This document shows positions 1 through 64,000 of a DNA stretch of 64,000 nt, in pieces. How positions within the stretch are numbered: position 1 is the first letter of the stretch; every line of letters starts with the position of its first letter. The position numbers and the translations under genes are program-made. The stretch comes from Desulfallas thermosapovorans DSM 6562 (GTDB lineage: Bacteria > Bacillota > Desulfotomaculia > Desulfotomaculales > Desulfallaceae): the NCBI RefSeq assembly GCF_008124625.1, contig NZ_VNHM01000014.1, positions 1 through 64,000 of the forward strand, written 5' to 3'. The notes under the pieces are model-generated. The model saw only the letters and a program-made list of their open reading frames with translations. It was not told the DNA's origin and did not search any database.

Positions 1-112
1 ATCCAGCCAGTGGAGTAAGACCCCTGGTAGACTACCAGGTAGATAGGCCGGGCGTGCAAGCACAGCAATGTGTTCAGCGGACCGGTACTAATAGGTCGAG
101 GGCTTGACCAGC
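1..112 (+). rRNA. 23S rRNA, 3' end (partial)
   Basis: The window opens inside the last ~110 nt of a bacterial 23S rRNA. The segment around 80-112 (GTACTAATAGGTCGAGGGCT followed by TGACC) is the conserved 3' terminal region of the large-subunit rRNA. The gene starts outside the window. A 5S gene follows about 180 nt downstream, as expected for an rRNA operon. Confidence 0.95.
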
Positions 113-119
113 AAAAGGC

Positions 120-270
120 GGAGGTTGGAAATTGGAGGTTAGAAGTTGGAAAGACTACTAGCGCCAAGGATAATCCAACCAAAGTGAAAAAGCCTGGGCT
201 TTAAAAAAACAAATCGCTGTGCAGTTTTGAAGGGATAATGAGTTTGGTTATCCAATTTCCAACTTCTAAA
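120..270 (+). other. 23S-5S spacer with inverted repeat (processing stem)
   Basis: The spacer between 23S and 5S carries complementary arms. Bases 125-136 match the reverse complement of 251-262, and 139-149 match 259-269, so two alternative pairings are possible. A stem spanning the spacer is typical of rRNA precursor processing sites. No tRNA gene is present in this spacer. Confidence 0.55.
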
Positions 271-290
271 TTCAAACGTCTAATAAGTTT

Positions 291-443
291 TCCGGTGACC
301 ATACTGGAGAGGATACACCCGTTCCCATCCTACCCCTCCGGGGCACACGCGAACACGGAAAGTTAAGCTCTCTAAGGCCGATGGTACTTGGGCTTATGCC
401 CTGCTGTGTGCCCCGTAGGGGTAGGAGAGTAGGTAGTTGCCGG
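291..443 (+). rRNA. rrf: 5S rRNA with two ~20-nt expansion segments
   Basis: The core is a clear Firmicute 5S: TCCGGTGACC start, ACACCCGTTCCCATCC, GAACACGGAA, GTTAAGCTCTC, GATGGTACTTGGG and GGAGAGTAGG, closing with GCCGGA. The length is about 153 nt rather than the usual ~117. Two extra blocks account for the difference: 331-350 in the loop C region and 404-423 after helix IV. Each block can form its own CCCC/GGGG mini-hairpin. The two blocks are also complementary to each other over about 19 positions (331-349 with 405-423, one mismatch at 338/416). Expanded 5S genes are known in some Clostridia. Whether this copy is expressed cannot be judged from sequence. Confidence 0.85.
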
Positions 444-460
444 AATTGATTTTAGTAAGC

Positions 461-490
461 CTCCTGGTTATGTGCCTGGAGGTTTATTAT
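461..490 (+). terminator. Terminator of the rRNA operon
   Basis: A hairpin with arms CCTCC-GG and CC-GGAGG and loop TTATGTG is followed by TTTATTATTAT, just after the 5S gene. Confidence 0.7.
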
Positions 491-736
491 TATGTATATT
501 TATAGTTAACGCTTGCTTGGTACAGGAAAACAATTATGTACAATAAAATATTACAAGAATGTTAACAAAAATATTACAAGAATGTTAACACCCTCAACTG
601 TTTAAAAAACAAGCCCGGAAGTTTGCGCCAGCAAGGAGGGTTTGACAATTTTTGATGGAATTTCTTCATTATATCAACGTAGACATGACAAAATGTTTGC
701 GTTGATTTTTTTTGTGAATCAGAATGGGGGTATAGA

Positions 737-829
737 ATGAAAATATTCATTACCGGGGCTACAGGGTTCATCGGGACCTATAAGCAGGAGGGGCTTTTGG
801 TTTTAACAACTTTTATATTAACTAGCTGA
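737..829 (+). pseudogene. Remnant of NAD-dependent sugar epimerase (N-terminus only)
   Basis: An ATG at 737 opens a 30-codon frame beginning MKIFITGATGFIG. This is the Rossmann-fold GxxGxxG start typical of NAD-dependent epimerases/dehydratases of the extended SDR family. After residue 13 the similarity stops abruptly and the frame ends at a TGA at 827-829. The rest of the roughly 300-residue enzyme is absent. The next gene starts immediately after, so the scar probably marks a deletion joint. It is too short to encode an enzyme. Confidence 0.6.
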
Positions 830-844
830 TTGGGGGTTGTTACT

Positions 845-1945
845 ATGCCGGGTCAGGAACGGTTGAAAAATGATATATTATCTAACGATTTATGTTCCGC
901 ATGCGGGCTGTGTGTGGGTTTATGCCCATATATAAAAACCAGGCGGGACCGGGTGCGGGTGATTTACCCCTGCGGGCTGGACCAGGGCACCTGTTACAGT
1001 GTGTGCCCTAAAACCGGGCTGGATCTGGGTGAAATGGACCGGAGGGTGTTTGGCCGGGAAAGGGAGGATCAGGCCTTGGGGGTGCTGCAGGGCATTTACT
1101 TTGCCCGGGCGACGGCGGGTAGTAAAGCCCCCGGTGCTCAGTACGGTGGTGTGACTTCGGCGCTGGCCGCCCTGGCATTACAGCAGGGGTTAATAAGCGG
1201 GGCGATACTCACCGGTGGCGAGGCGGACAATCCCCATCCGGCCCTGGCCCGCACGGCAGAGGAGGTATATGCCTGCGCTGGGTCCAAGTATGTAGGTGTA
1301 CCCACACTGGCAGAGCTGAACCGTGCCCTGCGCGATGGTCTGACGGGCCTGGGGGTGGTGGGTCGGCCCTGCCAGGTGGCGGCGGTGCGTAAAATGCAGC
1401 AGGGCAATCTACCGGGGGCACAGTTTAATGCCAGCGCAGTGGAGCTGGTATTGGGGTTATTTTGTGTTGCCTCCCTGACCCCGGACTTTTACAATTTTTT
1501 AGCCGAACAGGTCAAGGGAGAGAAAATCATAAAAATGGATATCCCTGAGGACGGTCCGGTGGTGGAAACCAGTGCCGGGAATTACCGCTGGTCCATGGAT
1601 GACCTGCGTCCCTATGTACACAAAGCATGCAATCTATGCCTGGATCTCACCTCTGAGTGGGCCGATATATCAGTGGGGGCCACGGAGTATGATAAAGCCT
1701 GGAATACGCTGGTGGTCCGGTCGGATCAAGGGCGTGGTTTATTGGACTTGGCTCTGGAAAAGGGGGTCATCGAGATAAAGGAATACCCACCCCAAAGGTT
1801 GCCTGTATTAAGGCGGGCCGCCCTGAATAAAAAAATGCGGGTGCTGACCGGTAAGGGATATCAAGGGGGCCTGCCGGGCTGCCCGGTGGTACCCGAAGAA
1901 TATCGCAGGCAAATTGAAGTACAGTGGGGAGGTGTCAGCCAGTGA
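845..1945 (+). CDS. FrhB-like Fe-S protein (coenzyme F420 hydrogenase/dehydrogenase beta-subunit family)
   Basis: A protein of about 366 residues. Near the N-terminus it has a ferredoxin-type cluster motif CSACGLCVGLC with further cysteines (CGLDQGTCYSVCP). This is followed by the long FrhB/FdhB-type domain with conserved GRPCQVAA and a later CxxC (CNLC). The family passes electrons between ferredoxin, flavin and partner enzymes. The ATG at 845 is preferred over an upstream TTG at 830 because GGGGG at 832-836 lies at ribosome-binding distance. The stop overlaps the iorA start (GTGA), so it is translationally coupled to iorA. The context suggests an electron-transfer partner of the 2-oxoacid oxidoreductase (inference). 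Confidence 0.8.
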   Translation: MPGQERLKNDILSNDLCSACGLCVGLCPYIKTRRDRVRVIYPCGLDQGTCYSVCPKTGLDLGEMDRRVFGREREDQALGVLQGIYFARATAGSKAPGAQYGGVTSALAALALQQGLISGAILTGGEADNPHPALARTAEEVYACAGSKYVGVPTLAELNRALRDGLTGLGVVGRPCQVAAVRKMQQGNLPGAQFNASAVELVLGLFCVASLTPDFYNFLAEQVKGEKIIKMDIPEDGPVVETSAGNYRWSMDDLRPYVHKACNLCLDLTSEWADISVGATEYDKAWNTLVVRSDQGRGLLDLALEKGVIEIKEYPPQRLPVLRRAALNKKMRVLTGKGYQGGLPGCPVVPEEYRRQIEVQWGGVSQ

Positions 1946-3870
1946 CCATTATGGGAGTATGTGAAGAACTGGCCGGAGTGCGGGTGGCGCTGACCGGAAA
2001 TGAATCCCTCGCCCGGGGCGCCCTGGAGGCCGGCGTAGCTTATGCCGCATCCTATCCGGGTTCACCCACTGCCGAGGTGCTGGGCACCCTGGCCAGGGTT
2101 GCTAAAATGTTCAATCTTTATGTAGAATGGTCGGTTAATGAGAAGGTTGCCATGGAAGGGGCGGCGGCCGCCTCATTTACTGGATTGCGTTCGCTGGTGG
2201 TTATGAAAGCCGACGGTCTTAATGTGGCTTTGGACTTTGCCAGTGCCCTGGCTCTTTCGGGTACCCGGGGCGGAATGGTTATTGTGGTGGGGGATGACCC
2301 TGGTGCCCACTCCAGTGTGCGGGAAGAGGATTCCCGCAACCTGTGCAAGGCATTGCACCTGCCCATATGGGAACCGTCTTCGGTGCAGGAAGCCAAAGAC
2401 ATGACCCGGGAGGCCTTTGCTTTATCGGAAGAATTAAAACTACCCGTGGTGGTGCGCTGTGTCACTCGAGTGTGCCATGCCAGCGGGGACGTGGAATTGG
2501 GGGAAATAGCCCGCCCTGAGCGCCGGCCCCAGTTCGGCCGGAATGACCGGGTGATTACCTTTTCCATTCAACTGCATGCCCGGCTGGAGCAAAAATTGTC
2601 CCGGGCGGCCGTTATGGCCGGCGACTCGATATTTAACATGTATACCGGGCCTGATAAGGCTGCCCGGCTGGTTATTGCCAGTGGTCCCAGTGCCATGTAC
2701 GCCCGTGAAGCACTGGATATGCTGGAATTGGCCGGTAGTGTGGGGGTGCTGAAGCTGGGTATCACCTGGCCACTGCCGGAAACGCTGCTGCTGAATTACC
2801 TGAAAAACGCTTCGGAAGTGGTGTTTACTGAAGAAGTAGAGCCCTTTGTGGAAGATAATGTCCTGGCCCTGGCGGCCAGGCACTGGGATGAGCTGGGTAG
2901 CATCAGGTTTTACGGTAAACGAAGCGGGCATGTGGCCGGCCCGGCGGGAGCCGGCATTGGTGAGTTGAATCCAGATTTACTGGCTGACTCACTGGCTAAA
3001 ATATTTAATGTGCCCCGGACTGAACAGGCCGTGTTGACTTCCCAAGAGGCCGAGGCGCTGCTGGGTGAAAAGATGCCGGGTCGGGAACTGGCCCTGTGTG
3101 CCGGGTGCCCGCACCGGGCCTCCTTCTGGGCTATCCGCACGGCTTTGGAGTTGGATGGCCGGGAAGGTATCGTTCTGGGGGACATCGGCTGCTACACCCT
3201 GGGGATAGCAAGGACGGGCTACTATTTGCTGCAAACAATGCACTGCATGGGTGCCGGGGTAGGTATAGCCGGAGGTTTGGGCAAGCTGGACCGTTTCGGA
3301 TTCAATAAACCCGTAATTACCGTGGTGGGGGATTCCACTTTCTATCACGCTGCAATACCGGCACTGGTTAATGCCCGCTATAACCGCGCTAACTTTATGT
3401 GTGTGGTGCTGGACAATGAAACCACAGCCATGACCGGTCACCAGCCTCACCCGGGGCGGCAGGCCACCGCCACCGGTGAACCTGCGGATACCGTGTATAT
3501 GGAAGAAATTATTCGGGGCTTGAACATACCCTATGCTATCTCCGATCCTTATAATGTGGAAGACACCATTAATGCTGTTTGTGACATGCTGCAGCAATCC
3601 GGTCCCCGGGTGCTGATAATGAGGCGCACCTGCGCCCTGGCGGCGGTGAAGGGTAAGCAGAAAAACCGGGTGTATGTGGATTGGGATAAGTGCATTGGCG
3701 ACGCCTGCGGCTGTGGCCGGTTCTGTAGTAAAGTTTATGCCTGCCCCGCCAATATTTGGGACGCAGAACACGGCAAGGCCCGCATCGACGAGGCGGTATG
3801 TAACGGCTGTGGGGTCTGTGCCACCCTTTGCCCGCAGCGGGCCATTGTGGTGGAAAGGACGGTGGAATAA
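1942..3870 (+). CDS. iorA: Indolepyruvate ferredoxin oxidoreductase, alpha subunit
   Basis: About 642 residues. The large subunit of the oxygen-sensitive enzyme that oxidatively decarboxylates aryl pyruvates (for example indolepyruvate) to acyl-CoA with reduction of ferredoxin. The N-terminal pyrimidine domain (YPGSPTAEVL), the central domain and the TPP-binding region (GDSTFYHAAIPALVNARYN, with VLDN) are in the family order. Near the C-terminus a ferredoxin domain carries CNGCGVCATLC plus a second cysteine set. A GTG at 1942 fits the GGGGAGGTG ribosome-binding site at 1926-1934 and overlaps the upstream stop. The next gene begins directly after the stop. Length is normal for IorA. Confidence 0.93.
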   Translation: MTIMGVCEELAGVRVALTGNESLARGALEAGVAYAASYPGSPTAEVLGTLARVAKMFNLYVEWSVNEKVAMEGAAAASFTGLRSLVVMKADGLNVALDFASALALSGTRGGMVIVVGDDPGAHSSVREEDSRNLCKALHLPIWEPSSVQEAKDMTREAFALSEELKLPVVVRCVTRVCHASGDVELGEIARPERRPQFGRNDRVITFSIQLHARLEQKLSRAAVMAGDSIFNMYTGPDKAARLVIASGPSAMYAREALDMLELAGSVGVLKLGITWPLPETLLLNYLKNASEVVFTEEVEPFVEDNVLALAARHWDELGSIRFYGKRSGHVAGPAGAGIGELNPDLLADSLAKIFNVPRTEQAVLTSQEAEALLGEKMPGRELALCAGCPHRASFWAIRTALELDGREGIVLGDIGCYTLGIARTGYYLLQTMHCMGAGVGIAGGLGKLDRFGFNKPVITVVGDSTFYHAAIPALVNARYNRANFMCVVLDNETTAMTGHQPHPGRQATATGEPADTVYMEEIIRGLNIPYAISDPYNVEDTINAVCDMLQQSGPRVLIMRRTCALAAVKGKQKNRVYVDWDKCIGDACGCGRFCSKVYACPANIWDAEHGKARIDEAVCNGCGVCATLCPQRAIVVERTVE

Positions 3871-4482
3871 ATGAGTGCTTTTGTGGAACCGCTGAATATC
3901 ATCATTACCGGTGTGGGTGGTCAGGGCAACGTGCTGGCCTCTCAGGTGGTTTCCGTGGCTGCGGTGGAGGCCGGGTACAGGGTGGTGGTGGGTGAAACCT
4001 TTGGTGTTTCCCAGCGAGGCGGCTCAGTTATGAGCCACGTGCGCATTTCCAAAAATAAAACCTACGGCCCTTTGATTCCCCGGGGACAGGCGGGGGTGAT
4101 TGCAGGTTTTGAACCCCTGGAGACTTTACGGGTGATGTTTAATTACGCCAACCCGGACACGGTGGTGATTATGAATGACCGCCCCAATTACCCACTGGGC
4201 TGTTTGCTGGGGGAGGACAATTACCCTGAACCGGCTCGTATCGAGGATACCATTAGAAGGCGGGTGACCCGGTTGTACTGCTTGCCGGCCACTGAACTGG
4301 CCAAGGAGGCGGGCAGTCCCCTGGCGGCTAACATGGTAATGACCGGCGCACTGGTGGGCAGTGGTTTATTGCCCTTTGGGCGTGAATACTTCACTCGAAC
4401 AATTGAAATTTTGTTTAAGGATGGCGTACGGGATTTAAACCTGACCGCCTTTGAACTGGGCTACCGGCTGGTGGCCGGGTAA
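3871..4482 (+). CDS. iorB: Indolepyruvate ferredoxin oxidoreductase, beta subunit
   Basis: 203 residues, the gamma-type pyruvate:ferredoxin oxidoreductase domain. It has the N-terminal glycine motif TGVGGQGNVLAS and the conserved SQRGGSVMSHVRI block that helps bind the substrate and TPP dimer. It starts with no gap after iorA, so the two subunits are co-translated. A terminator follows at 4543. Confidence 0.93.
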   Translation: MSAFVEPLNIIITGVGGQGNVLASQVVSVAAVEAGYRVVVGETFGVSQRGGSVMSHVRISKNKTYGPLIPRGQAGVIAGFEPLETLRVMFNYANPDTVVIMNDRPNYPLGCLLGEDNYPEPARIEDTIRRRVTRLYCLPATELAKEAGSPLAANMVMTGALVGSGLLPFGREYFTRTIEILFKDGVRDLNLTAFELGYRLVAG

Positions 4483-4542
4483 AGAGAGAGCTGCGTTTGT
4501 TCAAAAATTGCTAATGAATATCTTGTGATACTGAAAAAAGCA

Positions 4543-4576
4543 AGCAACACTGTTCAAAATGGCAGTGTTGCTTTTG
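4543..4576 (+). terminator. Terminator after iorAB
   Basis: A 10-bp perfect stem (AGCAACACTG at 4543-4552 and CAGTGTTGCT at 4563-4572) with a short loop is followed by TTTT. It ends the FrhB-iorA-iorB unit. Confidence 0.85.
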
Positions 4577-4698
4577 ATCTGTTCAGTAAAAAGAAAGCAA
4601 ATAGCGCCCGACTTTACCGCATATAAGCTAACCTTAACAACCCTGTTGGAGGTATCCAGTTGGTTGTATTTCTTTTACTCCATATTTTTTACGCCTGG

Positions 4699-5490
4699 CT
4701 ATGCCAATGCCTTAACGACTTCATCCCGCAGTACCTTGACGCCCGCTTTTTCCAAACCGCTAATAATTTCAACCCAACTGCCACCTATATATTCATGGTT
4801 TCCCGGCACGGCATAAATACCATACCGTGGTGCCAGCCTGCGCAAAGTATACTCCATATTTTGTTCAATAAAAGGCAGAGGATTTTCATCCACTATATCA
4901 CCGGGCAACAATATTATATCCGGGTTTAATTTTGTAATTATAACTACCAATTCGTTTAAACGCTTGTTGTGCACTATATTTCCCAGGTGCAGGTCGGAGA
5001 CTGCCACCACATGCAGCTGTTTAATATTACCCGCCTGTTTGGGGATATTGATGTCATAATGGACCACCTGCGGGTTCCTAGCATTCAACCAACCATAAAT
5101 TACAATAATTAGTACAATCATAACTACCCCTAAGCCAATCAATGGTGCGGCGGGGAATTGGTCAAAGGCTCCCCGGGGTAGAAAAGTTATATGTTTATAC
5201 GTAAAACGAACCAGCTCCAATAATCCAAGCACCATAGCGAAATAAACCATGACGGCAAGCCAATAGGAACCCAGTATAGTTAAGAACCGGAATATCTCCG
5301 GTGAAAGGAATCTTTCCCCAAAACGTCCCGCTATATAGGACAGGACGATAAACCAGAATATAGACCAGTATAACCCGACGGGCAGATTAGGTATGAACTT
5401 TCCTAACAACTGCCACATACGCATACCGATCCAGTAGTTGAGTAATCCGTATATTAAAACAATTATTGATAAGACCAGTATTCGAGCCAT
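4699..5490 (-). pseudogene. Membrane-anchored metallophosphoesterase, C-terminally truncated
   Basis: 263 residues. Four or five hydrophobic N-terminal segments (about residues 5-135) are followed by a calcineurin-like phosphoesterase domain of the YaeI type: VAVSDLHLGN (DxH), LLPGDIVDE (GD) and VPGNHEYIGG (GNHE). The frame stops shortly after GNHE, so the last catalytic block of the family (GHTHGGQ) and roughly 100 residues are missing. No continuation was found in the following DNA in any frame read by eye. Full-length relatives are about 370 residues. It is probably inactive. Confidence 0.75.
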
Positions 5491-5816
5491 ACAGGCAACG
5501 CCACCTTAACACCTTACACTGCCCATTGTACAAAATTCTCCAAACGCAAAGGTGTCAGCTGTAATTTCCGGGGAGCCTTTTACATGTCTTTGGTAGTCAT
5601 TAAATCATATCAGATTGTTTTTGCCGGTAAGTTTTAACCCGGTAAGTTTTAACGTATTTTTTAGTATACTTCGTAATATAGCAATAATTGCTGAAGGTTT
5701 TTACAGTAGCGCATGAGGCCGGAACTGTAACCTTATAGTCCAATGTATGCCATCGTCAACCTGGGTGCCGGGTAAAAGGAAAAAATCCTGTAATTTAATT
5801 CAGGAGGTACAAAACA
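5491..5816. other. Intergenic region with tandem GGTAAGTTTTAAC
   Basis: No gene is visible. Bases around 5624-5651 hold two direct copies of CCGGTAAGTTTTAAC separated by one to two bases. An AT-rich stretch (5651-5695) may hold the promoter of the small broken gene at 5817. No riboswitch was recognised. Confidence 0.4.
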
Positions 5817-5922
5817 ATGGCAAGAAGAACCATATTGACGAATTCATGGGGGCAGTAACGATCCACAGGAGGTATGGAGGGAATCACGGGAATTGTTTGT
5901 ATTAGGCCGGTCTGAAAGATAG
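5817..5922 (+). pseudogene. Small gene interrupted by a frameshift at a G5 run
   Basis: A strong ribosome-binding site CAGGAGGT (5801-5808) precedes an ATG at 5817. The frame reads MARRTILTNSWGQ and stops after 13 codons at 5858. If one G is removed from the GGGGG run at 5848-5852, the frame continues as GSNDPQEVWRESRELFVL and ends at 5922, inside a terminator, giving a 34-residue basic peptide. The good RBS and terminator suggest a real tiny gene with an indel, or a slippage site. I do not recognise the family; the MARR start is reminiscent of spore small acid-soluble proteins, but nothing more supports that. Confidence 0.4.
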
Positions 5923-5938
5923 ACCGGCAACCTTTTTT
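5906..5938 (+). terminator. Terminator after the small gene
   Basis: Stem GCCGGTCT (5906-5913) pairs with AGACCGGC (5921-5928) around loop GAAAGAT and is followed by AACCTTTTTTG. Confidence 0.85.
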
Positions 5939-5999
5939 GTTTTATTATGGACAGCCAAACATAGGGGGAATTTAAGATAAGGCATCTACGAAATGGTAT

Positions 6000-6194
6000 T
6001 TATGGCCTATCTCCTTTTTTTATAATTAAGTTCAAAAATTTTTGTTGGGACTGCGCGGCAGAAGCGGCGGCTTTACCCATTATTTTGCGAAGATTTGGGT
6101 CAATTATCTCTGTTTCTACGAGAGCATAAGCCAATGCAGCCATTCTGGTATCTTTTTCGTAGTCTTGAAGCATGTCCATGTCTGTAAATTTCAT
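6000..6194 (-). CDS. Small coat-F-like protein
   Basis: 64 residues starting MKFTDMDMLQDYEKDTRM. The helical composition, the ALVETEIIDPNLRKIMGKAA pattern and the QSQQKFLNLI end resemble the short helical repeats of CotF-type spore coat proteins. An ATG at 6194 is preferred because CGGAG lies 8 nt upstream; a GTG at 6203 is also in frame. The upstream gene's stop overlaps this RBS, so the two are translationally coupled. Assignment rests on pattern only. Confidence 0.55.
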   Translation of the reverse strand: MKFTDMDMLQDYEKDTRMAALAYALVETEIIDPNLRKIMGKAAASAAQSQQKFLNLIIKKGDRP

Positions 6195-6199
6195 ATATT

Positions 6200-6457
6200 T
6201 CACTCCGTTGTTATAGATTCATAATACTGTTGTAAAGTACGAGCACCTTGCTTTAATATTTTGGCTTCATCTTCAAAAGCATTTTTAATTTCTTGGTCAA
6301 CTGCGTTGCTAGCAAAAAATTCACATTTTCTAGCTGCAACTTGAGTTTCTGAAATCATTTTTACAAGGTACGCACCTTCTTTTATTCTTTGAACTGTCAT
6401 TGGGTCAAATTCTCGTAATTGTAACTTAGCGTTCATTGCTTTAAATAAATTTAGCAT
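6200..6457 (-). CDS. Small helical protein, coat-F-like partner
   Basis: 85 residues, predicted all-helical, with MISETQVAARKCEFFASNAVD and EAKILKQGARTLQQYYES. The heptad-like pattern matches the ferritin-like/coat-F superfamily of sporulation proteins. The RBS GAGGGAGGCG precedes the ATG. It is the first gene of a two-gene unit with the coat-F-like protein downstream. Function is inferred from size, fold pattern and pairing. Confidence 0.5.
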   Translation of the reverse strand: MLNLFKAMNAKLQLREFDPMTVQRIKEGAYLVKMISETQVAARKCEFFASNAVDQEIKNAFEDEAKILKQGARTLQQYYESITTE

Positions 6458-6615
6458 TATAAACGCCTCCCTCTTTTAATATTTATATTGTATGCTTTCC
6501 AATAAAAATATACATTAAGGAACCGGGTTAATGCCCCGGGTTTATTTTGCTTTTAAGCCGCCGTTTAGTTTGCAGGGGACAATTGTCCCCATACGTTTCA
6601 CCCAAACACTATATA

Positions 6616-6652
6616 CAAAAAACGACGGACGTATTAAACTTACGTCCGTCGT
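6616..6652 (-). terminator. Terminator of tRNA-Leu
   Basis: A perfect 12-bp inverted repeat (6622-6633 with 6641-6652) lies 3' of the tRNA on the minus strand. Read on the minus strand it is followed by a T run. Confidence 0.85.
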
Positions 6653-6678
6653 CAAACTTTTGCCATTACTAGCTTTCC

Positions 6679-6761
6679 TGGTGTCGGAGGCGGGACTTGA
6701 ACCCGCACGGTCGCCCATACGCCCCTCAAACGTACGCGTCTGCCTATTCCGCCACTCCGAC
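6679..6761 (-). tRNA. tRNA-Leu (anticodon GAG)
   Basis: On the minus strand the sequence runs GTCGGAGTGGCGGAATAGGC through to GCCTCCGAC-A-CCA. It has a 7-bp acceptor stem, a long variable arm (class II tRNA) and an encoded CCA (6679-6681). The anticodon arm TACGT-TTGAGGG-GCGTA places GAG as the anticodon, reading CUC/CUU leucine codons. Confidence 0.95.
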
Positions 6762-6909
6762 TTGACCTGTCATGCAAATAAAATTATATGATTATGGCTG
6801 CCGTTTGTCAAGGGTGTATATTTAACCATAATAAAATATTGCTAATTACCGACCTGCGACACCGGGGACGCCGTTTGTGCGCACAGGCTGGATTTTATGA
6901 TCAACCCGG

Positions 6910-7476
6910 TCACTGTTTGTCGTATAGCCAGGTATAAACCTTATAATTCCACAATACCTTGCGCACAAAATTTCTTGTTTCCGGGTAAGGGATCGCGGCT
7001 ATGTCTAAGATCCCACCCGATATCTTGTCTTCCTCCAGCCATTTGCGTACATTGCCCCGCCCTCCGTTATAAGCGGCCAGCACCATTATTTTGTTGCCGG
7101 CGAATTCATCCTCTAGATTGGCGATATACCAGGCGCCTAGGCGGATGTTGGTTTCCGGGTCAAACAGCAGCTCCGGGTGGTAGGGATAAAGGTTGATTTG
7201 TTCGGCAATCCACGCGCCTGTTTCGGGCATGATTTGCATCAATCCCCGGGCATCTTTGGGGGAAACAGCGTTGGGGTTGAAATTGCTTTCAGTTTTCATT
7301 ACTGCGGTTAAAAAATAAGGGTCAATTCCGGCCTTGTCCGCATATTTTAATATTTTATCGCTGTAGGGCATGGGATAAAGCAGTTTAAGTATACTGGTAA
7401 AGTTAACGAGAACCAGTAGTATAAATAGGAATAATATGAATCTGAATTTATTCAGCCTGCGCCTGCGGGCGGTCAA
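6910..7476 (-). CDS. Membrane-anchored lytic murein transglycosylase (SLT domain)
   Basis: About 189 residues. A basic N-terminus and one membrane segment (FRFILFLFILLVLVNF) are followed by a soluble lytic transglycosylase domain. That domain has the catalytic glutamate in MKTESNFNPNAVSPK, then GLMQIMP and AAYNGG. It cleaves peptidoglycan glycan strands. The start is uncertain: a TTG at 7476 has GGAG 8 nt upstream, a GTG at 7485 is in frame. The gene overlaps the end of coaE (7448) in another frame and is probably co-transcribed with it. Confidence 0.88.
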   Translation of the reverse strand: MTARRRRLNKFRFILFLFILLVLVNFTSILKLLYPMPYSDKILKYADKAGIDPYFLTAVMKTESNFNPNAVSPKDARGLMQIMPETGAWIAEQINLYPYHPELLFDPETNIRLGAWYIANLEDEFAGNKIMVLAAYNGGRGNVRKWLEEDKISGGILDIAAIPYPETRNFVRKVLWNYKVYTWLYDKQ

Positions 7477-8065
7477 TGGTATCACTCCATATTTGCTGCA
7501 ATTGTTGTAGTGTTTCACCGGGGGTACCGCTGTTGTCGATAACCCTGTGGGCATAGGGAAGCTTGTCTTCCTGGGGCATTTGGGCAGCCAGGCGGCGGGT
7601 CACTTGCTCTGCGGTGGCGTTGTCCCTTTTCATTACTCGCTGGATTTGCGTCTTGGCATCCACGGTTACCAGCCAAACCTGGTCAACAATATTATTCATT
7701 CCCGTTTCAATGAGCAGCGGGGCCTCGATAACCAGCAGGGGGGCGTCCCGTTTAGTTTTATAATCGGCGATATCCTTTAATATTTCGGCCCTAATGGCGG
7801 GGTGTACAATAGAGTTCAGGCGTTTTAGGGCTTCCGGATCATTGAAAACTATTCGAGCCATTTTAGGCCGGTCCAGGGTACCGTCGGCATTTAATATGCC
7901 GGTGCCGAAATGCTTGATGATTTGGTTTAGCGCCGGTGTTCCCGGGGCTACCACATCCCTGGCCACCTGATCGGTATCAATTACCCTGGCCCCCATTTCC
8001 TTTAAAAAACGGGCCACGCTACTTTTGCCGCTCCCTATATTGCCGGTAAGTCCAACTACTAGCAT
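7448..8065 (-). CDS. coaE: Dephospho-CoA kinase
   Basis: 205 residues. The last step of coenzyme A synthesis: phosphorylation of the 3'-hydroxyl of dephospho-CoA. The P-loop GLTGNIGSGKSSV lies at about residues 5-17, DTDQVARDV follows, and the substrate-binding block VIEAPLLIETGM is intact. Length is normal. The order polA-mutM-ytaF-coaE is the usual one in many spore-forming Firmicutes. Confidence 0.95.
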   Translation of the reverse strand: MLVVGLTGNIGSGKSSVARFLKEMGARVIDTDQVARDVVAPGTPALNQIIKHFGTGILNADGTLDRPKMARIVFNDPEALKRLNSIVHPAIRAEILKDIADYKTKRDAPLLVIEAPLLIETGMNNIVDQVWLVTVDAKTQIQRVMKRDNATAEQVTRRLAAQMPQEDKLPYAHRVIDNSGTPGETLQQLQQIWSDTIDRPQAQAE

Positions 8066-8242
8066 ATCTTATTCCCCCCAAAAAGCAATTATTAATATTT
8101 CTTCCGGTTTTATAAGTATCCTGCTGTAGACCTTGCTATAATATGAAAATTTTCGAGAAAATTTTTGTCCGGCTTGCGCCGGACATATGGAATAATAGTG
8201 AATTAAATTGTTGTTACAGATTTTTGCACAGTTGGTTTAATA

Positions 8243-8263
8243 AAGTTTAAGCCTGACCCCTTA
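8243..8263 (-). repeat. GGGGTCAGGCTTAAA repeat abutting the ytaF stop codon
   Basis: In the direction of ytaF the stop TAA is directly followed by GGGGTCAGGCTTAAAC. The same TAAGGGGTCAGGCTTAAA directly follows pheS at 60056-60073. The repeat resembles short REP-like sequences scattered in Firmicute genomes. The rest of the 8066-8260 gap holds no gene. Confidence 0.6.
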
Positions 8264-8926
8264 ATGCATTTTAAATAAACCCAGGGCAATGAGTATAAAA
8301 CCGGGCAGCGTGGCTATTTTTTGGTTTAGACCTCTATTTCCGGCGCTCATGCCGGCCAGCAGGCCCAGGTAGGTGAGCATGAAATGTCCCAGGCCCACCA
8401 TCAGGGCAGTGTATAGTATGTTAAAGCCCAGCATGGATACGGCAAACCCGGCGGCGAATGCATCCATGGCCAGGGCCAGGCCCAGCAATACCGCCTCCCG
8501 GCCTGAAATTACACCGGAACGGTCCAGGTCGGCCCGGTAGGGTTCCCGCAATATTTGAATAACCAGTCCCAGCGAGCGGATATGGATCTGTATTACCGGG
8601 TCGGGTATATCAGCTTCTTTTTCCGTTTCCATTTCTGGTTTGGCCCGGGCTTTTTTACGGTTTTCCTGTAAGGATTGTATCAGCACCCATATGCCGATGG
8701 ACATTAAAATAACCCCGCCCAGTCTGTGGGCAAAGGTTGCGGAGAAGTAACCGGCTACTGTATTGCCCAGCACCATAGAAACGGCGATGGCTGTCATGGA
8801 CATGATACTGATAATGGCCAGCGATGTGACGGGCAGCTTTATATTGCGTACACCGTAAGCCACGCCCGCTGCAAAGGAGTCCATGTTCAGCGCCAGCGCA
8901 AACACTGCCAGAGCTAAAAGCTCCAT
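8261..8926 (-). CDS. ytaF: Sporulation membrane protein YtaF (MntP/DUF204-like)
   Basis: 221 residues with six hydrophobic segments in two similar halves. Both halves hold the signature of this family: NMDSFAAGVAYGVR near residue 14 and AMDAFAAGFAVS near residue 150. The family is related to manganese exporters (MntP), and YtaF is the sporulation-associated branch. An ATG at 8926 is preferred over a more upstream start because a GGGGGG run lies just upstream. It sits between mutM and coaE as in related genomes. The exact substrate is unknown. Confidence 0.88.
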   Translation of the reverse strand: MELLALAVFALALNMDSFAAGVAYGVRNIKLPVTSLAIISIMSMTAIAVSMVLGNTVAGYFSATFAHRLGGVILMSIGIWVLIQSLQENRKKARAKPEMETEKEADIPDPVIQIHIRSLGLVIQILREPYRADLDRSGVISGREAVLLGLALAMDAFAAGFAVSMLGFNILYTALMVGLGHFMLTYLGLLAGMSAGNRGLNQKIATLPGFILIALGLFKMH

Positions 8927-9031
8927 TTGACTTTCCCCCCTTGTCGCCATAAATTTTGCTCTTCTCAATACTATGGCGGGGAAAGTCGAAGTGTGCATGA
9001 GTGCGCCGGGTGCGCGTGGACTAATGTGTGG

Positions 9032-9862
9032 CTATTGTTTCCGCTGGCAGGCGGGGCAGAAGTAAGAGCTGCGACCGCTTACTTTCATACGGGCAATGGT
9101 GGTGCCGCAATGGGGACAGGGGAGGCCTTCGCGGTTGTATACCCGCAGCAGTTTCTGGTAGTTACCCTTTCGCCCGTCACCGTCCACGTAGTCCCGGAAG
9201 GATGTGCCCCGGTTTTGGATCCCTTCCCGAAGCACTTCAATGATGGAGTGGTACAGGTTGGCTATCTCCCGGGGGGACAGCGAATTGGCTATGCGCATGG
9301 GATGAAGACGGGCCCGGTGCAGGGCTTCATCGGCGTATATATTGCCCAACCCGGCAATAAAGGTTTGATCCAGCAACAGCGTTTTTAGGCGAACCCGTTT
9401 GCGTTTAAGCTCCCGGCGTAATAAGTTCCTGGTGAAATCCTTCTCTAAAGGCTCTGGCCCCAGGTCCTTGAGCCCTTTCACCTGGTTTAATGCCTGCTTG
9501 GGGGCCAACTGGATACGCCCGAATTGACGCATATCCGCAAAACGCAGTTGGTTGCCGTTGCTCAGCGAAAAGATGACGTGGGTATGCCTGGGCAGCGGCT
9601 CGCCCGGTGCAGCATAGATTAGCCGGCCGGTCATGCGCAGGTGAATAATCAGTACTTTGTCGCTGCTTAAATATAGCAGCAGATACTTGCCGCGCCTTCC
9701 CAGACCGGTAATTTTGCGTCCTTTGATTTGTGCGCCAAATTCCTGGGGAGAGGGTTCCCGGATGATTTTGGGCATGGCTATATCCACACTATCAATGGTT
9801 AGCCCGGTTAATTTGAGTTCCAGGGTTCTTTTTACTGTTTCAACTTCCGGTAATTCAGGCAT
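9032..9862 (-). CDS. mutM: Formamidopyrimidine-DNA glycosylase
   Basis: 276 residues. A base-excision repair enzyme removing 8-oxoguanine and formamidopyrimidines. The N-terminal Pro-Glu catalytic pair is intact (MPELPEVETVKR), which fixes the start at the second ATG. It has GRRGKYLLLYL with the conserved lysine, GLGNIYADEALH (helix-two-turn-helix) and a C-terminal zinc finger (CPHCGTT, CPAC). The 5' end nearly touches the polA stop, so they share an operon. Confidence 0.96.
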   Translation of the reverse strand: MPELPEVETVKRTLELKLTGLTIDSVDIAMPKIIREPSPQEFGAQIKGRKITGLGRRGKYLLLYLSSDKVLIIHLRMTGRLIYAAPGEPLPRHTHVIFSLSNGNQLRFADMRQFGRIQLAPKQALNQVKGLKDLGPEPLEKDFTRNLLRRELKRKRVRLKTLLLDQTFIAGLGNIYADEALHRARLHPMRIANSLSPREIANLYHSIIEVLREGIQNRGTSFRDYVDGDGRKGNYQKLLRVYNREGLPCPHCGTTIARMKVSGRSSYFCPACQRKQ

Positions 9863-9864
9863 GT

Positions 9865-12492
9865 TCACGGCACCTTTCTAACGTCATACCAGTTGGGGCC
9901 CAGTTTTAGATCCACCACCAGAGGCACGTCCAGATGTAGGGCGTTCTCCATGTATTCCCTGACCAGTTTTTTAACCTCGGTAAGTTCATCCGGGGGAACG
10001 TCGAATATCAGCTCGTCGTGCACCTGTAAAATCATCTTTGTGGCCATGTGTCGTCTCTTAAGTTCACCATGTATTCTTACCATTGCCAGCTTTATTATGT
10101 CCGCGGCGCTTCCCTGGATAGGGGTATTGATGGCCGTGCGTTCGCCAAAGGCCCGGGTTACCCGGTTACGGCTTACAATATCCGGCAGGTAGCGGCGGCG
10201 GTTGAGCAGCGTAGTGGTGTATCCTTTTTCCCGGGCCTCGGATATTTTACGGTCGATAAATTCTTTGACCCCGGAGTAACGCTCAAAGTAGCTGCGGATA
10301 TATTTGCCCGCCTCGGCCCGGGGTACCTTGATATCCCGGGACAGGCCATAATCGCTGATACCGTACACAATACCGAAGTTTACCGCTTTGGCCCGGCTAC
10401 GCATTTCCGGTGTTACCTGTTCCATGGGTACATTAAACACCTCGGCGGCTGTGCGGGTATGGATATCCTGCCCTTTTTTAAACGCGCCGATCAGGTTGGC
10501 ATCCCCGGACATGTGTGCCAGAATGCGCAGCTCAATTTGCGAGTAATCCGCAGTCAGGATCAGATTACCCGGACGGTGGGGGACAAATACCTTCCTTATC
10601 CTGCGCCCTTCTTCCAACCGGATAGGGATGTTTTGTAAATTGGGATTTGAGCTGGACAGCCTGCCGGTGGCGGTCACATCCTGGTGAAAGGTGGTGTGAA
10701 TCCGGCCGCTGGTGGGGTTAATCAGGCCGAACAGCCCGTCGATATAAGTTGATTTAAGTTTGGCCAACTGGCGATAAGCCAAAATTTTATCCACGATAGC
10801 GTGGTTTGGAGCCAGTTCCTCCAGTACCGAGGCATCGGTAGAAAAACCGGTTTTGGTTTTCTTAATTACCGGCAGCCCCATTTTATTGAATAATATGTCA
10901 CCCAGCTGTTTAGGTGAGTTGATATTGAATTCCTCACCGGCCAGACGGTAGATTTCCAACACCAGGCCCTCGATTTGCCGGCCGGTTTCTTCAGCCATAT
11001 TGCATAATATTTGGGGGTCTACAGCTACCCCTTCCATTTCCATATCCGCCAGTACCGTCACCAGCGGCAACTCCACTTCGTAGTACAACCGGTCCATACC
11101 GGTTTCCACCAGTTTTTGCTGCAGGAGCTGTTTAAGCTGCCACAGAGTGTCCACCCGGGCCGCTGTGGCGGCTTCACCTCCGGTGGGTAAAACCAATTGC
11201 AGGTACTGCAGGGCCAAATCCGCCAGTGAATTTTGGGACATGCTGGGATTAAGCAGGTAAGCGGCCAGTTGGGCATCAAAATCAAGATTCCTTAGTGTAC
11301 GGTTATGACGATGCAGCAGCCACAACACCTCTTTACCGTCGGCGCAGATTACTTTTACCCGGGGGTCGGAGCAAATATCGGCTACAAGGTCCAGCGCTGC
11401 GACTTGTTCCTTTACCGGTAGAAGGTATGTTGTACCAACGGGGGAGATGGACAGGGCCGCATAATTAATTCCTGCTTCCCGGGTGCCGGAAAGATCCAGT
11501 GCCACCATGCCGGAGGCAATACAATTACTCCTTATTTGACTTAATTTCTCCTCAGATGACACCCGTCGATATTTAGCACAATATGTCTTGAGTTCGTCCT
11601 GGCCGTTCTTATTATCTTCCAGGCCAGCTTTATTGATGATGTTATGGACAAGAGTCTTAAATTCCAGTTTGCTAAAAATATCCAGCAGGGCCGGGTAATC
11701 CGGCCCCGGCCATTTAAACTGTTCCATATCCATATTTAACGGCACACGGCGGTCAATGGTAGCAAGTTTTTTAGATAGCTGCGCCAGATCCCGGTGTTCT
11801 ATTATTTTGTTTCGCCAGCGGGTGGGTAACTTATTGGCTTCGGCAATTACGTTCTCAATGGTGCCGTATTCCTGAATCAGCTTAAGAGCTGTTTTTTCGC
11901 CGATGCCCGGCACGCCGGGAATATTATCGGAAGTGTCTCCCATTAATCCTTTTATATCAATGATTTGTGGCGGGCTGACCCCGTAACGGTCCCAGACCCG
12001 TCCTTCATCATATTCCTCCATTTCGGTTATGCCCTTCTTAGTTAGAAGCACCCGTACCCGGGGTGAAACCAGTTGCAGGGCGTCCCGGTCTCCGGTTAGT
12101 ACAATTGACTCGATGCCCTTGCCATCGGCAAAGCCGGCGAGGGTACCGATAATATCATCGGCCTCAAAGTTTTCCAGTTCCAGGGTGCAGATACGCATGT
12201 GGTGCAGCACCTCTTTCAGCAGTGGGAACTGGGAACGTAGCTCGGGCGGGGTAGCTTTGCGCTTGGCCTTGTAATCTGTGTAGGTGGCATGCCTAAAGGT
12301 GATTTTGCCTTTGTCAAAGGCCACCGCAATATAGGTTGGTTCTAATTCCCTCAGCACTTTAAAAAGCATATTGGTGAAACCGTACACAGCATTGGTAACT
12401 GTGCCATCACTGGTGGACAGCGGTGGAATGGCATGAAAAGCCCGGTGAACCAAGCTGTTACCATCTATAATTAGAAATTTTTCAGGGGACAT
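9865..12492 (-). CDS. polA: DNA polymerase I
   Basis: 875 residues, normal length. The N-terminal 5'-3' exonuclease/FEN domain (LIIDGNSLVHRAFHA, FEADDIIGTLA, GDTSDNIPGVPGIGEKTA) spans about the first 300 residues. A 3'-5' exonuclease-like domain follows that appears to lack the usual acidic metal ligands, as in many Gram-positive enzymes. The C-terminal polymerase domain is intact: motif A TADYSQIELRILAH, the motif B region RSRAKAVNFGIVYGIS, and motif C LQVHDELIFDVP. It is the first gene of the polA-mutM-ytaF-coaE-SLT minus-strand unit. Confidence 0.96.
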   Translation of the reverse strand: MSPEKFLIIDGNSLVHRAFHAIPPLSTSDGTVTNAVYGFTNMLFKVLRELEPTYIAVAFDKGKITFRHATYTDYKAKRKATPPELRSQFPLLKEVLHHMRICTLELENFEADDIIGTLAGFADGKGIESIVLTGDRDALQLVSPRVRVLLTKKGITEMEEYDEGRVWDRYGVSPPQIIDIKGLMGDTSDNIPGVPGIGEKTALKLIQEYGTIENVIAEANKLPTRWRNKIIEHRDLAQLSKKLATIDRRVPLNMDMEQFKWPGPDYPALLDIFSKLEFKTLVHNIINKAGLEDNKNGQDELKTYCAKYRRVSSEEKLSQIRSNCIASGMVALDLSGTREAGINYAALSISPVGTTYLLPVKEQVAALDLVADICSDPRVKVICADGKEVLWLLHRHNRTLRNLDFDAQLAAYLLNPSMSQNSLADLALQYLQLVLPTGGEAATAARVDTLWQLKQLLQQKLVETGMDRLYYEVELPLVTVLADMEMEGVAVDPQILCNMAEETGRQIEGLVLEIYRLAGEEFNINSPKQLGDILFNKMGLPVIKKTKTGFSTDASVLEELAPNHAIVDKILAYRQLAKLKSTYIDGLFGLINPTSGRIHTTFHQDVTATGRLSSSNPNLQNIPIRLEEGRRIRKVFVPHRPGNLILTADYSQIELRILAHMSGDANLIGAFKKGQDIHTRTAAEVFNVPMEQVTPEMRSRAKAVNFGIVYGISDYGLSRDIKVPRAEAGKYIRSYFERYSGVKEFIDRKISEAREKGYTTTLLNRRRYLPDIVSRNRVTRAFGERTAINTPIQGSAADIIKLAMVRIHGELKRRHMATKMILQVHDELIFDVPPDELTEVKKLVREYMENALHLDVPLVVDLKLGPNWYDVRKVP

Positions 12493-12728
12493 ACGGCACC
12501 TACCTTTTAGTTTTAGATACTGGTTCTATTCAAATATTTTCACCGGATAAGTACAAAATACCTGCTTATGTTAAGCCGTTAATGGACCTGGCATTACCTG
12601 GCATTTATGAAACAAATTTTTTCGTGGCAGGATTTTTTAGTTTAACGGGCGAAGTATGTGTAATCCAGGCACGGTCAGCCAAAGCGCAAAGTACCTTTAA
12701 AGGTTGTCCCCGGGGAGGTAGGTTCAAA

Positions 12729-14183
12729 GTGCCCAAGCGTTTATTGATTTTAGTATGTGCGTTATTGTTTGTATTTAGTTCTTTCAAACCGGCCGAGGCC
12801 GTTGGGGACCTGGAAAATGGCGCTGCCATGGTGCTGGAATTAATGGATTTGATGCATCAATACCACATCAGCAATCCGGATGTTTCGGTTTTGACCAACG
12901 GGGCGATTCAGGGTCTGCTGGACAGCCTGGAAGATCCTTATGCCGATTATTTCAGCGATGAAGAGTTGCGGCAGTTTACTGATGCTATCAATGGTGATCT
13001 GATGGGAGTGGTTGGCATTGAGGTAATGGCCGGCGAGGGATATCCCTTGGTGGTAGGTGTAATACCCGGTACCCCGGCTGCCAGGGGCGGTGTTAAGGCC
13101 GGTGATATTATTGTGGCCATAGACGGGCAAGACATCTCGGGCTGGCCATTGGTTGATGTGGTTGAAAAAATACGCGGCCCCAGTGGTACAAAGGTGGTAC
13201 TTAAGCTTCACCGCGGGGATGTAACTTTGGATATTGAGCTTAGCCGGGCGGATGTCCATGTGCCTTCGGTACAATATGAAATGCTGGCCGGAAAAACGGG
13301 GTATATCAGCGTAGCTTCCTTTGGTTCCAGCACCGGCCGGGAATTTGATGATGCTGTACGCAGGCTCCAAGGGCAAGGTATGGAAAGTTTGATTATTGAT
13401 TTGCGTAATAACGGCGGTGGCTTTGTACTGGAAGCGGTGGATATACTGGATAACTTTCTTGCCGAAAATACACTGGTGGCCAGTATTGTGGACGGCAAGG
13501 GCAATCGGGAGGATATACGCAGCCAGAAAAAGCCTGTAATAACCTCTTTGCCCATGGTGGTTATCGTCAACGACTTAAGTGCCAGTGCCGCTGAAATACT
13601 GGCCGGAGCGCTGCAGGATTATAAAATGGCCACCTTGGTGGGCAATGTAACCTTTGGCAAAGGTGTTGTGCAAACAATTATACCCCTTAGTTCCGGGGGA
13701 GCCCTGAAAATGACGGTATCTAAATATCTGACCCCGGCTGGTAATGATATTGATAAGGTAGGTTTAACTCCGGATCATTATGTTTTTACAAATGAGCTGC
13801 AAAGGGAAGTGGCCTGGCAAATACTGCATCCCGGGGATATACTCCGCTTAACCGTAGAGCCCGGCACGGGCCGGGCGGCTTTAAACGGCCGGGTATTGGA
13901 TTTGGCTATTAATGTTGAGAAACGAGGTAGTATTTACTTGCTGCCGCTTCGCCCGGTGCTGGAAGCGTTGCTATATCAGGTATTCTGGCAGGACGGTGTG
14001 ATCAAGGTTTTATCGGATCAAGGGGAAGTGCTGAGCATAAATCTCAACGGGGATGGTATTGACAGCCGGAATGAAATTATTTTAAAAGGCGGAGTAAGTT
14101 ATCTGACTGAGAATATTTTAAAGCAGTTGAATATTGATATTATTAAGGATGAAAACAAAATCGCTTTAACTAGATTAAAGTGA
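12729..14183 (+). CDS. S41-family carboxyl-terminal processing protease with PDZ domain
   Basis: About 484 residues. A signal peptide (RLLILVCALLFVFSSF...AEA) is followed by a PDZ domain (about residues 90-170; GVVGIEVM, GGVKAGDIIVAIDG). The S41 catalytic core has the nucleophile serine in NDLSASAAEIL and the general-base lysine in GKGVVQT. The last ~110 residues form a stalk-type (copper amine oxidase N-terminal-like) module. A GTG at 12729 is chosen because GGGGAGGT (12713-12720) is 8 nt upstream and the signal peptide begins there; more upstream in-frame starts lack an RBS. It acts outside the membrane. The exact substrate is unknown; CtpA/CtpB-type proteases can act in sporulation signalling. 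Confidence 0.9.
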   Translation: MPKRLLILVCALLFVFSSFKPAEAVGDLENGAAMVLELMDLMHQYHISNPDVSVLTNGAIQGLLDSLEDPYADYFSDEELRQFTDAINGDLMGVVGIEVMAGEGYPLVVGVIPGTPAARGGVKAGDIIVAIDGQDISGWPLVDVVEKIRGPSGTKVVLKLHRGDVTLDIELSRADVHVPSVQYEMLAGKTGYISVASFGSSTGREFDDAVRRLQGQGMESLIIDLRNNGGGFVLEAVDILDNFLAENTLVASIVDGKGNREDIRSQKKPVITSLPMVVIVNDLSASAAEILAGALQDYKMATLVGNVTFGKGVVQTIIPLSSGGALKMTVSKYLTPAGNDIDKVGLTPDHYVFTNELQREVAWQILHPGDILRLTVEPGTGRAALNGRVLDLAINVEKRGSIYLLPLRPVLEALLYQVFWQDGVIKVLSDQGEVLSINLNGDGIDSRNEIILKGGVSYLTENILKQLNIDIIKDENKIALTRLK

Positions 14184-14223
14184 CGGTAATAGTCATTACC
14201 GGTTTATAAGGGAGGTGCTTTGA

Positions 14224-15609
14224 GTGCCGGATAGACAATGCTTGAGCGGTAAAGGAAATAAAGCTGGTATGGGAAATGGACGAAAAGGTAAAGTGATTGA
14301 TATAAATAAATACCGCTGGTATCGTGCAGGGCAGCATCTCCGTACAAAGCTGGCCGAGTTTGCCGACCATGAAATGCTCATGGATGAGGTTGGTATAGCT
14401 AGAGGACTATATTTTAGTGTTATGGATCCGGATTTGGTGGATGAAGAAGACGAATTTTTAATGGAGCGTTTTTTTGAATGGTTCATATTTGATTACCGAA
14501 TTCGCGGTAGAACATTATTGGAGTATGTTAAAATGGCCGGTAGATTTACCGCTGAAGAGAAAGAGCTGCTGGATAGATGGGGTAAAACCAGAAGTTCAAT
14601 ATACCAGGTGGTACAAGTCAGTGATGATGCACATGCCATAACTTTAAACGATTTGATCAACGGCGGTAAGGTGGTGGTCCGGGACCCGGATGTCGTGCGG
14701 GAACTGGTGCCGGGACAGGTTTTGTTTATCAGGGTCTTACCGGTGGGTGATGAATTCGAATTTTCCACCGGCGGGCTAATTCTACCTGCCTATAGCAAAG
14801 ATTACATCATAAGCCGGATCAAGCTGGACGCTCGTCTCTACTGGAGCAAAAAAGGCGGCCAGGGCAAGTGGAGCACTTATCTACAGAGCCGGGCCCACAT
14901 AATTAATGCTTTGGTAATGGAAACAGCGTCCATTGTATGGAGTCTTGAGGAACATTATGAAAAAAACATTGGTGTAAATGCCATTGACCAAGGGGAGCCC
15001 AATCCTCAAGTAGCCCAGCATGTTACCAATTTATTCTTGGATTATTTCTATCACCGCTGGATAAATGAGCCAATGGAAATTTTACAGGGAAGGACACCTC
15101 TTGAGGCTTCCCGTACCAAAGGCGGGCGTAAAAAACTGGAAACACTGCTGCGGGAACTGCTTAAGATTGAAAAAAACAGGGCCCAAAAGGGCGAACCTTA
15201 TTATGATATGTCAAAGGTTTTTAAAAGACTGAATCTTCCCCTTGACGAAAATTCAACCGCTGAGAAAAATAGATCCAAGAATCCACCTTCATCTTCAGGA
15301 GCTGGTAAAGGTTATGCCGATGTTGCCCGGTTGATTAGGAGCGGTTTGACGGAAATGGGTTATCCCTCCAAACAAGTCAGTAAAGCTGAAAAGCTGTGGC
15401 GGGATTACAGCCAGTTGGTCTCTCCGACTTTTAAAAAGCCGGAAACCTGGGCGGCGGCGGTTATTTATGCCGTAGCCAAGGGTACAGGCGATAAACTAGT
15501 AAATCAAAATACTCTGGCCCGGCAGTACAATATATCAGCTTCTGCAATTTCCAGTAACTACAGGAATATTTGTCGCACCTTGCAAATAGATAAAGATGAG
15601 GAAAGGTAG
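14224..15609 (+). CDS. Protein of unknown function with C-terminal cyclin/TFIIB-like helical domain
   Basis: 461 residues. A GTG start at 14224 follows GGAGGT at 14211. Residues ~20-300 form a soluble domain rich in aromatic and acidic residues (ERFFEWFIFDYRIRGRTLLE), resembling uncharacterised Clostridial proteins often labelled SEC-C-like, but without a visible C-terminal zinc motif. A linker precedes a C-terminal ~90-residue helical domain with AAAVIYAVAKG and NQNTLARQYNISASAISSNY. That pattern matches the second half of a TFIIB/cyclin-like repeat followed by a helix-turn-helix. Nucleic-acid binding is an inference. It lies between the S41 protease and dedA. Confidence 0.7.
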   Translation: MPDRQCLSGKGNKAGMGNGRKGKVIDINKYRWYRAGQHLRTKLAEFADHEMLMDEVGIARGLYFSVMDPDLVDEEDEFLMERFFEWFIFDYRIRGRTLLEYVKMAGRFTAEEKELLDRWGKTRSSIYQVVQVSDDAHAITLNDLINGGKVVVRDPDVVRELVPGQVLFIRVLPVGDEFEFSTGGLILPAYSKDYIISRIKLDARLYWSKKGGQGKWSTYLQSRAHIINALVMETASIVWSLEEHYEKNIGVNAIDQGEPNPQVAQHVTNLFLDYFYHRWINEPMEILQGRTPLEASRTKGGRKKLETLLRELLKIEKNRAQKGEPYYDMSKVFKRLNLPLDENSTAEKNRSKNPPSSSGAGKGYADVARLIRSGLTEMGYPSKQVSKAEKLWRDYSQLVSPTFKKPETWAAAVIYAVAKGTGDKLVNQNTLARQYNISASAISSNYRNICRTLQIDKDEER

Positions 15610-15674
15610 CGTAACTTAAAAGGATTTAACGTTATTGCCTTTGGGGGTGTCCGAAACTGGAGTTTATTAATGTA

Positions 15675-16283
15675 GTGCTGGAGTTTTTAACCCATGAGGT
15701 AACCGCATTTATAGCTTCGCTGGGTTACTGGGGTATTGCCCTGGGCATGGCCATTGAAAGCGCTAATATACCTTTACCCAGTGAAGTTATTTTGCCCTTT
15801 GGCGGATACCTGGTTTCCACCGGACGGCTGGATTTTTTCTGGGCCGCTATGGCGGGAACGCTTGGTGGACTGGGGGGATCTATTCTTTCTTATTACATCG
15901 GTTACCGGGGCGGAAGGCCCTTTTTGCTGAAATACGGGCGCTATATAGGCTTTTCTCAGAAACATTTCAACCAGGCCGAAGCATGGTTTCACCGTTATGG
16001 TGAGGCCACAGTTTTTTTTACCAGATTAATGCCTGTAGTTCGTACTTTTATTTCTCTGCCGGCGGGCATTTCAGGCATGAATTTTTTTAAGTTTGTATTT
16101 TATTCCTTTATTGGTTCGCTGCCCTGGTGTTTTTTCCTTACCTATCTGGGCGTGAAGATGGGCGAAAACTGGATGGCTTTAAAGCCCTGGTTCCACCGTT
16201 TTGATTTTGTAATTGTAGCTGTAATTATAGGTGGTTTGCTATGGTGGTTTGTACGCAAAGGACGTAAGCAAAAGGTTCATTAA
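15675..16283 (+). CDS. DedA-family membrane protein
   Basis: 202 residues. The SNARE-associated/DedA domain is clear: ESANIPLPSEVILPFGGYL, then SYYIGYRGG, and the conserved FTRLMPVVRTFISLPAGISGM segment. Four or more membrane segments. DedA proteins are linked to phospholipid (undecaprenyl-phosphate or PE) translocation across the membrane. The start is a GTG at 15675 with a weak GGAG 12 nt upstream. A terminator follows. Confidence 0.9.
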   Translation: MLEFLTHEVTAFIASLGYWGIALGMAIESANIPLPSEVILPFGGYLVSTGRLDFFWAAMAGTLGGLGGSILSYYIGYRGGRPFLLKYGRYIGFSQKHFNQAEAWFHRYGEATVFFTRLMPVVRTFISLPAGISGMNFFKFVFYSFIGSLPWCFFLTYLGVKMGENWMALKPWFHRFDFVIVAVIIGGLLWWFVRKGRKQKVH

Positions 16284-16296
16284 CTTGACACAACTA

Positions 16297-16340
16297 AAAA
16301 TGCGAAGGGGAACAGGGTTGTTCACCTTCGCATTTTTTAT
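16297..16340 (+). terminator. Terminator after dedA
   Basis: AAATGCGAAGG and CCTTCGCATTT form a long stem followed by TTTTATT. The symmetric flanks allow it to serve the converging minus-strand deacetylase gene as well. Confidence 0.85.
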
Positions 16341-16363
16341 TGCGGTTCGTTTCATAATAACCT

Positions 16364-17116
16364 TTAGTCTACAACACCGGGTCCCAATTTAAGCAGTTCA
16401 CTGACGGTTACCAGGCTGTAGCCTTTATCGCGCAGCCCGTCAATCACGGCGGGCAGTGCGGCCGGTGTGCGATCACAGGTGTCGCTGGCGTGCATTAATA
16501 TAATGTCACCGGGACGTACATTTTCCACAACTCGGTTGACGATTTGTTCCACTGATTTATCCTTTTGCCAATCCAGGGAATCATTGCTCCATTTGATGGA
16601 CTTATAACCTAAATCATCTATGGTTTTCCGTACCATATCGTTCCAGTCGCCGTTGGGGGTGCGTATCAGGTTGGGTTCGGCACCGGTCACTTCTTTGATG
16701 GCCTTATGGGCTGTCATTACGTCATTTTTAATCCATTCCGGGTCGTGTTCGCTGTAGTTGACATGTTCGTTGCCGTGACTGGCGATTTCATGCCCTTCGG
16801 CAGCAATCCTTTTTGGAAATTCAGAATGCTTTTGTACCCAAGGGCCGCTTAAAAAGAAGGTTGATTTAACGTCCTTCTCTTTTAAAACGTCCAGTACCGG
16901 TCCCGGCACACGGGTGCCCCAACTGATATCGAAGGTTAACGCCACAACCGGTTTGTCAGTCTGTACTTTATAAATTTCAAAGGGTTTGGGTTCTACATCC
17001 GTGGCTATGGTGTTTTGCTGTAACATCGCCATAAACAGGCCGGCGGTAAAAACCAATAGTGCGCCCAGTAAAAGGTTGCGCTTCATCCTTTTCAGGTTCA
17101 GCAGGTAAATACGCAT
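16364..17116 (-). CDS. Polysaccharide deacetylase, PdaB-like (sporulation)
   Basis: About 250 residues. One N-terminal membrane segment (LLLGALLVFTAGLFMAML) is followed by a NodB homology domain: ALTFDISWG (catalytic Asp), SHGNEHVNY (His ligands SxxxH), RTPNGDWN and LMHASDTCDRT. The domain organisation matches PdaB-type enzymes needed for spore cortex/peptidoglycan modification. The first catalytic block reads TFDISWG, where canonical NodB domains have TFDDG; this is typical for PdaB proteins. The start at 17116 follows GAGGTGAGG. Confidence 0.87.
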   Translation of the reverse strand: MRIYLLNLKRMKRNLLLGALLVFTAGLFMAMLQQNTIATDVEPKPFEIYKVQTDKPVVALTFDISWGTRVPGPVLDVLKEKDVKSTFFLSGPWVQKHSEFPKRIAAEGHEIASHGNEHVNYSEHDPEWIKNDVMTAHKAIKEVTGAEPNLIRTPNGDWNDMVRKTIDDLGYKSIKWSNDSLDWQKDKSVEQIVNRVVENVRPGDIILMHASDTCDRTPAALPAVIDGLRDKGYSLVTVSELLKLGPGVVD

Positions 17117-17295
17117 CGTCCTCACCTCTTTTTTACATTTCACGTTATTAATATGGTATTTCCAGGGAAAGGACGTTATGTTATATTTTTAGCTGTTCTT
17201 TAAAGCAAATTATACCAAAGGCGGTGTTTTGGTTGTTCATTGTGCAAGCGATTAAGGAACTTTATGGTTTTGTGTCCAACTATACAAGGAGGTTT

Positions 17296-18408
17296 ATGTT
17301 TTGCTTGCCGGCAGTATTAATACTATCCTTAACCTGTGCTCTTGTGCCGGCCGGAGCGAATACCCCTAATATTAACGCCCGAGCCGCTATATTGATGGAC
17401 GCCAATACAGGCCAGGTCTATTATGCGAAGGAGGCCGGAAAAAGCAGGGAACCTGCCAGTTTGACCAAGCTGATGACCGCTATTCTGGCCGTGGAGAGCG
17501 GCAAGCTGGATGAGGTGGTCGAGGTGAGCCAGCGGGCGGCTTCGGTTTCCGTAGGTTCCACCATTGGCTTGAACAAGGGCGACCGCATCACCCTGGAGAA
17601 TTTGCTCAAGGCGGCCCTGGTTACTTCGGCAAATGATGCAACAGTGGCTATTGCCGAACATATAGCGGGCAACCATGACAGTTTCGTATACCAGATGAAC
17701 AGAAAGGCGGTATTGCTGGGTGCCAGGGATACCAGATTTGTAAATACCAATGGTTACCATGACCCGCAGCACTATAGCACTGCTTATGATTTGGCGCTGA
17801 TTACCCGCTATGCCCTGCAGAAGCCGTATATCAATGAGCTGGTTTGCACCAATGAGACCGTTATCAGGTGGGTTCGTCCTGAAAAAGATAAGGAGGTCCA
17901 CAACACCAACCGTTTGCTACGTACCGGTGAGGTGGAGGGTATAGACGGGGTTAAAACAGGCAGCACGGCCAGGGCGGGCAACTGTTTGATAGCCTCGGCC
18001 ACCAGGGGGGACAAGCGGCTTATTGCGGTGGTCCTGCATGCCGGAAACCGGTACCGGGAAGCGGCAAAATTACTGGACTATGGTTTTTCAGAGGTGCGGC
18101 CCATTACAATTTTCCCGGCCGGTAAGGTAATGGCCGGTATGCGGGTCAAAGACGGTGTTTATAATACTGTGCCCCTAACGGTGGCAGATCCTGTTCGGGT
18201 TAATCTAGCCAAAGACCAGCTGCAAAGTATCAAACTTAATATATTGATGGATGACGAAGTAACCGCACCGGTGCGTCAGGGGCAGTTGCTGGGCTATGCC
18301 TTGTTTACAATAGATGGTTACCGGGTGACTAAAGTTCCCCTGGTGGCGGCCCGGGAGGTACCGCCAGCATCATTGTTCGCCAGGATTATGTACTGGTTTT
18401 CAGGTTGA
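17296..18408 (+). CDS. D-alanyl-D-alanine carboxypeptidase (PBP5/DacF family)
   Basis: About 370 residues, exported. The signal peptide (FCLPAVLILSLTCALVPAGA) is followed by the SxxK motif in SLTKLMTA, the SxN motif in SANDA and the KTG motif in GVKTGST, all in the right order. The C-terminal PBP5 domain (VRVNLAKDQLQSIKLNILMDDEVTAPV) and a final amphipathic tail are present. It trims the terminal D-Ala of peptidoglycan stem peptides; DacF-type members act in forespore. The start is uncertain: AAGGAGGT at 17286 is very close to the ATG at 17296, and a TTG at 17305 is the alternative. Confidence 0.92.
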   Translation: MFCLPAVLILSLTCALVPAGANTPNINARAAILMDANTGQVYYAKEAGKSREPASLTKLMTAILAVESGKLDEVVEVSQRAASVSVGSTIGLNKGDRITLENLLKAALVTSANDATVAIAEHIAGNHDSFVYQMNRKAVLLGARDTRFVNTNGYHDPQHYSTAYDLALITRYALQKPYINELVCTNETVIRWVRPEKDKEVHNTNRLLRTGEVEGIDGVKTGSTARAGNCLIASATRGDKRLIAVVLHAGNRYREAAKLLDYGFSEVRPITIFPAGKVMAGMRVKDGVYNTVPLTVADPVRVNLAKDQLQSIKLNILMDDEVTAPVRQGQLLGYALFTIDGYRVTKVPLVAAREVPPASLFARIMYWFSG

Positions 18409-18423
18409 TAATAATTTTACCGC

Positions 18424-18460
18424 CTAACTGCTCCTTAACAACCGGGGCAGTTTTTTTTCC
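18424..18460 (+). terminator. Terminator after the carboxypeptidase gene
   Basis: AACTGCTCC and GGGGCAGTT form a nine-pair stem with one wobble, followed by eight T residues. Confidence 0.9.
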
Positions 18461-18529
18461 CGTAGCTTGCAATTGTGATATAGTAAAATGAGGGTTATCA
18501 AGATAATACATACCAGGGGGGAAAAATGG

Positions 18530-19543
18530 ATGCAGTACAGGCAACTGGGCCGTACGGGGCTTAATGTGTCGGTTATCGGTTTTGGTGGCATTCCCATACA
18601 GCGGGTGTCTGCCGGGAAAGCTGCGGACATTGTGCGCCGGGCATTGGACAAGGGAATCAATTTTTTTGATACCGCCCGGGGATATACCGATAGTGAAGCT
18701 AAACTGGGTGAGGTATTAAAGAAAAACAGAAAGGAAGTAATCATTGCTACCAAGTCAATGGCCCGGACCAAGGAGGGTATGGCCTCTGATATTAAAAAGA
18801 GCCTGGATACCCTCGGTGTTGATTATATTGATCTTTATCAATTGCATAACGTAAAGGACCGGGCCGCCCTTGAGCAGGTTTTCAAGCCGGATGGTGCAAT
18901 GGCCGCTCTAAAAGAGGCTAAAGCTGAGGGTGTTGTAAGGCATATTGGTATCACAGGGCATCTTAGGAATTACCTGGTGGAAGCTCTAAAGTCGGGTGAG
19001 CTGGAAACGGTACAGTTTCCCTTTAATGTAGTGGAAGCTGATGGAGCCGGGGAGCTGTTTGAACAGGCAAAGCAATCAGGTGCAGGGATTATTGTGATGA
19101 AACCACTGGCCGGAGGGGCCATTAAAAACACGAACCTGGCGCTGCGCTTTATCCTGGAATATGACGTGGCCACTGTCATTCCGGGCATGGATTCGCTGGA
19201 CCAGGTTGATGAAAACGCAGCGGTGGGCCGGGATATGGTTCCCCTGTCCGAAAGGGAAAGAGAAATCTTGGAAGAAGAGGCCCGCACATTGGGAACTGCT
19301 TTTTGCAGGCGTTGTGAATATTGCCAGCCCTGCCCCCAGGGCATTGACATTCCCATGGTTTTTCTACTGGACGGGTACTACACCAGGTATAATTTAAAAG
19401 AATGGGCCAGGGAACGTTACTGGACTTTACCCACCAAGGCGGATGCCTGTGCCCAGTGCGGTGAATGTGAGGAAAAATGCCCTTATAGCTTACCCATACG
19501 ACGTATGCTCGGGGAGTCTTCAGCAAGGCTGGGGGTTAGATAA
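18530..19543 (+). CDS. Aldo/keto reductase with C-terminal 4Fe-4S ferredoxin domain
   Basis: About 337 residues. The N-terminal ~265 residues are an aldo/keto reductase barrel: GFGGIPIQR, DTARGYTDSEAKLG (catalytic Asp-Tyr), KSMARTKEG and the HxGITGH region. The C-terminus has two ferredoxin-like cysteine sets, CRRCEYCQPCPQGI and CAQCGECEEKCPY. This AKR-ferredoxin fusion is widespread in anaerobes; substrates are unknown. An ATG at 18530 fits the GGGGGG RBS 8 nt upstream. Confidence 0.9.
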   Translation: MQYRQLGRTGLNVSVIGFGGIPIQRVSAGKAADIVRRALDKGINFFDTARGYTDSEAKLGEVLKKNRKEVIIATKSMARTKEGMASDIKKSLDTLGVDYIDLYQLHNVKDRAALEQVFKPDGAMAALKEAKAEGVVRHIGITGHLRNYLVEALKSGELETVQFPFNVVEADGAGELFEQAKQSGAGIIVMKPLAGGAIKNTNLALRFILEYDVATVIPGMDSLDQVDENAAVGRDMVPLSEREREILEEEARTLGTAFCRRCEYCQPCPQGIDIPMVFLLDGYYTRYNLKEWARERYWTLPTKADACAQCGECEEKCPYSLPIRRMLGESSARLGVR

Positions 19544-19595
19544 ACTGCTGGCCCGGACGAGAATTAGACTTGGAAAGATCATGTTCCACAATTCA

Positions 19596-19622
19596 CAGGA
19601 TAGCTCTGTCCTTTTTTTAGCT
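19596..19622 (+). terminator. Terminator after the aldo/keto reductase gene
   Basis: AGGATA-GCTC-TGTCCT hairpin followed by seven T residues. The remaining 19623-19757 stretch is AT-rich with no gene seen. Confidence 0.75.
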
Positions 19623-19757
19623 TAAACACAAAAACAATTCATGGCTTAAAAAAGGACATGATTATGGTCAGCATTTGAGTAATTTTTATGGTAATTGTTC
19701 CTTTATCTAACAAGTTCCTGCTTCGTCCGTAGTAGGTTTAGGAGTTTCAGGAGTAAA

Positions 19758-20252
19758 TTAGGGTTGATTTAACAAACTGTTCTTTGCTTGTTTTGGTTTA
19801 AACAAACTTTCATTACCTAACATAACTATCAAAGAAGACGCTACTATTCCCCACATAGCACTATTTATAGTGAAAGTAATATTGGTTTGGGGGTCACGTG
19901 GATATGTCTTTCCAGGTCCGACATTTGCGAGCAATCCTCTGAAACTACCTAAACCTATGACTCCTGTTAAGAATCCCTTCAATAGGAAATTGTCTTTACC
20001 TGTTAACAACATCATGTACACCAAAGGAATGCCTAATATGGATGAAGTTACGAAGTCTCCGCCAACACCAAACAATTTACCTTGTTTACTTAGTGCCTTG
20101 GATTTAGGCATAAAAATACCACTTATAACTTCTCCATATCTTTTAGATTCTATCTTTTTACGGAATAGTACTTCGTTGGCAATAGCTTTAGGTATGTTAG
20201 CTAGAAATCCGCATAAAAAACCCAGGGTTATTCCATCTTTAATCTTTTTCAT
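19758..20252 (-). CDS. Predicted membrane protein of unknown function
   Basis: 164 residues with about four hydrophobic segments (GFLCGFLANIPKAIANEVL, LGIPLVYMMLLTG, FLTGVIGLGSFRGLLANVG, AMWGIVASSLIVML). No catalytic motif is seen. The layout (DGITLGFLCGFLANI start, LKGFLTGVIG centre) is reminiscent of the membrane protein at 45085-45552 (TRGFIAGLTGGIL, FKGILFGIIS), so both may belong to one loose family. Function unknown. Confidence 0.7.
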   Translation of the reverse strand: MKKIKDGITLGFLCGFLANIPKAIANEVLFRKKIESKRYGEVISGIFMPKSKALSKQGKLFGVGGDFVTSSILGIPLVYMMLLTGKDNFLLKGFLTGVIGLGSFRGLLANVGPGKTYPRDPQTNITFTINSAMWGIVASSLIVMLGNESLFKPKQAKNSLLNQP

Positions 20253-20422
20253 GCCTGACCTCCCGGAATAAATATTCAGTGTTATGTTTTCCGAATGCCA
20301 GGGTTTTATGTTGGTTGATAATACTAGTTGTTTTTACTCCATCCGTGGATATACCTAGGCATGATGTCCCATATATACGTATTTTTGTTGGATTGGAATA
20401 AAAGAAAGTTGATTTATTCCCC

Positions 20423-20451
20423 TTGACATTTTGAACGTTTTACGGCATAAT
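20423..20451 (+). promoter_or_regulatory. Promoter of tRNA-Val
   Basis: TTGACA at 20423-20428 and CATAAT at 20446-20451 are separated by exactly 17 bp, about 30 nt upstream of the tRNA. A close match to the sigma-A consensus. Confidence 0.85.
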
Positions 20452-20480
20452 AAGTTCTGCAGCAGTTGAAACAAAAGTAG

Positions 20481-20555
20481 GGGTGCATAGCTCAGGGGGA
20501 GAGCACTTCCTTGACGCGGAAGGGGTCGTAGGTTCAATTCCTACTGCACCCACCA
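20481..20555 (+). tRNA. tRNA-Val (anticodon GAC), attachment site for the element
   Basis: GGGTGCA acceptor strand pairs with TGCACCC at the 3' end, followed by discriminator A and encoded CCA. The anticodon arm CTTCC-TTGACGC-GGAAG gives anticodon GAC, valine. The 3' 23 bases (20533-20555) are repeated exactly at 39849-39871, so the gene was the integration target and was restored by the incoming element. Confidence 0.95.
20533..20555 (+). repeat. attL: 23-bp duplication inside tRNA-Val
   Basis: Identical over 23 bp with 39849-39871 (TTCAATTCCTACTGCACCC and the following ACCA). The flanking bases differ on both sides, so the identity stops exactly at the crossover segment. Confidence 0.92.
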
Positions 20556-20560
20556 CACGA

Positions 20561-20606
20561 ATACCTGCAAAGCCGTTATATACAAGGCTTTGCAGGTATT
20601 TTTGTT
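20561..20606 (+). terminator. Element-borne terminator after tRNA-Val
   Basis: AATACCTGCAAAGCC pairs with GGCTTTGCAGGTATT and is followed by TTTTG. It lies on the element side of attL. The ancestral tRNA terminator is probably the one now at 39883, so the element supplies a replacement. Confidence 0.85.
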
Positions 20607-20668
20607 TTTTATGATACTTTATTTGGGTTCCGTATAAAACCCTTAATTCACGCGGCTTTCCGCAACTA

Positions 20669-20710
20669 TTCAGGCAGATAGTCAGGCAAAAAGTCAGGCA
20701 GAAAAGGCAG
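20669..20710 (+). repeat. Candidate integrase arm-type sites, left end
   Basis: Three to four direct copies of a GTCAGGCARA motif: TTCAGGCAGAT, AGTCAGGCAAA, AGTCAGGCAGA and a partial AAGGCAG. The same motif occurs twice at 39779-39802 next to the other border, as expected for arm sites of a tyrosine integrase. Confidence 0.65.
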
Positions 20711-20779
20711 CCCATCTGGGTTGTCTTTTCCATTCGGTTTTGTGTTAGAACGGCCCCGCGCATAATGCTTCAATGAGCG

Positions 20780-20872
20780 TTGCCCCGGGCGTAAGCCGCT
20801 TTTATATAATGCTTACATATAGTTGGCAAACAAAAATAACGACAAGGCGAACGCTTTGTTGTTTTTCTTTTA
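20780..20872 (+). promoter_or_regulatory. Promoter and attenuator-like hairpin before the rep gene
   Basis: A TATAAT at 20805-20810 has a weak TTGCCC 19 bp upstream. Downstream, AACGACAAGGCG can pair with CGCTTTGTTGTT (12 positions with G-T wobbles), followed by TTTCTTTT. A terminator-like hairpin in the leader would allow attenuation of the downstream rep and coupling genes (inference). Confidence 0.4.
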
Positions 20873-20892
20873 AATCGAGGGGGTCATAAAAA

Positions 20893-21852
20893 TTGATCGT
20901 ACAAGGGCGCACCCGTGGTCACCTAACAATTGAAAATGACGTAGCTGATGGCTTGTTGGAGGTAGGTGGGATAGATCTAGCCGGTTTTTATGCGGCGCTA
21001 AAGAGGTTTATTGATCGACGCGAATCCTATGATAACAAAAGCACTATGCCATTTACGGTTGAATATTTTTGCAAGAAATTTAAGATTGGCAAAAGCCGAT
21101 TTTATCGCTTAGCGGAAGTGCTTTGGCAAGTGGGTATGCTTGACATAGATAAGGATCGCAGCGGCAAGGGCTGGCGCAATGTCTATATTGTGCATGATTG
21201 GCCTGGCTATGATGGCCCATTAAAAAAGATTAGAAGCGGCTCTTTTAGATACAATAAAAAAGAATTTACCGATACTGAGGGTAATTCTGATTTGGGACAA
21301 TCTAAAGCTGAAAATAGTGGCCAAATACAACAAAAGCCGTCTGATTCAGGAATACCCGATTCGGGAATACCTGCAGCGGATATTCCCCCAGCGGAATGTA
21401 ATAAAATACAACATATAGAAAAGACAAATATTGTTGTTGTTGATGTTGTCGAGCCGCCTGCCGAAAAAAAGCAAAAGGAACCCATAAGGGAAAAAGTGGC
21501 AGCCAATGGCACAACCATAACTGAACTTCAGCAGCAGGCTGAAAAAGTATGTGGTGTACGGATACCACCAGAATTGTTAACTTACCTGGTGACTGAATAC
21601 GGCATCGAAAAAGTGAAAGCGAAAATCAATATGCTCGGAAGCGTTGAAACTATAAACGCACCGGGCTTTCTTATTGCCGCCCTGCGGGATGATTTTAAAT
21701 TAATGCCCGGGCGGCCACAACTGCAACAACAAAAAAGAGCTTCGCCCGGTGGCCGGGTTGTCCAGAAAAACATTCAAACCAGGGCTAGGGAGTCGGACAC
21801 TACAAAAGAGCAGGAACGAAAGAAGCTGATCCAGTCGCTTTACATGAGCTGA
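20893..21852 (+). CDS. Putative replication initiator / winged-helix protein
   Basis: 319 residues with a TTG start after CGAGGGGG. The N-terminal ~110 residues (MPFTVEYFCKKFKIGKSRF, LAEVLWQVGMLDIDKD) look like a winged-helix replication initiator of the plasmid/phage DnaD-like or RepA-N-like type. A low-complexity linker rich in Pro/Ser/Glu follows. The C-terminal part (PPELLTYLVTEYGIEKVKAKINML, APGFLIAALRDDF) resembles the C-terminal helper region seen in such initiators. The gene directly precedes the coupling ATPase. The role is inferred from position and N-terminal pattern. Confidence 0.6.
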   Translation: MIVQGRTRGHLTIENDVADGLLEVGGIDLAGFYAALKRFIDRRESYDNKSTMPFTVEYFCKKFKIGKSRFYRLAEVLWQVGMLDIDKDRSGKGWRNVYIVHDWPGYDGPLKKIRSGSFRYNKKEFTDTEGNSDLGQSKAENSGQIQQKPSDSGIPDSGIPAADIPPAECNKIQHIEKTNIVVVDVVEPPAEKKQKEPIREKVAANGTTITELQQQAEKVCGVRIPPELLTYLVTEYGIEKVKAKINMLGSVETINAPGFLIAALRDDFKLMPGRPQLQQQKRASPGGRVVQKNIQTRARESDTTKEQERKKLIQSLYMS

Positions 21853-21866
21853 AAGGAGCTGAAAAC

Positions 21867-23780
21867 ATGTTTGAAAATCTTCGTGACCGCTTTGGTAAAA
21901 TTCCGGCAAAATACCAGTGGGCGGTAATTGCTGGCCTGGCGTTCATGGGGGCAGCGGCCATTCTTATTCTTGATGTATGGTTACTAGGTACTGCGGCAGC
22001 ATGGCTACATTGTGCCGTCACTAAGCTTGGCAGCGTTTCTATTTTCGCGACTGAAGCTGAGAAAGCGGCCGGAACCAATGCCTTTGATGCCGTCGGCTGG
22101 TACTGGCACCATCCTTTTTTCGTGGCTAAAGCCTGGCTTTTTGAAGCGGACAAGCTATCTAACCCGGAGGTTCGCACCTATTGGCTTTTTCTGAACGCTG
22201 GCCTTGGTATCCTGGGCCTGATCGGTGCAACCGCCGGTAAAATTCAGATTAAAAAGCGAAAAAACAATACCGAGCATCGTGACATCAGAAAGCTAAAATT
22301 CAAAAATGTTCGATACGATATTAACCGATACCTGGAAAAGACTCCGGAGAATCGATACTTCCTCGGCCTGGATGACCGGCGGCGGCCTGTGAACGTATCT
22401 GTCTCCGACATGTTCGAGCATATTCACATCTTGGGCGGTTCCGGAAGCGGCAAAACCGCCTTCGGCGTTACGCCTATTTGTATCCAGGCCATCAGGAAAG
22501 GCGCTGCCTTAGTAGCAATAGATTTTAAGGGGGATCGCCAGGCCATCCAGTTACTTGCCAGGGAAGCTGCGGCAAACAACAAAAGGTTTTACATTTTCAC
22601 GCTTGACCAGCGGGAAAAATCAAACACATATAACCCGCTGGCCACTGGCACCCCGCTGGGCAAAGCGGAACGGATCATGACAGCGCTTGAGCTAGTTTTT
22701 GAAGGAGAAGCGAGGTTTTACACATATGTGCAAAAGGCAACTTTTATCCCGCTTTTGGCTGCTCTTGATGCTCAAGGTGTTTCGTATACTCTCTCTGACA
22801 TATACGAAATACTACAAAATCCAAAACTGGTTTTCAAATTGACTGGTCAGCAGGTGGATGAAAATCAGATCAAAGGTCTAACGGCTGCGCTTTTACCTTT
22901 TGCCGAAATTGAACAAATAAACTTTGCCCAATCGGATATAAACCTAACAGAAATAATGGGAAATGGCGATGTGGTATATTTTGATCTTCAATCTGCATTA
23001 GCGCCGGAGGCCAGTTCAGCGCTAGGGAAAATGATTGCCCAGGACTTGCAATATTTGAGTGCTCCCCGGACACAGCAGTCTCGACCGGTCGTTATAGCGA
23101 TAGACGAATTTCAAAATATGGCCTGCTTGGCGTTTCGTAACATAATTTCAAAGGTGAGATCAAAGAACTATGCTTTGATACTGGCCAACCAGGCCATGGG
23201 CGATCTAATGGCTGTTAGTGATGATTTCACCAACACTATCCAGGTGAACACTCGCACCAAAATCATTTTTAACGCCGACACTCCTGCTGATGCTGAGTTG
23301 TTTTCGCAATACACCGGCACGGTATTGCAGACGGTTATGAACCACAGCAAAAACAAGACCCAAACTCATGGCTTAATGCCTGGTTGGTTTAAGGATGACC
23401 AGCGGCAAACCACCGGTGAAAGCAAAACTGAAATAGAGGTGCCGCTGCTGCACCCCAATCTTTTCAAAGCCATGCCCCCGGGCAAATCGGTGGTAATCAG
23501 GCGCGGCCAGCTGGCCACGATGGCCAATCATGCATACCTGATTTCAGAAGCTGAAAAAGACCGTCTGGAGCAACTACCGTTGCCGGAGCCTGTATTTATA
23601 CTTAGGGATGATAGGAGTGTGTTTATGATGGATGATATGTTAAAAAACGCCAAAATAAAGTTGGCAAAACAATCTGATCAGTCGGGAAATCCACTGCAAC
23701 CAGACAATCAAAATAAGGATGAGACACCAAACGCTGGCAAAAATGAAGGTGCTGCCGAGGCTAGTGAAATCGCATTATAG
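21867..23780 (+). CDS. VirD4/TraD-like type IV coupling ATPase
   Basis: 637 residues. Two N-terminal membrane segments (WAVIAGLAFMGAAAILILDV and NAGLGILGLIGATAG), then an AAA+/HerA-type motor. Walker A is ILGGSGSGKTAFG near residue 190 and Walker B is VVIAIDEFQNM near residue 410. A TraM/TraD-recognition style C-terminal region (RSKNYALILANQAMGDLM, NTRTKIIFNADTPADA) is present. Such proteins bring relaxase-bound DNA to a conjugation pore. ATG follows AAAGGAGC. With no pore genes in this element it would have to work with a helper system. Confidence 0.85.
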   Translation: MFENLRDRFGKIPAKYQWAVIAGLAFMGAAAILILDVWLLGTAAAWLHCAVTKLGSVSIFATEAEKAAGTNAFDAVGWYWHHPFFVAKAWLFEADKLSNPEVRTYWLFLNAGLGILGLIGATAGKIQIKKRKNNTEHRDIRKLKFKNVRYDINRYLEKTPENRYFLGLDDRRRPVNVSVSDMFEHIHILGGSGSGKTAFGVTPICIQAIRKGAALVAIDFKGDRQAIQLLAREAAANNKRFYIFTLDQREKSNTYNPLATGTPLGKAERIMTALELVFEGEARFYTYVQKATFIPLLAALDAQGVSYTLSDIYEILQNPKLVFKLTGQQVDENQIKGLTAALLPFAEIEQINFAQSDINLTEIMGNGDVVYFDLQSALAPEASSALGKMIAQDLQYLSAPRTQQSRPVVIAIDEFQNMACLAFRNIISKVRSKNYALILANQAMGDLMAVSDDFTNTIQVNTRTKIIFNADTPADAELFSQYTGTVLQTVMNHSKNKTQTHGLMPGWFKDDQRQTTGESKTEIEVPLLHPNLFKAMPPGKSVVIRRGQLATMANHAYLISEAEKDRLEQLPLPEPVFILRDDRSVFMMDDMLKNAKIKLAKQSDQSGNPLQPDNQNKDETPNAGKNEGAAEASEIAL

Positions 23781-24357
23781 CCATACAGCAACCGCCATAA
23801 ATGGCAGTTGCTGTATAGCTGTTGCCCGGTCACACATCGCAGAGGCACCCCGCAGAACAGCCCCTCGCTTCGCGGCGGGTGCTGTCTGCGTTATCTCTCT
23901 GCGATGTGCCAGGTGGCTTTGGCCCGCGTTGTTGCTCGCGTTCCTCCGCTATGGTCTACTGTCTTGCGGTAGACCATAGCGGAGTTAGAGCAGTCCCCCC
24001 ACCAACGGTTCGTAGCTCACTTCGTTCGCACGATCCGTAGGTGGCGCTCCGGCCTTCGGCGGCACCCGCTTCGCGGGCAAGGGCATTGCTTCGCAATGCC
24101 TGCCGCACTCGGCCTCCGGGGTTCACTTCGTTCACCCGGCCTGCTCCAGCGTCCCTACCGGGACGCATAAGGGGAAATGGGGCGCTGCCCCCTTTCCCCT
24201 TAAAATCCCCTTACCCCCGCCGGGGGTTATTTAACCCCCGGACCCCCTTTGGGCTGCGCCGGGGTATCGTGTGGTGAGCACCGTTGTAGTAACCACACAT
24301 GCGGGAAGTGGAAATGAACGCCTTACATTGGGTACGGTGTTATGAAAGGAGGCTGCT
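23781..24357. other. Hairpin-dense non-coding island (candidate oriT/regulatory region)
   Basis: No convincing gene in 577 bp. It holds four strong inverted repeats. (1) 23782-23816, ATACAGCAAC...GTTGCTGTAT with an inner GCCAT/ATGGC stem. (2) 23833-23844 paired with 23897-23908 (12 bp) enclosing further complementary arms. (3) 23944-23959 paired with 23969-23984, a perfect 16-bp stem. (4) 24168-24200, AAGGGGAAA...TTTCCCCTT with GGGG/CCCC inside, followed by a CCGGGGGTT/AACCCCCGG hairpin. Many short stems are capped by TTCG. Its position between the coupling gene and a relaxation-type gene would suit an origin of transfer, but no nic motif was recognised. Confidence 0.6.
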
Positions 24358-25011
24358 ATGCCCAGGAAAAGGTTCTCCAAGGCGAAACAGCTTACGGTGC
24401 GGGACAAAAATATCCTCACCGACCTGGCCCGTTGCCGGGTATTGTCCGCTGAGCAAATCAAAAAAGCTTATTGGCCCACGGCCAAAGAGCGTACCTGTGA
24501 TGATCGGCTGAAACAATTGCAAAAAGCGGGATATATTACGGAGCATACCGTAAATGACGAAAAGCCGGGTAGCTCTTTGAAGGTGTACAGCCTTTCCACC
24601 AAGGGTAAACGCTGGGCCACCGGCCCGGAAGGACCGGGCCTGGATAAAAATATTGTGTTCACCCATCCGGGCAAGGCGAATGAGATAGTACACCAGGTTA
24701 GGACAAATGATGTCTATTTTCAGCTTAGTGATAACGAGAAGGCAACCTGGCGAATTGGTGATGCGTTGGAAATAGAACATGGCGTTTATGCCGGTGGTAC
24801 CGGTATGACGGTGCCGGATGCAGCTTATACCGGTGACGATGGTGAGGAAATTTATGTGGAAACAGACTGTGGCAAGTATACACCCACGCAGATCCGGGAT
24901 AAGGTGGCGGGCTTTGGCGATAAAAAGGTGGTTTGGGTGTGCCCTGCAGGGCGCGAACAGACGCTGGTAAGGCACGGGGCAGCAGGTGATTTTGTGACGT
25001 ACGTTGCGTAA
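24358..25011 (+). CDS. Replication-relaxation family protein (mobilization-associated)
   Basis: 217 residues. The N-terminal winged helix (TVRDKNILTDLARCRVLSAEQIKKAYW, RLKQLQKAGYITEHTV) and the C-terminal half with VETDCGKYTPTQIRDKVAGF match the plasmid 'replication-relaxation' family. That family is found beside conjugation and replication genes in Gram-positive plasmids and elements. A role in DNA processing for transfer is inferred from the family and neighbours; no relaxase tyrosine motif was identified. RBS GGAGG sits before the ATG. Confidence 0.7.
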   Translation: MPRKRFSKAKQLTVRDKNILTDLARCRVLSAEQIKKAYWPTAKERTCDDRLKQLQKAGYITEHTVNDEKPGSSLKVYSLSTKGKRWATGPEGPGLDKNIVFTHPGKANEIVHQVRTNDVYFQLSDNEKATWRIGDALEIEHGVYAGGTGMTVPDAAYTGDDGEEIYVETDCGKYTPTQIRDKVAGFGDKKVVWVCPAGREQTLVRHGAAGDFVTYVA

Positions 25012-25061
25012 GGGGGTGGTGGTGGCTGGTTGTTGTTACTGAGCGAGATAATCAGGTTTTT

Positions 25062-25664
25062 ATGTTTATTGCTAAGTGGCGGTTTGTAACCTTGGAGCAG
25101 CTGTTTAAAGCCGGTGTTTTTTGTAATGCACATAATACAGCCTATAAACGGTTACTGGTCTTGCGGCGGGGCAAGTTCATAAACTGCGGGCAGTTGAGTA
25201 ATGGCCGGATGTATTATTACTTGACGCCACGGGGTGGTGAGGCAGTGGGGCTTACTGTACCGTGGTACTCGAAAATTTATCGTAACGCCGGGGTGGATGT
25301 GGTGTTAAAGCATTTGGTGGCTTGTGATTTCGCCCTGGCGCTGGGAGTTGAGTATTTGCCGCGCCGGGAGGTATTGGACCGGTTGATGGCTGCGGACTAT
25401 GATGTGTTGGCCGGCTGTTTTCGCAGCTCGGATTTGTTTTTTGAAAAAGACGGTCAGTTGAATGTGCTGGTGGTGGATTACCAGTATTCGCTAAAGTATC
25501 TGGCGGAAAGGGTTAGGCTGTATAGCCGGCTACCGCCTGAAGTACGTGGGCAGTTGGTGGTTAATTTTCTGGTTTTTTCTGAAACGAGGCAAAAGCGGGT
25601 TCTGCAGTTGGCGGCGGATGCGGGGGTGAGGGTTAAGGTACTGAGGGCTAATTGGAAGTATTAA
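25062..25664 (+). CDS. Second replication-relaxation-like protein
   Basis: 200 residues from the first ATG. The first helix block (AKWRFVTLEQLFKAGVF, AYKRLLVLRRGKFI) matches the winged-helix start of the neighbouring family member. In frame upstream of the ATG the sequence reads VVVTERDNQVF, which looks like the natural beginning of the same domain, but no ATG/GTG/TTG is available there. A CTG at 25026 lies about 9 nt after an AGGGGG run and could be the true start. The product ends with a nuclease-like alpha/beta pattern (LVVNFLVFSETRQKRVLQLA). Function is unknown beyond this. Confidence 0.6.
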   Translation: MFIAKWRFVTLEQLFKAGVFCNAHNTAYKRLLVLRRGKFINCGQLSNGRMYYYLTPRGGEAVGLTVPWYSKIYRNAGVDVVLKHLVACDFALALGVEYLPRREVLDRLMAADYDVLAGCFRSSDLFFEKDGQLNVLVVDYQYSLKYLAERVRLYSRLPPEVRGQLVVNFLVFSETRQKRVLQLAADAGVRVKVLRANWKY

Positions 25665-25676
25665 GGGGGTAATGTG

Positions 25677-26087
25677 GTGAAAAATCATGCCTTTGAAATT
25701 AGTCGGCGGGTGTTGCAAAACACGTTAATGGAGCTGTTGCCGGGGCCGGAGGTGCAAGGGGAGCCGTTTTGGGCCTTGATGTCTGTTGAGGTAAGTGGGG
25801 AAACCACGGGTAGCTTTTATGTCAATCAATCAGTTATTCCGTTGTTTTTAGATAAGGGCCAGGCTGATAATTTTTTAAGTTTGACCAAGCAGGAAGATTT
25901 GGCGGTTAGGGGGCTTAGCCGTAAGCATTTGCAGGTGTTGTTGGGGTTCCAAAAGCATGGCCGGGTGCAATTGGGTATTTGTGTACCCGGGCTTGAGTGT
26001 TGTGGTAATTATAAAGTGTTTACTCCTACATTGGAACAGTTTGAGGAGCTGCTTAAGGAGTTAGGGTTCAGTTCTGATAACGTTTAG
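25677..26087 (+). CDS. Hypothetical protein of the element
   Basis: 136 residues, GTG start at 25677 (or 25674) after AAGGGGGT. No known domain is recognised. It has a cysteine pair in VPGLECCGNYKVF and a C-terminal helix (LEQFEELLKELGF). It is 10-15 nt downstream of the previous gene and so probably co-transcribed. Confidence 0.6.
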   Translation: MKNHAFEISRRVLQNTLMELLPGPEVQGEPFWALMSVEVSGETTGSFYVNQSVIPLFLDKGQADNFLSLTKQEDLAVRGLSRKHLQVLLGFQKHGRVQLGICVPGLECCGNYKVFTPTLEQFEELLKELGFSSDNV

Positions 26088-27002
26088 GTGGCCAAGAGGT
26101 GCCGGACCGTCGCTTTTGGGGTATTTCTTTGGGGTAAGACGCGACCGTCCGGCTGGGCTGGTGGTGGGAGTATGTTCCAGTCTTTTCTTTGGAGTTTGTT
26201 TTGTGATCGCGCAGGCTTTCACGCAAAAAACGCGTCAAAGCCTGCGCTGAGCCTGTCTGTGATAAAGTGATCGAAATTGGGCGGCGGCCGCCGCCAGATT
26301 GGGGTGACCGGCAGGTCACCCCAATCTGCGGCAGCGCCGGTGCGGATGCTGCCGTATAGTGGGCGATGTATGTGCAATGGAGAATATTCGATGCGCTTTG
26401 TGACGGTGGTGTGCTTGTCTGGTTATCGGTGGCTATGGCACAGCGTGGCTGATTGTAATAGCAGTGGGCATTGTCTATCGGTAACAAGGCTGTAGGGTGT
26501 GGATTGGGGACGTTGGATGTTTTAGTTTATGCTGGCTAATTTATTTTTGGGCGCTAATTCCCGCCACCCACTTTCGCTACCGAGCCCGCTTCGCGGTCTC
26601 GGTTTAACGCTCATGGCCCCTTCGGGGCCACCGTGGGTACCCGGCGGAGCGCGGCTTTGGAGTTTTTCTTTGGGGTCTTAATATGGATGCGCCGCTAACG
26701 CGGCGCTTTGATTATATTTTTCGCCTTTCGGCGGCCTCATTATAGCTGCCCTGTGACGGCAGGTAAAGGGCAAGGGCCTGCGGCATATCCTCCCGGCCCG
26801 TTGGGCCGGTCCGGTATTCCTCGGCCTCGCGCTTCGCGCGACCCTTTACCTACCGACACAGTGCTGCTGGTTCGGCCTTAAGCCGAAAGGCAAAAAAACG
26901 CGGGGGGATTTAAAAGATATTTGGGGATTACTAATCCCCAAACCCCTTTTGGGGCTTCGCCCGGGTATGAGTTCGGTTAGTGTTTTAAAGGAGGGGTTTC
27001 GT
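26088..27002. other. Second hairpin-dense non-coding island
   Basis: About 900 bp with no convincing gene. Inverted repeats: 26101-26113 with 26141-26153 (13 bp, one mismatch); 26209-26219 with 26237-26247 (11 bp perfect, plus an inner 4-bp stem); 26296-26309 with 26314-26327 (14 bp perfect around GGCA). The last is directly preceded by the GC-rich palindrome GCGGCGGCCGCCGCC. From 26570 to 26900 there are many short TTCG-capped stems. Just before the next gene, 26920-26942 forms TTTGGGGATT-ACT-AATCCCCAAA. Candidate roles are replication or transfer origin, or mRNA-level regulation. Confidence 0.6.
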
Positions 27003-27485
27003 ATGAAGGTTATTCTGGAAAATGAACTGGAAAAGTGCGCCTGGGAAATTATGATGGCAGCCCATCATAAGTGGAAGAGAAATTATGGCAGTTCGATGTG
27101 TGACTATTTGGATTTCTATTTTGAGGATATTTACAAAGAGGAAGCCGATAAGGCGGTGAACGACGAGGTTGATCGACGGCTGCGGGATAAGTTTGGCGAT
27201 GAGTTTTTTGTTAGCGAGGATGAATATGTAAAATCGGAATTAGAAGTATATGCACTTGATGAATTGACTGATGAGGAAAGGCAGCAGTTGGAACAAGATT
27301 TTCGTGAGGATTACGAGTATGTGTGGGAGCAGATTGAAGACGAAAGAGATTATCTGTTGGAGGATGTGAGGCAAAAATTGAGAGGCGTTTATTATACTTT
27401 TTTCAATGGACCACAAAGGCTGACGATTATTTATAACGGTGAGGTTATCCAGGGGGTTGATAATGGGCAGGAATGTGAGGCGTGA
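27003..27485 (+). CDS. Acidic hypothetical protein
   Basis: 160 residues, strongly acidic, with many Asp/Glu in the central part (DELTDEERQQLEQDFREDYE). Predicted mostly helical with an N-terminal KVILENELEKCAWEIMMAAHH segment. No family recognised. An ATG at 27003 follows AAAGGAGGGG. Its leader is similar in sequence to that of the gene at 24358. The acidity could suggest a nucleic-acid-mimic or anti-restriction type protein, but there is no direct evidence. Confidence 0.6.
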   Translation: MKVILENELEKCAWEIMMAAHHKWKRNYGSSMCDYLDFYFEDIYKEEADKAVNDEVDRRLRDKFGDEFFVSEDEYVKSELEVYALDELTDEERQQLEQDFREDYEYVWEQIEDERDYLLEDVRQKLRGVYYTFFNGPQRLTIIYNGEVIQGVDNGQECEA

Positions 27486-27510
27486 AGGTGGTTGCTTGTT
27501 GGAGTAGGAG

Positions 27511-27550
27511 GCATTACACCCGCTATGCTTAGCGGCGAAGGGTGTAATGC
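27511..27550 (+). terminator. Hairpin after the acidic protein gene
   Basis: GCATTACACCC (27511-27521) pairs with GGGTGTAATGC (27540-27550), with inner CGCT/AGCG. No T run follows, so it may be an mRNA-stabilising or regulatory hairpin instead. Confidence 0.5.
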
Positions 27551-27655
27551 TCCCGGCACCACCCCAAAGGGCAGTTACCAACATTATAGCTTGCCTTTGG
27601 GGGTGAAGTAAATCTGACTCCAGGGAGGTGCGTTATTATTACAGGCAGGCGGTGT

Positions 27656-28051
27656 TTGGTTGAGGATGCAATTGCGGGACATGTTTATCGGCTTTTAGCC
27701 GGTTTTGTGGCAAAACACAATATTTCGGTTGTATACATGCCGGTGAAAGAGCTAACAGTGGGCTATATTGACGGCTTATTTATTCACTCGGATATTGATG
27801 ATGCTATTTTTATTGATAAGGATTTACCCTTGGCGGAAAAGTGTTTTGTTTTAGCTCATGAATTCGGACATTATGTGATGCACCGCAGACAAATGAATGC
27901 TGTTTGGGAAAAAAATTATTGGTCGGGCAGCAATAGCTCCTGGGTGGTCAAGAAGGAAGCTGAGGCGGATCGCTTTGCCTACCGGTTGCTTGATTTAGCA
28001 AAAAGGTCGGTACAAAGTGAAACGGGGAGGGGTTATTGTGAAAGCTGTTGA
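27656..28051 (+). CDS. ImmA/IrrE-family zinc metallopeptidase
   Basis: 131 residues from the TTG at 27656. The zinc site HEFGH is in CFVLAHEFGHYVMHRRQM, and the third ligand is probably a glutamate in KKEAEADRFAYRLL. ImmA-type peptidases cleave XRE repressors and switch mobile elements on. The start is unclear: the TTG lacks a good RBS, whereas AGGGAGG (27622-27628) lies 6 nt before an in-frame ATT at 27635. No adjacent ImmR-type repressor gene is visible. Confidence 0.8.
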   Translation: MVEDAIAGHVYRLLAGFVAKHNISVVYMPVKELTVGYIDGLFIHSDIDDAIFIDKDLPLAEKCFVLAHEFGHYVMHRRQMNAVWEKNYWSGSNSSWVVKKEAEADRFAYRLLDLAKRSVQSETGRGYCESC

Positions 28052-28292
28052 GTGTACCGCCGGGTATGTTGAATGCACTGCAGGGCAACATATTAATTCA
28101 AATTTAATTAAACTGCGCGAGCTCATAGAGGAAACAGTGCTATTAGATGAACCAGTGGACGGATGGTGGTCGAGATTATTCAAAGAGCTTTCCCTGATTG
28201 ATTATACGGCTGTTCTAGCGATTGTAATTACCGGTTATGACGAGGCCAAAAAGCAAACAAGGCCATGCAGCCACGAACAGGAGGGATATTAA
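28038..28292 (+). CDS. Hypothetical protein with duplicated VECTAG motif
   Basis: 84 residues. A GTG at 28038 follows GGGGAGGG and overlaps the end of the peptidase gene. The N-terminus has a tandem near-duplication (AVECTAGYVECTAGQ). The rest is acidic/helical with a hydrophobic stretch (DYTAVLAIVITGY). No known family. It also overlaps the next gene start. Confidence 0.55.
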   Translation: MKAVECTAGYVECTAGQHINSNLIKLRELIEETVLLDEPVDGWWSRLFKELSLIDYTAVLAIVITGYDEAKKQTRPCSHEQEGY

Positions 28293-28741
28293 TAGAACGG
28301 CAATGGCAGGGTGTTAATACCCAAACTCATTTGTTGGAGAATAAATTATTATCCATGGTTCATAAGCTTATTGACCCTGACTTAAAACAATGTCTTCCCG
28401 AGGAATATAGGAAGAATAGTCCACTGGATACACTTGAAAATGCACGGTCATGGCTTTCTCCCATATATGATCCTGACGATGGGCCGAAGTACAATGAGCT
28501 AGTCGATGAGCTTGATTGTCATTATAATGACCTTTTACAGGTTGTTCCAGTTGAAAAACAAGGAAGTTTCTGTGATGTCTTTGGTCTCTATTTGGATTGT
28601 ATGAATCAATTGTGTGCTATGGAAAAGGAAAACTTTTATAAAACGGGACTGCGGGATGGGTTTTTGTTGGCGGTGGAGCTGCTGGCGGTTCAAGGCGAAA
28701 ATAAGGCCATAAATAAAACTGGCCTTAGGAACTACCCTTGA
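28265..28741 (+). CDS. Hypothetical helical protein
   Basis: 158 residues, or about 145 if it starts later. Helical, with DVFGLYLDCMNQLCAMEKENFYKTGLRDGFLLAVELL near the C-terminus. This is the pattern of small proteins of unknown function with a terminal YxxGLRDGxxL motif common in Clostridial elements. Overlaps the previous gene, so co-transcribed. Confidence 0.6.
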   Translation: MQPRTGGILIERQWQGVNTQTHLLENKLLSMVHKLIDPDLKQCLPEEYRKNSPLDTLENARSWLSPIYDPDDGPKYNELVDELDCHYNDLLQVVPVEKQGSFCDVFGLYLDCMNQLCAMEKENFYKTGLRDGFLLAVELLAVQGENKAINKTGLRNYP

Positions 28742-28951
28742 TAGGCATAAAAAAGCTCTTTAAACGGCCTTCACGGGCTTCTAAGAGTGTTTATTAGCTA
28801 ATCAGTTGGGTAAGGTTGACAGTAAGGCTGTGTAGTGGCCACCAGGTGGCCCCTGCATAGCCACCAACATGAAAGGGGGTGCTGCCGCGGACAATTTTGC
28901 GTCTTGTATGTGGTATAATGTGCTAAAATCGCCAAAGGGGAGGAACTTATC
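28742..28951 (+). promoter_or_regulatory. Intergenic region with promoter of the exported-protein genes
   Basis: A weak hairpin region follows the previous gene (28745-28800). A perfect TATAAT lies at 28914-28919, about 30 nt before the next start codon, with only a poor -35 (around GCGGAC at 28887). A perfect inverted GTGGCCACC/GGTGGC-type repeat lies near 28834-28856. No gene in the gap. Confidence 0.45.
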
Positions 28952-30022
28952 ATGCGGAAGGTTTTAATTGTGCCTTTAATTGCCGTGATTATGCTTGCTA
29001 TGACTGCGGCCATGGCCATGGCCGACAGTAAAGAGCAAATAGACGTATACGACCACCAGAAACAGCTTGTCAAATCCGTAGTATTTATAGTTGGCTTTGA
29101 ACAATACTTCGTTGATGGACAAACGCCCGGTATTTCGATGGACGCCAAGCCGTTCATTGAAACAGGCCGCACCTTCGTGCCAATTCGTTATCTATCCAAC
29201 GCCCTGGGCGTTACCGATGATTATATCGGTTGGGAAAGCCCCAAAGTAACCTTGGACGAGCCCGGCTTTCCGGTGGTGGAGTTGGCCGTAGGCAGTAAGA
29301 CCATAAAAAGTGACGGCCAGGCCCAAACCATGGACGTTTCTCCGCTTTTGAGGGAAGGCCGCACATATCTCCCGGCCCGGTGGGTGGCCGAGGCCCTGGG
29401 CTATGAAGTCGAGTGGGATGCACAGAATCAGGTAGTACTTTGTTGGCCCAAAGGGGCAGCTAAGCCGGACGTGAGCAGCATAATTCAATATATCAAAAAC
29501 CAAACCCCGGCAGTGCCCGTAGCACCGGTGCAGCCGACCCAACCGGAGCTACCGGCAGGTCCGGCAGGTGAAACCCGGCCCTTTAGCGGGAAACCGCTTG
29601 ATCCGAATGATTATGTAGTTGCCGAGAGAAAGGCCATACCAGCGGAATTCAAACTGCCCGGTGCCAGCATCATGGAAATGACAGTAGAGGAACTGCGGCA
29701 AAAACCGGTTATGATGGGCGAAGCTAATGATTATAAAATTATTTATAGCGTAGATGTGCAAAAGGACATGATTTATGTAAAGCAAGCCGCAACCGGCCTT
29801 GCACCGGCCAGATTAATACTTGCCAAAGACAACGACCTATCAGTACAACGTGATAATACTCTAAAAAAATACAGCAGCAACCCTTTTACCCACGGCTACT
29901 ATGTTAGCCTGGAAGCTGATCCGGGCGGCGGTACTAAAATCGAAGACGTAACTCATGTCATACTGTTATATTACGACCAAGCCCTGGCAATTAAAAACCC
30001 TCTTTACAAAGGAGGTAAATAA
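28952..30022 (+). CDS. Exported protein with stalk (copper amine oxidase N-terminal-like) domain
   Basis: 356 residues. A signal peptide (KVLIVPLIAVIMLAMTAAMAMA) is followed by the stalk-domain pattern: GRTFVPIRYLSNALG and GRTYLPARWVAEALGYEVEW, with typical beta-rich spacing. A Pro-rich linker (VPVAPVQPTQPELPAGPAG) separates it from a C-terminal domain without a recognised family (KPVMMGEANDYKIIYSVDV). The stalk domain is common in surface proteins of Clostridia. It is followed after 3 bp by a second exported protein. Confidence 0.8.
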   Translation: MRKVLIVPLIAVIMLAMTAAMAMADSKEQIDVYDHQKQLVKSVVFIVGFEQYFVDGQTPGISMDAKPFIETGRTFVPIRYLSNALGVTDDYIGWESPKVTLDEPGFPVVELAVGSKTIKSDGQAQTMDVSPLLREGRTYLPARWVAEALGYEVEWDAQNQVVLCWPKGAAKPDVSSIIQYIKNQTPAVPVAPVQPTQPELPAGPAGETRPFSGKPLDPNDYVVAERKAIPAEFKLPGASIMEMTVEELRQKPVMMGEANDYKIIYSVDVQKDMIYVKQAATGLAPARLILAKDNDLSVQRDNTLKKYSSNPFTHGYYVSLEADPGGGTKIEDVTHVILLYYDQALAIKNPLYKGGK

Positions 30023-30025
30023 CCA

Positions 30026-31765
30026 ATGCGTTTAAAAAAGTTAATACTTCTGCTGGTAACTCTGCTGCTGCTCCCGGGAACGGCCTTGGCCAATCCCCAG
30101 GAGCAGTTTATTTTACAGGAAATTAAGGTGGGACACTTTGACGTATGGCAGCACACAGACGGCACCTGGCAGGATACCGATCATGACGGCGAAGTTGATC
30201 CATATGGACTTAAAGATAAAAAAGTGCCCGAACCACCATACACCTATCCTGATTCGCAATACGCAAACCAATTTACACCCACCAGGGTGGAGATAACAAA
30301 GATAACCCAAGCATCAAACTTGACGGATGAAGAACTAAAAAAAGCTGGCCGGTCGGAAACTTGGAGGGTTTTCAATGAAAATTATCTAACCAAACTCCCC
30401 AACGCCTACTCCGCCGCCAAAACCAGCGAGGACATCGCCCAAGGCACAGTCAGCGTCGAAAAAACCTTCGACCTGATGCCTGAATTGCTCGACCTAAAAG
30501 ACCCCACCGTCCGTGCCGAGCTAGGCATGACCGACCGTGACTTCTCCGACATGGCCCAGGGCTGGCGTTGGTACACGCCGGTGCTGATAAAGTGGTACGG
30601 GGTACCCAAGGTGGTGGTACAACCCCCTGATTTCTCCGTCACCTTAGACCGGTACGAATTTAAAGACATGAACCCCGGTGACAAGATAACGCTTACAGCC
30701 ACATTTAAACTAAACGAAAACCACCCGCAACCTGAAAGGGCTAAGCTGGGTGCTTTTCATGTTACAGGGACGGAATACACCGCTACAATGGTACCGGTTG
30801 AACCAAGCGATGCCCTTGACAGCAACGGGATTATTAAATTTAACCCCGGCGAAACAAAGCAATACAGAATAACCGTAACGGTCTCCACCAGAAACAGCGT
30901 AGTTCAGGCCAAGATTTGGCCCGCAGACACAACAATTGACGCCAACTGGACTAACAACCGTGCCGAAGCTCAAATCAGGCTAAATCAAAACCTTTGGACA
31001 GAACCGATTAGTAATACAAATCTGGAAACCCGGGAAGGTAACTCCGTTAACGTAACCGCAAGAATCCATAACGACAGCGGCAGCATGATTGTAACCCGCG
31101 TTATCTGGACCCTGGATGGTAAAGTAATCAAGGACATCAAGGACTTTGACGTTATAAGCCAGGGGGACAGCTCCATAACCGTTACCCCCGGCGTTGGTGA
31201 ACATAATCTGACCGTAGAAGTTAACCCTGACAGGAATAAACCCGTAAACGAGGCAACTTTCGCTGATAATAAAACTACCTATACCATTAACGTAGCACCG
31301 CAGCGGGAAGAAGCGTCAGGGAACATCCAAATAATTGGCCCTGATGTATGGGATTGTTACAAAGAACAAAAACTGTATTCCTTCACAGTAAAAATATCAG
31401 GTTACTTACCATATGAGCGTTACCGGGACCGTGACGGTAACGTGCGTTACCGGAGTAAAACGTATAATATGACGGTCAAAACCAGCGGTGAAGGCGTTGA
31501 AACATACCAATGGACGCCGAACAACCAGTTCGGGAACCCGCAACTAACCAGGCCCGTGGTGAAAAGCTGGTCGGAGGGCTATTCGGCGTCCTCGGGTTCT
31601 TTCACCAAGAGTTTTCATTATGTGTTCCCGTATGTTGGAATGCGCGGTTTCTCCGATTCAACACTAGTGATTGAGGCAACGGACAGTAGATTCGGTACTG
31701 CACGCAAGGTGGTAACTATAAAACCGACACCGGTGAAAATCCCGGAATATAAACTTACACTATAG
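30026..31765 (+). CDS. Exported protein with CARDB-like beta-sandwich repeats
   Basis: 579 residues. The signal peptide is KKLILLLVTLLLLPGTALA. At least two CARDB-like adhesion/beta-sandwich repeats are suggested by NWTNNRAEAQIRL (about residue 320) and ATFADNKTTYTINV (about residue 425), which end with the family's typical N-x-A-x-x-I strand. The N-terminal ~150 residues carry DGTWQDTDHDGEVDPYG, a calcium-loop-like segment. The RBS is AAAGGAGGTAAATAACC. It lies between two stalk-domain proteins, so the three look like one surface operon. Confidence 0.78.
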   Translation: MRLKKLILLLVTLLLLPGTALANPQEQFILQEIKVGHFDVWQHTDGTWQDTDHDGEVDPYGLKDKKVPEPPYTYPDSQYANQFTPTRVEITKITQASNLTDEELKKAGRSETWRVFNENYLTKLPNAYSAAKTSEDIAQGTVSVEKTFDLMPELLDLKDPTVRAELGMTDRDFSDMAQGWRWYTPVLIKWYGVPKVVVQPPDFSVTLDRYEFKDMNPGDKITLTATFKLNENHPQPERAKLGAFHVTGTEYTATMVPVEPSDALDSNGIIKFNPGETKQYRITVTVSTRNSVVQAKIWPADTTIDANWTNNRAEAQIRLNQNLWTEPISNTNLETREGNSVNVTARIHNDSGSMIVTRVIWTLDGKVIKDIKDFDVISQGDSSITVTPGVGEHNLTVEVNPDRNKPVNEATFADNKTTYTINVAPQREEASGNIQIIGPDVWDCYKEQKLYSFTVKISGYLPYERYRDRDGNVRYRSKTYNMTVKTSGEGVETYQWTPNNQFGNPQLTRPVVKSWSEGYSASSGSFTKSFHYVFPYVGMRGFSDSTLVIEATDSRFGTARKVVTIKPTPVKIPEYKLTL

Positions 31766-31782
31766 AAAGGGAGTTAAAAATT

Positions 31783-32241
31783 ATGAAAAAGCTGACCATC
31801 TTAATTTCTCTAATTATTGCGTTAACAATGGTGCCTTTGGGGTCATTTGCTAATGAACCTGTTAGTGAGAAAAGTATCACTGTTCAAGATTGTATTGTGA
31901 AACTTATTTATGACAATGAAAACAATCCCCAGGAAGAAGCTAATTTTTATGGCCTGCGCCATATTTGCGAATCTTTTGGTTACGACGTTGAGTGGGACAG
32001 CGGCCAAAATTATGCTATAGTCACCGGGGGAAACGGGAAAACCCTCACTGATACTGATGGGAATAACATTGATGCTCTAGTAATTAGACCAGGAGCTTAT
32101 GTAATCGAGTTGCTTGATGAAAGAAACGGAAAATTAGATGAATTACCTGCCGGTTATGAGCCGTTCATTGAGAATAACCGGTTATATGTGCATAGCTCTG
32201 TTTTTGAGAAGTATTTTGGCTTAAAGGCTGTTATTGATTAG
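31783..32241 (+). CDS. Small exported stalk-domain protein
   Basis: 152 residues. A signal peptide (KKLTILISLIIALTMVPLGSFA) is followed by a stalk-domain-like module (YGLRHICESFGYDVEWDSGQNYAIVTG, LPAGYEPFIENNRLYVHSSVFEKYFGL). RBS AAAGGGAG. Third gene of the exported set. Confidence 0.75.
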   Translation: MKKLTILISLIIALTMVPLGSFANEPVSEKSITVQDCIVKLIYDNENNPQEEANFYGLRHICESFGYDVEWDSGQNYAIVTGGNGKTLTDTDGNNIDALVIRPGAYVIELLDERNGKLDELPAGYEPFIENNRLYVHSSVFEKYFGLKAVID

Positions 32242-32304
32242 TATATTGGAAAATGACGGTCCGGGTTTTACCCGGGCCGCTCATAGACCAAAGGGGGGAT
32301 ATCA

Positions 32305-32652
32305 ATGTGCCACAATGATAATAGGGTGGAAGAAGCCATGGCAAAAGCCAAATACAAGCAACTTGACGATGGTACATATTACGGGGAAATTCCAGAATAT
32401 CCAGGTGTGTGGGCTAACGAAAGGACACTGGAAGAGTGCCGGAGGGTTTTACAGGAAGTTCTAGAAGAATGGCTTATACTAAAAGAATTTGAAAATTCCC
32501 TGGAAGAAGTAGAAATAACGCCGGAGGAAGAAGAGGCAATAGCCCAGGGCATAGCCGAATTAGATGCCGGTTTGGGAGTAAAGGCTAAAGATGTATGGAA
32601 GGAGCTGGGGTTATTGGAGGATAATGATCAACAGAAAAAGGATGGTGATTAA
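32305..32652 (+). CDS. HicB-like antitoxin
   Basis: 115 residues. The core AKAKYKQLDDGTYYGEIPEY followed by PGVWANERTLEECRRVLQEVLEEW matches the HicB/UPF0150 beta-alpha fold. The C-terminal acidic tail is longer than usual. An ATG at 32305 has a GGGGGG RBS; an ATG at 32338 begins the fold itself. No HicA toxin (small dsRBD) is visible beside it, so it may be an orphan. Confidence 0.75.
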   Translation: MCHNDNRVEEAMAKAKYKQLDDGTYYGEIPEYPGVWANERTLEECRRVLQEVLEEWLILKEFENSLEEVEITPEEEEAIAQGIAELDAGLGVKAKDVWKELGLLEDNDQQKKDGD

Positions 32653-32653
32653 T

Positions 32654-32806
32654 ATGCCGGATAATGAGCTATTAGAATGGCTCAAAGCAAGGCAACGTTT
32701 TCCGATTGGGATAACGAAGAGGACGGTATATACGACAAATTATAAACAAATCATATTGCAGTGGGAAAACTACCCACTCTTATTTTTTGTAAGGAGGCAT
32801 GTATGA
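32654..32806 (+). CDS. Small ORF, overlapping an alternative frame
   Basis: 50 codons from the ATG at 32654 (MPDNELLEWLKARQRFPIG), just after the HicB-like gene. A second frame from the ATG at 32677 reads MAQSKATFSDWDNEEDGIYD and ends at 32745. The WDNEEDxIYD ending is a common C-terminal signature of small proteins and antitoxin-like proteins. A frameshift combining the two frames (MPDNELLEWLK then ATFSDWDNEEDGIYD) would look more natural, so this may be a broken gene. Confidence 0.4.
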   Translation: MPDNELLEWLKARQRFPIGITKRTVYTTNYKQIILQWENYPLLFFVRRHV

Positions 32807-33477
32807 AATTTCGCGTTGATGGGCTGGGTTTTTTCGGCAGCAGGCAATATGATACCCTGGAGGAAGCCAGGGCCAACATATACGATAAAAAAGGGCGTAA
32901 GGGTAATATCACAGTGGAACTGGCCGAAAAAGAATATGTCAGCTTAATAAACAGTTACAACGTTCAACTACAAAAAAACATGGGCACAATCCAGACTTTA
33001 CAGCAGGAAAACCAAAACCTTAAAAATCAAATACTCCATCTGCAAAACACATTGATACGTCCAGAAGTTGTGGAAGAAATAAGACGCCAGGCCCATCATA
33101 AGCTGAACGCTGAAGTAAAGGCCAGGGAGAAGATAACATTAGAATTGACTAATCAGCTTGAAGCAATGGCCAAACGGGAGAAAGGCTTGAGGGATGCCCT
33201 GGGCAGGTGGCAGAAAAAGGCTACAGGCGAAGATATGCGGCCACCTAAAGATTTGAAACAGAAAGGATTTCAATGCAATATAATAAAAAAACGTTTAGTA
33301 AAGGTATTTTTCCTGGAAAAATACCTGCCCCTCCCCTTTGATACCCAACTGGGTGAGGTGGAAAAATACGCGCTACAAGGACTGTCGGAGAAAGTTCAAC
33401 TTAAAAAGATATATTTAGATCGGGGCAAATGGGTGGCGCGGTTTGAATCACATGAACCGCTGGAAGAAGGCTTTTAA
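32803..33477 (+). CDS. Coiled-coil protein of unknown function
   Basis: 224 residues. An ATG at 32803 follows AAGGAGG. A long coiled coil is expected between about residues 40 and 150 (SLINSYNVQLQKNMGTIQTL, REKITLELTNQLEAMAKRE). The C-terminal part is basic. No family recognised. Directly followed by the putative large RNA. Confidence 0.65.
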   Translation: MKFRVDGLGFFGSRQYDTLEEARANIYDKKGRKGNITVELAEKEYVSLINSYNVQLQKNMGTIQTLQQENQNLKNQILHLQNTLIRPEVVEEIRRQAHHKLNAEVKAREKITLELTNQLEAMAKREKGLRDALGRWQKKATGEDMRPPKDLKQKGFQCNIIKKRLVKVFFLEKYLPLPFDTQLGEVEKYALQGLSEKVQLKKIYLDRGKWVARFESHEPLEEGF

Positions 33478-33504
33478 AACCTGGCATTCTATGGTATTAT
33501 AAAA

Positions 33505-34182
33505 ATATATATCTAACTAATTTTACTTTAATGTAACCTTCATGCTTATGCGTGATGCTAAACGGCACGAAGGAAAAACCTCAGCTGCAAGCGTGATGCT
33601 GGCATTTTGCACAGCTGATGGTTATTTGCAGGGTTCTTCTACTATTTCATCCCCTGGAAATAGTACGGATGGAAGCTCCGGAGCATGTTGCAAGCGAATA
33701 GCGCAACTGCTGAAGAACTGGCCCCAGGTAAAATCTCTGGCGTTAAGCGGGTGCAACTTGGGGAGCGAAGCCAATAGCGATGAGCTTGGCTTGCGGACAA
33801 AGGCTTAAAGCGATGAGTTAAGCCTAACATTTGAACCTGGTCCAGATAACTAAGCTGGCATATCAATGTCGGCACTGCGTGCAACAATGATATAGCCAGA
33901 CGGAGTTTTAGTAGGGTTAGTGTGGCACAGGTGTTAAACGATTCGCACATTGAAAATTTATCACCGGTGCCCGTCTCTGTTGACGGAGCCCATTTATAAA
34001 AAATTGCGGATAGCAATTTTTTATAGGGCGGAGTTAAACAGAGACGGGCTGAAAAAGCCCGTCAAAGTCACGGTAGCGTTAGGTTCCAGGGGTCGTCCAA
34101 GAAGAAAACCGCGAGAATTGATGGCTGGGGCTTTAGATTTCTTTTGCATTTTTAGGGGCCAGATATAGTCTGAGCCTTTTTT
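33505..34182 (+). ncRNA. Candidate large structured non-coding RNA (~680 nt)
   Basis: No convincing protein is encoded here; the one open frame at 33542-33808 has atypical composition. The stretch is packed with local helices: 33582-33617 (CAGCTG arms), 33642-33666 (ACTATTTC/GAAATAGT), 33768-33792 (AAGCCAA/TTGGCTT), 33801-33825 (AGGCTTAA/TTAAGCCT), 33970-34048 (CCCGTCTCTGTT/AACAGAGACGGG enclosing a 13-bp TATAAAAAATTGC stem). Two of these hairpins have the same loop, AGCGATGAG. CCCCTGGAA (33651-33659) is perfectly complementary to TTCCAGGGG (34084-34092), implying a long-range contact. It ends in an intrinsic terminator. It lies directly before an integrase gene. I cannot place it in a known class; GOLLD, ROOL and HEARO are the obvious comparisons. 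Confidence 0.7.
34157..34182 (+). terminator. Terminator of the putative large RNA
   Basis: GGC-CAGA-TATAG-TCTG-A-GCC hairpin (one bulged A) followed by TTTTTT. Confidence 0.7.
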
Positions 34183-34270
34183 GATTTTATGGGGATATAA
34201 AAATATTTTTACATAATTAAATATATTGTTCAGTTTATTTTACCGGCTGTGTAGCCGGTTTTAAATATTT

Positions 34271-35317
34271 TTGGGGGTGGTTTTTATTGCCATCAGGTAT
34301 ACTTTCAAAAAAACTGGTGTTGGGACAGTGGACAACCTGGGAGCTCAATTACAGAAAATAATCAGGGGAGCTAAGCAGGGTAGTAATGAAACTAAATACC
34401 GGTATATTGCTGCTTCGGAAAGGTTTATTCGGTTTGTGGCCGTAAAGTTTAAACTAAAGAAATTGCAAAACATCCAGGAGAAACATTTGCAGGCATATGT
34501 GGAGGATATGAGGCAACGGGGATGTGCGGATAAATATATAAAAACTGATATAGCCGGTATCCGGTATTTACACCGGCAGATACCTCAGACCAGGTATGAA
34601 TTGTTGGACGGCAGGGTTGCCAATAAGAAGTACGGGCTGGGCAGCACTCCGGACGGGCGAGCTGATCGGGCTTGGACGGAAAGGGAGTTAACGGATATGA
34701 AGGCTTTGGCCATGCAAAGGAATAAGCCTAATATCGCCCTGGCTCTGGAGACGGCCAGGGCCACGGGGATGCGCTTGGATGAGTTCTCTAGCTTGCGCCG
34801 GGCGGAGGTTGAGGCTGCGCTAAGGACTGGTGTTTTGCATCTTACTAATACTAAGGGCGGCCGGCCAAGGGATATCCCTCTTTCCCCCAGGACTATAGAT
34901 GCTTTTAGGGCAGCCCTAAAGCTTAGTAGCCGGGGGAGTTATGTGTTTACGCTGCCTGGTATGAAGGTGCATAAGTTTAAAGAGGCGGTTAAGAGTTTTA
35001 TTTGGCGGCACCGGGGATTGTTGCAAGATCCTAACCGCAATCGTACTGCACAAAACGTGAAGCCCGGTGAATTTGCTGCCCTGGCTGTCCATGGCCTGCG
35101 GCATACTTTTGCCAGGGAGTTCCTTATTGAAAGGTTCAAGGAGAACCTTGAAATGGGCCTTGACAGGGCCAGGGCTGAAAAGGAGGCCCGGAAGGTGACT
35201 TCTATGGTGATGGGGCATAACAGGGTTTCGGTTACTTTGATTTACGCGCCGAAGGGGTTGTTGGATGGTGTTGAGCAGGGGAACTTGTGTGGTGGCCACT
35301 GCAATGGCCACCGTTGA
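34271..35317 (+). CDS. Tyrosine recombinase/integrase A
   Basis: 348 residues. The phage-integrase catalytic residues are present in order: Arg in ARATGMRLDEFSSLR, HxxR in VHGLRHTFAREF, His in MGHNRVSVTLIYAPKG and the Tyr in the same block. The N-terminal SAM-like DNA-binding domain (YIAASERFIRFVAVKF) is intact. The first possible start is a TTG at 34271. However, GGGGGTGG at 34273-34280 would better serve a start at 34286, where the codon is ATT (reading IAIRYTFKKTG), so a non-canonical start is possible. The HxxR...H...Y spacing is normal. No att-like repeat was found next to this gene. Confidence 0.85.
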   Translation: MGVVFIAIRYTFKKTGVGTVDNLGAQLQKIIRGAKQGSNETKYRYIAASERFIRFVAVKFKLKKLQNIQEKHLQAYVEDMRQRGCADKYIKTDIAGIRYLHRQIPQTRYELLDGRVANKKYGLGSTPDGRADRAWTERELTDMKALAMQRNKPNIALALETARATGMRLDEFSSLRRAEVEAALRTGVLHLTNTKGGRPRDIPLSPRTIDAFRAALKLSSRGSYVFTLPGMKVHKFKEAVKSFIWRHRGLLQDPNRNRTAQNVKPGEFAALAVHGLRHTFAREFLIERFKENLEMGLDRARAEKEARKVTSMVMGHNRVSVTLIYAPKGLLDGVEQGNLCGGHCNGHR

Positions 35318-35458
35318 TTGTTGTTTTGGATATATATAGAGGGCGGCATTATGAAAAATATGGCTAGATTTCCCACAGCTATAACATTTTATAAGTCCCT
35401 ATCATGCTATTATATGAATAGTGGGGAAAGTTTATTATTTTTCATGGAGGTGTTTTGT

Positions 35459-35638
35459 GTGCAATTTTATACTGTACAACAAGTGGCCAAAATTTTACAT
35501 GTTAAAAAAGATTATGTTTATGAGTTAATACATCAAGGAAAATTACAAGCGATAAGAATGTCAGAACGCCGAATTCGCATTTCTCATGAGAGTCTAAATG
35601 AGTTTACGCAAAATCATAAAGTCAAGAAGTTTAATTAA
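35459..35638 (+). CDS. Excisionase-like HTH protein A
   Basis: 59 residues. GTG start after GGAGGT. MerR/Xis-type helix-turn-helix: YTVQQVAKILHVKKDYVYEL, then MSERRIRISHESLNEF. Paralogous to the protein at 38433-38645 (YTVAEVSKKLRVRKSFVYEL, LSERRIRIPSTALDEF). Such small proteins act as excisionases or recombination directionality factors. It lies after integrase A. Confidence 0.75.
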   Translation: MQFYTVQQVAKILHVKKDYVYELIHQGKLQAIRMSERRIRISHESLNEFTQNHKVKKFN

Positions 35639-35655
35639 TCTTCTTGACTTTCTTT
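35619..35655. terminator. Bidirectional terminator
   Basis: AAAGTCAAGAAG and CTTCTTGACTTT make a 12-bp perfect stem flanked by T/A runs. It sits between the converging excisionase A and 326-residue genes. Confidence 0.9.
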
Positions 35656-36615
35656 ATTATCTCGACTGTCTTCACAAACCGTAACATAAAATCCACCTTC
35701 GTAATAATAGTCCCGGCTATTAATATCATCCAAAATTGATGTGCTTTCAATGTGGAAAGTTATTTTTTTATGTGGTGCTAATAATGTAACAGTGATTTCT
35801 GGTTCTGGAAAAGGTGGTAAATTAACTCTGTGTTGCATTAACCGAGGAATAAATACACATCCCCACCTTGGTTCCCAAGGTCCTGAGCAAAAATTATGTT
35901 TATAAAATTCATTCCATTTTGCCCATTGAGCTGCCGATGATGAAAACATATGTTCAATTCTATCAGTGTACAAATATATTAACAGGTCAGCATATTGGCT
36001 AAAAACATCTATAGACTTAAACCATAATTGGCCTATAGGTTTATTAGGTTCTACAGAGTAAATGTCGGGGACTGAACTAATAAATTCTGCTTCATGTATG
36101 GTTTTTCGTCGCCCCGTAGAAAAGTTTCCCCATACACGCATAAAAAACCACCAAACTGCTGAAGCGATTTCTTTGTTACATGGAGCAATTATAGTGATAT
36201 TATTATCGTTGTATTTGTCTAGATTTCCATCAGACAAAATATTTACAAGATACCATGTAAATAAAAAAGATCTCCCGGGAAGGAATGGGCCGAATAAGTA
36301 GTTATTCCATATACTTTTAAAAATAAAGTCACGTACAATACGTTGACGAACCTCTTGGGGTTCGACGGAAAAGGGAGATGGGACCGGATTAGCTATTAAC
36401 CATTCGGTTATTCTATCTGATAAAGTTATTGTTTTGCTAGAAAAAAATTTTGTTTTAATTCGAGCGTCAGGATTAGGTACTTTCTGAAATTCTTCTGCGC
36501 TGAAAAGATAGGAAGGCGCTATGCCTAGCAACTCAGCGGCATGGGCAACAGTTAGATTCGCGGCTACTCGTCTATGGCCGAGCACGAAAAATAAAGGAAT
36601 TGGCATAATATACAC
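35635..36615 (-). CDS. Unknown 326-residue protein
   Basis: No family recognised. Rich in aromatic residues (AVWWFFMRVWGNF, SIWNNYLFGPFLPGRSFLFTWY). The N-terminal HAAELLGIAPSYLFSAEEF could be a small helical DNA-binding or Arg/Ser-rich module. A C-terminal acidic stretch (CEDSRDNKESQED) ends the protein. It is transcribed opposite to most of the element and has lower GC than its neighbours, so it may be an independent insertion or a defence-type cargo gene. Its upstream region has repeated operator-like sites. Confidence 0.6.
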   Translation of the reverse strand: MYIMPIPLFFVLGHRRVAANLTVAHAAELLGIAPSYLFSAEEFQKVPNPDARIKTKFFSSKTITLSDRITEWLIANPVPSPFSVEPQEVRQRIVRDFIFKSIWNNYLFGPFLPGRSFLFTWYLVNILSDGNLDKYNDNNITIIAPCNKEIASAVWWFFMRVWGNFSTGRRKTIHEAEFISSVPDIYSVEPNKPIGQLWFKSIDVFSQYADLLIYLYTDRIEHMFSSSAAQWAKWNEFYKHNFCSGPWEPRWGCVFIPRLMQHRVNLPPFPEPEITVTLLAPHKKITFHIESTSILDDINSRDYYYEGGFYVTVCEDSRDNKESQED

Positions 36616-36702
36616 CTTTTTCTCTGCATATTTTTAAAAAATGACTAAAATTGACCAAAAATTCCCTTAGACCCTATTTGTCTATATAGAACACCCTAAT
36701 AT

Positions 36703-36745
36703 ACTATATTCTCTATACTAGAGAATATAGTATAGAGAATATAGT
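36703..36745. promoter_or_regulatory. Triple operator-like site between divergent genes
   Basis: ACTATATTCTCT at 36703-36714 is the inverse of AGAGAATATAGT, which follows twice in direct orientation (36720-36731 and 36734-36745). Three identical 12-mers in the divergent intergenic region suggest a repressor-binding cluster. The HTH protein encoded from 36836 is the natural candidate regulator (inference). Confidence 0.65.
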
Positions 36746-36835
36746 GCTTTTAAATATTCTTCATTCATTTTATATTTTTGAATTTTGTTTGTAAAGTTGT
36801 TCGGTTTAGGCGGAACGGAAGGAGGTAGCGAAGCT

Positions 36836-37384
36836 ATGCCCAGCCAAAAAATTGCACAAAACGCAAATAAAAAAGGAAAAACAAGGAAAAAGGGGGAAGC
36901 TATCAAAAAGCTAGCGGAATTCATCATTGGTGATCCTGGCATTTCGGTTAGTCAATTGGCTGGAAAAATTGGCGTAACGGCAAGTAACATAAGGACTGCA
37001 CTAAAAAAACTAAAAGAAAAACCAAATGAATATGCCGCCCTTTTGGGGATAGATGGTAATTCTATGGCTGAAGCGTTTGCAGTGAGAGATGATATTATAA
37101 AAGCTCAAAAACGTTCGAGAAAAAATAAGATAAAACGGCACCGCCCTCCTAAAGAAAGAAAATCTGCTCGCAAGTTGATCTGGCGTGGAAAAGCAAACTG
37201 GCCAGCCTCAATAACAGCAACAAAAAAGAGCCTAACAACCAGCGAGCTAATAAAAGCGTGTGCTCAGCATTATACATTTTGCCCGGATAGCCGAAAATAC
37301 GAGGGTGATCACGATGTCCTAAATAGCGGGTGCCCGGGACTGCCAAAAACAATTACCTTAAAGCAAACCCAAAACGTGCTATAA
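36836..37384 (+). CDS. HTH DNA-binding protein
   Basis: 182 residues, strongly basic. The ATG at 36836 follows AAGGAGGT. A winged-helix/HTH module (IKKLAEFIIGDPGISVSQLA, GKIGVTASNIRTALKKLKE) spans about residues 25-75. A very basic middle (KRSRKNKIKRHRPPKERKSARK) and a C-terminal part of unknown fold follow. It may regulate the operator cluster just upstream. Low GC relative to its neighbours. Confidence 0.6.
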   Translation: MPSQKIAQNANKKGKTRKKGEAIKKLAEFIIGDPGISVSQLAGKIGVTASNIRTALKKLKEKPNEYAALLGIDGNSMAEAFAVRDDIIKAQKRSRKNKIKRHRPPKERKSARKLIWRGKANWPASITATKKSLTTSELIKACAQHYTFCPDSRKYEGDHDVLNSGCPGLPKTITLKQTQNVL

Positions 37385-37409
37385 TTATACCATAAAGGGA
37401 GAGATGCCC

Positions 37410-38288
37410 GTGGCTGAGTATGACCTTATTATCAAGGCCCTGGCAGACCGGTATATGAGCCATATAGCCGCCCTGGTGCGCGGGGTGGAAGTACAAGCCG
37501 AGCATATTGAGCCTGCCGATAAAGAAACTGTGGCTGTGAAACGTACTTCAGATGTGCTGGTTAAAATAAACGAGGATGGTTACGAATACATAATGCTGGT
37601 GGAGTTTCAGGTTAGACCGGATCGGAAAATGGCCCAACGCCTGCTGGAGTACACGGCCATGCATCACCGGCGTTACGAAAAGCCGGTGTACCCCGTTGTA
37701 ATAAACTTGACCGGCAGAGGCCAGCAAGATAGCCAGTACACATTTGATTGTGTGGACATAACGGTGGTGAATTTTAACTACCGCCAGATAAATCTCCAGG
37801 ATATGCCCGGACGTGATTTTCTTTATCGGGGGCCAGTGGGCATTTTGCCGCTGGTGCCCCTCATGCGGCTGGATGACCCGCCTGAACAGGTTTTAGAGAA
37901 ATGTGCAGCGCGTTTGGAAAGTGAAGTTACAACGCAAGTTGAGAAAGAAACCCTTTACGTGGCACTTGCCGCTATGTCATCTTTAAAGTTTTCAAAGGAA
38001 TTAATTCTAGAGGTGCTGGAGGTGATTAAGTTGGAAAACCTTCCGCTGTTTGATGGTATACGTGAGGAATGGAAATCGAGAGGTAAGATAATTGGCCGAG
38101 TGGATTCTATAATGGATGCACTGGAAGAAAACACCGGTAACAGACCTGTGGAACTGGCTGAAAGGTTAAGCGTAATTGAGGAAGACTACTTGCTTAAAGA
38201 TTTGTTACGGACTGCAATTAAGGCAACAACACTGGAACAATTCGTGAAAAAGTTGAATGAAATTGAGCAAAGCATAAAAAAACAATAA
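37410..38288 (+). CDS. Rpn-family PD-(D/E)XK nuclease/putative transposase
   Basis: 292 residues. The nuclease fold is recognised by KRTSDVLVKINEDGYEYIMLVEFQ (D...ExQ pattern), then RLLEYTAMHHRRYEKPVYPVVINLTG. This fits the Rpn/PD-(D/E)XK transposase-like family (DUF4351-related), which promotes recA-independent recombination or horizontal transfer. C-terminal ~100 residues are helical. A GTG at 37410 has better RBS spacing (GGGAGAG) than the ATG at 37404. Confidence 0.8.
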   Translation: MAEYDLIIKALADRYMSHIAALVRGVEVQAEHIEPADKETVAVKRTSDVLVKINEDGYEYIMLVEFQVRPDRKMAQRLLEYTAMHHRRYEKPVYPVVINLTGRGQQDSQYTFDCVDITVVNFNYRQINLQDMPGRDFLYRGPVGILPLVPLMRLDDPPEQVLEKCAARLESEVTTQVEKETLYVALAAMSSLKFSKELILEVLEVIKLENLPLFDGIREEWKSRGKIIGRVDSIMDALEENTGNRPVELAERLSVIEEDYLLKDLLRTAIKATTLEQFVKKLNEIEQSIKKQ

Positions 38289-38303
38289 AGAACGAACTCT
38301 AAG

Positions 38304-38330
38304 CCTCCGGGTATTACCCGGGGGTTTTGC
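38304..38330 (+). terminator. Terminator after the nuclease gene
   Basis: CCTCCGGGT-ATT-ACCCGGGGG, nine pairs with one wobble, followed by TTTTG. Confidence 0.85.
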
Positions 38331-38432
38331 TTTGTTGCTAGTAAATTCTGGCCCGGACGGGGCCTTCAGGGATAGCCCCACAGTGGCAGGCTAAAGGGAG
38401 TCGCCACGAAAGAATATGAAAGGTGCGGTGAT

Positions 38433-38645
38433 ATGATGGAAATGTACACGGTTGCCGAAGTCTCGAAAAAGTTGAGGGTGCGAAAGTCCTTTGTCTATGA
38501 ACTCATCTACACAAGGCGGCTGAAGGCTCTGAAACTATCGGAACGTCGTATCCGCATACCTTCGACTGCACTGGACGAGTTTATTGAAAAATTTTCTGAA
38601 GAAGATGAAGAAGAAAAAGGAAATTACAAAGCGGCGGGGAAGTAA
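38433..38645 (+). CDS. xis: Excisionase B (MerR-like HTH)
   Basis: 70 residues. YTVAEVSKKLRVRKSFVYELI and LSERRIRIPSTALDEF give a winged-helix Xis fold. It directly precedes the integrase near the right border, the usual xis-int arrangement. Paralog of the excisionase-like protein at 35459. Confidence 0.85.
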   Translation: MMEMYTVAEVSKKLRVRKSFVYELIYTRRLKALKLSERRIRIPSTALDEFIEKFSEEDEEEKGNYKAAGK

Positions 38646-38692
38646 GACCCTGCCTGATTTTTTCCTGTTCTTTGCCGTTTAAGGAGGAGCGT

Positions 38693-39808
38693 ATGCAAAT
38701 GGCACAGGTAAAAAGGCGCGGAGTGAACAAGTATCAGATTTCAGTATACCTAGGGCGTGATGAAAATGGCAAACGCATATTCCACTATGAAACTTTCCAC
38801 GGCACCAAAACTCAGGCCCAGTACCGGGCGGCTGAACTCGAGGTTGAGATGAAACGTCGTACAGGACCCAGGAACGCAGCTATGATGGTGGATGAATACC
38901 TCCATTTCTGGCTAAAACGAATTCAAAATTCTGTTGATGAAGGGACCTACAGGACATATACATTCCACGTTAAGAGATTGAATCCTCTGGTGAAAAATCT
39001 GCCTATGTACGGGGTGACGGCTTTAGATCTTCAAGACAGGCTTTCGGGCTTATCCGGGCTGAAACCCAAAACTGTAAAAGGCATCTACGGCACCCTTAAG
39101 ACCGCTATGAGGCAAGCTGTTGCGTGGGGTATTCTTTCGATTGACCCCACAGTAGGGTTGAGGGCTCCAAGGGTGCCAAAAGCTGAAAAAAGAGTTCTGG
39201 AGGCCCGCGAGTTAGCAACACTACTTGAAGCTGCTAAGAATTATAAGCATCATGTCATAATTAGGATTATAGCAATTACCGGTATGCGCCTGGGTGAAGC
39301 GTTGGCCCTTAAATGGAAAGACGTAGACTTTGGGTCTGGAACAGTTGTTGTGCAGCGGGCAGTGAACACGCATAAACGTGAGCTAAAGCCGGAACCCAAG
39401 ACCCAGAGCAGTCGCCGGACAATACCGCTGGACGAAGAAACACTCATGTTTTTAAAGGATCTAAAAAATCAGCTACAAGAAAGGGTTGGTTCGAAGAAAA
39501 TACGTGAAGTGCTTGTTTTTTATGCTGATCACGACATAAATATTCCGGTTAGAGACAATACCGTGCGAAGAACGCTTAGAAGGGTGCTAAAATCGGCGGG
39601 GTTGCCAAATATAACTTTACATGATCTAAGGCATACGGCGGGAAGCCTCTTGGTGGCAGCTGGGTACCCATTGCCGTTGGTTTCAAGTTTTCTTGGCCAC
39701 AGTAGCCCCGCCACGACCACGGCAGTATATTCACATGCCATAGGCCGCGGCATTAATGTAACTGATGCGTTGCATGGTTGTCAGGCAGATTGTCGGGCAG
39801 ATAACTAA
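38693..39808 (+). CDS. int: Tyrosine integrase B (element integrase)
   Basis: 371 residues. The N-terminal AP2-like arm-binding domain (QVKRRGVNKYQISVYLGRDE) and SAM-like core-binding domain are followed by the catalytic core: Arg in AITGMRLGEALALKWKDVD, HxxR in LHDLRHTAGSLL, His in LGHSSPATT and Tyr in AVYSHAIG. An ATG at 38693 follows AAGGAGGA. The C-terminus lies over arm-like repeats and ends 40 bp from attR. It is the most likely recombinase for this element. Confidence 0.93.
   Translation: MQMAQVKRRGVNKYQISVYLGRDENGKRIFHYETFHGTKTQAQYRAAELEVEMKRRTGPRNAAMMVDEYLHFWLKRIQNSVDEGTYRTYTFHVKRLNPLVKNLPMYGVTALDLQDRLSGLSGLKPKTVKGIYGTLKTAMRQAVAWGILSIDPTVGLRAPRVPKAEKRVLEARELATLLEAAKNYKHHVIIRIIAITGMRLGEALALKWKDVDFGSGTVVVQRAVNTHKRELKPEPKTQSSRRTIPLDEETLMFLKDLKNQLQERVGSKKIREVLVFYADHDINIPVRDNTVRRTLRRVLKSAGLPNITLHDLRHTAGSLLVAAGYPLPLVSSFLGHSSPATTTAVYSHAIGRGINVTDALHGCQADCRADN
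39779..39802 (+). repeat. Candidate integrase arm-type sites, right end
   Basis: Two direct copies, TGTCAGGCAGAT and TGTCGGGCAGAT, located inside the last codons of int. They match the repeats at 20669-20710 near the left border. Confidence 0.6.
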
Positions 39809-39848
39809 AAATCCTTTTGTTTAGCGGCTTTCAAGTGGGTGCTGATTC

Positions 39849-39871
39849 TTCAATTCCTACTGCACCCACCA
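39849..39871 (+). repeat. attR: second copy of the tRNA-Val 3' end
   Basis: Exact 23-bp copy of 20533-20555, including the encoded CCA, without the rest of a tRNA. It is the right junction of the element. Confidence 0.92.
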
Positions 39872-39882
39872 GTAAAATCAAG

Positions 39883-39920
39883 GGTTCCGGCATCATACAA
39901 GTGGTGCCGGAACCTTTTTT
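39883..39920 (+). terminator. Terminator downstream of attR (likely original tRNA-Val terminator)
   Basis: GGTTCCGGCATCA pairs with TGGTGCCGGAACC (one wobble), followed by TTTTTT. It sits 11 nt after attR, where the ancestral tRNA terminator would be. Directly after it are two TTGGTGCCC repeats that could be arm sites for the next integrase. Confidence 0.8.
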
Positions 39921-39982
39921 GGTGCCCGATTGGTGCCCAAAGTGAATACATACTATCCTAATCGAACATAATTCTGCATAGA

Positions 39983-41098
39983 TTAATTTCCCGGGGTAAA
40001 TAATTTATCCAGTTTGGAAATGGCACTCCTTTTTAACTCTGTTGAAACGTGGCTATAAATATCCGCTGTAATTGCCAGGCGGGCATGTCCAAGGAGCTCT
40101 TGCACTACTTTAAGGCTTTCCCCTTCTTCCAAAAGCCTGGTAGCGAATGTATGGCGGAGGGAATGCGGGCTAACACCATCAATGCCGGCCTTTTTGCACA
40201 AAATATTAAACTTGCGGTTAAAGTTGCGGGGTAGTATTTGTGTGCCTTTTTTGGTGCAGAATACCGGCATTTCCGGGCAGTGGTTACCTTCACTAAGCAT
40301 ATTTTTCCGGTGTTCCTTTAGGGCAGCAATTACGGCACCAGAAAGCGGTATTATTCGGTAACCGCTTTCTGTCTTTGGCGCTTGGCGTGTTAAGCCTGAT
40401 TCTTTTGTATAGGTAACTCCTTCTCTTACCTTAAGGATGCCTCCATCAATATCAACATCTTTCCAGCACAACCCAAGCAATTCTCCGCGCCTTAACCCGG
40501 TGCCGAGAAGTACAATAAAAGCTGCGCTGAGCCGATCACCTTTTAGAGCAGCTATAAATGCGTTTTGCTCATTCAAGGTCAAGGCTCTGGTTTCTGGTTT
40601 CTTTATTGACGGGAGCACTGCTGATTTGCTAACATTTCTTATAACAAGTTGGTTTTTTACGGCCTGTTCAAGGGCACCGTGAATAACCTGGTGGATTCTA
40701 TGGACCGTGGCCGGGGATTTTCCCTCGGCTGTTTTTTTATTGTAGAGCTTCTGCAGGTGGTCAGTTTTTAATTCCTGAAGCGTCATCTTGCCAATATTGG
40801 GTATAATATGGTGGTCTATCATGGTGTTGTAGTTTTCATATGTTGTCGGCCGTAGCCGCTGTTTTTTATATTCTTGTAACCACGTTTTAAGCCAATCGCC
40901 GAGTGTGGTGCGGTTTAACTCAACGTAATTACCCCGGCTGAAATCGGCTATTAACCTCGCCATGTATTCTTCTGCTTCTGCTTTCCGTCCTTTGTACCGC
41001 CGGACTATCCTTTTCCGGTTACCGGTGGCCGGGTCTCTCCCTGCCTCAATGATTATTTTCCATTTGCCTTTGCCGTCAGGCTTTAAATGGCCAGCCAT
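39983..41098 (-). CDS. Tyrosine integrase C (second element/prophage)
   Basis: 371 residues. AP2-like N-terminus (HLKPDGKGKWKIIIEAGRDP), SAM-like domain, and core with Arg in LLGTGLRRGELLGLCWKDVD, HxxR in PHSLRHTFATRLL, His in LLGHARLAITADIYSHV with the Tyr. An ATG at 41098 follows AGGAGGTG. It points toward the attR copy of the tRNA end. It looks like the integrase of a second element or prophage that used the same tRNA site, whose far border is not visible. Confidence 0.9.
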   Translation of the reverse strand: MAGHLKPDGKGKWKIIIEAGRDPATGNRKRIVRRYKGRKAEAEEYMARLIADFSRGNYVELNRTTLGDWLKTWLQEYKKQRLRPTTYENYNTMIDHHIIPNIGKMTLQELKTDHLQKLYNKKTAEGKSPATVHRIHQVIHGALEQAVKNQLVIRNVSKSAVLPSIKKPETRALTLNEQNAFIAALKGDRLSAAFIVLLGTGLRRGELLGLCWKDVDIDGGILKVREGVTYTKESGLTRQAPKTESGYRIIPLSGAVIAALKEHRKNMLSEGNHCPEMPVFCTKKGTQILPRNFNRKFNILCKKAGIDGVSPHSLRHTFATRLLEEGESLKVVQELLGHARLAITADIYSHVSTELKRSAISKLDKLFTPGN

Positions 41099-41189
41099 AT
41101 GTTCACCTCCTGGTTAATTGTGCATTAAATACAAACTGTAGTGAACTAACATGGTAGTTAATTGTGCTATCACCCCTTTCAAAAAAAGC

Positions 41190-41218
41190 TTGAAACAAAA
41201 CATATGTTTTATTATACT
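41190..41218 (+). promoter_or_regulatory. Promoter with LexA-like palindrome for the recA remnant
   Basis: TTGAAA (41190-41195) and TATACT (41213-41218) are separated by 17 bp. The spacer holds the palindrome AAAACATATGTTTT (41197-41210). The core resembles the Gram-positive SOS box (CGAACATATGTTCG), missing its outer C/G positions. It suggests that this recA copy was SOS-controlled (inference). Confidence 0.6.
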
Positions 41219-41249
41219 ATAAACAAACAATTGTTTGGAGGGGGTTATT

Positions 41250-41515
41250 TTGACCAAGGCTAAATTGCAGGAAAACAGCAGGGAATCTGCACTGGAAAGG
41301 GCACTGGCTGAAATTGAAAAGAAATACGGAAAAGGCGCTATCATGAAACTGGGGGAAAAGGGAGCAAAAGTGGACGTTGAGGTCATCCCAAGCGGGATAC
41401 TGCCGTTGGATATTGCAGTTGGCATTGGCGGGCTTCCCCGTGGCCGGGTGATGGAAATATACGGCCCGGAGTCGTCCGGAAAAACAACCGTAGCATTGCA
41501 TGTTATTGCGGAACA
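41250..41515 (+). pseudogene. recA: RecA, truncated after the Walker A motif
   Basis: TTG start after GGAGGGGG. The N-terminus is clearly Rec[41 protein letters not shown] and [17 protein letters not shown] (Walker A). After about 88 residues the similarity stops at AE and unrelated sequence ([13 protein letters not shown]) follows. The rest of RecA, about 260 residues, is absent downstream. It is a second-copy recA on mobile DNA and non-functional in this form. Confidence 0.85.
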
Positions 41516-41533
41516 CCGGAAGAATATCACCGT

Positions 41534-42064
41534 ATGGGGAAAAACTTTCCCTTCCCTGTACCTGGTTCCTGTCTCAACCCGGAATGCCTTATTAAAGTAC
41601 CACCACAAAAACATGGTTTTTACAAACGCAATGCCATAGACGCTAATTTTAGCGGTCGAATTTTGATCCGCCGGTATTACTGCAAATACTGCGGCAAGAC
41701 CATTTCCTACCTGCCTTCCTTTTGTCTGCCATATTTTCAATACACCATTGAGACAATCCTTATGGCTTTGTGCTATATATTAGACTCCAATCACTCTCTC
41801 CGAGCCTGTTTAAAGCTTTTAAAGAACCTGGGATGGTCTTTGGCCCACCTGCAATTCTATGTGAAACGGTTTTTAAACAACCAAAACCGCATTAAAGTAG
41901 GCCTGCGCCAACTTATCCCCGGTATTATCCTGCCGCCGGACGAACAGGACAAAAGAAAAGGAGCCCAAAAAGTACTGCGCATTGTAATAACCGGATTTCC
42001 CCAAATCCAAACCTTTCAGGCAAGGTTTCATAAACAATGCAGATACTCTTTCATGGCTCCTTAG
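41534..42064 (+). CDS. DUF6431-type protein of an insertion sequence-like element
   Basis: 176 residues with a zinc-ribbon-like start ([45 protein letters not shown]). Such proteins are found scattered in Desulfotomaculum-like genomes as putative transposase accessory or IS-like genes. It begins right at the end of the recA similarity, so it most likely disrupted recA. No terminal inverted repeats were identified with confidence. The start codon is uncertain. Confidence 0.6.
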
Positions 42065-42166
42065 ACATTATTTTAGCATATCCGTAGCCGCTTGTGCACC
42101 CTCGAAGTGCAAATGTCAATACCAACACAACTTTTGTCTGTGCTGCGGCGGGGTAAAATGTTATGA

Positions 42167-42415
42167 TTACCGGAAACGGCGCCCAATAATGGCTTCAAGC
42201 GCTTGAGGCTTTCGGAACTCATCAAAATCCACCCACTCTCCACGGGCTACTTCCTGCTGGGCGGTTTTAATTTCGGAAATTTCTTCTTCGGTAAAGTGGT
42301 CTTCATTAATCGGCAGCAGTTTTTCGTTAAGCAAAGTTTTAAGTAATTCGGCTTTTTCAGCTTGTGAAAAGGTTCTAATTTGTTCAACAACCTGTTTGAC
42401 CCGGGAAAGCGCCAT
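42167..42415 (-). CDS. Small antitoxin-like protein
   Basis: 82 residues. The N-terminal helical SRVKQVVEQIRTFSQAEKAELL is typical of small addiction-module/antitoxin proteins, with a C-terminal acidic EEEISEIKTAQQEVARGEW segment. No toxin partner is seen. The family assignment is tentative. Confidence 0.5.
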   Translation of the reverse strand: MALSRVKQVVEQIRTFSQAEKAELLKTLLNEKLLPINEDHFTEEEISEIKTAQQEVARGEWVDFDEFRKPQALEAIIGRRFR

Positions 42416-42459
42416 TTTAATCACCCTGTTTCAATTCCTTAATTAGGAAGGCTAAATTC

Positions 42460-42771
42460 TTATTCAGATTTTACCCATGTATCGAGTACATCATTCAGTA
42501 TTCTTAGTTTGTCCGGCGGTAGTTTTTGCACCTTTTCACACACCCGGCGGACCTCTGGGGGTAACTCCGGGGGGTGGTCGGAGGCAAAGAACTCGGAGAG
42601 GGTGATGCCAAGGGCCTGACAAATGCGGGAAAGAGTATCTACGGTAGGTTGCTTGTTCTTTGATTCTAATTGCCCAATGTATGCTGCGGAAACGCCAGCT
42701 TCCAAAGCTAATTTGCCTTTGCTCATACCAGCGGTTTCACGCAATGACTTTATTTTATCCCCAACATTCAT
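42460..42771 (-). CDS. XRE-family repressor
   Basis: 103 residues. N-terminal helix-turn-helix (GDKIKSLRETAGMSKGKLAL, EAGVSAAYIGQLESKNKQPT) and a short C-terminal oligomerisation region. It is divergent from another XRE gene across a 110-bp region with repeated palindromes, the arrangement of a phage immunity switch. Confidence 0.85.
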   Translation of the reverse strand: MNVGDKIKSLRETAGMSKGKLALEAGVSAAYIGQLESKNKQPTVDTLSRICQALGITLSEFFASDHPPELPPEVRRVCEKVQKLPPDKLRILNDVLDTWVKSE

Positions 42772-42788
42772 TAGATCACCAACATTAT

Positions 42789-42865
42789 AAACTATAGTTT
42801 CAGTTTAACATAAAAAACCAGATAAATCCTAAACTATAGCATTGACTATGCATAAACTATAGTTT
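42789..42865. promoter_or_regulatory. Operators of the repressor pair
   Basis: Two perfect palindromes AAACTATAGTTT (42789-42800 and 42854-42865) and a half site AAACTATAG (42831-42839) lie between the divergent XRE genes. The 17-bp flank CTAAACTATAGCATTGACTA includes a TTGACT -35-like sequence. They are probable binding sites for one or both regulators. Confidence 0.75.
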
Positions 42866-42894
42866 ATACTAATACCAATTCGGAGGTGGTGACT

Positions 42895-43113
42895 TTGCAA
42901 CTAGATTTCGGACTTAGACTTAGTAGATATCGTGAAGCAAAAAAGATGACATGTGCTCAGCTTGCCGAAAGTGCCGGGCTTTCAGTTACGTTCATCAAAA
43001 CGCTTGAAGAAGGAAAGAAAAGTCCTACACTTCGGACAATGGAAAAACTCGCCGCTGCCCTGGGCGTTAAGGTAACCGATTTGCTCGATGAGCAAGCCAG
43101 AGAGGTGAGCTGA
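42895..43113 (+). CDS. XRE-family Cro-like regulator
   Basis: 72 residues from the TTG at 42895 (GTG at 42886 and 42889 also in frame). The HTH pattern FGLRLSRYREAKKMTCAQLA, ESAGLSVTFIKTLEEGKK is clear. It is divergent from the repressor and read toward the lytic-like genes. Confidence 0.8.
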   Translation: MQLDFGLRLSRYREAKKMTCAQLAESAGLSVTFIKTLEEGKKSPTLRTMEKLAAALGVKVTDLLDEQAREVS

Positions 43114-43115
43114 TT

Positions 43116-43439
43116 ATGAAAGTAGCTCACGTAGGGGATATCCACTGGGGCCTGAATTATCCAGGCCCCGCACCGGATTCCCGGTTTAAGGATATAACTG
43201 CGGCCATGGATTGGGTGGCGGATCGGATTATTGAAGAGGGCTGCAAGTTGGTACTTGTGGCCGGTGACCTGTATAAAGACGCCCGGGTGTTTTTGGAGCG
43301 GGCCAGTACCGAGATTGCCGCTGCTTATAACTGGCTCTATAAACTCGGCAGTGCAGGTATCGAAACAGTTGTTATATCCGGCACCCCTAGCCATGACCCG
43401 GTTGCCGCCTATGAATTGTCAGGAGTTCGTAGTTGCTAA
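43116..43439 (+). pseudogene. Truncated SbcD-like metallophosphoesterase
   Basis: 107 residues. The N-terminal calcineurin-like exonuclease pattern is present: KVAHVGDIHWG (DxH) and LVAGDLYKD (GD). The following expected GNHD motif is replaced by GTPSHDP. The protein stops where another ~250 residues should follow. It is probably a remnant of a phage recombination nuclease gene. The first two catalytic motifs are kept, so the disruption is at the C-terminus. Confidence 0.65.
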
Positions 43440-43449
43440 AAAAAGTATA

Positions 43450-43959
43450 TTATCCAACTCGAAGTCCAAGGATAACTAAATCCCTTTCTATACCGTCGAA
43501 AATGGCTACTCTGGGCAAATAACCCCATTGTTCAAAATTAAATTTCAAAAATAACTGTAAACTTGGTTCGTTGTGACTAAATATAAATCCAAGAATTGTA
43601 GTAATTCCTAATCTTGGAGATTCTTGAATTGCCTTGGACAGTAATTTCTTACCTAAACCCTTTCCTCTATGCTGTTCAGCAATATAAATACTAATTTCAG
43701 AAGTGGAATTATAGGCTGGCCTGTTATAAAAAGAAGAGAAACTTAACCAACCCAAGGTATTACCCCCGTCCTCTACAACCCAGATAGGACGATTATTGGG
43801 GTTATGTTCACGAAACCAAGTTAATCTACTTTCAACTGTTACTGGGGTAGTGTCAGCTGTAATCATCCTAGAAGAAACAGTTGAGTTGTAAATATCTACT
43901 ATAGCTGGTAGATCGTTTTCAGTAGCTAGTCTTATATTCAAAGTTGTCTCCTCCAACAT
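43450..43959 (-). CDS. GNAT-family N-acetyltransferase
   Basis: 169 residues. A phosphinothricin-acetyltransferase-like fold: IRLATENDLPAIVDIYNSTV at the N-terminus and the acetyl-CoA loop EQHRGKGLGKKLLSKAI. Length and motif order are normal. AT-rich compared with its neighbours. It lies within the decayed prophage and may be cargo. Confidence 0.85.
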   Translation of the reverse strand: MLEETTLNIRLATENDLPAIVDIYNSTVSSRMITADTTPVTVESRLTWFREHNPNNRPIWVVEDGGNTLGWLSFSSFYNRPAYNSTSEISIYIAEQHRGKGLGKKLLSKAIQESPRLGITTILGFIFSHNEPSLQLFLKFNFEQWGYLPRVAIFDGIERDLVILGLRVG

Positions 43960-44040
43960 TTTGATTAGATTTTATCAAATCTTAAATGCCATTTGAATAT
44001 CGCATAACAACCATTAAGTGACTAACACGGAGGTGTAAGC

Positions 44041-44523
44041 ATGACGGCTGAGGATTTCCGCCGGGTGAAGGCCTGGCTATACAGTATACCGCGGCTGAAA
44101 ATAGCCATAGAAAACCTCAGAATCGAGCTGGAGAAGCTGGACACACGGGCCGCGTCGCCGCCCCGATGGGTATCCAATCCGGCGGGGACCTTCAGCACCG
44201 GTGGAATTATCGACAGCCGCCAGGTCAGGTGGGTGGAGTTCATGGACGAGTACCCGTTGCGGAGGCGGGAAATAGAGCTGGACATCCATGAGAGGCAGCA
44301 GCAACTGGAATGCTTTGAAAGGGTGATGGATATGCTTCGGAAAGAAGACGCCAGGCTAGTGCAATTGGTGCGAAAGAAATATTTGGAGAAGGTGCATGAC
44401 CGGGATATTTGGGAAAATGTGCTGTACACAAGCAAGGCAACATTCTACCGGATGAGGATATATGTGGTAGAGGCGTTTTATGAATGTCTCCCGGGGCAAT
44501 TTGCGCATCGCAATGCAAGTTGA
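44041..44523 (+). CDS. ArpU/RinA-like phage late-gene regulator
   Basis: 160 residues. N-terminal FRRVKAWLYSIPRLKIAIEN and a C-terminal region ENVLYTSKATFYRMRIYVVEAFYE resemble the sigma-70-region-4-like helix-turn-helix of phage activators of the ArpU/RinA type. CACGGAGGTG precedes the ATG. Confirms a prophage origin for the region. In intact phages it precedes the packaging genes, which are absent here. Confidence 0.7.
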   Translation: MTAEDFRRVKAWLYSIPRLKIAIENLRIELEKLDTRAASPPRWVSNPAGTFSTGGIIDSRQVRWVEFMDEYPLRRREIELDIHERQQQLECFERVMDMLRKEDARLVQLVRKKYLEKVHDRDIWENVLYTSKATFYRMRIYVVEAFYECLPGQFAHRNAS

Positions 44524-44630
44524 GACTTTATTGAGACCATTTTGCCGGGAAAATGTGGTATGCTTGTATCATGGAAAAGCCGCCCCATGGGGTTGGTTTT
44601 TTAAGCAAAGAAAAAGACCCAGATTAGGAT

Positions 44631-44747
44631 ATGGGTATGCAGGAAGTAGATTGCGTTGTGGTGGACATTGACGAAACAAAAGAAATTTGTTCTATGCGGT
44701 TTTCGGACATAAAGAATCGTGGCTCGCAGTATGCTAGGTTAAGATGA
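44631..44747 (+). CDS. Possible small ORF
   Basis: 38 codons from the ATG at 44631 (MGMQEVDCVVVDIDETKEIC). Composition and codon use look protein-like, but there is no strong RBS and no known relative. The surrounding 44524-44819 interval has a terminator-like GCCGCCCCATGGGG segment at about 44580 and no other gene. Confidence 0.3.
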   Translation: MGMQEVDCVVVDIDETKEICSMRFSDIKNRGSQYARLR

Positions 44748-44765
44748 TTAATGGAACAGCGATAT

Positions 44766-44802
44766 AAAAAGCAAAAGCGCCCCTTCCAGGGCGTTTTGCG
44801 CT
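44766..44802 (-). terminator. Terminator of the first YjcZ-like gene
   Basis: On the minus strand AAAACGCCCT and GGGGCGCTTTT flank a GGAA loop, followed by GCTTTTT. Confidence 0.7.
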
Positions 44803-44819
44803 TATTTACTTTAAATATG

Positions 44820-44927
44820 TTACTTACCGTAGTATGGGAAAAACCCAATCCCAAACACCAGCAGAATCAGCACCAGAAAGAGAATAAAGCTGCCATCGAA
44901 GTACGGTGCACCAACGGTTCCGCTCAT
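44820..44927 (-). CDS. YjcZ-family sporulation microprotein
   Basis: 35 residues: MSGTVGAPYFDGSF then the hydrophobic segment ILFLVLILLVFGIGFF and PYYGK. This is the YjcZ-type pattern of tiny sporulation proteins with one membrane segment. ATG after AAGGAGG. Too short for routine gene calling but with an excellent RBS. A close relative is encoded at 45854-45976. Confidence 0.85.
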   Translation of the reverse strand: MSGTVGAPYFDGSFILFLVLILLVFGIGFFPYYGK

Positions 44928-45084
44928 TAACACATTCCTCCTTGGCTAATGAATATTGTACTAAAATAATATGCATGTGCTAAGAAAGGTGTTAACGCAT
45001 AACCGGTGAGATAATGTACCAATAAACAGGTAATTATATGGGTCCCGGTACCATAAAACGGAGGATGGTGCACTACCTTAAGCT

Positions 45085-45552
45085 TCAAGATAACCGTGTT
45101 CTCATGTCCAGCCGGTTCAATATTTCAGCCATTGTAACTCCATAAACAACAGCACCTGTAAAGTCTGTTATTGCCGTACCTATGGTAAGCGGTGTAAGCT
45201 TGGGCACATCTGCAATATACGTTAACCCGTATATGGTAAACCAGGATATAATGCCGAAAAGGATTCCCTTAAAAATATAATTTGTACTTGTCACCAGCTT
45301 GGAAATTAGTAAAGCAAAAACCGATCCCAGGAAACCTACAAATATTAACTGGACCGCGAGAAAAAACAATAATGATAAAGTATTAACAGGACTGTGGCCT
45401 GTAATAATTATGCTGGGCCAATCCAAAAACCGTAAATTGGCTATACCGAGGTAATAAGAAATGTAGCTTATTATGTTCATTAATATGCCGCCGGTTAAAC
45501 CGGCAATAAAGCCTCTGGTGATGACATCTTTAATAATAACCAAACGAACCAA
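45085..45552 (-). CDS. Predicted membrane protein of unknown function
   Basis: 155 residues with about four membrane segments (GFIAGLTGGILMNIISYISYYLG, LFFLAVQLIFVGFLGSVFALL, FKGILFGIISWFTIYGLTY, AITDFTGAVVYGVTMAEIL). It could be related to the membrane protein at 19758. No function assigned. Confidence 0.65.
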   Translation of the reverse strand: MVRLVIIKDVITRGFIAGLTGGILMNIISYISYYLGIANLRFLDWPSIIITGHSPVNTLSLLFFLAVQLIFVGFLGSVFALLISKLVTSTNYIFKGILFGIISWFTIYGLTYIADVPKLTPLTIGTAITDFTGAVVYGVTMAEILNRLDMRTRLS

Positions 45553-45644
45553 CCCCCCGCTATATTTTTAGATATTCTGTCCGTTAGTATTTAAAGTAAT
45601 TCCATCTGAATATACTTAAAGAGGATGTTCAAAAAGTAGGCCTT

Positions 45645-45688
45645 GGTGCCAGGTGTTGAAATACTCTAGTTTTTCAACACCTGGCACC
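45645..45688. repeat. GGTGCCAGGTGTTGAAA inverted repeat
   Basis: Perfect 17-bp arms (45645-45661 and 45672-45688) with a 10-nt loop. The same unit occurs at 62628-62671 (inverted pair) and as a single half at 63161-63178. REP-like family. No gene otherwise between 45553 and 45853. Confidence 0.85.
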
Positions 45689-45816
45689 AGCGTGAACACC
45701 GCAAAAGCCGGCTAATGTGTAGGTCATAAGATGGCCTCGCGTAGGCTTTTCGAACAGCCTCTCAAAGGCTGCTCTTTTGCCGGGGCGTAGTTATTTTGGT
45801 TATCGGCTCTAACTTA

Positions 45817-45846
45817 AACGAAAAACGCCCCTTGCGGAGCGTTTTT
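45817..45846 (-). terminator. Terminator of the second YjcZ-like gene
   Basis: AAAAACGC/GCGTTTTT stem with a 10-nt loop; on the minus strand followed by a T-rich tail. Confidence 0.65.
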
Positions 45847-45853
45847 CATTAAT

Positions 45854-45976
45854 TTAGCATTTTCCACCGTAGGGGAAAAAGCCGATGCCGAATACCAGCA
45901 GAATCAGAATCAAAAAGAGAATAAAGCTGCCGTCAAAGTAGGTGCCACCACCGGAACCGGTTGCTCCAAAAGCCAT
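45854..45976 (-). CDS. YjcZ-family sporulation microprotein
   Basis: 40 residues with a Gly-rich start (MAFGATGSGGGTYFDGSF), the same hydrophobic core ILFLILILLVFGIGFFP and PYGGKC end. ATG after AAGGAGG. Paralog of 44820-44927, with the same terminator layout, suggesting a tandem duplication around the membrane gene. Confidence 0.85.
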   Translation of the reverse strand: MAFGATGSGGGTYFDGSFILFLILILLVFGIGFFPYGGKC

Positions 45977-46199
45977 TAAACATGCCTCCTTAATAAAGGT
46001 TTTATTGTTAATAACGGTATATAATATGTATAGAAGGTGGAAAGTGTTACCGCGTTGACCGCCGGGGTGTTATAAAAGTGTTTGTATAAGAGTATTGAAG
46101 GAAATCAAGACAATAGGGAGAATAAGAACGACTAGAATAAGAACGGCAAAAGTACAAGTTCAGTCATGCCACCATAAAATACAGGGGGGAGGGAAATCA

Positions 46200-46496
46200 T
46201 TGCTTGAAATCCTTTACGACCCGTTTGTGTTAGGTTTCATATTAATACCCGGCTTAACTATAATTCTATGTGGTTTTGCAAATTGGCGTTTGGAAAACAC
46301 GCGCATGGTCACCGGTATGTGCTTTTTAGTCAGCGCCATGCCGGCTTTCGGAAACATTGGTTTTTTGGTGCTGGCCGCCATATATACGTTCATTGGCTTT
46401 TGCAGTGCCTTTATTGCATTGAAAATTAAAAAAATGTTGGAAAGAAGAAAAGGTCAGCCCGTTGAAAGAAAACCTGCCGGACAGAATGATAATTAA
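46200..46496 (+). CDS. Small membrane protein
   Basis: 98 residues from a TTG start after a long GGGGGGAGGG. Two or three hydrophobic segments (LGFILIPGLTIILCGFA, CFLVSAMPAFGNIGFLVLAAIYTFIGFCSAFIAL) and a basic C-terminus. No family recognised. Confidence 0.6.
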   Translation: MLEILYDPFVLGFILIPGLTIILCGFANWRLENTRMVTGMCFLVSAMPAFGNIGFLVLAAIYTFIGFCSAFIALKIKKMLERRKGQPVERKPAGQNDN

Positions 46497-46582
46497 ATGT
46501 TTAATTTGTTTGAAAATTTTTCGCCAAAATATTGCGGGCGAAATTGTTTAGTAATATAATAGTATAAAGAGTCCATCCAGTT

Positions 46583-46614
46583 TTCCCCCGGGTCACTCCG
46601 GGGATTTGTTTTTT
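46583..46614 (+). terminator. Terminator after the small membrane protein gene
   Basis: CCCCGG-GTCACT-CCGGGG stem followed by ATTTGTTTTTT. Confidence 0.8.
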
Positions 46615-46736
46615 AAATTGATTTTATATATTGGCAAAACTGGGGTAAACTTATTCTAAAACAAGATAAAACATGTGCAATCTGTTTGCTTTTTATGTTA
46701 AAATTTTATATTAGCAAAACCCCGGGAGGTAATAAC

Positions 46737-47650
46737 ATGTTAGACCATCAGTTACTTATTTTCGTTACCGTTGCGGAAAAAAAAACTTTTCCCGGGCAGC
46801 GGAAACCTTAAACATTTCCCAACCTGCCATTAGTCAAAATATACATGCCCTTGAGGATTACTATGGAGCCAAATTGTTTGAGCGCTCCAGTAAGAGAGTG
46901 GAGTTAACCCAGGCGGGAGCCACTCTGTACGGCTATGCAACTGAAATTTTGGAACTGCATAAAGTGGCCGAGCGGGCTGTATCCGATTTGGTGGAGTTGG
47001 TGACCGGGAATCTGACCATCGGGGCTAGTTTCACGGTGGGAGAGTATGTATTGCCGCGTTTGCTGGCGGCGTTTACCCAAAGGTATCCCGAAGTTAAATT
47101 TTCTGTAATGATAGGCAATACTGAAATGGTACATGAACATGCCCGGGATACCAGTATTGATATTGGGCTAGTGGAAGGTTTAGTGGAGGACTCGCAGTTA
47201 AAGGTTACTAAATTTTTGGATGACGAGCTGATTTTGTTTGTATCCAAAAACCACCCGCTGGCTGAAACTACTTCCATCAGCCCCGAGGAAATCGCTCTGA
47301 AATTGAAAAGCGTGCCTTTTATATTCAGGGAAGAAGGTTCCGGTACCCGGCTGGCGGTGGAAAAAGCATTACAAAAACTTGACTTTAAACCGGAACACAT
47401 CATCACCCTGGGTAGTACCCAAGCCATCAAAGAGGCGGTGGAGGCGAACCTTGGTGTTTCCATGCTATCTAAATGGACACTGCGCAAGGAATTAAAACTG
47501 GGCTCGATAAAACCCATCAGGTGTTGCAACCCCATCACCCGCGGCTTTTATTTGCTGCAGCACAAGGAAAAATTCCAGTCCCGGGCGACCGCCGAGTTTG
47601 TAAAACTTGTGTTGCAAAATGACCTTACCGCAATCCTAACCAAGTTTTAA
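46737..47650 (+). pseudogene. LysR-family regulator with a frameshift in an A9 tract
   Basis: An ATG at 46737 follows GGGAGGT. The protein begins MLDHQLLIFVTVAE. The frame is then lost in a run of nine A residues (46777-46785), where a tenth A would give EKKNFSRAAETLNISQPAIS, the expected LysR helix-turn-helix. The rest continues normally (ALEDYYGAKLFERSSKRVEL) to a full LysR effector domain (VTGNLTIGASFTVGEYVLP) of the usual length, ending at 47650. It may be a true pseudogene, a homopolymer error, or slippage-tolerant. The C-terminal LysR substrate domain is of the CysB/selenium-metabolism type by general look only. Confidence 0.8.
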
Positions 47651-47672
47651 TATATAAAATGGCCTGTGTTTT

Positions 47673-47737
47673 GGCGCCCCCAAGGGGCGCCTTATTAATG
47701 CCAAAAGCGCCGCTTAAAACACACGCGGCGCTTTAAT
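47673..47737. terminator. Convergent terminators between LysR and the redox operon
   Basis: Two hairpins: GGCGCCCC-CAA-GGGGCGCC (47673-47691) with TTATT downstream for the plus-strand gene, and AAAGCGCCGC/GCGGCGCTTT (47704-47734) for the minus-strand operon, followed there by TTTTGG. Confidence 0.8.
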
Positions 47738-47740
47738 AAA

Positions 47741-49936
47741 CTAAAGTATTCTCTGGCCGAATACATTTTGGGACCATGCATATCGGGCACACTCAGGACA
47801 TATTTCCTGGACACTGGTTTGTTCATTGATAAAATCAATGTGCTTGGCGGTGGCATAGGGCTTTCCGCAGTTCTTACACGTAACCATGGGTAAGCGGCTC
47901 ATCAGAGCGCCACACATGCGCATCTCCCTGTATCCTCCGGTATCTTCCAGGGTAATGGCACCGGTGGGACAGTTTACGGAACAAGTGCCGCAGCCGATAC
48001 ATTTGTCATCCGGCCTGTGGAAGTCGGTTTGGGGATTTGTACCGGTGTCCCGGTTGCCAACATAACCCAGTTCCAAAGCGTTGGCCCCAATTTGCTCCCG
48101 GCAAACATCAACGCATTGACCGCAGGCTATACACAGGTCACAGCGCAGGCAGCGGTTGGCCTCATTTTGGGCCGCCTCTTCGCTGACCGCCAGCATAATT
48201 TCTTCGAAGGTATCTTTTTTCTCAATCTGATATAAATGATGAAGATCAATTTGGCTGGTGTTTGATCTTTGTGCGGCGCTGATATGCACAGGCGGTATGC
48301 TTTCCCTTTTAACGGGATAGTTGATACCTGCTGAGGGCTCCTGCCCTCGCAAATAGGCGTGCATGGCAGCTGCGGCCTTTTTACCTGCGGCCATGGCTTT
48401 AATGGCCGAAGCCGGTCCTGTAACTGCATCACCACCGGCAAAAACACCCGGCATGGTAGTTTCCATGGTCTCCGGATTAACCACAATGCGGTTGCGGTCT
48501 GTTTGTACCTGCTCTGTACCGGCTAAAAATGACAGGTCCGGTTGCTGGCCCGTGGCAAAAACAATTAAATCCGCATCAATTTTATAGTTTGAATTCTCCA
48601 CCGGTACCGGCTTGCGCCGGCCACTTGAATCGGGCTCGCTGAGCTCGTTGCGCAAGCATTCCAGGTGGGTGACCCGGCCATTTTCGCCCCATACTTTAAC
48701 CGGTGAAGTTAGGAAATCAAAAATAACCTGCTCTTTTTCAGCATCTTCAATTTCTTCCTTTAACGCCGGCATTTCTTCCCTGGTACGCCGGTAAACAATT
48801 CTTGCTTCCCGGGCCCCCAGGCGTAAAGCCACCCGCACGGCATCTATGGCAACGTTGCCTCCGCCGACGACAATAACTTTTTTGCCGGTCAAGTCCGCCA
48901 CTTCGGGCAGGTCGCAATCCCTTTGATCGGTTGCATTCACCCGGTTGTCTATGCCGTTTAGTTTCAGGTTCACCGTACTTAAAAAGGTGATACCGTCCAT
49001 AACACCCTTTAAGCCCTGGGGGTTTTCCAGGGGGATGGCACCTTTCCAGGCGCCCGGCCCCAAAAATATAGAGGCGTAGCCCTGCTGCCGCAGTTCACGG
49101 ATGCCGTTTTCCCCGTTAATGGGGGTGTTGACCTTGATTTCCACACCCATGGCCCGAATGCGGTCGATTTCATCCCTGAGCACCTTTCTGGGCAAGCGGT
49201 AGGAGGGAATACCGTAAGCCAGCATGCCCCCGGGCTCGGGCATGGCTTCAAATATGGTAACCTCATAACCCCGGCGGGCCATAAAATAAGCAGCCGCAAG
49301 CCCGGCCGGGCCGCCCCCGACCACGGCAATTTTTTCGCTGTATAACTTTTTTGCCGAGGCGGCGGGCACTGCCGGGTTAGCGAAACACTTATCATAGGCC
49401 AAGCGTTTAAGGGCACATATGGAAATGGCCTTATCCACCGCAGCCCTGCGACAGGCCTTTTCACAAGGATGTTCGCAAATTCGGCCCAGGCTGCCGGGTA
49501 AAGGTACATCTTCCCGGATAAGCTCCAATGCCTCGGTATATCTGCCCATGCCCACCAGGGCAATATAATTGGGGATGGAGATACCCGCCGGGCAGGCCGC
49601 CTGGCAGGGAGCCTGCACAAGTTTTGCACATTCGGCATCGGCGCATACATGATTATCAATGTGTACTTGAAAATCTTTTTTATATTGTGTTAAGTAATCA
49701 ATTACCTTTGCGGCCACCTCTTTACCGGCACCGCACTGGCACATATTCAAGACCCTGCCGGCCTGTTCACGGATAGCTTCCAGCGTGCCCGGGTAGGCTT
49801 TCCCTTCGCTAATTAGATCAAGCAGGTCGCATATTTCATTAAAGCTACGCCGGCATACACTGCAGTATTTTCCTCCGGTTAAAAAAATCATCACATGGCG
49901 TTTTGTTTTTTTAACCTTGCATCCCTTATCTTCCAT
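47741..49936 (-). CDS. NuoE-like/GltD-like/ferredoxin fusion flavoprotein
   Basis: 731 residues. Domain order: an N-terminal region with CSVCRRSFNEICDLLDLI and CQCGAGKE resembling the NuoE (thioredoxin-like [2Fe-2S]) module; a GltD/NADPH oxidoreductase Fe-S region (ACPAGISIPNYIALVG, CEHPCEKACRR); FAD site VVGGGPAGLAAAYFMARRGY; NAD(P) site VVGGGNVAIDAVRVALRLG; then ferredoxin clusters CLRCDLCIACGQCVDVC and CIGCGTCSVNCPTGAI, and a CxxC pair with CKNCGKPY. The set fits an NAD(P)H:acceptor electron carrier related to NfnB/GltD. The final gene of the minus-strand redox operon. Confidence 0.85.
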   Translation of the reverse strand: MEDKGCKVKKTKRHVMIFLTGGKYCSVCRRSFNEICDLLDLISEGKAYPGTLEAIREQAGRVLNMCQCGAGKEVAAKVIDYLTQYKKDFQVHIDNHVCADAECAKLVQAPCQAACPAGISIPNYIALVGMGRYTEALELIREDVPLPGSLGRICEHPCEKACRRAAVDKAISICALKRLAYDKCFANPAVPAASAKKLYSEKIAVVGGGPAGLAAAYFMARRGYEVTIFEAMPEPGGMLAYGIPSYRLPRKVLRDEIDRIRAMGVEIKVNTPINGENGIRELRQQGYASIFLGPGAWKGAIPLENPQGLKGVMDGITFLSTVNLKLNGIDNRVNATDQRDCDLPEVADLTGKKVIVVGGGNVAIDAVRVALRLGAREARIVYRRTREEMPALKEEIEDAEKEQVIFDFLTSPVKVWGENGRVTHLECLRNELSEPDSSGRRKPVPVENSNYKIDADLIVFATGQQPDLSFLAGTEQVQTDRNRIVVNPETMETTMPGVFAGGDAVTGPASAIKAMAAGKKAAAAMHAYLRGQEPSAGINYPVKRESIPPVHISAAQRSNTSQIDLHHLYQIEKKDTFEEIMLAVSEEAAQNEANRCLRCDLCIACGQCVDVCREQIGANALELGYVGNRDTGTNPQTDFHRPDDKCIGCGTCSVNCPTGAITLEDTGGYREMRMCGALMSRLPMVTCKNCGKPYATAKHIDFINEQTSVQEICPECARYAWSQNVFGQRIL

Positions 49937-49985
49937 AGAAACACATCCTCGGTTAATCTGTTTGGATTAAACTGCCAGATAAAAA

Positions 49986-50498
49986 TTAGTGCATATCCTG
50001 GCCGGAAACAACTTCCCTGGCAAATCTAATCCGTTTGGTTTCCGGTACATTATCCGCCGGGCCGAAAGTTAATGCGTTGGTGGGGCAGGCGGTGACGCAA
50101 GCGGGCTTCAGGCCTGCGTCAATGCGTTCCAGGCACAGATCGCATTTGACTGCTTTACCCTTTTGCCCATCCCATTGGGGAGCACTCCACGGGCAGGCCA
50201 TAATGCAGCTTTTACACCCGGCGCAGCGGTTTTGGTTAATAAATATTACACCATCGATGTCGCGCTTTTGAATGGCCTTGTTGGGACAGGCCGGTACGCA
50301 CCAGGGGTCGGCGCAGTGAAAACAGGACAGGAAAACAAAGTTGGCTTTGGGGCGCCCGTTTCTGTCAACCGGACCCACCTCGATAATTTGGTTGGGTTTG
50401 GGTCCCACGCTCAGCCCCTTGTTGATTTTGCACTGCACCTGGCAGCTGCGGCAGGAAATACACCTGCTTTCATCTTGGAAAATGGCGTATGCGCTCAT
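49986..50498 (-). CDS. Four-cluster ferredoxin subunit (DmsB/HycB-type)
   Basis: 170 residues with four cysteine sets: CISCRSCQVQC near the start, CFHCADPWCVPACP, CAGCKSCIMACP and CDLCLERIDAG...CVTACPTNAL. This is the electron-transfer subunit typically paired with molybdopterin oxidoreductases. It sits between the catalytic subunit gene and the flavoprotein gene. Confidence 0.93.
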   Translation of the reverse strand: MSAYAIFQDESRCISCRSCQVQCKINKGLSVGPKPNQIIEVGPVDRNGRPKANFVFLSCFHCADPWCVPACPNKAIQKRDIDGVIFINQNRCAGCKSCIMACPWSAPQWDGQKGKAVKCDLCLERIDAGLKPACVTACPTNALTFGPADNVPETKRIRFAREVVSGQDMH

Positions 50499-50527
50499 GA
50501 AAAACCCTCCGATTTTTTATTTTATAA

Positions 50528-52609
50528 TTAAATTGCTTGTACTTTAACATGTACATGCTGCAGTGCCGGGCTACCCCCGATCATATCGGATATGTTTTCC
50601 TGCAGCAGGGTGTCGCTGGCACCCTTGTTGTAGCATCTGGTCAGTGCTTTTACTCTGCGGCCAAACCCGTGCACCATGAACACAGCTTCGGGGTGAATTA
50701 AATCTGTCACGTGGGCTTTAATGGTATCCCGGCCGCGGGATGAGGAAATCTGGACGGTTTGGCCGTTCTTAATGCCCAGTTTTTCTGCTTTTTTTGTATT
50801 GATCCATAATAGGTTTTCCGGCATTAGTTCATTCAGCAGCGGGTTGTTTTGTGTTGAAACATGGGTATGGGCAATGCTCCGGCCTATCAGCAGGCGGAAA
50901 TGACCTTCTGCGGGCGGCTGTACCGTTTCATATTCAGGGAAAGACGGGTACCCGTTTTCCTCCAGCAAACTGGACACAAATTCTATCTTGCCCGACGGTG
51001 TTTTGAATTGAATGCCATCCTCACGGTTCCAGTATAATGGCTCATCGGCCAGGGTTACAAAACCCTTCCCGGCAAAATCATCCAGTGTTAAACCGGTTCC
51101 CTGCAGCTGGTAGTTCCACAGGTCCTCCAGGGTTTGGTAAGGGAAGTAATGGCCGATGTCCAACCGGTCAGCCAGTTTTTTAATAATTTCCCAGCCCGGT
51201 TTAGTATCGTACCTTGGTGTTACCGCTGGTTTGCGTATATATAAAGATGGCTTTAAACCGGAGTTTTCCTGGATGGAATCCCCTCTTTCCAGATAAATGG
51301 ATTCGGGCAATACAACATCGGAATACCAGGCCGTTTCGCTAAATTGAATATCAATGGTAACCAGTAAATCCAGCTTCTCAAAGGCCCGTTTATTGTTTTC
51401 GTAATCGGGTATGGAAAGCATGGGATCGTGACGCCACACAATCAAACCTTTCACCGGGTAGGGATCCTCGCTAAGTATCACCTGGGGCAGCATTTGCACC
51501 ACCCCGTGGGCCGGGTCGGGAGTAGGCAGTTTGGCTGTGCCCGCTCCGTCACACCTGGGCACTTTAATATCGGGTAGCTGTTGGTCGGTCAATTTATTCA
51601 GGGGTTTTTTACCGAAATCCTTGGCGTTCTTCTTGAAAAAAATACCTCCGGGTGCTTCAATGCTGCCCATCAATGCATTTAACATAATCAGTGCCCGGCG
51701 TACATACACTTCGTTTGTATAGTGAGCAGAACGGTAACCGTAATGGAATATCACCGCCGGTTTGGCTGCGCTGGCCTGCCGGGCCAGGGAGATGATTTCC
51801 TTAGCGGGTATCCCGGTTTGCTCCTCGGCCCACTGGGGCGTGTATTTTCCTACAAACTGTTTTAGTTCTTCAAAGCCGAGCACCCAGCGTTTGACATAAT
51901 CCTTGTCGTACAGTTCTTCATTAATTATTACATGCATCAGCGCATAGCTGAGGGCCAGGTCGGTACCCGGTCTAATCATTAAAAATTTGTCCGCTTTGGT
52001 GGCGGTAACTGTGACCCGGGGGTCGATATAGGTGAGTTTGGTGCCGTTTTCCAGTGCGCTGGTTAATTGTTTGACCATTTTAAGTTCGATTGACTCGAAA
52101 TAATTGCGGCCAAATAGAATAATATGTTTTGCTTTAGCTAAATCCACGCTAACGCTGCTATCGGTGTAACCTGTTAAAGATCTGAAGGCAGTATTTAAAG
52201 AACCTTTGCAGCAGCTGTCATGGCTAAAGTAATTGGGGGAACCCAGTGCCCGCATAAATGTTTTACTGATGTGGGAGTTGAGCTGGCTTCTTTCTGTATA
52301 GGCGATGCTGTGGGCACCGTATTTTTCCTTAATCTCTTTGAGCTTTGTGGCTACGTAATCCAGTGCTTCATCCCAGGTGGCCTCACGCCATTGTCCCGAC
52401 CCGCGGGGACCTGTTCTAATAAGCGGCTTTTTTAGCCTTTCCTGGTCATTTAACAGGCATACCCCGGCTGCGCCCTTGGGACATATACTGCCCTTTATAC
52501 CCGGGTCATGCGGATTACCTTCGATTAATTTAACGTTATCGTTATCAACCATAACTTGAATAGGGCATCTAACGGAACACATCAAACAAATGCTGTGAAC
52601 ACTCTGCAT
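50528..52609 (-). CDS. Molybdopterin oxidoreductase, thiosulfate/polysulfide reductase-type catalytic subunit
   Basis: 693 residues. The N-terminal [4Fe-4S] motif CLMCSVRCPIQV is followed by GSICPKG and the bis-MGD domains. The molybdenum-ligand region reads GSPNYFSHDSCCKGS, like PhsA/PsrA rather than formate dehydrogenase. The C-terminal dinucleotide-binding domain is present (HTHVSTQNNPLLNELMPENL, GRRVKALTRCYNKGASD). There is no twin-arginine signal, so it is probably cytoplasmic. Best read as an NAD(P)H-linked sulfur-compound reductase with the two downstream subunits; the substrate is unknown. An ATG at 52609 follows GGAGGG; a start at 52639 has no RBS. Confidence 0.85.
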   Translation of the reverse strand: MQSVHSICLMCSVRCPIQVMVDNDNVKLIEGNPHDPGIKGSICPKGAAGVCLLNDQERLKKPLIRTGPRGSGQWREATWDEALDYVATKLKEIKEKYGAHSIAYTERSQLNSHISKTFMRALGSPNYFSHDSCCKGSLNTAFRSLTGYTDSSVSVDLAKAKHIILFGRNYFESIELKMVKQLTSALENGTKLTYIDPRVTVTATKADKFLMIRPGTDLALSYALMHVIINEELYDKDYVKRWVLGFEELKQFVGKYTPQWAEEQTGIPAKEIISLARQASAAKPAVIFHYGYRSAHYTNEVYVRRALIMLNALMGSIEAPGGIFFKKNAKDFGKKPLNKLTDQQLPDIKVPRCDGAGTAKLPTPDPAHGVVQMLPQVILSEDPYPVKGLIVWRHDPMLSIPDYENNKRAFEKLDLLVTIDIQFSETAWYSDVVLPESIYLERGDSIQENSGLKPSLYIRKPAVTPRYDTKPGWEIIKKLADRLDIGHYFPYQTLEDLWNYQLQGTGLTLDDFAGKGFVTLADEPLYWNREDGIQFKTPSGKIEFVSSLLEENGYPSFPEYETVQPPAEGHFRLLIGRSIAHTHVSTQNNPLLNELMPENLLWINTKKAEKLGIKNGQTVQISSSRGRDTIKAHVTDLIHPEAVFMVHGFGRRVKALTRCYNKGASDTLLQENISDMIGGSPALQHVHVKVQAI

Positions 52610-52949
52610 GTGCTTACCCTCCCTGAATTTAACAACCATGGTACATTAACCATTCATTTAATCCGGTGAAGTCTAACAATTAAAAATTGTAATTGTAAAT
52701 ATAGTGAAGCATTATATTTAAAAATATCAAACAATTGACACGGCCAGTGTCCGGGCGTTGACAAGAGTTGTGTCTTTTTCAGGACATAGTGCCGGTTTGC
52801 TATTATAAACGCCAGGCTTAGGGCGGGCGCTTATTATTTACCGCACATTATCACCTTGTTTTTTGATCATACTGGTAGCACCGCAGGTTACCGTAATAGC
52901 ATTTTGCAGGAGCACATATAATGTTATATACATAAGGGGGATTGAGCTC
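52610..52949. other. Divergent intergenic region
   Basis: About 340 bp between the redox operon and ytxC. TTGACA at 52758-52763 has no well-spaced -10. TGTCC (52749-52753) is matched by an inverse GGACA (52782-52786). AT-rich with runs around 52700-52730. No gene is seen, and no clear regulator site can be named. Confidence 0.4.
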
Positions 52950-53807
52950 ATGATGTCACAGTGCCTTTCCATAGGTACCGCATTCCATAAGGATTTGCTT
53001 AAAGACACTCTGGGCCAGGAACTAAAGGCGCTTAAAAATAAAGGTTTGGATGTCCGCATGGAGGAAACCCCGGTTGGTGGCCTTACCTTTTTAGCTTGCT
53101 GCATTTCCGGCGGTGAACAGGTGGAACCGGTTTTCAAACATCAAATAGCGGGTGTGATTACCGATTTAATTGTTAGTAAGTGGCAGGATAAGCTGCTTCA
53201 AGATATAATAAGAAATAACTATTATTATTTCGACGATGAAGAGAAGAGCACTATTTATGATTATGCCCGCAAGAAATTAAACCATAATGCAAAAAAACAG
53301 GAAAAGAACAGGCTGTGGATATTGCGCCGGTTGACCGAATACTTGAGTTTTAACAGCGATCTGGTTATTGACGGGTTTGTTCGTTTTCGGCTCAAGGAGT
53401 ACGTCAACGATTTGTATGACGTGGCGGATCAAGCGGTGGATGATTTTTTAAGCGAGCGGGAATACAATGAATTTATACAGTTATTGCGATATTTTGTGGA
53501 AATTCAGGAACCCCGGGCGGATCTGGTTAATGTGGTGCTGCGTCCCGACGGTGTTTTTCAATTGTACGACGAGAAGGGCGGGCTTATAAATAGTGATTAC
53601 TTAAAAGATTTTATGGTGGACCTGGCTGAAAGTGAAATCAACTATGAAGATTTGCTGATCAGTGCGCTGATTACCATCTCCCCCAAAAAAATTACTGTTC
53701 ATCAAGGTAACGGTGGTTTTCCCGCAGGTACGCTGGAAACGATCTGCAAAGTTTTTTCAGGACGGGTTGACCGGTGTCCGGGTTGTACGCTGTGCCGGCG
53801 GCAATAA
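52950..53807 (+). CDS. ytxC: Putative sporulation protein YtxC
   Basis: 285 residues. The YtxC pattern is visible: VITDLIVSKWQDKLLQDIIR, NNYYYFDDEEKSTIYDYARK, and RLTEYLSFNSDLVIDGFVRFRLKEY. The C-terminus ends with a cysteine pair (GRVDRCPGCTLCRRQ). The family is required for sporulation in Bacillus, mechanism unknown. ATG at 52950 or 52953 after AAGGGGG. In Bacillus ytxC is likewise beside thrS. Confidence 0.88.
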   Translation: MMSQCLSIGTAFHKDLLKDTLGQELKALKNKGLDVRMEETPVGGLTFLACCISGGEQVEPVFKHQIAGVITDLIVSKWQDKLLQDIIRNNYYYFDDEEKSTIYDYARKKLNHNAKKQEKNRLWILRRLTEYLSFNSDLVIDGFVRFRLKEYVNDLYDVADQAVDDFLSEREYNEFIQLLRYFVEIQEPRADLVNVVLRPDGVFQLYDEKGGLINSDYLKDFMVDLAESEINYEDLLISALITISPKKITVHQGNGGFPAGTLETICKVFSGRVDRCPGCTLCRRQ

Positions 53808-53833
53808 CGGCCCCTTCCTTTTGGGCTTGTGCG

Positions 53834-53862
53834 TTGACAATTTATGTACGGTAAAATATAAT
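53834..53862 (+). promoter_or_regulatory. Promoter of thrS
   Basis: TTGACA (53834-53839) and TATAAT (53857-53862) with a 17-bp spacer. Perfect match to the sigma-A consensus, about 10 nt upstream of the T-box transcript start. Confidence 0.95.
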
Positions 53863-53874
53863 ACTTATTAGCTA

Positions 53875-54148
53875 AAAGCGCGAATAAAATGCTGTAAATG
53901 TAATGATGAGGAAGAGTAAACTCTTACCGGTTCCCAGAGAGAGGGTGCCACTGGCTGGAAGCGCCTTTGTACACGGAGAGTTGAAAACCACCTTTAAACA
54001 GCCGTGTTGAACCCGTGGTAGAACATAGTAAATACGGCCGGTTGGCACCGTTACATGCCACTTAAGAAAGGCCCCAAAGGGTCTTAAATCAGGGTGGAAC
54101 CGTGGGATAATTATCTCGCCCCTGGCATACGTGCCGGGGGCTTTATTT
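53875..54148 (+). promoter_or_regulatory. T-box leader of thrS
   Basis: The T-box core AGGGTGGAACCGTGGG lies at about 54092-54107. A terminator follows: GCCCCTGGCA pairs with TGCCGGGGGC (10 pairs, one wobble), then TTTATTTATT (ending about 54148). A long stem-I region (53890-54090) precedes it. The specifier codon could not be fixed with certainty; an ACC at about 53991 is a candidate for threonine. The leader should bind uncharged tRNA-Thr and prevent termination. Confidence 0.9.
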
Positions 54149-54212
54149 ATTACCGGTGACAAGTTTTAAAATTAATATATAAGCTAAACCAGGAAAGGGG
54201 TATTGGCAACAA

Positions 54213-56123
54213 ATGATTAATGTAACCCTCAAGGATGGCTCGGTACGCCGTTACGAATCCGGAACATCTCTTCTGGAGATGGCCTTTGATATTAGTCCCC
54301 GGTTGGCCAAGGAAACGCTGGTGGCCCGGGTGAACGGTAAATTAACCGACTTGAGCAAAGAAATAAAAGAGGACAGCGCCGTAGAGTTCCTTACCTTCGA
54401 TAGTGATGAAGGTAAAGATGTTTTCCGTCACAGTGCCTCCCATGTACTGGCCCAGGCCGTGCAAAGATTATTTCCGGGCACTAAACTGGCCATCGGTCCG
54501 GCCATAGCCAATGGCTTTTATTATGATTTTGATACAGCCCAAAATTTTACTCCGGAACAACTGGCCCAAATTGAAGCTGAAATGAACAAAATTATTAAGG
54601 AAGACTTGCCTTTTTGCCGGGTGGAACTTTCCCGCCAGGAGGCCATGGACAAATTTAACCAGCGGGGGGAACAATACAAGGTAGAGCTAATTAACGATTT
54701 ACCCGAAGACGCGGTTATCTCCTGTTACCGGCAGGGTGAATTTGAAGATTTATGTGCCGGGCCGCACGTACCCTCAACAGGGCGTTTAAAGGCGTTTAAA
54801 CTGCTCAATGTGGCCGGAGCCTACTGGCGGGGCGATGAGCGCAACAAAATGCTGCAGCGCATTTACGGTACGGCATTCCCCAAAAAATCACTGCTGGAAG
54901 AACACTTGCACCGGCTGGAAGAAGCCAAGCGCCGGGATCACCGCAAACTGGGGGCGGAATTGGACCTGTTCAGTATTCACGAAGAAGGCCCCGGGTTTCC
55001 TTTCTTCCATCCTAAGGGCATGATTCTGCGCAATGAGCTGGAGAGATTCTGGCATGAAGAACATAAACGGCGTGGTTATGATGAAATACGCACCCCGGTG
55101 ATATTGAACCGCGCGCTGTGGGAGCAGAGCGGCCACTGGGATCACTACCGGGACAACATGTACTTTACCCGTATTGATGATGCCGATTACGCCATCAAGC
55201 CCATGAACTGTCCGGGCAGTATGCTGGTTTACAAAAGCCGGTTGCACAGTTACCGCGAGTTGCCCATACGCATGGCCGAACTGGGTTTGGTGCATCGACA
55301 TGAGCTTTCCGGTGTGCTGCACGGTCTGATGCGGGTACGCTGTTTTACCCAGGATGACGCCCATATCTTTATGCTACCCGGGCAGATAAAGGATGAAATT
55401 GCCGGTGTTATTGATATGGTTAATGATTTTTACCAGGTGTTTGGATTTAAATATCATGTGGAGTTATCCACCAAGCCTGAAAAGGCCATGGGCTCCGATG
55501 AGATATGGGAAATGGCCACAAACACTTTGCAAGAGGCCCTGGAGGCCCGGGGTTTGCCCTACAAAGTTAATGAAGGAGACGGTGCTTTTTATGGTCCCAA
55601 GATAGACTTCCACCTGGAGGATTGCCTGGGTCGTACCTGGCAGTGCGGCACCATTCAATTGGATTTTCAGATGCCCGAGTTATTTGACCTGACCTACGTG
55701 GGTGAAGACGGCCAGAAGCATCGTCCCGTGATGATCCACCGGGTGGTGTTTGGCAGTATCGAGCGGTTTATCGGTATTCTCACCGAGCATTTTGCCGGTG
55801 CCTTCCCGGCCTGGTTGGCTCCGGTGCAGGTAAAGGTGTTGCCCATCACCGACCGCCACATGGATTATGCCCATAAAGTGGTGGAGGCGCTGGCTAAAAA
55901 TGATATCCGGGTGGAACTGGATGCCCGCAATGAAAAGGTTAATTACAAAATCAGGGAAGCCCAGGCTCAAAAGATACCTTATATGCTGGTGCTGGGTGAC
56001 CGGGAGGCCGAAGCCGGAGCAGTGGCGGTGCGCCACCGCAGCCAGGGGGACCTGGGCGCCATGCCGCTGGAAAAGTTTATCGAAAAATTGGTGCAGGAAA
56101 TTAATGATAAAGATTGCAAATAA
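54213..56123 (+). CDS. thrS: Threonyl-tRNA synthetase
   Basis: 636 residues. TGS domain at the N-terminus (DGSVRRYESGTSLLEMAFDI), editing domain with HSASHVLAQAVQRLFPG, class II core with motif 2 (the GLVHRHELSGVLHGLMRVRCF region) and motif 3 (MIHRVVFGSIERFIGILTEH), and a C-terminal anticodon-binding domain (VKVLPITDRHMDYAHKVVEA). Length normal. ATG after GGAAAGGGG. Confidence 0.97.
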   Translation: MINVTLKDGSVRRYESGTSLLEMAFDISPRLAKETLVARVNGKLTDLSKEIKEDSAVEFLTFDSDEGKDVFRHSASHVLAQAVQRLFPGTKLAIGPAIANGFYYDFDTAQNFTPEQLAQIEAEMNKIIKEDLPFCRVELSRQEAMDKFNQRGEQYKVELINDLPEDAVISCYRQGEFEDLCAGPHVPSTGRLKAFKLLNVAGAYWRGDERNKMLQRIYGTAFPKKSLLEEHLHRLEEAKRRDHRKLGAELDLFSIHEEGPGFPFFHPKGMILRNELERFWHEEHKRRGYDEIRTPVILNRALWEQSGHWDHYRDNMYFTRIDDADYAIKPMNCPGSMLVYKSRLHSYRELPIRMAELGLVHRHELSGVLHGLMRVRCFTQDDAHIFMLPGQIKDEIAGVIDMVNDFYQVFGFKYHVELSTKPEKAMGSDEIWEMATNTLQEALEARGLPYKVNEGDGAFYGPKIDFHLEDCLGRTWQCGTIQLDFQMPELFDLTYVGEDGQKHRPVMIHRVVFGSIERFIGILTEHFAGAFPAWLAPVQVKVLPITDRHMDYAHKVVEALAKNDIRVELDARNEKVNYKIREAQAQKIPYMLVLGDREAEAGAVAVRHRSQGDLGAMPLEKFIEKLVQEINDKDCK

Positions 56124-56153
56124 AACACCGTGCAAGGGGCACCGGGCGGGGAG

Positions 56154-56182
56154 TTGACGGGGCCGGTGGACCGTGGTATAAT
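56154..56182 (+). promoter_or_regulatory. Promoter of infC-rpmI-rplT
   Basis: TTGACG (56154-56159) and TATAAT (56177-56182) with a 17-bp spacer. Confidence 0.9.
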
Positions 56183-56189
56183 AAACCAC

Positions 56190-56340
56190 AAATTGTATAT
56201 TAAAAGGTTATCAAGTAGAAGCCACTCGCTTCTCACCCCGGAACATCCACTGGATTGTTTAAGGGTTATTACGAGCTACCATAAATGTTTATGATAATTT
56301 ATTGGTATTTTTTGGCGGGTGCAAACCCGCCTTTTTAATT
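56190..56340 (+). promoter_or_regulatory. infC leader with intrinsic terminator (L20-type leader)
   Basis: About 150 nt of untranslated leader ends in GGCGGGT-GCAA-ACCCGCC (56314-56331) followed by TTTTTAA, directly before the infC RBS. In Gram-positive bacteria L20 binds such leaders to shut off its own operon. The L20 binding structure itself was not traced. Confidence 0.7.
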
Positions 56341-56358
56341 TGCAGGGAGGTGAAATTT

Positions 56359-56877
56359 ATTTCCAGGGAACACCGGATAAATGAAAATATCCGAGTTAGA
56401 GAAATCAGGGTGGTGGATGTTGACGGTAAGCAGCTGGGTGTGCTGCCTACCCGTGAGGCATTCAAGCTGGCGGAGGAGAGGCAGCTGGATCTGGTTGAGA
56501 TAGCACCGCAGGCCAAGCCACCGGTTTGCCGTATTATGGACTACGGCAAATTTAGATATGAGCAAAGCAAACGGGAGAAGGAAGCCAGGAAAAACCAGCG
56601 CATCATCAATGTCAAGGAAGTTAAGCTAAGACCCAATATTGATGATCATGATTTTAACGTAAAGGCTAAAAACGCGATCCGTTTTTTGAAAGACGGTGAC
56701 AAGGTAAAGGTTACCATTATGTTCCGCGGGCGGCAGATTGTGCACCCCGATCTAGGGAAAAAACTTCTGGAACGGATGGCGGAGCAAGTTACGGATCTGG
56801 CCAATGTGGAAAGACAGCCCAAACTTGAGGGCAAAAATATGATTATGATTTTGGCGCCCAAGCAACAGCAGGAGTAG
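56359..56877 (+). CDS. infC: Translation initiation factor IF-3
   Basis: 172 residues. N-domain (ISREHRINENIRVREIRVVD, GVLPTREAFKLAEERQLDLVEIAPQ) and C-domain (VKEVKLRPNIDDHDFNVKAKN, KVKVTIMFRGRQ). The start is the ATT at 56359, 8 nt after GGGAGG; IF-3 genes often use a rare start codon because IF-3 itself reduces initiation there, which is autoregulation. A GTG at 56351 is out of frame. Confidence 0.95.
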   Translation: MSREHRINENIRVREIRVVDVDGKQLGVLPTREAFKLAEERQLDLVEIAPQAKPPVCRIMDYGKFRYEQSKREKEARKNQRIINVKEVKLRPNIDDHDFNVKAKNAIRFLKDGDKVKVTIMFRGRQIVHPDLGKKLLERMAEQVTDLANVERQPKLEGKNMIMILAPKQQQE

Positions 56878-56907
56878 TGCCATATACAGGAAGGAGTGAA
56901 GTTATCA

Positions 56908-57099
56908 ATGCCCAAAATCAAAACCCACCGTGGTGCCGCCAAACGTTTCAAAAAGACGGGAACAGGCAAATTTAAGGGCTCGCACGCATTTCACAGTCAT
57001 ATTTTGGGGAAGAAATCGGCCAAACGCAAGCGCAACCTTCGTAAGTCCGTGGTTGTCCATCCATCCGATGCTGCTAGACTGCAGCGCCTTCTCCCTTAA
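56908..57099 (+). CDS. rpmI: 50S ribosomal protein L35
   Basis: 63 residues, [20 protein letters not shown] start, strongly basic. An ATG at 56908 is the family start. Second gene of the infC-rpmI-rplT operon. Confidence 0.97.
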
Positions 57100-57137
57100 T
57101 CAGTGAAGTTGTATTCTGTTAAAAAGGAGGAATAACT

Positions 57138-57497
57138 ATGCCACGGGCGAAGAGTAGTGTGGTTTCACGCAAAAGACACAAGAAGATTTTAAAACTGGCC
57201 AAGGGCTATAGAGGGTCCAAAAGCAAATTATTCCGGGTAGCCAACCAGCAGGTAATGAAATCCCTGATGTACGCTTACCGGGACCGTAAAGCCAGAAAGC
57301 GGGACTTTAGAAGACTTTGGATTACCCGCATCAATGCCGCAGCACGGGAAAACGGCATGTCCTACAACCGTTTCATCAACGGTTTGAGAAATGCCGGGGT
57401 GGACATTAACCGTAAAGTGCTGGCTGACCTGGCGGTAAATGACAGTAAGGCTTTTGGTCAACTGGTGGAAATGGCCAAGGGACAGGTCCAGTCCTGA
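57138..57497 (+). CDS. rplT: 50S ribosomal protein L20
   Basis: 119 residues, with the family blocks [37 protein letters not shown] and [23 protein letters not shown]. Ends the operon; it is also the probable repressor acting on the leader at 56190. Confidence 0.97.
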
Positions 57498-57582
57498 ATA
57501 AATCCTACAGTAACTTATCTGTGATATTACCCATTGCTGGTGATTTCCAGTTGTATTTCGGGATATTGAGGTCACAGGGAGT

Positions 57583-57618
57583 AATAAGCATGGAACATAA
57601 TACCCCATGCTTATTTTA
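57583..57618 (+). terminator. Terminator after rplT
   Basis: AATAAGCATGG pairs with CCATGCTTATT (11 bp) and is followed by TTAATT. Confidence 0.85.
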
Positions 57619-57717
57619 ATTGGTAACATAAAGGCACAAAATAAGAATACCGCCGCGCCAACCTGAAAAACACCAGCCCCTGGCCGGTGGTATCATAACT
57701 AACCGGGAGCATAACCG

Positions 57718-58521
57718 ATGCTGCAAAGTAAGCAAAATCCCCATATAAAATATGTGCGCCGCCTGGCCCGTCGCAAGTTCAGGGAGCAAGAAGGAAAATT
57801 TATCATTGAAGGAGTCCGTTTCCTGGAGGAAGCGGTGCAGGTGGACTGGCCGCTGGAACTGGTGCTTTACACCGGTGGCACCGCCGGCCAGGCGCGGGCC
57901 GGCCGGTTGCTGGATAAACTGCATCGGCGGGGTGTGCCTTTACTGGCCGTGGATGATAAACTATTCCGAGAACTGGCCGATACCCAGTCTCCCCAGGGAC
58001 TGCTGGCGGTGGCTTGTGTGCCGGCGATGGGGGATATGGATCCACGGGTTTGGGCTGCGGAAGGCAGGGACTTGCTGGTGCTGGTGGATGGCCTCCGGGA
58101 CCCGGGAAATCTGGGTACCGTTATCCGCTGCGCTGATGCCGCCGGGGCGGGCGGAGTGCTGATCATGAAGGGTTCTGTGGACCCGTACAACACTAAAACC
58201 CTGCGTTCCACTATGGGGTCGATTTTCCATGTACCCCTGTACCCGGTGCCGGACCTGGAAAGCCTGCTGCCCCGGCTGCAAGAGGCCGGTTGGAAACTGG
58301 TGGTGGGTGAACCCGCTGCCGGCAAGCTTATCCACCGGTGTGACTTGACCGGCCGGGTGGTACTGGTGGTGGGCAGCGAGGCCGATGGCGTGTCAGCTCT
58401 GGTGTGCCGGGCGGCCGGGGAAAGGGTGCGTATACCCATGCCGGGACGGGCCGAATCACTGAACGCCGGAGTGGCGGCCGGAATTATGCTTTATGAGGCC
58501 GTGCGCCAGAGAACCCGTTAA
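57718..58521 (+). CDS. TrmH-family RNA 2'-O-methyltransferase
   Basis: 267 residues. N-terminal substrate-binding domain (SKQNPHIKYVRRLARRKFRE, EGVRFLEEAV) and SpoU/SPOUT knot domain with motif 1 (LVDGLRDPGNLGTVIRCADA), motif 2 (VVLVVGSEADGVSALV) and motif 3 (RIPMPGRAESLNAGVAAGI). Probably 23S rRNA methylation. It sits between rplT and the pheS T-box as in many Firmicutes. Confidence 0.93.
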   Translation: MLQSKQNPHIKYVRRLARRKFREQEGKFIIEGVRFLEEAVQVDWPLELVLYTGGTAGQARAGRLLDKLHRRGVPLLAVDDKLFRELADTQSPQGLLAVACVPAMGDMDPRVWAAEGRDLLVLVDGLRDPGNLGTVIRCADAAGAGGVLIMKGSVDPYNTKTLRSTMGSIFHVPLYPVPDLESLLPRLQEAGWKLVVGEPAAGKLIHRCDLTGRVVLVVGSEADGVSALVCRAAGERVRIPMPGRAESLNAGVAAGIMLYEAVRQRTR

Positions 58522-58526
58522 AATTC

Positions 58527-58555
58527 TTGTTTTCAATACAGCCATGTGATATAAT
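58527..58555 (+). promoter_or_regulatory. Promoter of pheST
   Basis: TTGTTT (58527-58532) and TATAAT (58550-58555), spacer 17 bp. Lies about 10 nt upstream of the T-box leader start. Confidence 0.85.
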
Positions 58556-58561
58556 CTGTTT

Positions 58562-58972
58562 TAATAAAGGTCCCCAAAAAATATGGAAAGGTTGTGGTTA
58601 AGTGTTTTTAACCGCCGAATTTTTTTGGAGGCTGTTTGAAGCAACGGGTTCCATCCGGGCGTATATGCTTTACAGAAGATTAGCTGTCCACTAATGCAGT
58701 ATAGATAAGCCAAAGGTAATGAAGGGGATAAGTAAGCGGCTATTTGCCTTACAGGGAGACGGGGTCATGGACTGGGAGCCTCATCAAGTGCAATCCGCTT
58801 AGATTCACCCCGGAACTGCAGCTGAACGTATTTCCAGTAGGTGTAGCCGGATTCCCGCCGTTACCGGGTCCGGGCCGAAAATGCCTTGGCCCGGGTTTAG
58901 AGTGGTTGAGCTTTAATGCACAAAATTAGGGTGGTACCGCGGATTAATCCGTCCCTTGGGGCGGTTTTTTAT
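58562..58972 (+). promoter_or_regulatory. T-box leader of pheST
   Basis: T-box AGGGTGGTACCGCGG at 58928-58942. Terminator CCGTCCC-TT-GGGGCGG followed by TTTTTTATTTTG (58949-58972). A TTC in TATTTCCAGTAGG (about 58829-58841) is a candidate specifier for phenylalanine, but its stem was not traced. A 410-nt leader is long for a T-box, so an extra segment may be present. Confidence 0.88.
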
Positions 58973-59035
58973 TTTGTCTACATAAGGTGGTAATAATAGG
59001 AGTAATTGTTATTTCTCCAGAGGAGGATTTGTTTT

Positions 59036-60058
59036 ATGCAGGAAAAATTGAAAAATATTTTGTCCGATGCCCGGCAAGTGTTGTCCCAGGCCAGCCGGCT
59101 GGAGGAGTTAAATGAAATCAGGGTGCGCTTTTTGGGTAAGAAGGGATTGCTTACAGGTGTGCTGCGGGGTATGGGTGCCCTTTCTGCTGAAGAACGGCCG
59201 AGAATAGGCCAGCTGGCCAATGAAGTGCGTTCTCAAATAGAAGATATACTGGAGCGGCGCACCGCTGAAATTAAAGAAAAACAAAAGATCATACGGCTGG
59301 AGATGGAAAAAATTGATGTAACGCTACCCGGCACCCCCTTGATGATGGGGCGTAAACATCCTCTCACCGTTATTCAGGAGGAGATTGAAGATATTTTCCT
59401 GGGCATGGGTTACACCATTGAGGAAGGCCCGGAAATTGAAACGGATTTTTATAACTTCGAGGCCCTTAATATTCCCAAGGACCACCCGGCCCGGGACATG
59501 CAGGATTCATTTTTTATAAACCCCGAAATACTGCTGCGTACCCACACCTCTCCGGTGCAGGTGCGTACAATGGAGCGAACCACCCCCGGGCTTCCGGTGC
59601 GCATTATCGCCCCGGGGCGGGTTTATCGCCGGGATGACGATGCCACCCACTCACCCATGTTCAACCAGGTGGAAGGCCTGGTGGTGGACCGGCGGGTGAC
59701 CTTTGCTGATTTAAAGGGCACGCTACAGGTGTTTGTGGAAAAAATGTTCGGTTCCAGCACCAAAACCCGGTTCCGGGCCAGTTTCTTCCCCTTCACCGAG
59801 CCCAGCGCCGAAGTAGATATATCCTGCGTCATGTGTGGCGGCCGGGGCTGCCGGGTTTGTTCCCAGTCGGGCTGGTTGGAAATACTGGGCTGCGGCATGG
59901 TGCACCCCCGGGTGTTGGAAGTGTCCGGCTATAACCCCGAAGAAGTCTCGGGCTTTGCCTTCGGCATGGGTGTAGAGCGCATTACCATGCTCAAATACGG
60001 TATCGACGACCTGCGCCTCCTGTTCGAGAACGACCTGAGATTTTTAGCGCAGTTTTAA
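59036..60058 (+). CDS. pheS: Phenylalanyl-tRNA synthetase, alpha subunit
   Basis: 340 residues. N-terminal coiled coil and class II core: [19 protein letters not shown], motif 2 near [20 protein letters not shown], and motif 3 [21 protein letters not shown] at 59036 after AGGAGGA. Followed directly by a short repeat and pheT. Confidence 0.97.
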
Positions 60059-60078
60059 GGGGTCAGGCTTAAAGTTTT
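60056..60078 (+). repeat. GGGGTCAGGCTTAAA repeat abutting the pheS stop codon
   Basis: The stop TAA of pheS runs straight into GGGGTCAGGCTTAAAG. The same sequence sits at the ytaF stop at 8243-8263 in the same orientation relative to its gene. The 60079-60195 gap is otherwise AT-rich and empty. Confidence 0.6.
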
Positions 60079-60195
60079 ATAAACCTATAATAAATGATAT
60101 ATATCAATAAGCAAATATTTAGTGGTTATGCTTATATTCATTTCACGTGACTTACAAGTGTAGATAACCCAATAGCATTTGAGGAGGTATAGACT

Positions 60196-62619
60196 TTGCG
60201 CGTTTCCTTTAAATGGCTGCAGGAGTATGTGGATATTGACGTTGCCCCTGAGGCGCTGGCCGAGTCCTTAACCCTGGCGGGCCTGGCGGTGGAAGGTATG
60301 GAAGAGCCCGGCAAGGGTATTGAAAAGGTTTACACAGGTAAAATACTTAAAATAGATGCTCACCCCAATGCGGACAAGCTGGTGATTTGCCAGGTGGAAG
60401 TGGGTGAAGGGGAACAGACCCAGATTGTCACCGGAGCCACCAATGTTCGGGAGGGCCAGGTAGTCCCCGTGGCTGTGGTGGGTGCCAAACTGGCCGGCGG
60501 TTTGACCATTAAAAAGGCCAAGCTGCGCGGTGTGGAATCACGGGGTATGCTATGTTCCGGAGATGAACTGGGCCTGGACCCGGATATGCTGCCTGATGAC
60601 CAGCGGCACGGGATTATGATATTACCCGCCGGTACGCCGGTGGGTGTCGATGTGAAGCCGTTAATCGGCCTGGATGATGTAATAATGGAGCTGGAGCTTA
60701 CCCCAAACCGGGGCGATTGCATGAGCATGCTTGGTGTGGCCCGGGAAGTGGCGGCCATTTTGCAAAAGCCTCTCAAGCTGCCCAGCGCTGACTTTTCCAC
60801 CATTCCCCCCGGGCCGGAGGACAGGGTGCAGATTGATATAGATGATCCCGATCTATGCCGCCGTTATGTGGCCCGGCTGCTTAAAAACGTCAAAGTGGGG
60901 CCGTCACCTGTGTGGATGCAGCAGCGGCTGCGAGCAGCGGGTGTGCGCCCCATCAGTAATGTGGTGGACGTGACCAACTATGTAATGATGGAAACCGGCC
61001 AGCCCATGCACGCCTTTGATTATCACAAGCTTAAAGACGGCCATATTATTGTGCGCCGGGCGGCTAAGGGTGAGACCATTATCTCCCTGGACAAGGCGGA
61101 AAGAAAATTAACCCCCGATATGCTGGTCATCACCGATCCCAACGGGCCCGTGGCGGTGGCCGGGGTAATGGGCGGTCTTGATTCCGAGGTAACCGAAAAT
61201 ACCACAGCGGTGCTGCTGGAGTCAGCTTATTTTAAACCTGTGAATGTGCGCCGTACCTCTCGGGATTTGGGACTGCGCTCCGAATCTTCTTCCCGTTTTG
61301 AGAAGGGTATTGATATTACCGGTTGCCTGCGGGCTGCCGACCGTGCCGCCGCTTTGCTGGCCCAAATGGGGGCAGCTGAAGTGGTGGATCTGGTGGTGGA
61401 TAACTACCCGGCCCCGGCGGTGGATAAAACCGTACTCCTCCGTCCCGACCGGGTCAACCGGATATTGGATACAGAGCTGGCTACGGATGAAATCAGTACG
61501 TTGCTGACCCGCCTGCAGTTCAAAGTGCGGGAGGAAAATGACGGTCTGCTGGTCACCGTGCCCGGTCACCGGCCCGATGTCGGTATTGAAGCTGATTTAA
61601 TAGAGGAGGTGGCCCGGCTCTATGGGTATAACCGGGTTAAAAACACCTTACCTACCGGTGTCATTACCCAGGGGGGCAGAAAGCACGACCAGCGCCTGGC
61701 TATAAATGTGAAAAATTTTCTGGCTCAAAGCGGGTTTTACGAGGTAATCACTTATAGTTTCGTTAATATACGGGTGTTCGACCGGCTGGGGTTGCCCGAA
61801 GACAGCCACTACCGGAGCGTAGTATCGCTGCAAAATCCTCTAAGCGAGGAGCAAGCCGTGATGCGCGCGTTGCTTTTTCCCGGCTTGCTGGAGGTGCTGC
61901 AGCGGAACAGCAACCGCCGGGTTAAGGATGGTGCTGTTTTTGAGCTGGGGCGGGTGTTTTATCCCCGACCGGGGGAAACCTTGCCCGAAGAGGTGCCGGT
62001 ACTGGCGGCGGCGGTTACCGGGGTTACCCCGGGTGGTTGGAATGCCCGGCCGGTGCCGATGGACTTCTACTACCTCAAGGGTGTATTGGAAGCTTTGCTG
62101 GCCCATACGGGGATCAAAGATGTTTCATTCATTCCCGCCACCGGTAATAATGTATTTCACCCCGGGCGTGTGGCCAGTGTGCTGGCCGGTGATGTAGAGC
62201 TGGGTATTATCGGGGAACTGCATCCCGATGTACAGGAAAACTATGACCTGGACCAGAGGGTAACGGTGATGGAACTTGATTTCAACCGGCTAACCAGGGT
62301 TTCCGGTGCGCCCAAACAATACCGGCCGCTTCCCAAATTTCCCGGCGTGGACCGGGACCTGGCTGTGGTGGTGCGACAGGATATACCTGCCCGGCAGGTT
62401 ATCGAAACAATCAGCCAGGCCGGGGGCAGTATTTTGCAGGATGTACGAGTGTTTGATATTTATCGCGATGAGCATTTTGCGCCGGGTGAGCATAGCATGG
62501 CCTTTGCCCTGAAATTCCAGGCGGCGGATCGCACCCTTACCGATGAGGAAGTGGCCAAGAAAACTGAGGCCATAATGCAGGCCCTGCAGAGAGACTTCGG
62601 GGCTGTTTTAAGGAAATAA
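60196..62619 (+). CDS. pheT: Phenylalanyl-tRNA synthetase, beta subunit
   Basis: 807 residues, TTG start after GAGGAGGT. An N-terminal EMAP-like tRNA-binding domain (PNADKLVICQVEVG), B3/B4 domain with LTPNRGDCMSMLGVAREVA, B5 domain, core and C-terminal anticodon-binding FDX-ACB domain (KFPGVDRDLAVVVRQDIPAR). The normal editing region RTSRDLGLRSESSSRFEKG is present. Confidence 0.97.
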   Translation: MRVSFKWLQEYVDIDVAPEALAESLTLAGLAVEGMEEPGKGIEKVYTGKILKIDAHPNADKLVICQVEVGEGEQTQIVTGATNVREGQVVPVAVVGAKLAGGLTIKKAKLRGVESRGMLCSGDELGLDPDMLPDDQRHGIMILPAGTPVGVDVKPLIGLDDVIMELELTPNRGDCMSMLGVAREVAAILQKPLKLPSADFSTIPPGPEDRVQIDIDDPDLCRRYVARLLKNVKVGPSPVWMQQRLRAAGVRPISNVVDVTNYVMMETGQPMHAFDYHKLKDGHIIVRRAAKGETIISLDKAERKLTPDMLVITDPNGPVAVAGVMGGLDSEVTENTTAVLLESAYFKPVNVRRTSRDLGLRSESSSRFEKGIDITGCLRAADRAAALLAQMGAAEVVDLVVDNYPAPAVDKTVLLRPDRVNRILDTELATDEISTLLTRLQFKVREENDGLLVTVPGHRPDVGIEADLIEEVARLYGYNRVKNTLPTGVITQGGRKHDQRLAINVKNFLAQSGFYEVITYSFVNIRVFDRLGLPEDSHYRSVVSLQNPLSEEQAVMRALLFPGLLEVLQRNSNRRVKDGAVFELGRVFYPRPGETLPEEVPVLAAAVTGVTPGGWNARPVPMDFYYLKGVLEALLAHTGIKDVSFIPATGNNVFHPGRVASVLAGDVELGIIGELHPDVQENYDLDQRVTVMELDFNRLTRVSGAPKQYRPLPKFPGVDRDLAVVVRQDIPARQVIETISQAGGSILQDVRVFDIYRDEHFAPGEHSMAFALKFQAADRTLTDEEVAKKTEAIMQALQRDFGAVLRK

Positions 62620-62627
62620 AATTTGCC

Positions 62628-62671
62628 GGTGCCGGGTGTTGAAAGGTTGATAGTTTTTAACACCCGGCACC
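62628..62671. repeat. GGTGCCGGGTGTTGAAA inverted repeat
   Basis: Arms 62628-62644 and 62655-62671, one wobble. Same family as 45645-45688 and 63161-63178. Confidence 0.8.
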
Positions 62672-62830
62672 AAAGTGAAACGGTACCAAAGCGAAACCGG
62701 CTCTTAACCGGCTGTTTATCTTTTTATCCCGGCAGAAAAATAAAAAATATCCAGCCATAAAGCAGGAATACTGTGTTTTGTGCCGAATTATTTACCAAGT
62801 GTGCCTGATAATTGCTGGGGAGGCCTATTC

Positions 62831-63097
62831 ATGTCAGATGAGCATAACCGGATCGATGTGGAGATAAACGGAGTACGTTATACTTTAAAGGGTGATAATA
62901 CACCGGAAAACATGTTTAAAATGTCCCGGTATGTGGATGAGCAACTTAAGCAGGTTATGCGCCGTAATCCCAGACTGTCATTGTACAAGGCCGCAGTGCT
63001 GGTGGCACTTAATATTACCGAGGAGTTATTTAACTTAAGGGAAGAATATGAAAACCTGGTGCACATTTTGGAACCTGAAAGCAAACAGAAAAAATAG
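62831..63097 (+). CDS. zapA: Cell division protein ZapA
   Basis: 88 residues. HNRIDVEINGVRYTLKGDN at the N-terminus (ZapA beta region) and a C-terminal coiled coil (VALNITEELFNLREEYENLV). It stabilises FtsZ filaments. ATG at 62831 after GGGGAGG. Position after pheT is usual in Firmicutes. Confidence 0.9.
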   Translation: MSDEHNRIDVEINGVRYTLKGDNTPENMFKMSRYVDEQLKQVMRRNPRLSLYKAAVLVALNITEELFNLREEYENLVHILEPESKQKK

Positions 63098-63106
63098 TTC
63101 CTATGC

Positions 63107-63137
63107 ACTCATGGAGCGGGCTTCATGAGTTTTTTTA
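63107..63137 (+). terminator. Terminator after zapA
   Basis: ACTCATG (63107-63113) pairs with CATGAGT (63124-63130), inner GAG/CTT, followed by TTTTTTT. Confidence 0.85.
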
Positions 63138-63160
63138 TATTTTTCGGGGTAAATTAATTT

Positions 63161-63178
63161 GGTGCCAGGTGTTTAAAA
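63161..63178 (+). repeat. Half copy of the GGTGCCAGGTGTT repeat
   Basis: GGTGCCAGGTGTTTAAAA, a single arm without its inverted partner, between zapA and polX. Confidence 0.6.
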
Positions 63179-63212
63179 TAAAAGGATTAGAAAATGAAAG
63201 GACAGGCGTTGT

Positions 63213-64000
63213 ATGAGAAACGCGGAAATAGCCTGGGCATTATACCAAATTGCCGATTTATTGGATTTTAAGGGAGAAGAATTTTTTAAAACCAGGGCTT
63301 ACCGGCGGGCCGCCCGGGCTATTATCGGCCTGGATCGGCCGGTGGCGGATCTTTATGCCAGTGGCGAATTAAAAAATGTACCCAATTTGGGCAAGAATAT
63401 CATCGCTAAAATCGGTGAGATGTTAAGCACCGGTGAATGTAGCCTGCACAGGGAGTTAAAGCAGCAAATACCCGTTACGGTACTGGATCTAATGGCTTTG
63501 CCCGGACTGGGACCCAAGCGGGCAAAAATGCTTTATGAACAACTGGGGGTAACCTCCATTGATGAACTGGAGCAGGCGGCCCGGGGCAGGAAGGTGCGCG
63601 GTTTGCCCGGTATGGGCGTTAAAACCGAGATTAACATTATTCACCATATCGGCTTATTGAAAAAGAAAGCCCACAGCCTGCCGCTGGGGGCGGCCAGAGA
63701 ACTGGCGGCCCAGTTGGGTGAATACCTGGAGCAGTTGGCCGCAGTGCGAAAAAGTACCGTTGCCGGGGATATCAGACGCTGGGCGGAAGTGGTTTATAGC
63801 GTGGATTTTATTGTATTGGCCGACCACATGGAAGAGGCCGGGGACATTATAGAATCCTTTATAACACACCCGGTACTGGGTGAGGTGCTCTGGCGGGAGC
63901 CGGACCGGGTACGGACAACCAGCCGCTGGGGGGTACCGGTGGAACTGGTGGTGGTGACCCGGGAGCGGTATTGGCCCGCTCTGCTATGGGCCACCGGCAG
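63213..64000 (+). CDS. polX: DNA polymerase X family protein (PolX), partial
   Basis: The open frame begins MRNAEIAWALYQIADLLDFKG and continues to the end of the window without a stop (262 codons). Helix-hairpin-helix motifs are visible (NVPNLGKNIIAKIGEMLST, MALPGLGPKRAKMLYEQLGV, GLPGMGVKTEINI). These belong to the N-terminal 8-kDa and thumb/finger regions of bacterial PolX. The family is usually about 570 residues with a C-terminal PHP exonuclease domain, which lies beyond the window. Gap-filling polymerase in base-excision repair. Confidence 0.9.
   Translation, partial: MRNAEIAWALYQIADLLDFKGEEFFKTRAYRRAARAIIGLDRPVADLYASGELKNVPNLGKNIIAKIGEMLSTGECSLHRELKQQIPVTVLDLMALPGLGPKRAKMLYEQLGVTSIDELEQAARGRKVRGLPGMGVKTEINIIHHIGLLKKKAHSLPLGAARELAAQLGEYLEQLAAVRKSTVAGDIRRWAEVVYSVDFIVLADHMEEAGDIIESFITHPVLGEVLWREPDRVRTTSRWGVPVELVVVTRERYWPALLWATG

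Follow-up and report, generated by a model that had tools for sequence, protein, structure and literature searches.

An integrative element at a tRNA-Val gene carries a stretch without a protein gene

The window, that is, the whole 64,000-nucleotide stretch of Desulfallas thermosapovorans DSM 6562 that was analysed (contig NZ_VNHM01000014.1, positions 1 to 64,000), contains a 19.3-kb element that extends from tRNA-Val at 20533 as far as 39871 and has a copy of a 23-bp repeat at either end. Repeat matching placed the attL-like copy at the 3′ end of tRNA-Val (20533..20555, + strand) and the attR-like copy at 39849..39871 (+ strand). On the same strand lie genes for a TraG/VirD4-type coupling protein (21867..23780; PF12696, PF02534), a Replic_Relax protein (24358..25011; PF13814), a tyrosine recombinase, integrase A (34271..35317; PF00589), and an integrase beside attR (38672..39808; PF00589), the last of which is likely the element's own integrase. 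With att repeats, integrases, and a coupling protein present, this is an integrative conjugative or mobilizable element. Beyond attR, a frame at 41235-41639 is RecA-like at its start and then diverges, and transposable-insertion-like frames come after it; by our own reading, without a family search, recA is apparently interrupted beside the element. The window also holds two T-box leaders, at 53894-54126 and 58710-58959.

Between integrase A and the upstream gene c24 (32761..33477, + strand), which has no Pfam or NCBIfam match above the curated cut-offs, lies a structured RNA of about 678 nt, taken from promoter to terminator (33505..34182, + strand); its ends were inferred, not mapped. It is preceded by a promoter-like site (33473..33500, + strand) made of TTTAAA, 16 nt, and TGG-TATTAT, with 9/12 matches and a weak −35 box; TG precedes the TATTAT box, which ends at 33500. 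Behind it, a terminator-like hairpin with a T run from 34177 forms an intrinsic terminator (34146..34182, + strand), which a separate scan missed. An earlier note on this DNA had suggested that a large structured RNA, possibly a new one, lies here within a mobilizable element. The ends it gave, 33505 and 34182, agree with the promoter-like box before and the T run behind. Its statement that the RNA sits directly upstream of integrase A holds for the window, where the integrase frame starts 88 nt past the RNA, and the near-integrase setting is limited to the window's subgroup of relatives (see below).

Fold and anatomy of the window RNA

Positions 33505-34182 had a folding energy of −246.4 kcal/mol, as compared with −201.3 ± 7.4 kcal/mol for dinucleotide shuffles (n = 20; z = −6.1), none of which folded as well. 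The anatomy was read against the window's subgroup, namely, the window itself and loci L018, L019, L020, L022, and L024 (we number loci with L and genomes with G). All features below are on the + strand. A 5′ domain (33524..33628), with blastn matches in L018, L019, and L020 only, is followed by a conserved junction domain (33633..33718), in which an outer stem (33633-33639/33712-33718) surrounds three hairpins and which is supported by a common fold and by covariation. The minimum-energy fold of this domain is alike in five of the six subgroup members, the window included, with L019 differing, and the same fold is obtained by minimum energy in L069, L070, and L072. The hairpin CGGA-UGGAAGC-UCCG (33666..33680) has one pair that varies between AU, GC, CG, and UA. 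In the second conserved stem domain (33722..33763), 7/7 outer pairs are changed on both sides. A hairpin search identified three GNNRA-loop hairpin cores, GCGTTAAGC (33740..33748), GCGATGAGC (33777..33785), and GCGATGAGT (33810..33818). The order of the common core is the outer stem with its three hairpins, the second stem, and then further hairpins. At 33877..33913 only 37 nt are present in the window, as compared with 300 nt in L018, and at this place the window is also shorter than L019 and L020 by 230-240 nt. The window copy is therefore a shortened variant that is possibly impaired.

The 3′ domain (33969..34049), in which an outer stem of 13 bp encloses a second stem of 13 bp, is kept in all six subgroup members. 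It corresponds to the nested stems listed in the earlier note, which were both confirmed: the 12-bp stem 33970-33981/34037-34048 is an exact match and extends to 13 bp (33969/34049), and the 13-bp inner stem 33995-34007/34013-34025 is exact. The letters GACGGGCT and AGCCCGTC, for which an alternative pairing had been claimed, are present at 34043-34063. A long-range 9-nt complement (33651-33659 with 34084-34092) fared less well. Its letters are exact, but pairing across relatives was unsupported: good pairing is seen in the window and L018 alone, and duplexes between a loop and its own segment averaged −7.1 kcal/mol versus −6.55 kcal/mol for mismatched ones. The pairing is not conserved, and we dropped it as likely due to chance.

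Relatives of the RNA occur in 30 genomes

Using blastn in relatives and in the class, we found clear copies in G003, G036 (two copies), and G108, and the regions upstream of integrase homologs added a copy in G064. A search of 398 genomes for the pattern CGG-N-TGGAAGC-N-CCGGA returned five matches: the window, three relatives that share its fold, and L073, discarded as a chance match. A covariance model, R1, was built from a nine-sequence alignment and its RNAalifold structure, in which 25/39 pairs showed double changes; its core has 136 positions and 39 pairs. R1 found the RNA in 24 of the 113 genomes of the window's class, in 8/398 genomes of a phylum sample (six of them outside the window's class), and in 5/22 genomes of a second class, none of which was new. 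The total came to 33 loci in 30 genomes and 11 families, and the length of the RNA in the family ranges from several hundred to about 900 letters. Its carriers are anaerobic bacteria, and by our own reading hosts include Moorella-like and Desulfoscipio-like ones.

We obtained no match by blastn of the window copy against plasmid and phage records. For the phage records this has little force, given how far the RNA has diverged, and R1 was applied to neither collection. In viral contigs, the DNA pattern used on the 398 genomes picked out 117 stretches; 80 of these were scored with R1 and the best reached only 22.3 bits. The two best by R1, L162 and L206, were examined and rejected as chance.

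Covariation supports a structured RNA, and indels and pairing bias indicate that it is noncoding and from the + strand

Before counting pairs we removed 3 of the 33 rows, which were identical to others, leaving 30 distinct rows. In these, 93.0% of pair cells were standard pairs and 35/39 pairs were changed on both sides. The covariation score was 0.754, compared with 0.108-0.179 when partners were slid by 1-3 columns. Phylogeny was taken into account with a tree-aware null, our own script modelled on R-scape, in which substitutions are redistributed along the tree; the alignment had been fitted to the model. Over all column pairs, 8/8778 were significant at E ≤ 0.05, seven of them within the structure, and the eighth (columns 2-112) two steps outward of its outer stem. 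Limited to the 39 proposed pairs, the test was passed by 20, and in 21 rows outside model building by 15/39, some of these rows being close to seed rows. The pairs thus covary beyond what phylogeny explains, as expected of a structured noncoding RNA gene.

One reading would be that there is no RNA at all and that intergenic DNA, or a gene in decay, folds in this way by chance. The shortened window copy, a promoter-like site that does no better there than in shuffles, and antisense frames in some loci could be taken in its favor. However, covariation in rows that had no part in finding the structure contradicts it, and small indels are mostly not multiples of three. We regard chance folding as all but excluded and the family as very likely a real structured RNA family.

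In the core pairs, GU and UG cells numbered 101 and AC and CA cells 17, and four group alignments gave GU to AC counts of 197/25, 82/13, 76/1, and 91/7. This excess names the + strand, although it depends in part on structures whose prediction had permitted GU pairs. Among small indels, those divisible by three numbered 155/1076, 12/83, 1/33, and 11/80 in four groups (pairwise, non-independent counts), and the longest sense frames ranged from 25 to 165 aa. By indels and frame lengths, no sense reading frame is conserved among the RNA relatives; antisense frames were outside this test, and in some loci open antisense frames do lie over the RNA, some of which cluster by blastp. Together, indels and the GU/AC bias indicate that the RNA is noncoding and comes from the + strand.

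Promoter-like sites precede the RNA and terminators follow it

Upstream of the core, the best promoter-like site includes an exact TTGACA in 26/33 loci and beats shuffles at p < 0.05 in 15/33; the window's site is not among the latter. A terminator-like hairpin lies behind the core in all 33 loci; in L019, L020, and L022, the 3′ domain supplies the first of these with its inner stem. Hairpins of −9 kcal/mol or better before a T run were present in 33 loci, against 11.2 expected, and those of −16 kcal/mol or better in 29/33, against 1.5 in shuffles. Promoter-like sites ahead of the RNA and terminators behind it are thus shown.

What follows the RNA is variable: the first same-strand gene of at least 80 aa may encode an integrase or an SSB-like, PemK-like, DUF3854, or RadC protein, and in 12/33 loci it is 1.4-2.7 kb distant. 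From the promoter-like sites, the terminators, and this varying first gene, we infer, without expression data, that the RNA is a free-standing transcription unit.

Two alternatives bear on this point. The RNA might be a cis-acting leader that governs read-through, by attenuation or antitermination, into the genes behind. A terminator does lie between the RNA and the following genes, among which SSB-like, ArdC, and RadC genes are frequent, and GNNRA pentaloops recall the boxB hairpins of lambdoid phages. Against a leader stand the variable identity of the first downstream gene and its distance in the 12 loci just mentioned, and we consider it unlikely. Alternatively, the functional fold might be that of single-stranded DNA, for instance, a promoter that works in single-stranded form on entry, or an origin of transfer. 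Lying with transfer-type genes on one side and ArdC/RadC-type genes on the other, the stretch is placed as a leading region would be, and G-T pairs are tolerated in DNA too. However, the strand bias names only the + strand, promoter-like sites and terminators favor RNA, and the stretch is long for such a site; we consider this reading very improbable.

The gene setting is conserved in most relatives

In the other loci, the usual order from upstream to downstream is a topoisomerase or coupling protein, an S1 protein, c6, sometimes c13, and the RNA, after which come SSB-like, PemK-like, ArdC, RadC, DUF3854, and integrase genes. Three of these labels (topoisomerase, SSB-like, and PemK-like) rest on our reading of the sequences. 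Pfam was run on one member each of the coupling protein, S1, c6, c13, RadC, DUF3854, ArdC, and integrase clusters; c6 and c13 had no Pfam match, nor did the one protein searched from the SSB-like cluster (c7). The coupling-protein cluster, checked with Pfam in that single member, occurs in 21/33 loci. No relaxase was identified in the relatives' elements.

The S1 cluster lies upstream of the RNA in 25/33 loci, that is, in 25 of the 27 outside the window's subgroup. The eight loci without it are the six of the subgroup, some of which are on short contigs, L113, which is cut by the contig end, and L125. From the end of the S1 gene to the RNA core downstream of it, the distance is 0.7-1.7 kb, or 4.1 kb in L021. 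Pfam found an S1 domain (PF00575) in one S1 protein, and two matched the NCBIfam models for ribosomal protein S1, far under cut-off; from the match spans, we read three S1 domains per protein. An arginine-rich C-terminal tail is present in 12 of 14 aligned S1 proteins and missing in L112 and L136.

The c6 gene, present in 23/113 genomes, tends to occur together with the RNA: 20 genomes have both, 3 only c6, 4 only the RNA, and 86 neither. The Fisher p of 2e−15 is too small, since the genomes are related. In the three genomes with c6 and no RNA found (G010, G025, and G092), R1 over the c6 loci ± 1.5 kb gave nothing significant.

The integrase is a less regular neighbor. A homolog of integrase A lies near the RNA in 20/33 loci. 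In five of these, which all belong to the window's subgroup, it is within 2.2 kb; in the other 15 it follows 4.7-9.0 kb downstream. Integrase A homologs are not always accompanied by the RNA: R1 found none in L055 and L056, where 8.6 kb and 1.9 kb of upstream sequence, respectively, were covered. In the subgroup, c24 adjoins the RNA in five of six members. Two details of this region were noted. In L020 (6690-9400), a 365-aa frame lies between the RNA and integrase A, and the sister copy L019 has the integrase directly next to the RNA. In the distant relatives L057, L058, L059, L060, L061, L062, L066, L067, and L021, an integrase A-like frame limited to the N-terminal part precedes a fuller integrase.

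Taken together, conserved secondary structure, a gene setting conserved in most relatives, and the lack of a conserved protein frame are shown. Positions 33505-34182 are a noncoding RNA gene that stands by itself and belongs to a family of conjugative-type mobile elements.

The RNA matches no catalogued class

Very large structured RNAs of bacteria fall into only a handful of known classes, and for GOLLD, ROOL, and OLE, the function is still poorly understood (PMC12286853). Rfam families include GOLLD, ROOL, OLE, HEARO, and IMES. We searched with all 4227 families of Rfam 15. At the gathering score, there was no match over the RNA in the window, L018, L019, L020, L022, or L024. At a relaxed E-value, the best match in the window was mir-4659, on a hairpin, with 26.1 bits against a cut-off of 92, and in 20 of the 33 loci only two sub-threshold matches appeared, both outside the RNA. 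The literature searched held no report of this RNA, most subscription papers being outside our reach.

The earlier note had proposed a check with Rfam covariance models and a covariation test on homologs, and had named a lack of covariation among homologs, or a conserved protein frame across them, as what would refute its claim. Rfam assigned no family, covariation among the 33 loci is strong, and no such frame was met among the sense frames checked; along with the element's bounds, these results support the claim. As for the likeness it had seen to GOLLD and ROOL in size and setting, what the RNA has in common with known classes goes no further than being large and ornate. The RNA is a new family, since no catalogued class matches.

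GOLLD and ROOL occur in phages and prophages and form RNA cages whose function is unknown (PMC12286853). Like GOLLD, the present RNA is large, ornate, noncoding, carried by mobile elements, and of unknown function (PMC12286853). However, GOLLD is reported in phages and prophages, often near tRNA islands, whereas this family resides in conjugative-type elements, has no Rfam match, and gave no blastn match of the window copy in phage records. ROOL is similar in length (659 nt for the solved ROOL; PMC12286853), ornate fold, and mobile setting, but is reported in phages and prophages, and again Rfam gave no match. OLE is another large ornate bacterial RNA, for which sequestration of the ribosomal protein RpsU has been proposed (PMC12286853), the candidate here being an S1-like protein; it differs in that Rfam found no match and in that the present RNA belongs to mobile elements.

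A further possibility was a ribozyme, chiefly a relative of circularly permuted group II introns. Those RNAs are ~900 nt long, noncoding, and found in Firmicutes on chromosomes and plasmids (PMC8637638), so size, noncoding nature, and the occurrence of plasmid and chromosome copies are shared (PMC8637638). Rfam assigned nothing above cut-off at the place assigned to the circularly permuted group II RNA of pTT8. Since Rfam thus seems blind to this class, we tested it directly with features taken from PMC8637638, using pTT8 as control. A domain-5 scan (AGC, two-nt bulge, tetraloop) gave candidates in only 2/33 RNAs, L021 and L121, at unrelated places; the one candidate in pTT8 we take to be its domain 5, by position and form. 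GUGYG was present +290 to +370 nt from the core start in five of the nine RNAs checked and missing there in four. In tblastn searches over the 33 contexts, AcpG matched only the pTT8 control, keeping in mind that a nearby AcpG is frequent, not universal, in the class. Finally, R1 found nothing significant in pTT8. With domain 5 not shared, GUGYG not constant, and AcpG absent, we dropped this identity; despite the likenesses in size, noncoding nature, occurrence in Firmicutes (PMC8637638), and GUGYG in some RNAs, a ribozyme of this kind is very unlikely.

Repeated GNNRA hairpins and a proposed trans-acting scaffold

One kind of hairpin recurs in the family. We searched for a GNNRA loop closed in a GC/GC-type manner over a small bulge, the loop form thus being fixed by the search, and found 137 in the 33 RNAs as compared with 7.25 in shuffles. 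There are two or more in 32/33 RNAs and five or more in 16/33, with counts spanning 1 (L122) to 8 (L129). The window has three; one more hairpin, with a GAAUA loop, went uncounted by the GNNRA search. Within an RNA, the middle loop dinucleotides were identical in 102/161 pairs, whereas 74.8 were expected when loops at one position were swapped among RNAs of a group (27 RNAs, six near-identical loci removed); 0/2000 permutations reached the observed value. Permuting across all groups lowered the expectation to 49.8. This agreement inside single RNAs exceeds chance and suggests that the loops evolve together to suit one partner, though there are no binding data.

In what we infer to be the most likely reading, the transcript would act in trans as a scaffold on which a protein partner meets several GNNRA-loop hairpins that are nearly identical. 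For the main lineage, the element's own S1-domain protein with its arginine-rich tail would be the best candidate. RNA and S1 protein would form a particle that may serve the life cycle of the element, in excision, transfer, or first expression in a new host. In the window's subgroup, no S1 gene lies in the stretches examined and the RNA core is kept with its own 5′ and 3′ domains; the partner there may be another protein. Our confidence in this scaffold falls a little short of even, as expression, action in trans, S1 binding, and a role in the life cycle are all inferred. Several observations speak against it. The S1 gene sits in a conserved block, so that closeness may not mean binding; it was found in none of the six subgroup loci, some of them on short contigs, although hairpins persist there; and the S1 proteins of L112 and L136 lack the tail, yet the RNAs keep their hairpins.

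A bolder version draws on lambdoid phages, whose boxB hairpins bind arginine-rich N proteins. The likeness consists of GNNRA-type pentaloops and a candidate arginine-rich peptide. Here, however, a single long RNA has several copies, an S1-domain protein carries the peptide as its tail, and no binding has been shown. In this version, the RNA would be a new class and a core component of a family of conjugative elements. With its several boxB-like hairpins, five or more in half of the loci, it would be bound by the element's S1 protein with an N-like tail, and the resulting particle would take over transcription or translation for the element during transfer or upon entering a new host; in the absence of binding data, this is no more than a possibility.

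The hairpins could instead contact other copies of the RNA, in an RNA-only homo-oligomer or cage like those of GOLLD and ROOL. Size, helix density, mobile setting, and unknown function fit the reports on these RNAs (PMC12286853), and same-sequence loops repeated along one RNA would suit intermolecular docking. Against a cage are the absence of an Rfam match to GOLLD or ROOL and the nearby S1 protein gene, which it leaves unexplained; it remains possible. The family, spread over 30 genomes of 11 families, is tied to conjugative-type elements and not to phages. With a candidate protein partner and a repeated hairpin open to mutation, it would make the wider question of what large mobile-element RNAs do directly testable.

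Lastly, some flanking genes of the relatives' elements were recorded. Upstream of the RNA element, a T2SSE ATPase and a sub-threshold TadE match were seen in L254 (G470; 7186-12144) and an A24 prepilin peptidase in L256 (G064; 3354-3893). These elements may use a Tad-like apparatus. In G064 again, an RNA element has two giant frames, 2558 and 2630 aa long, on its downstream side (L257, 2326-17985).
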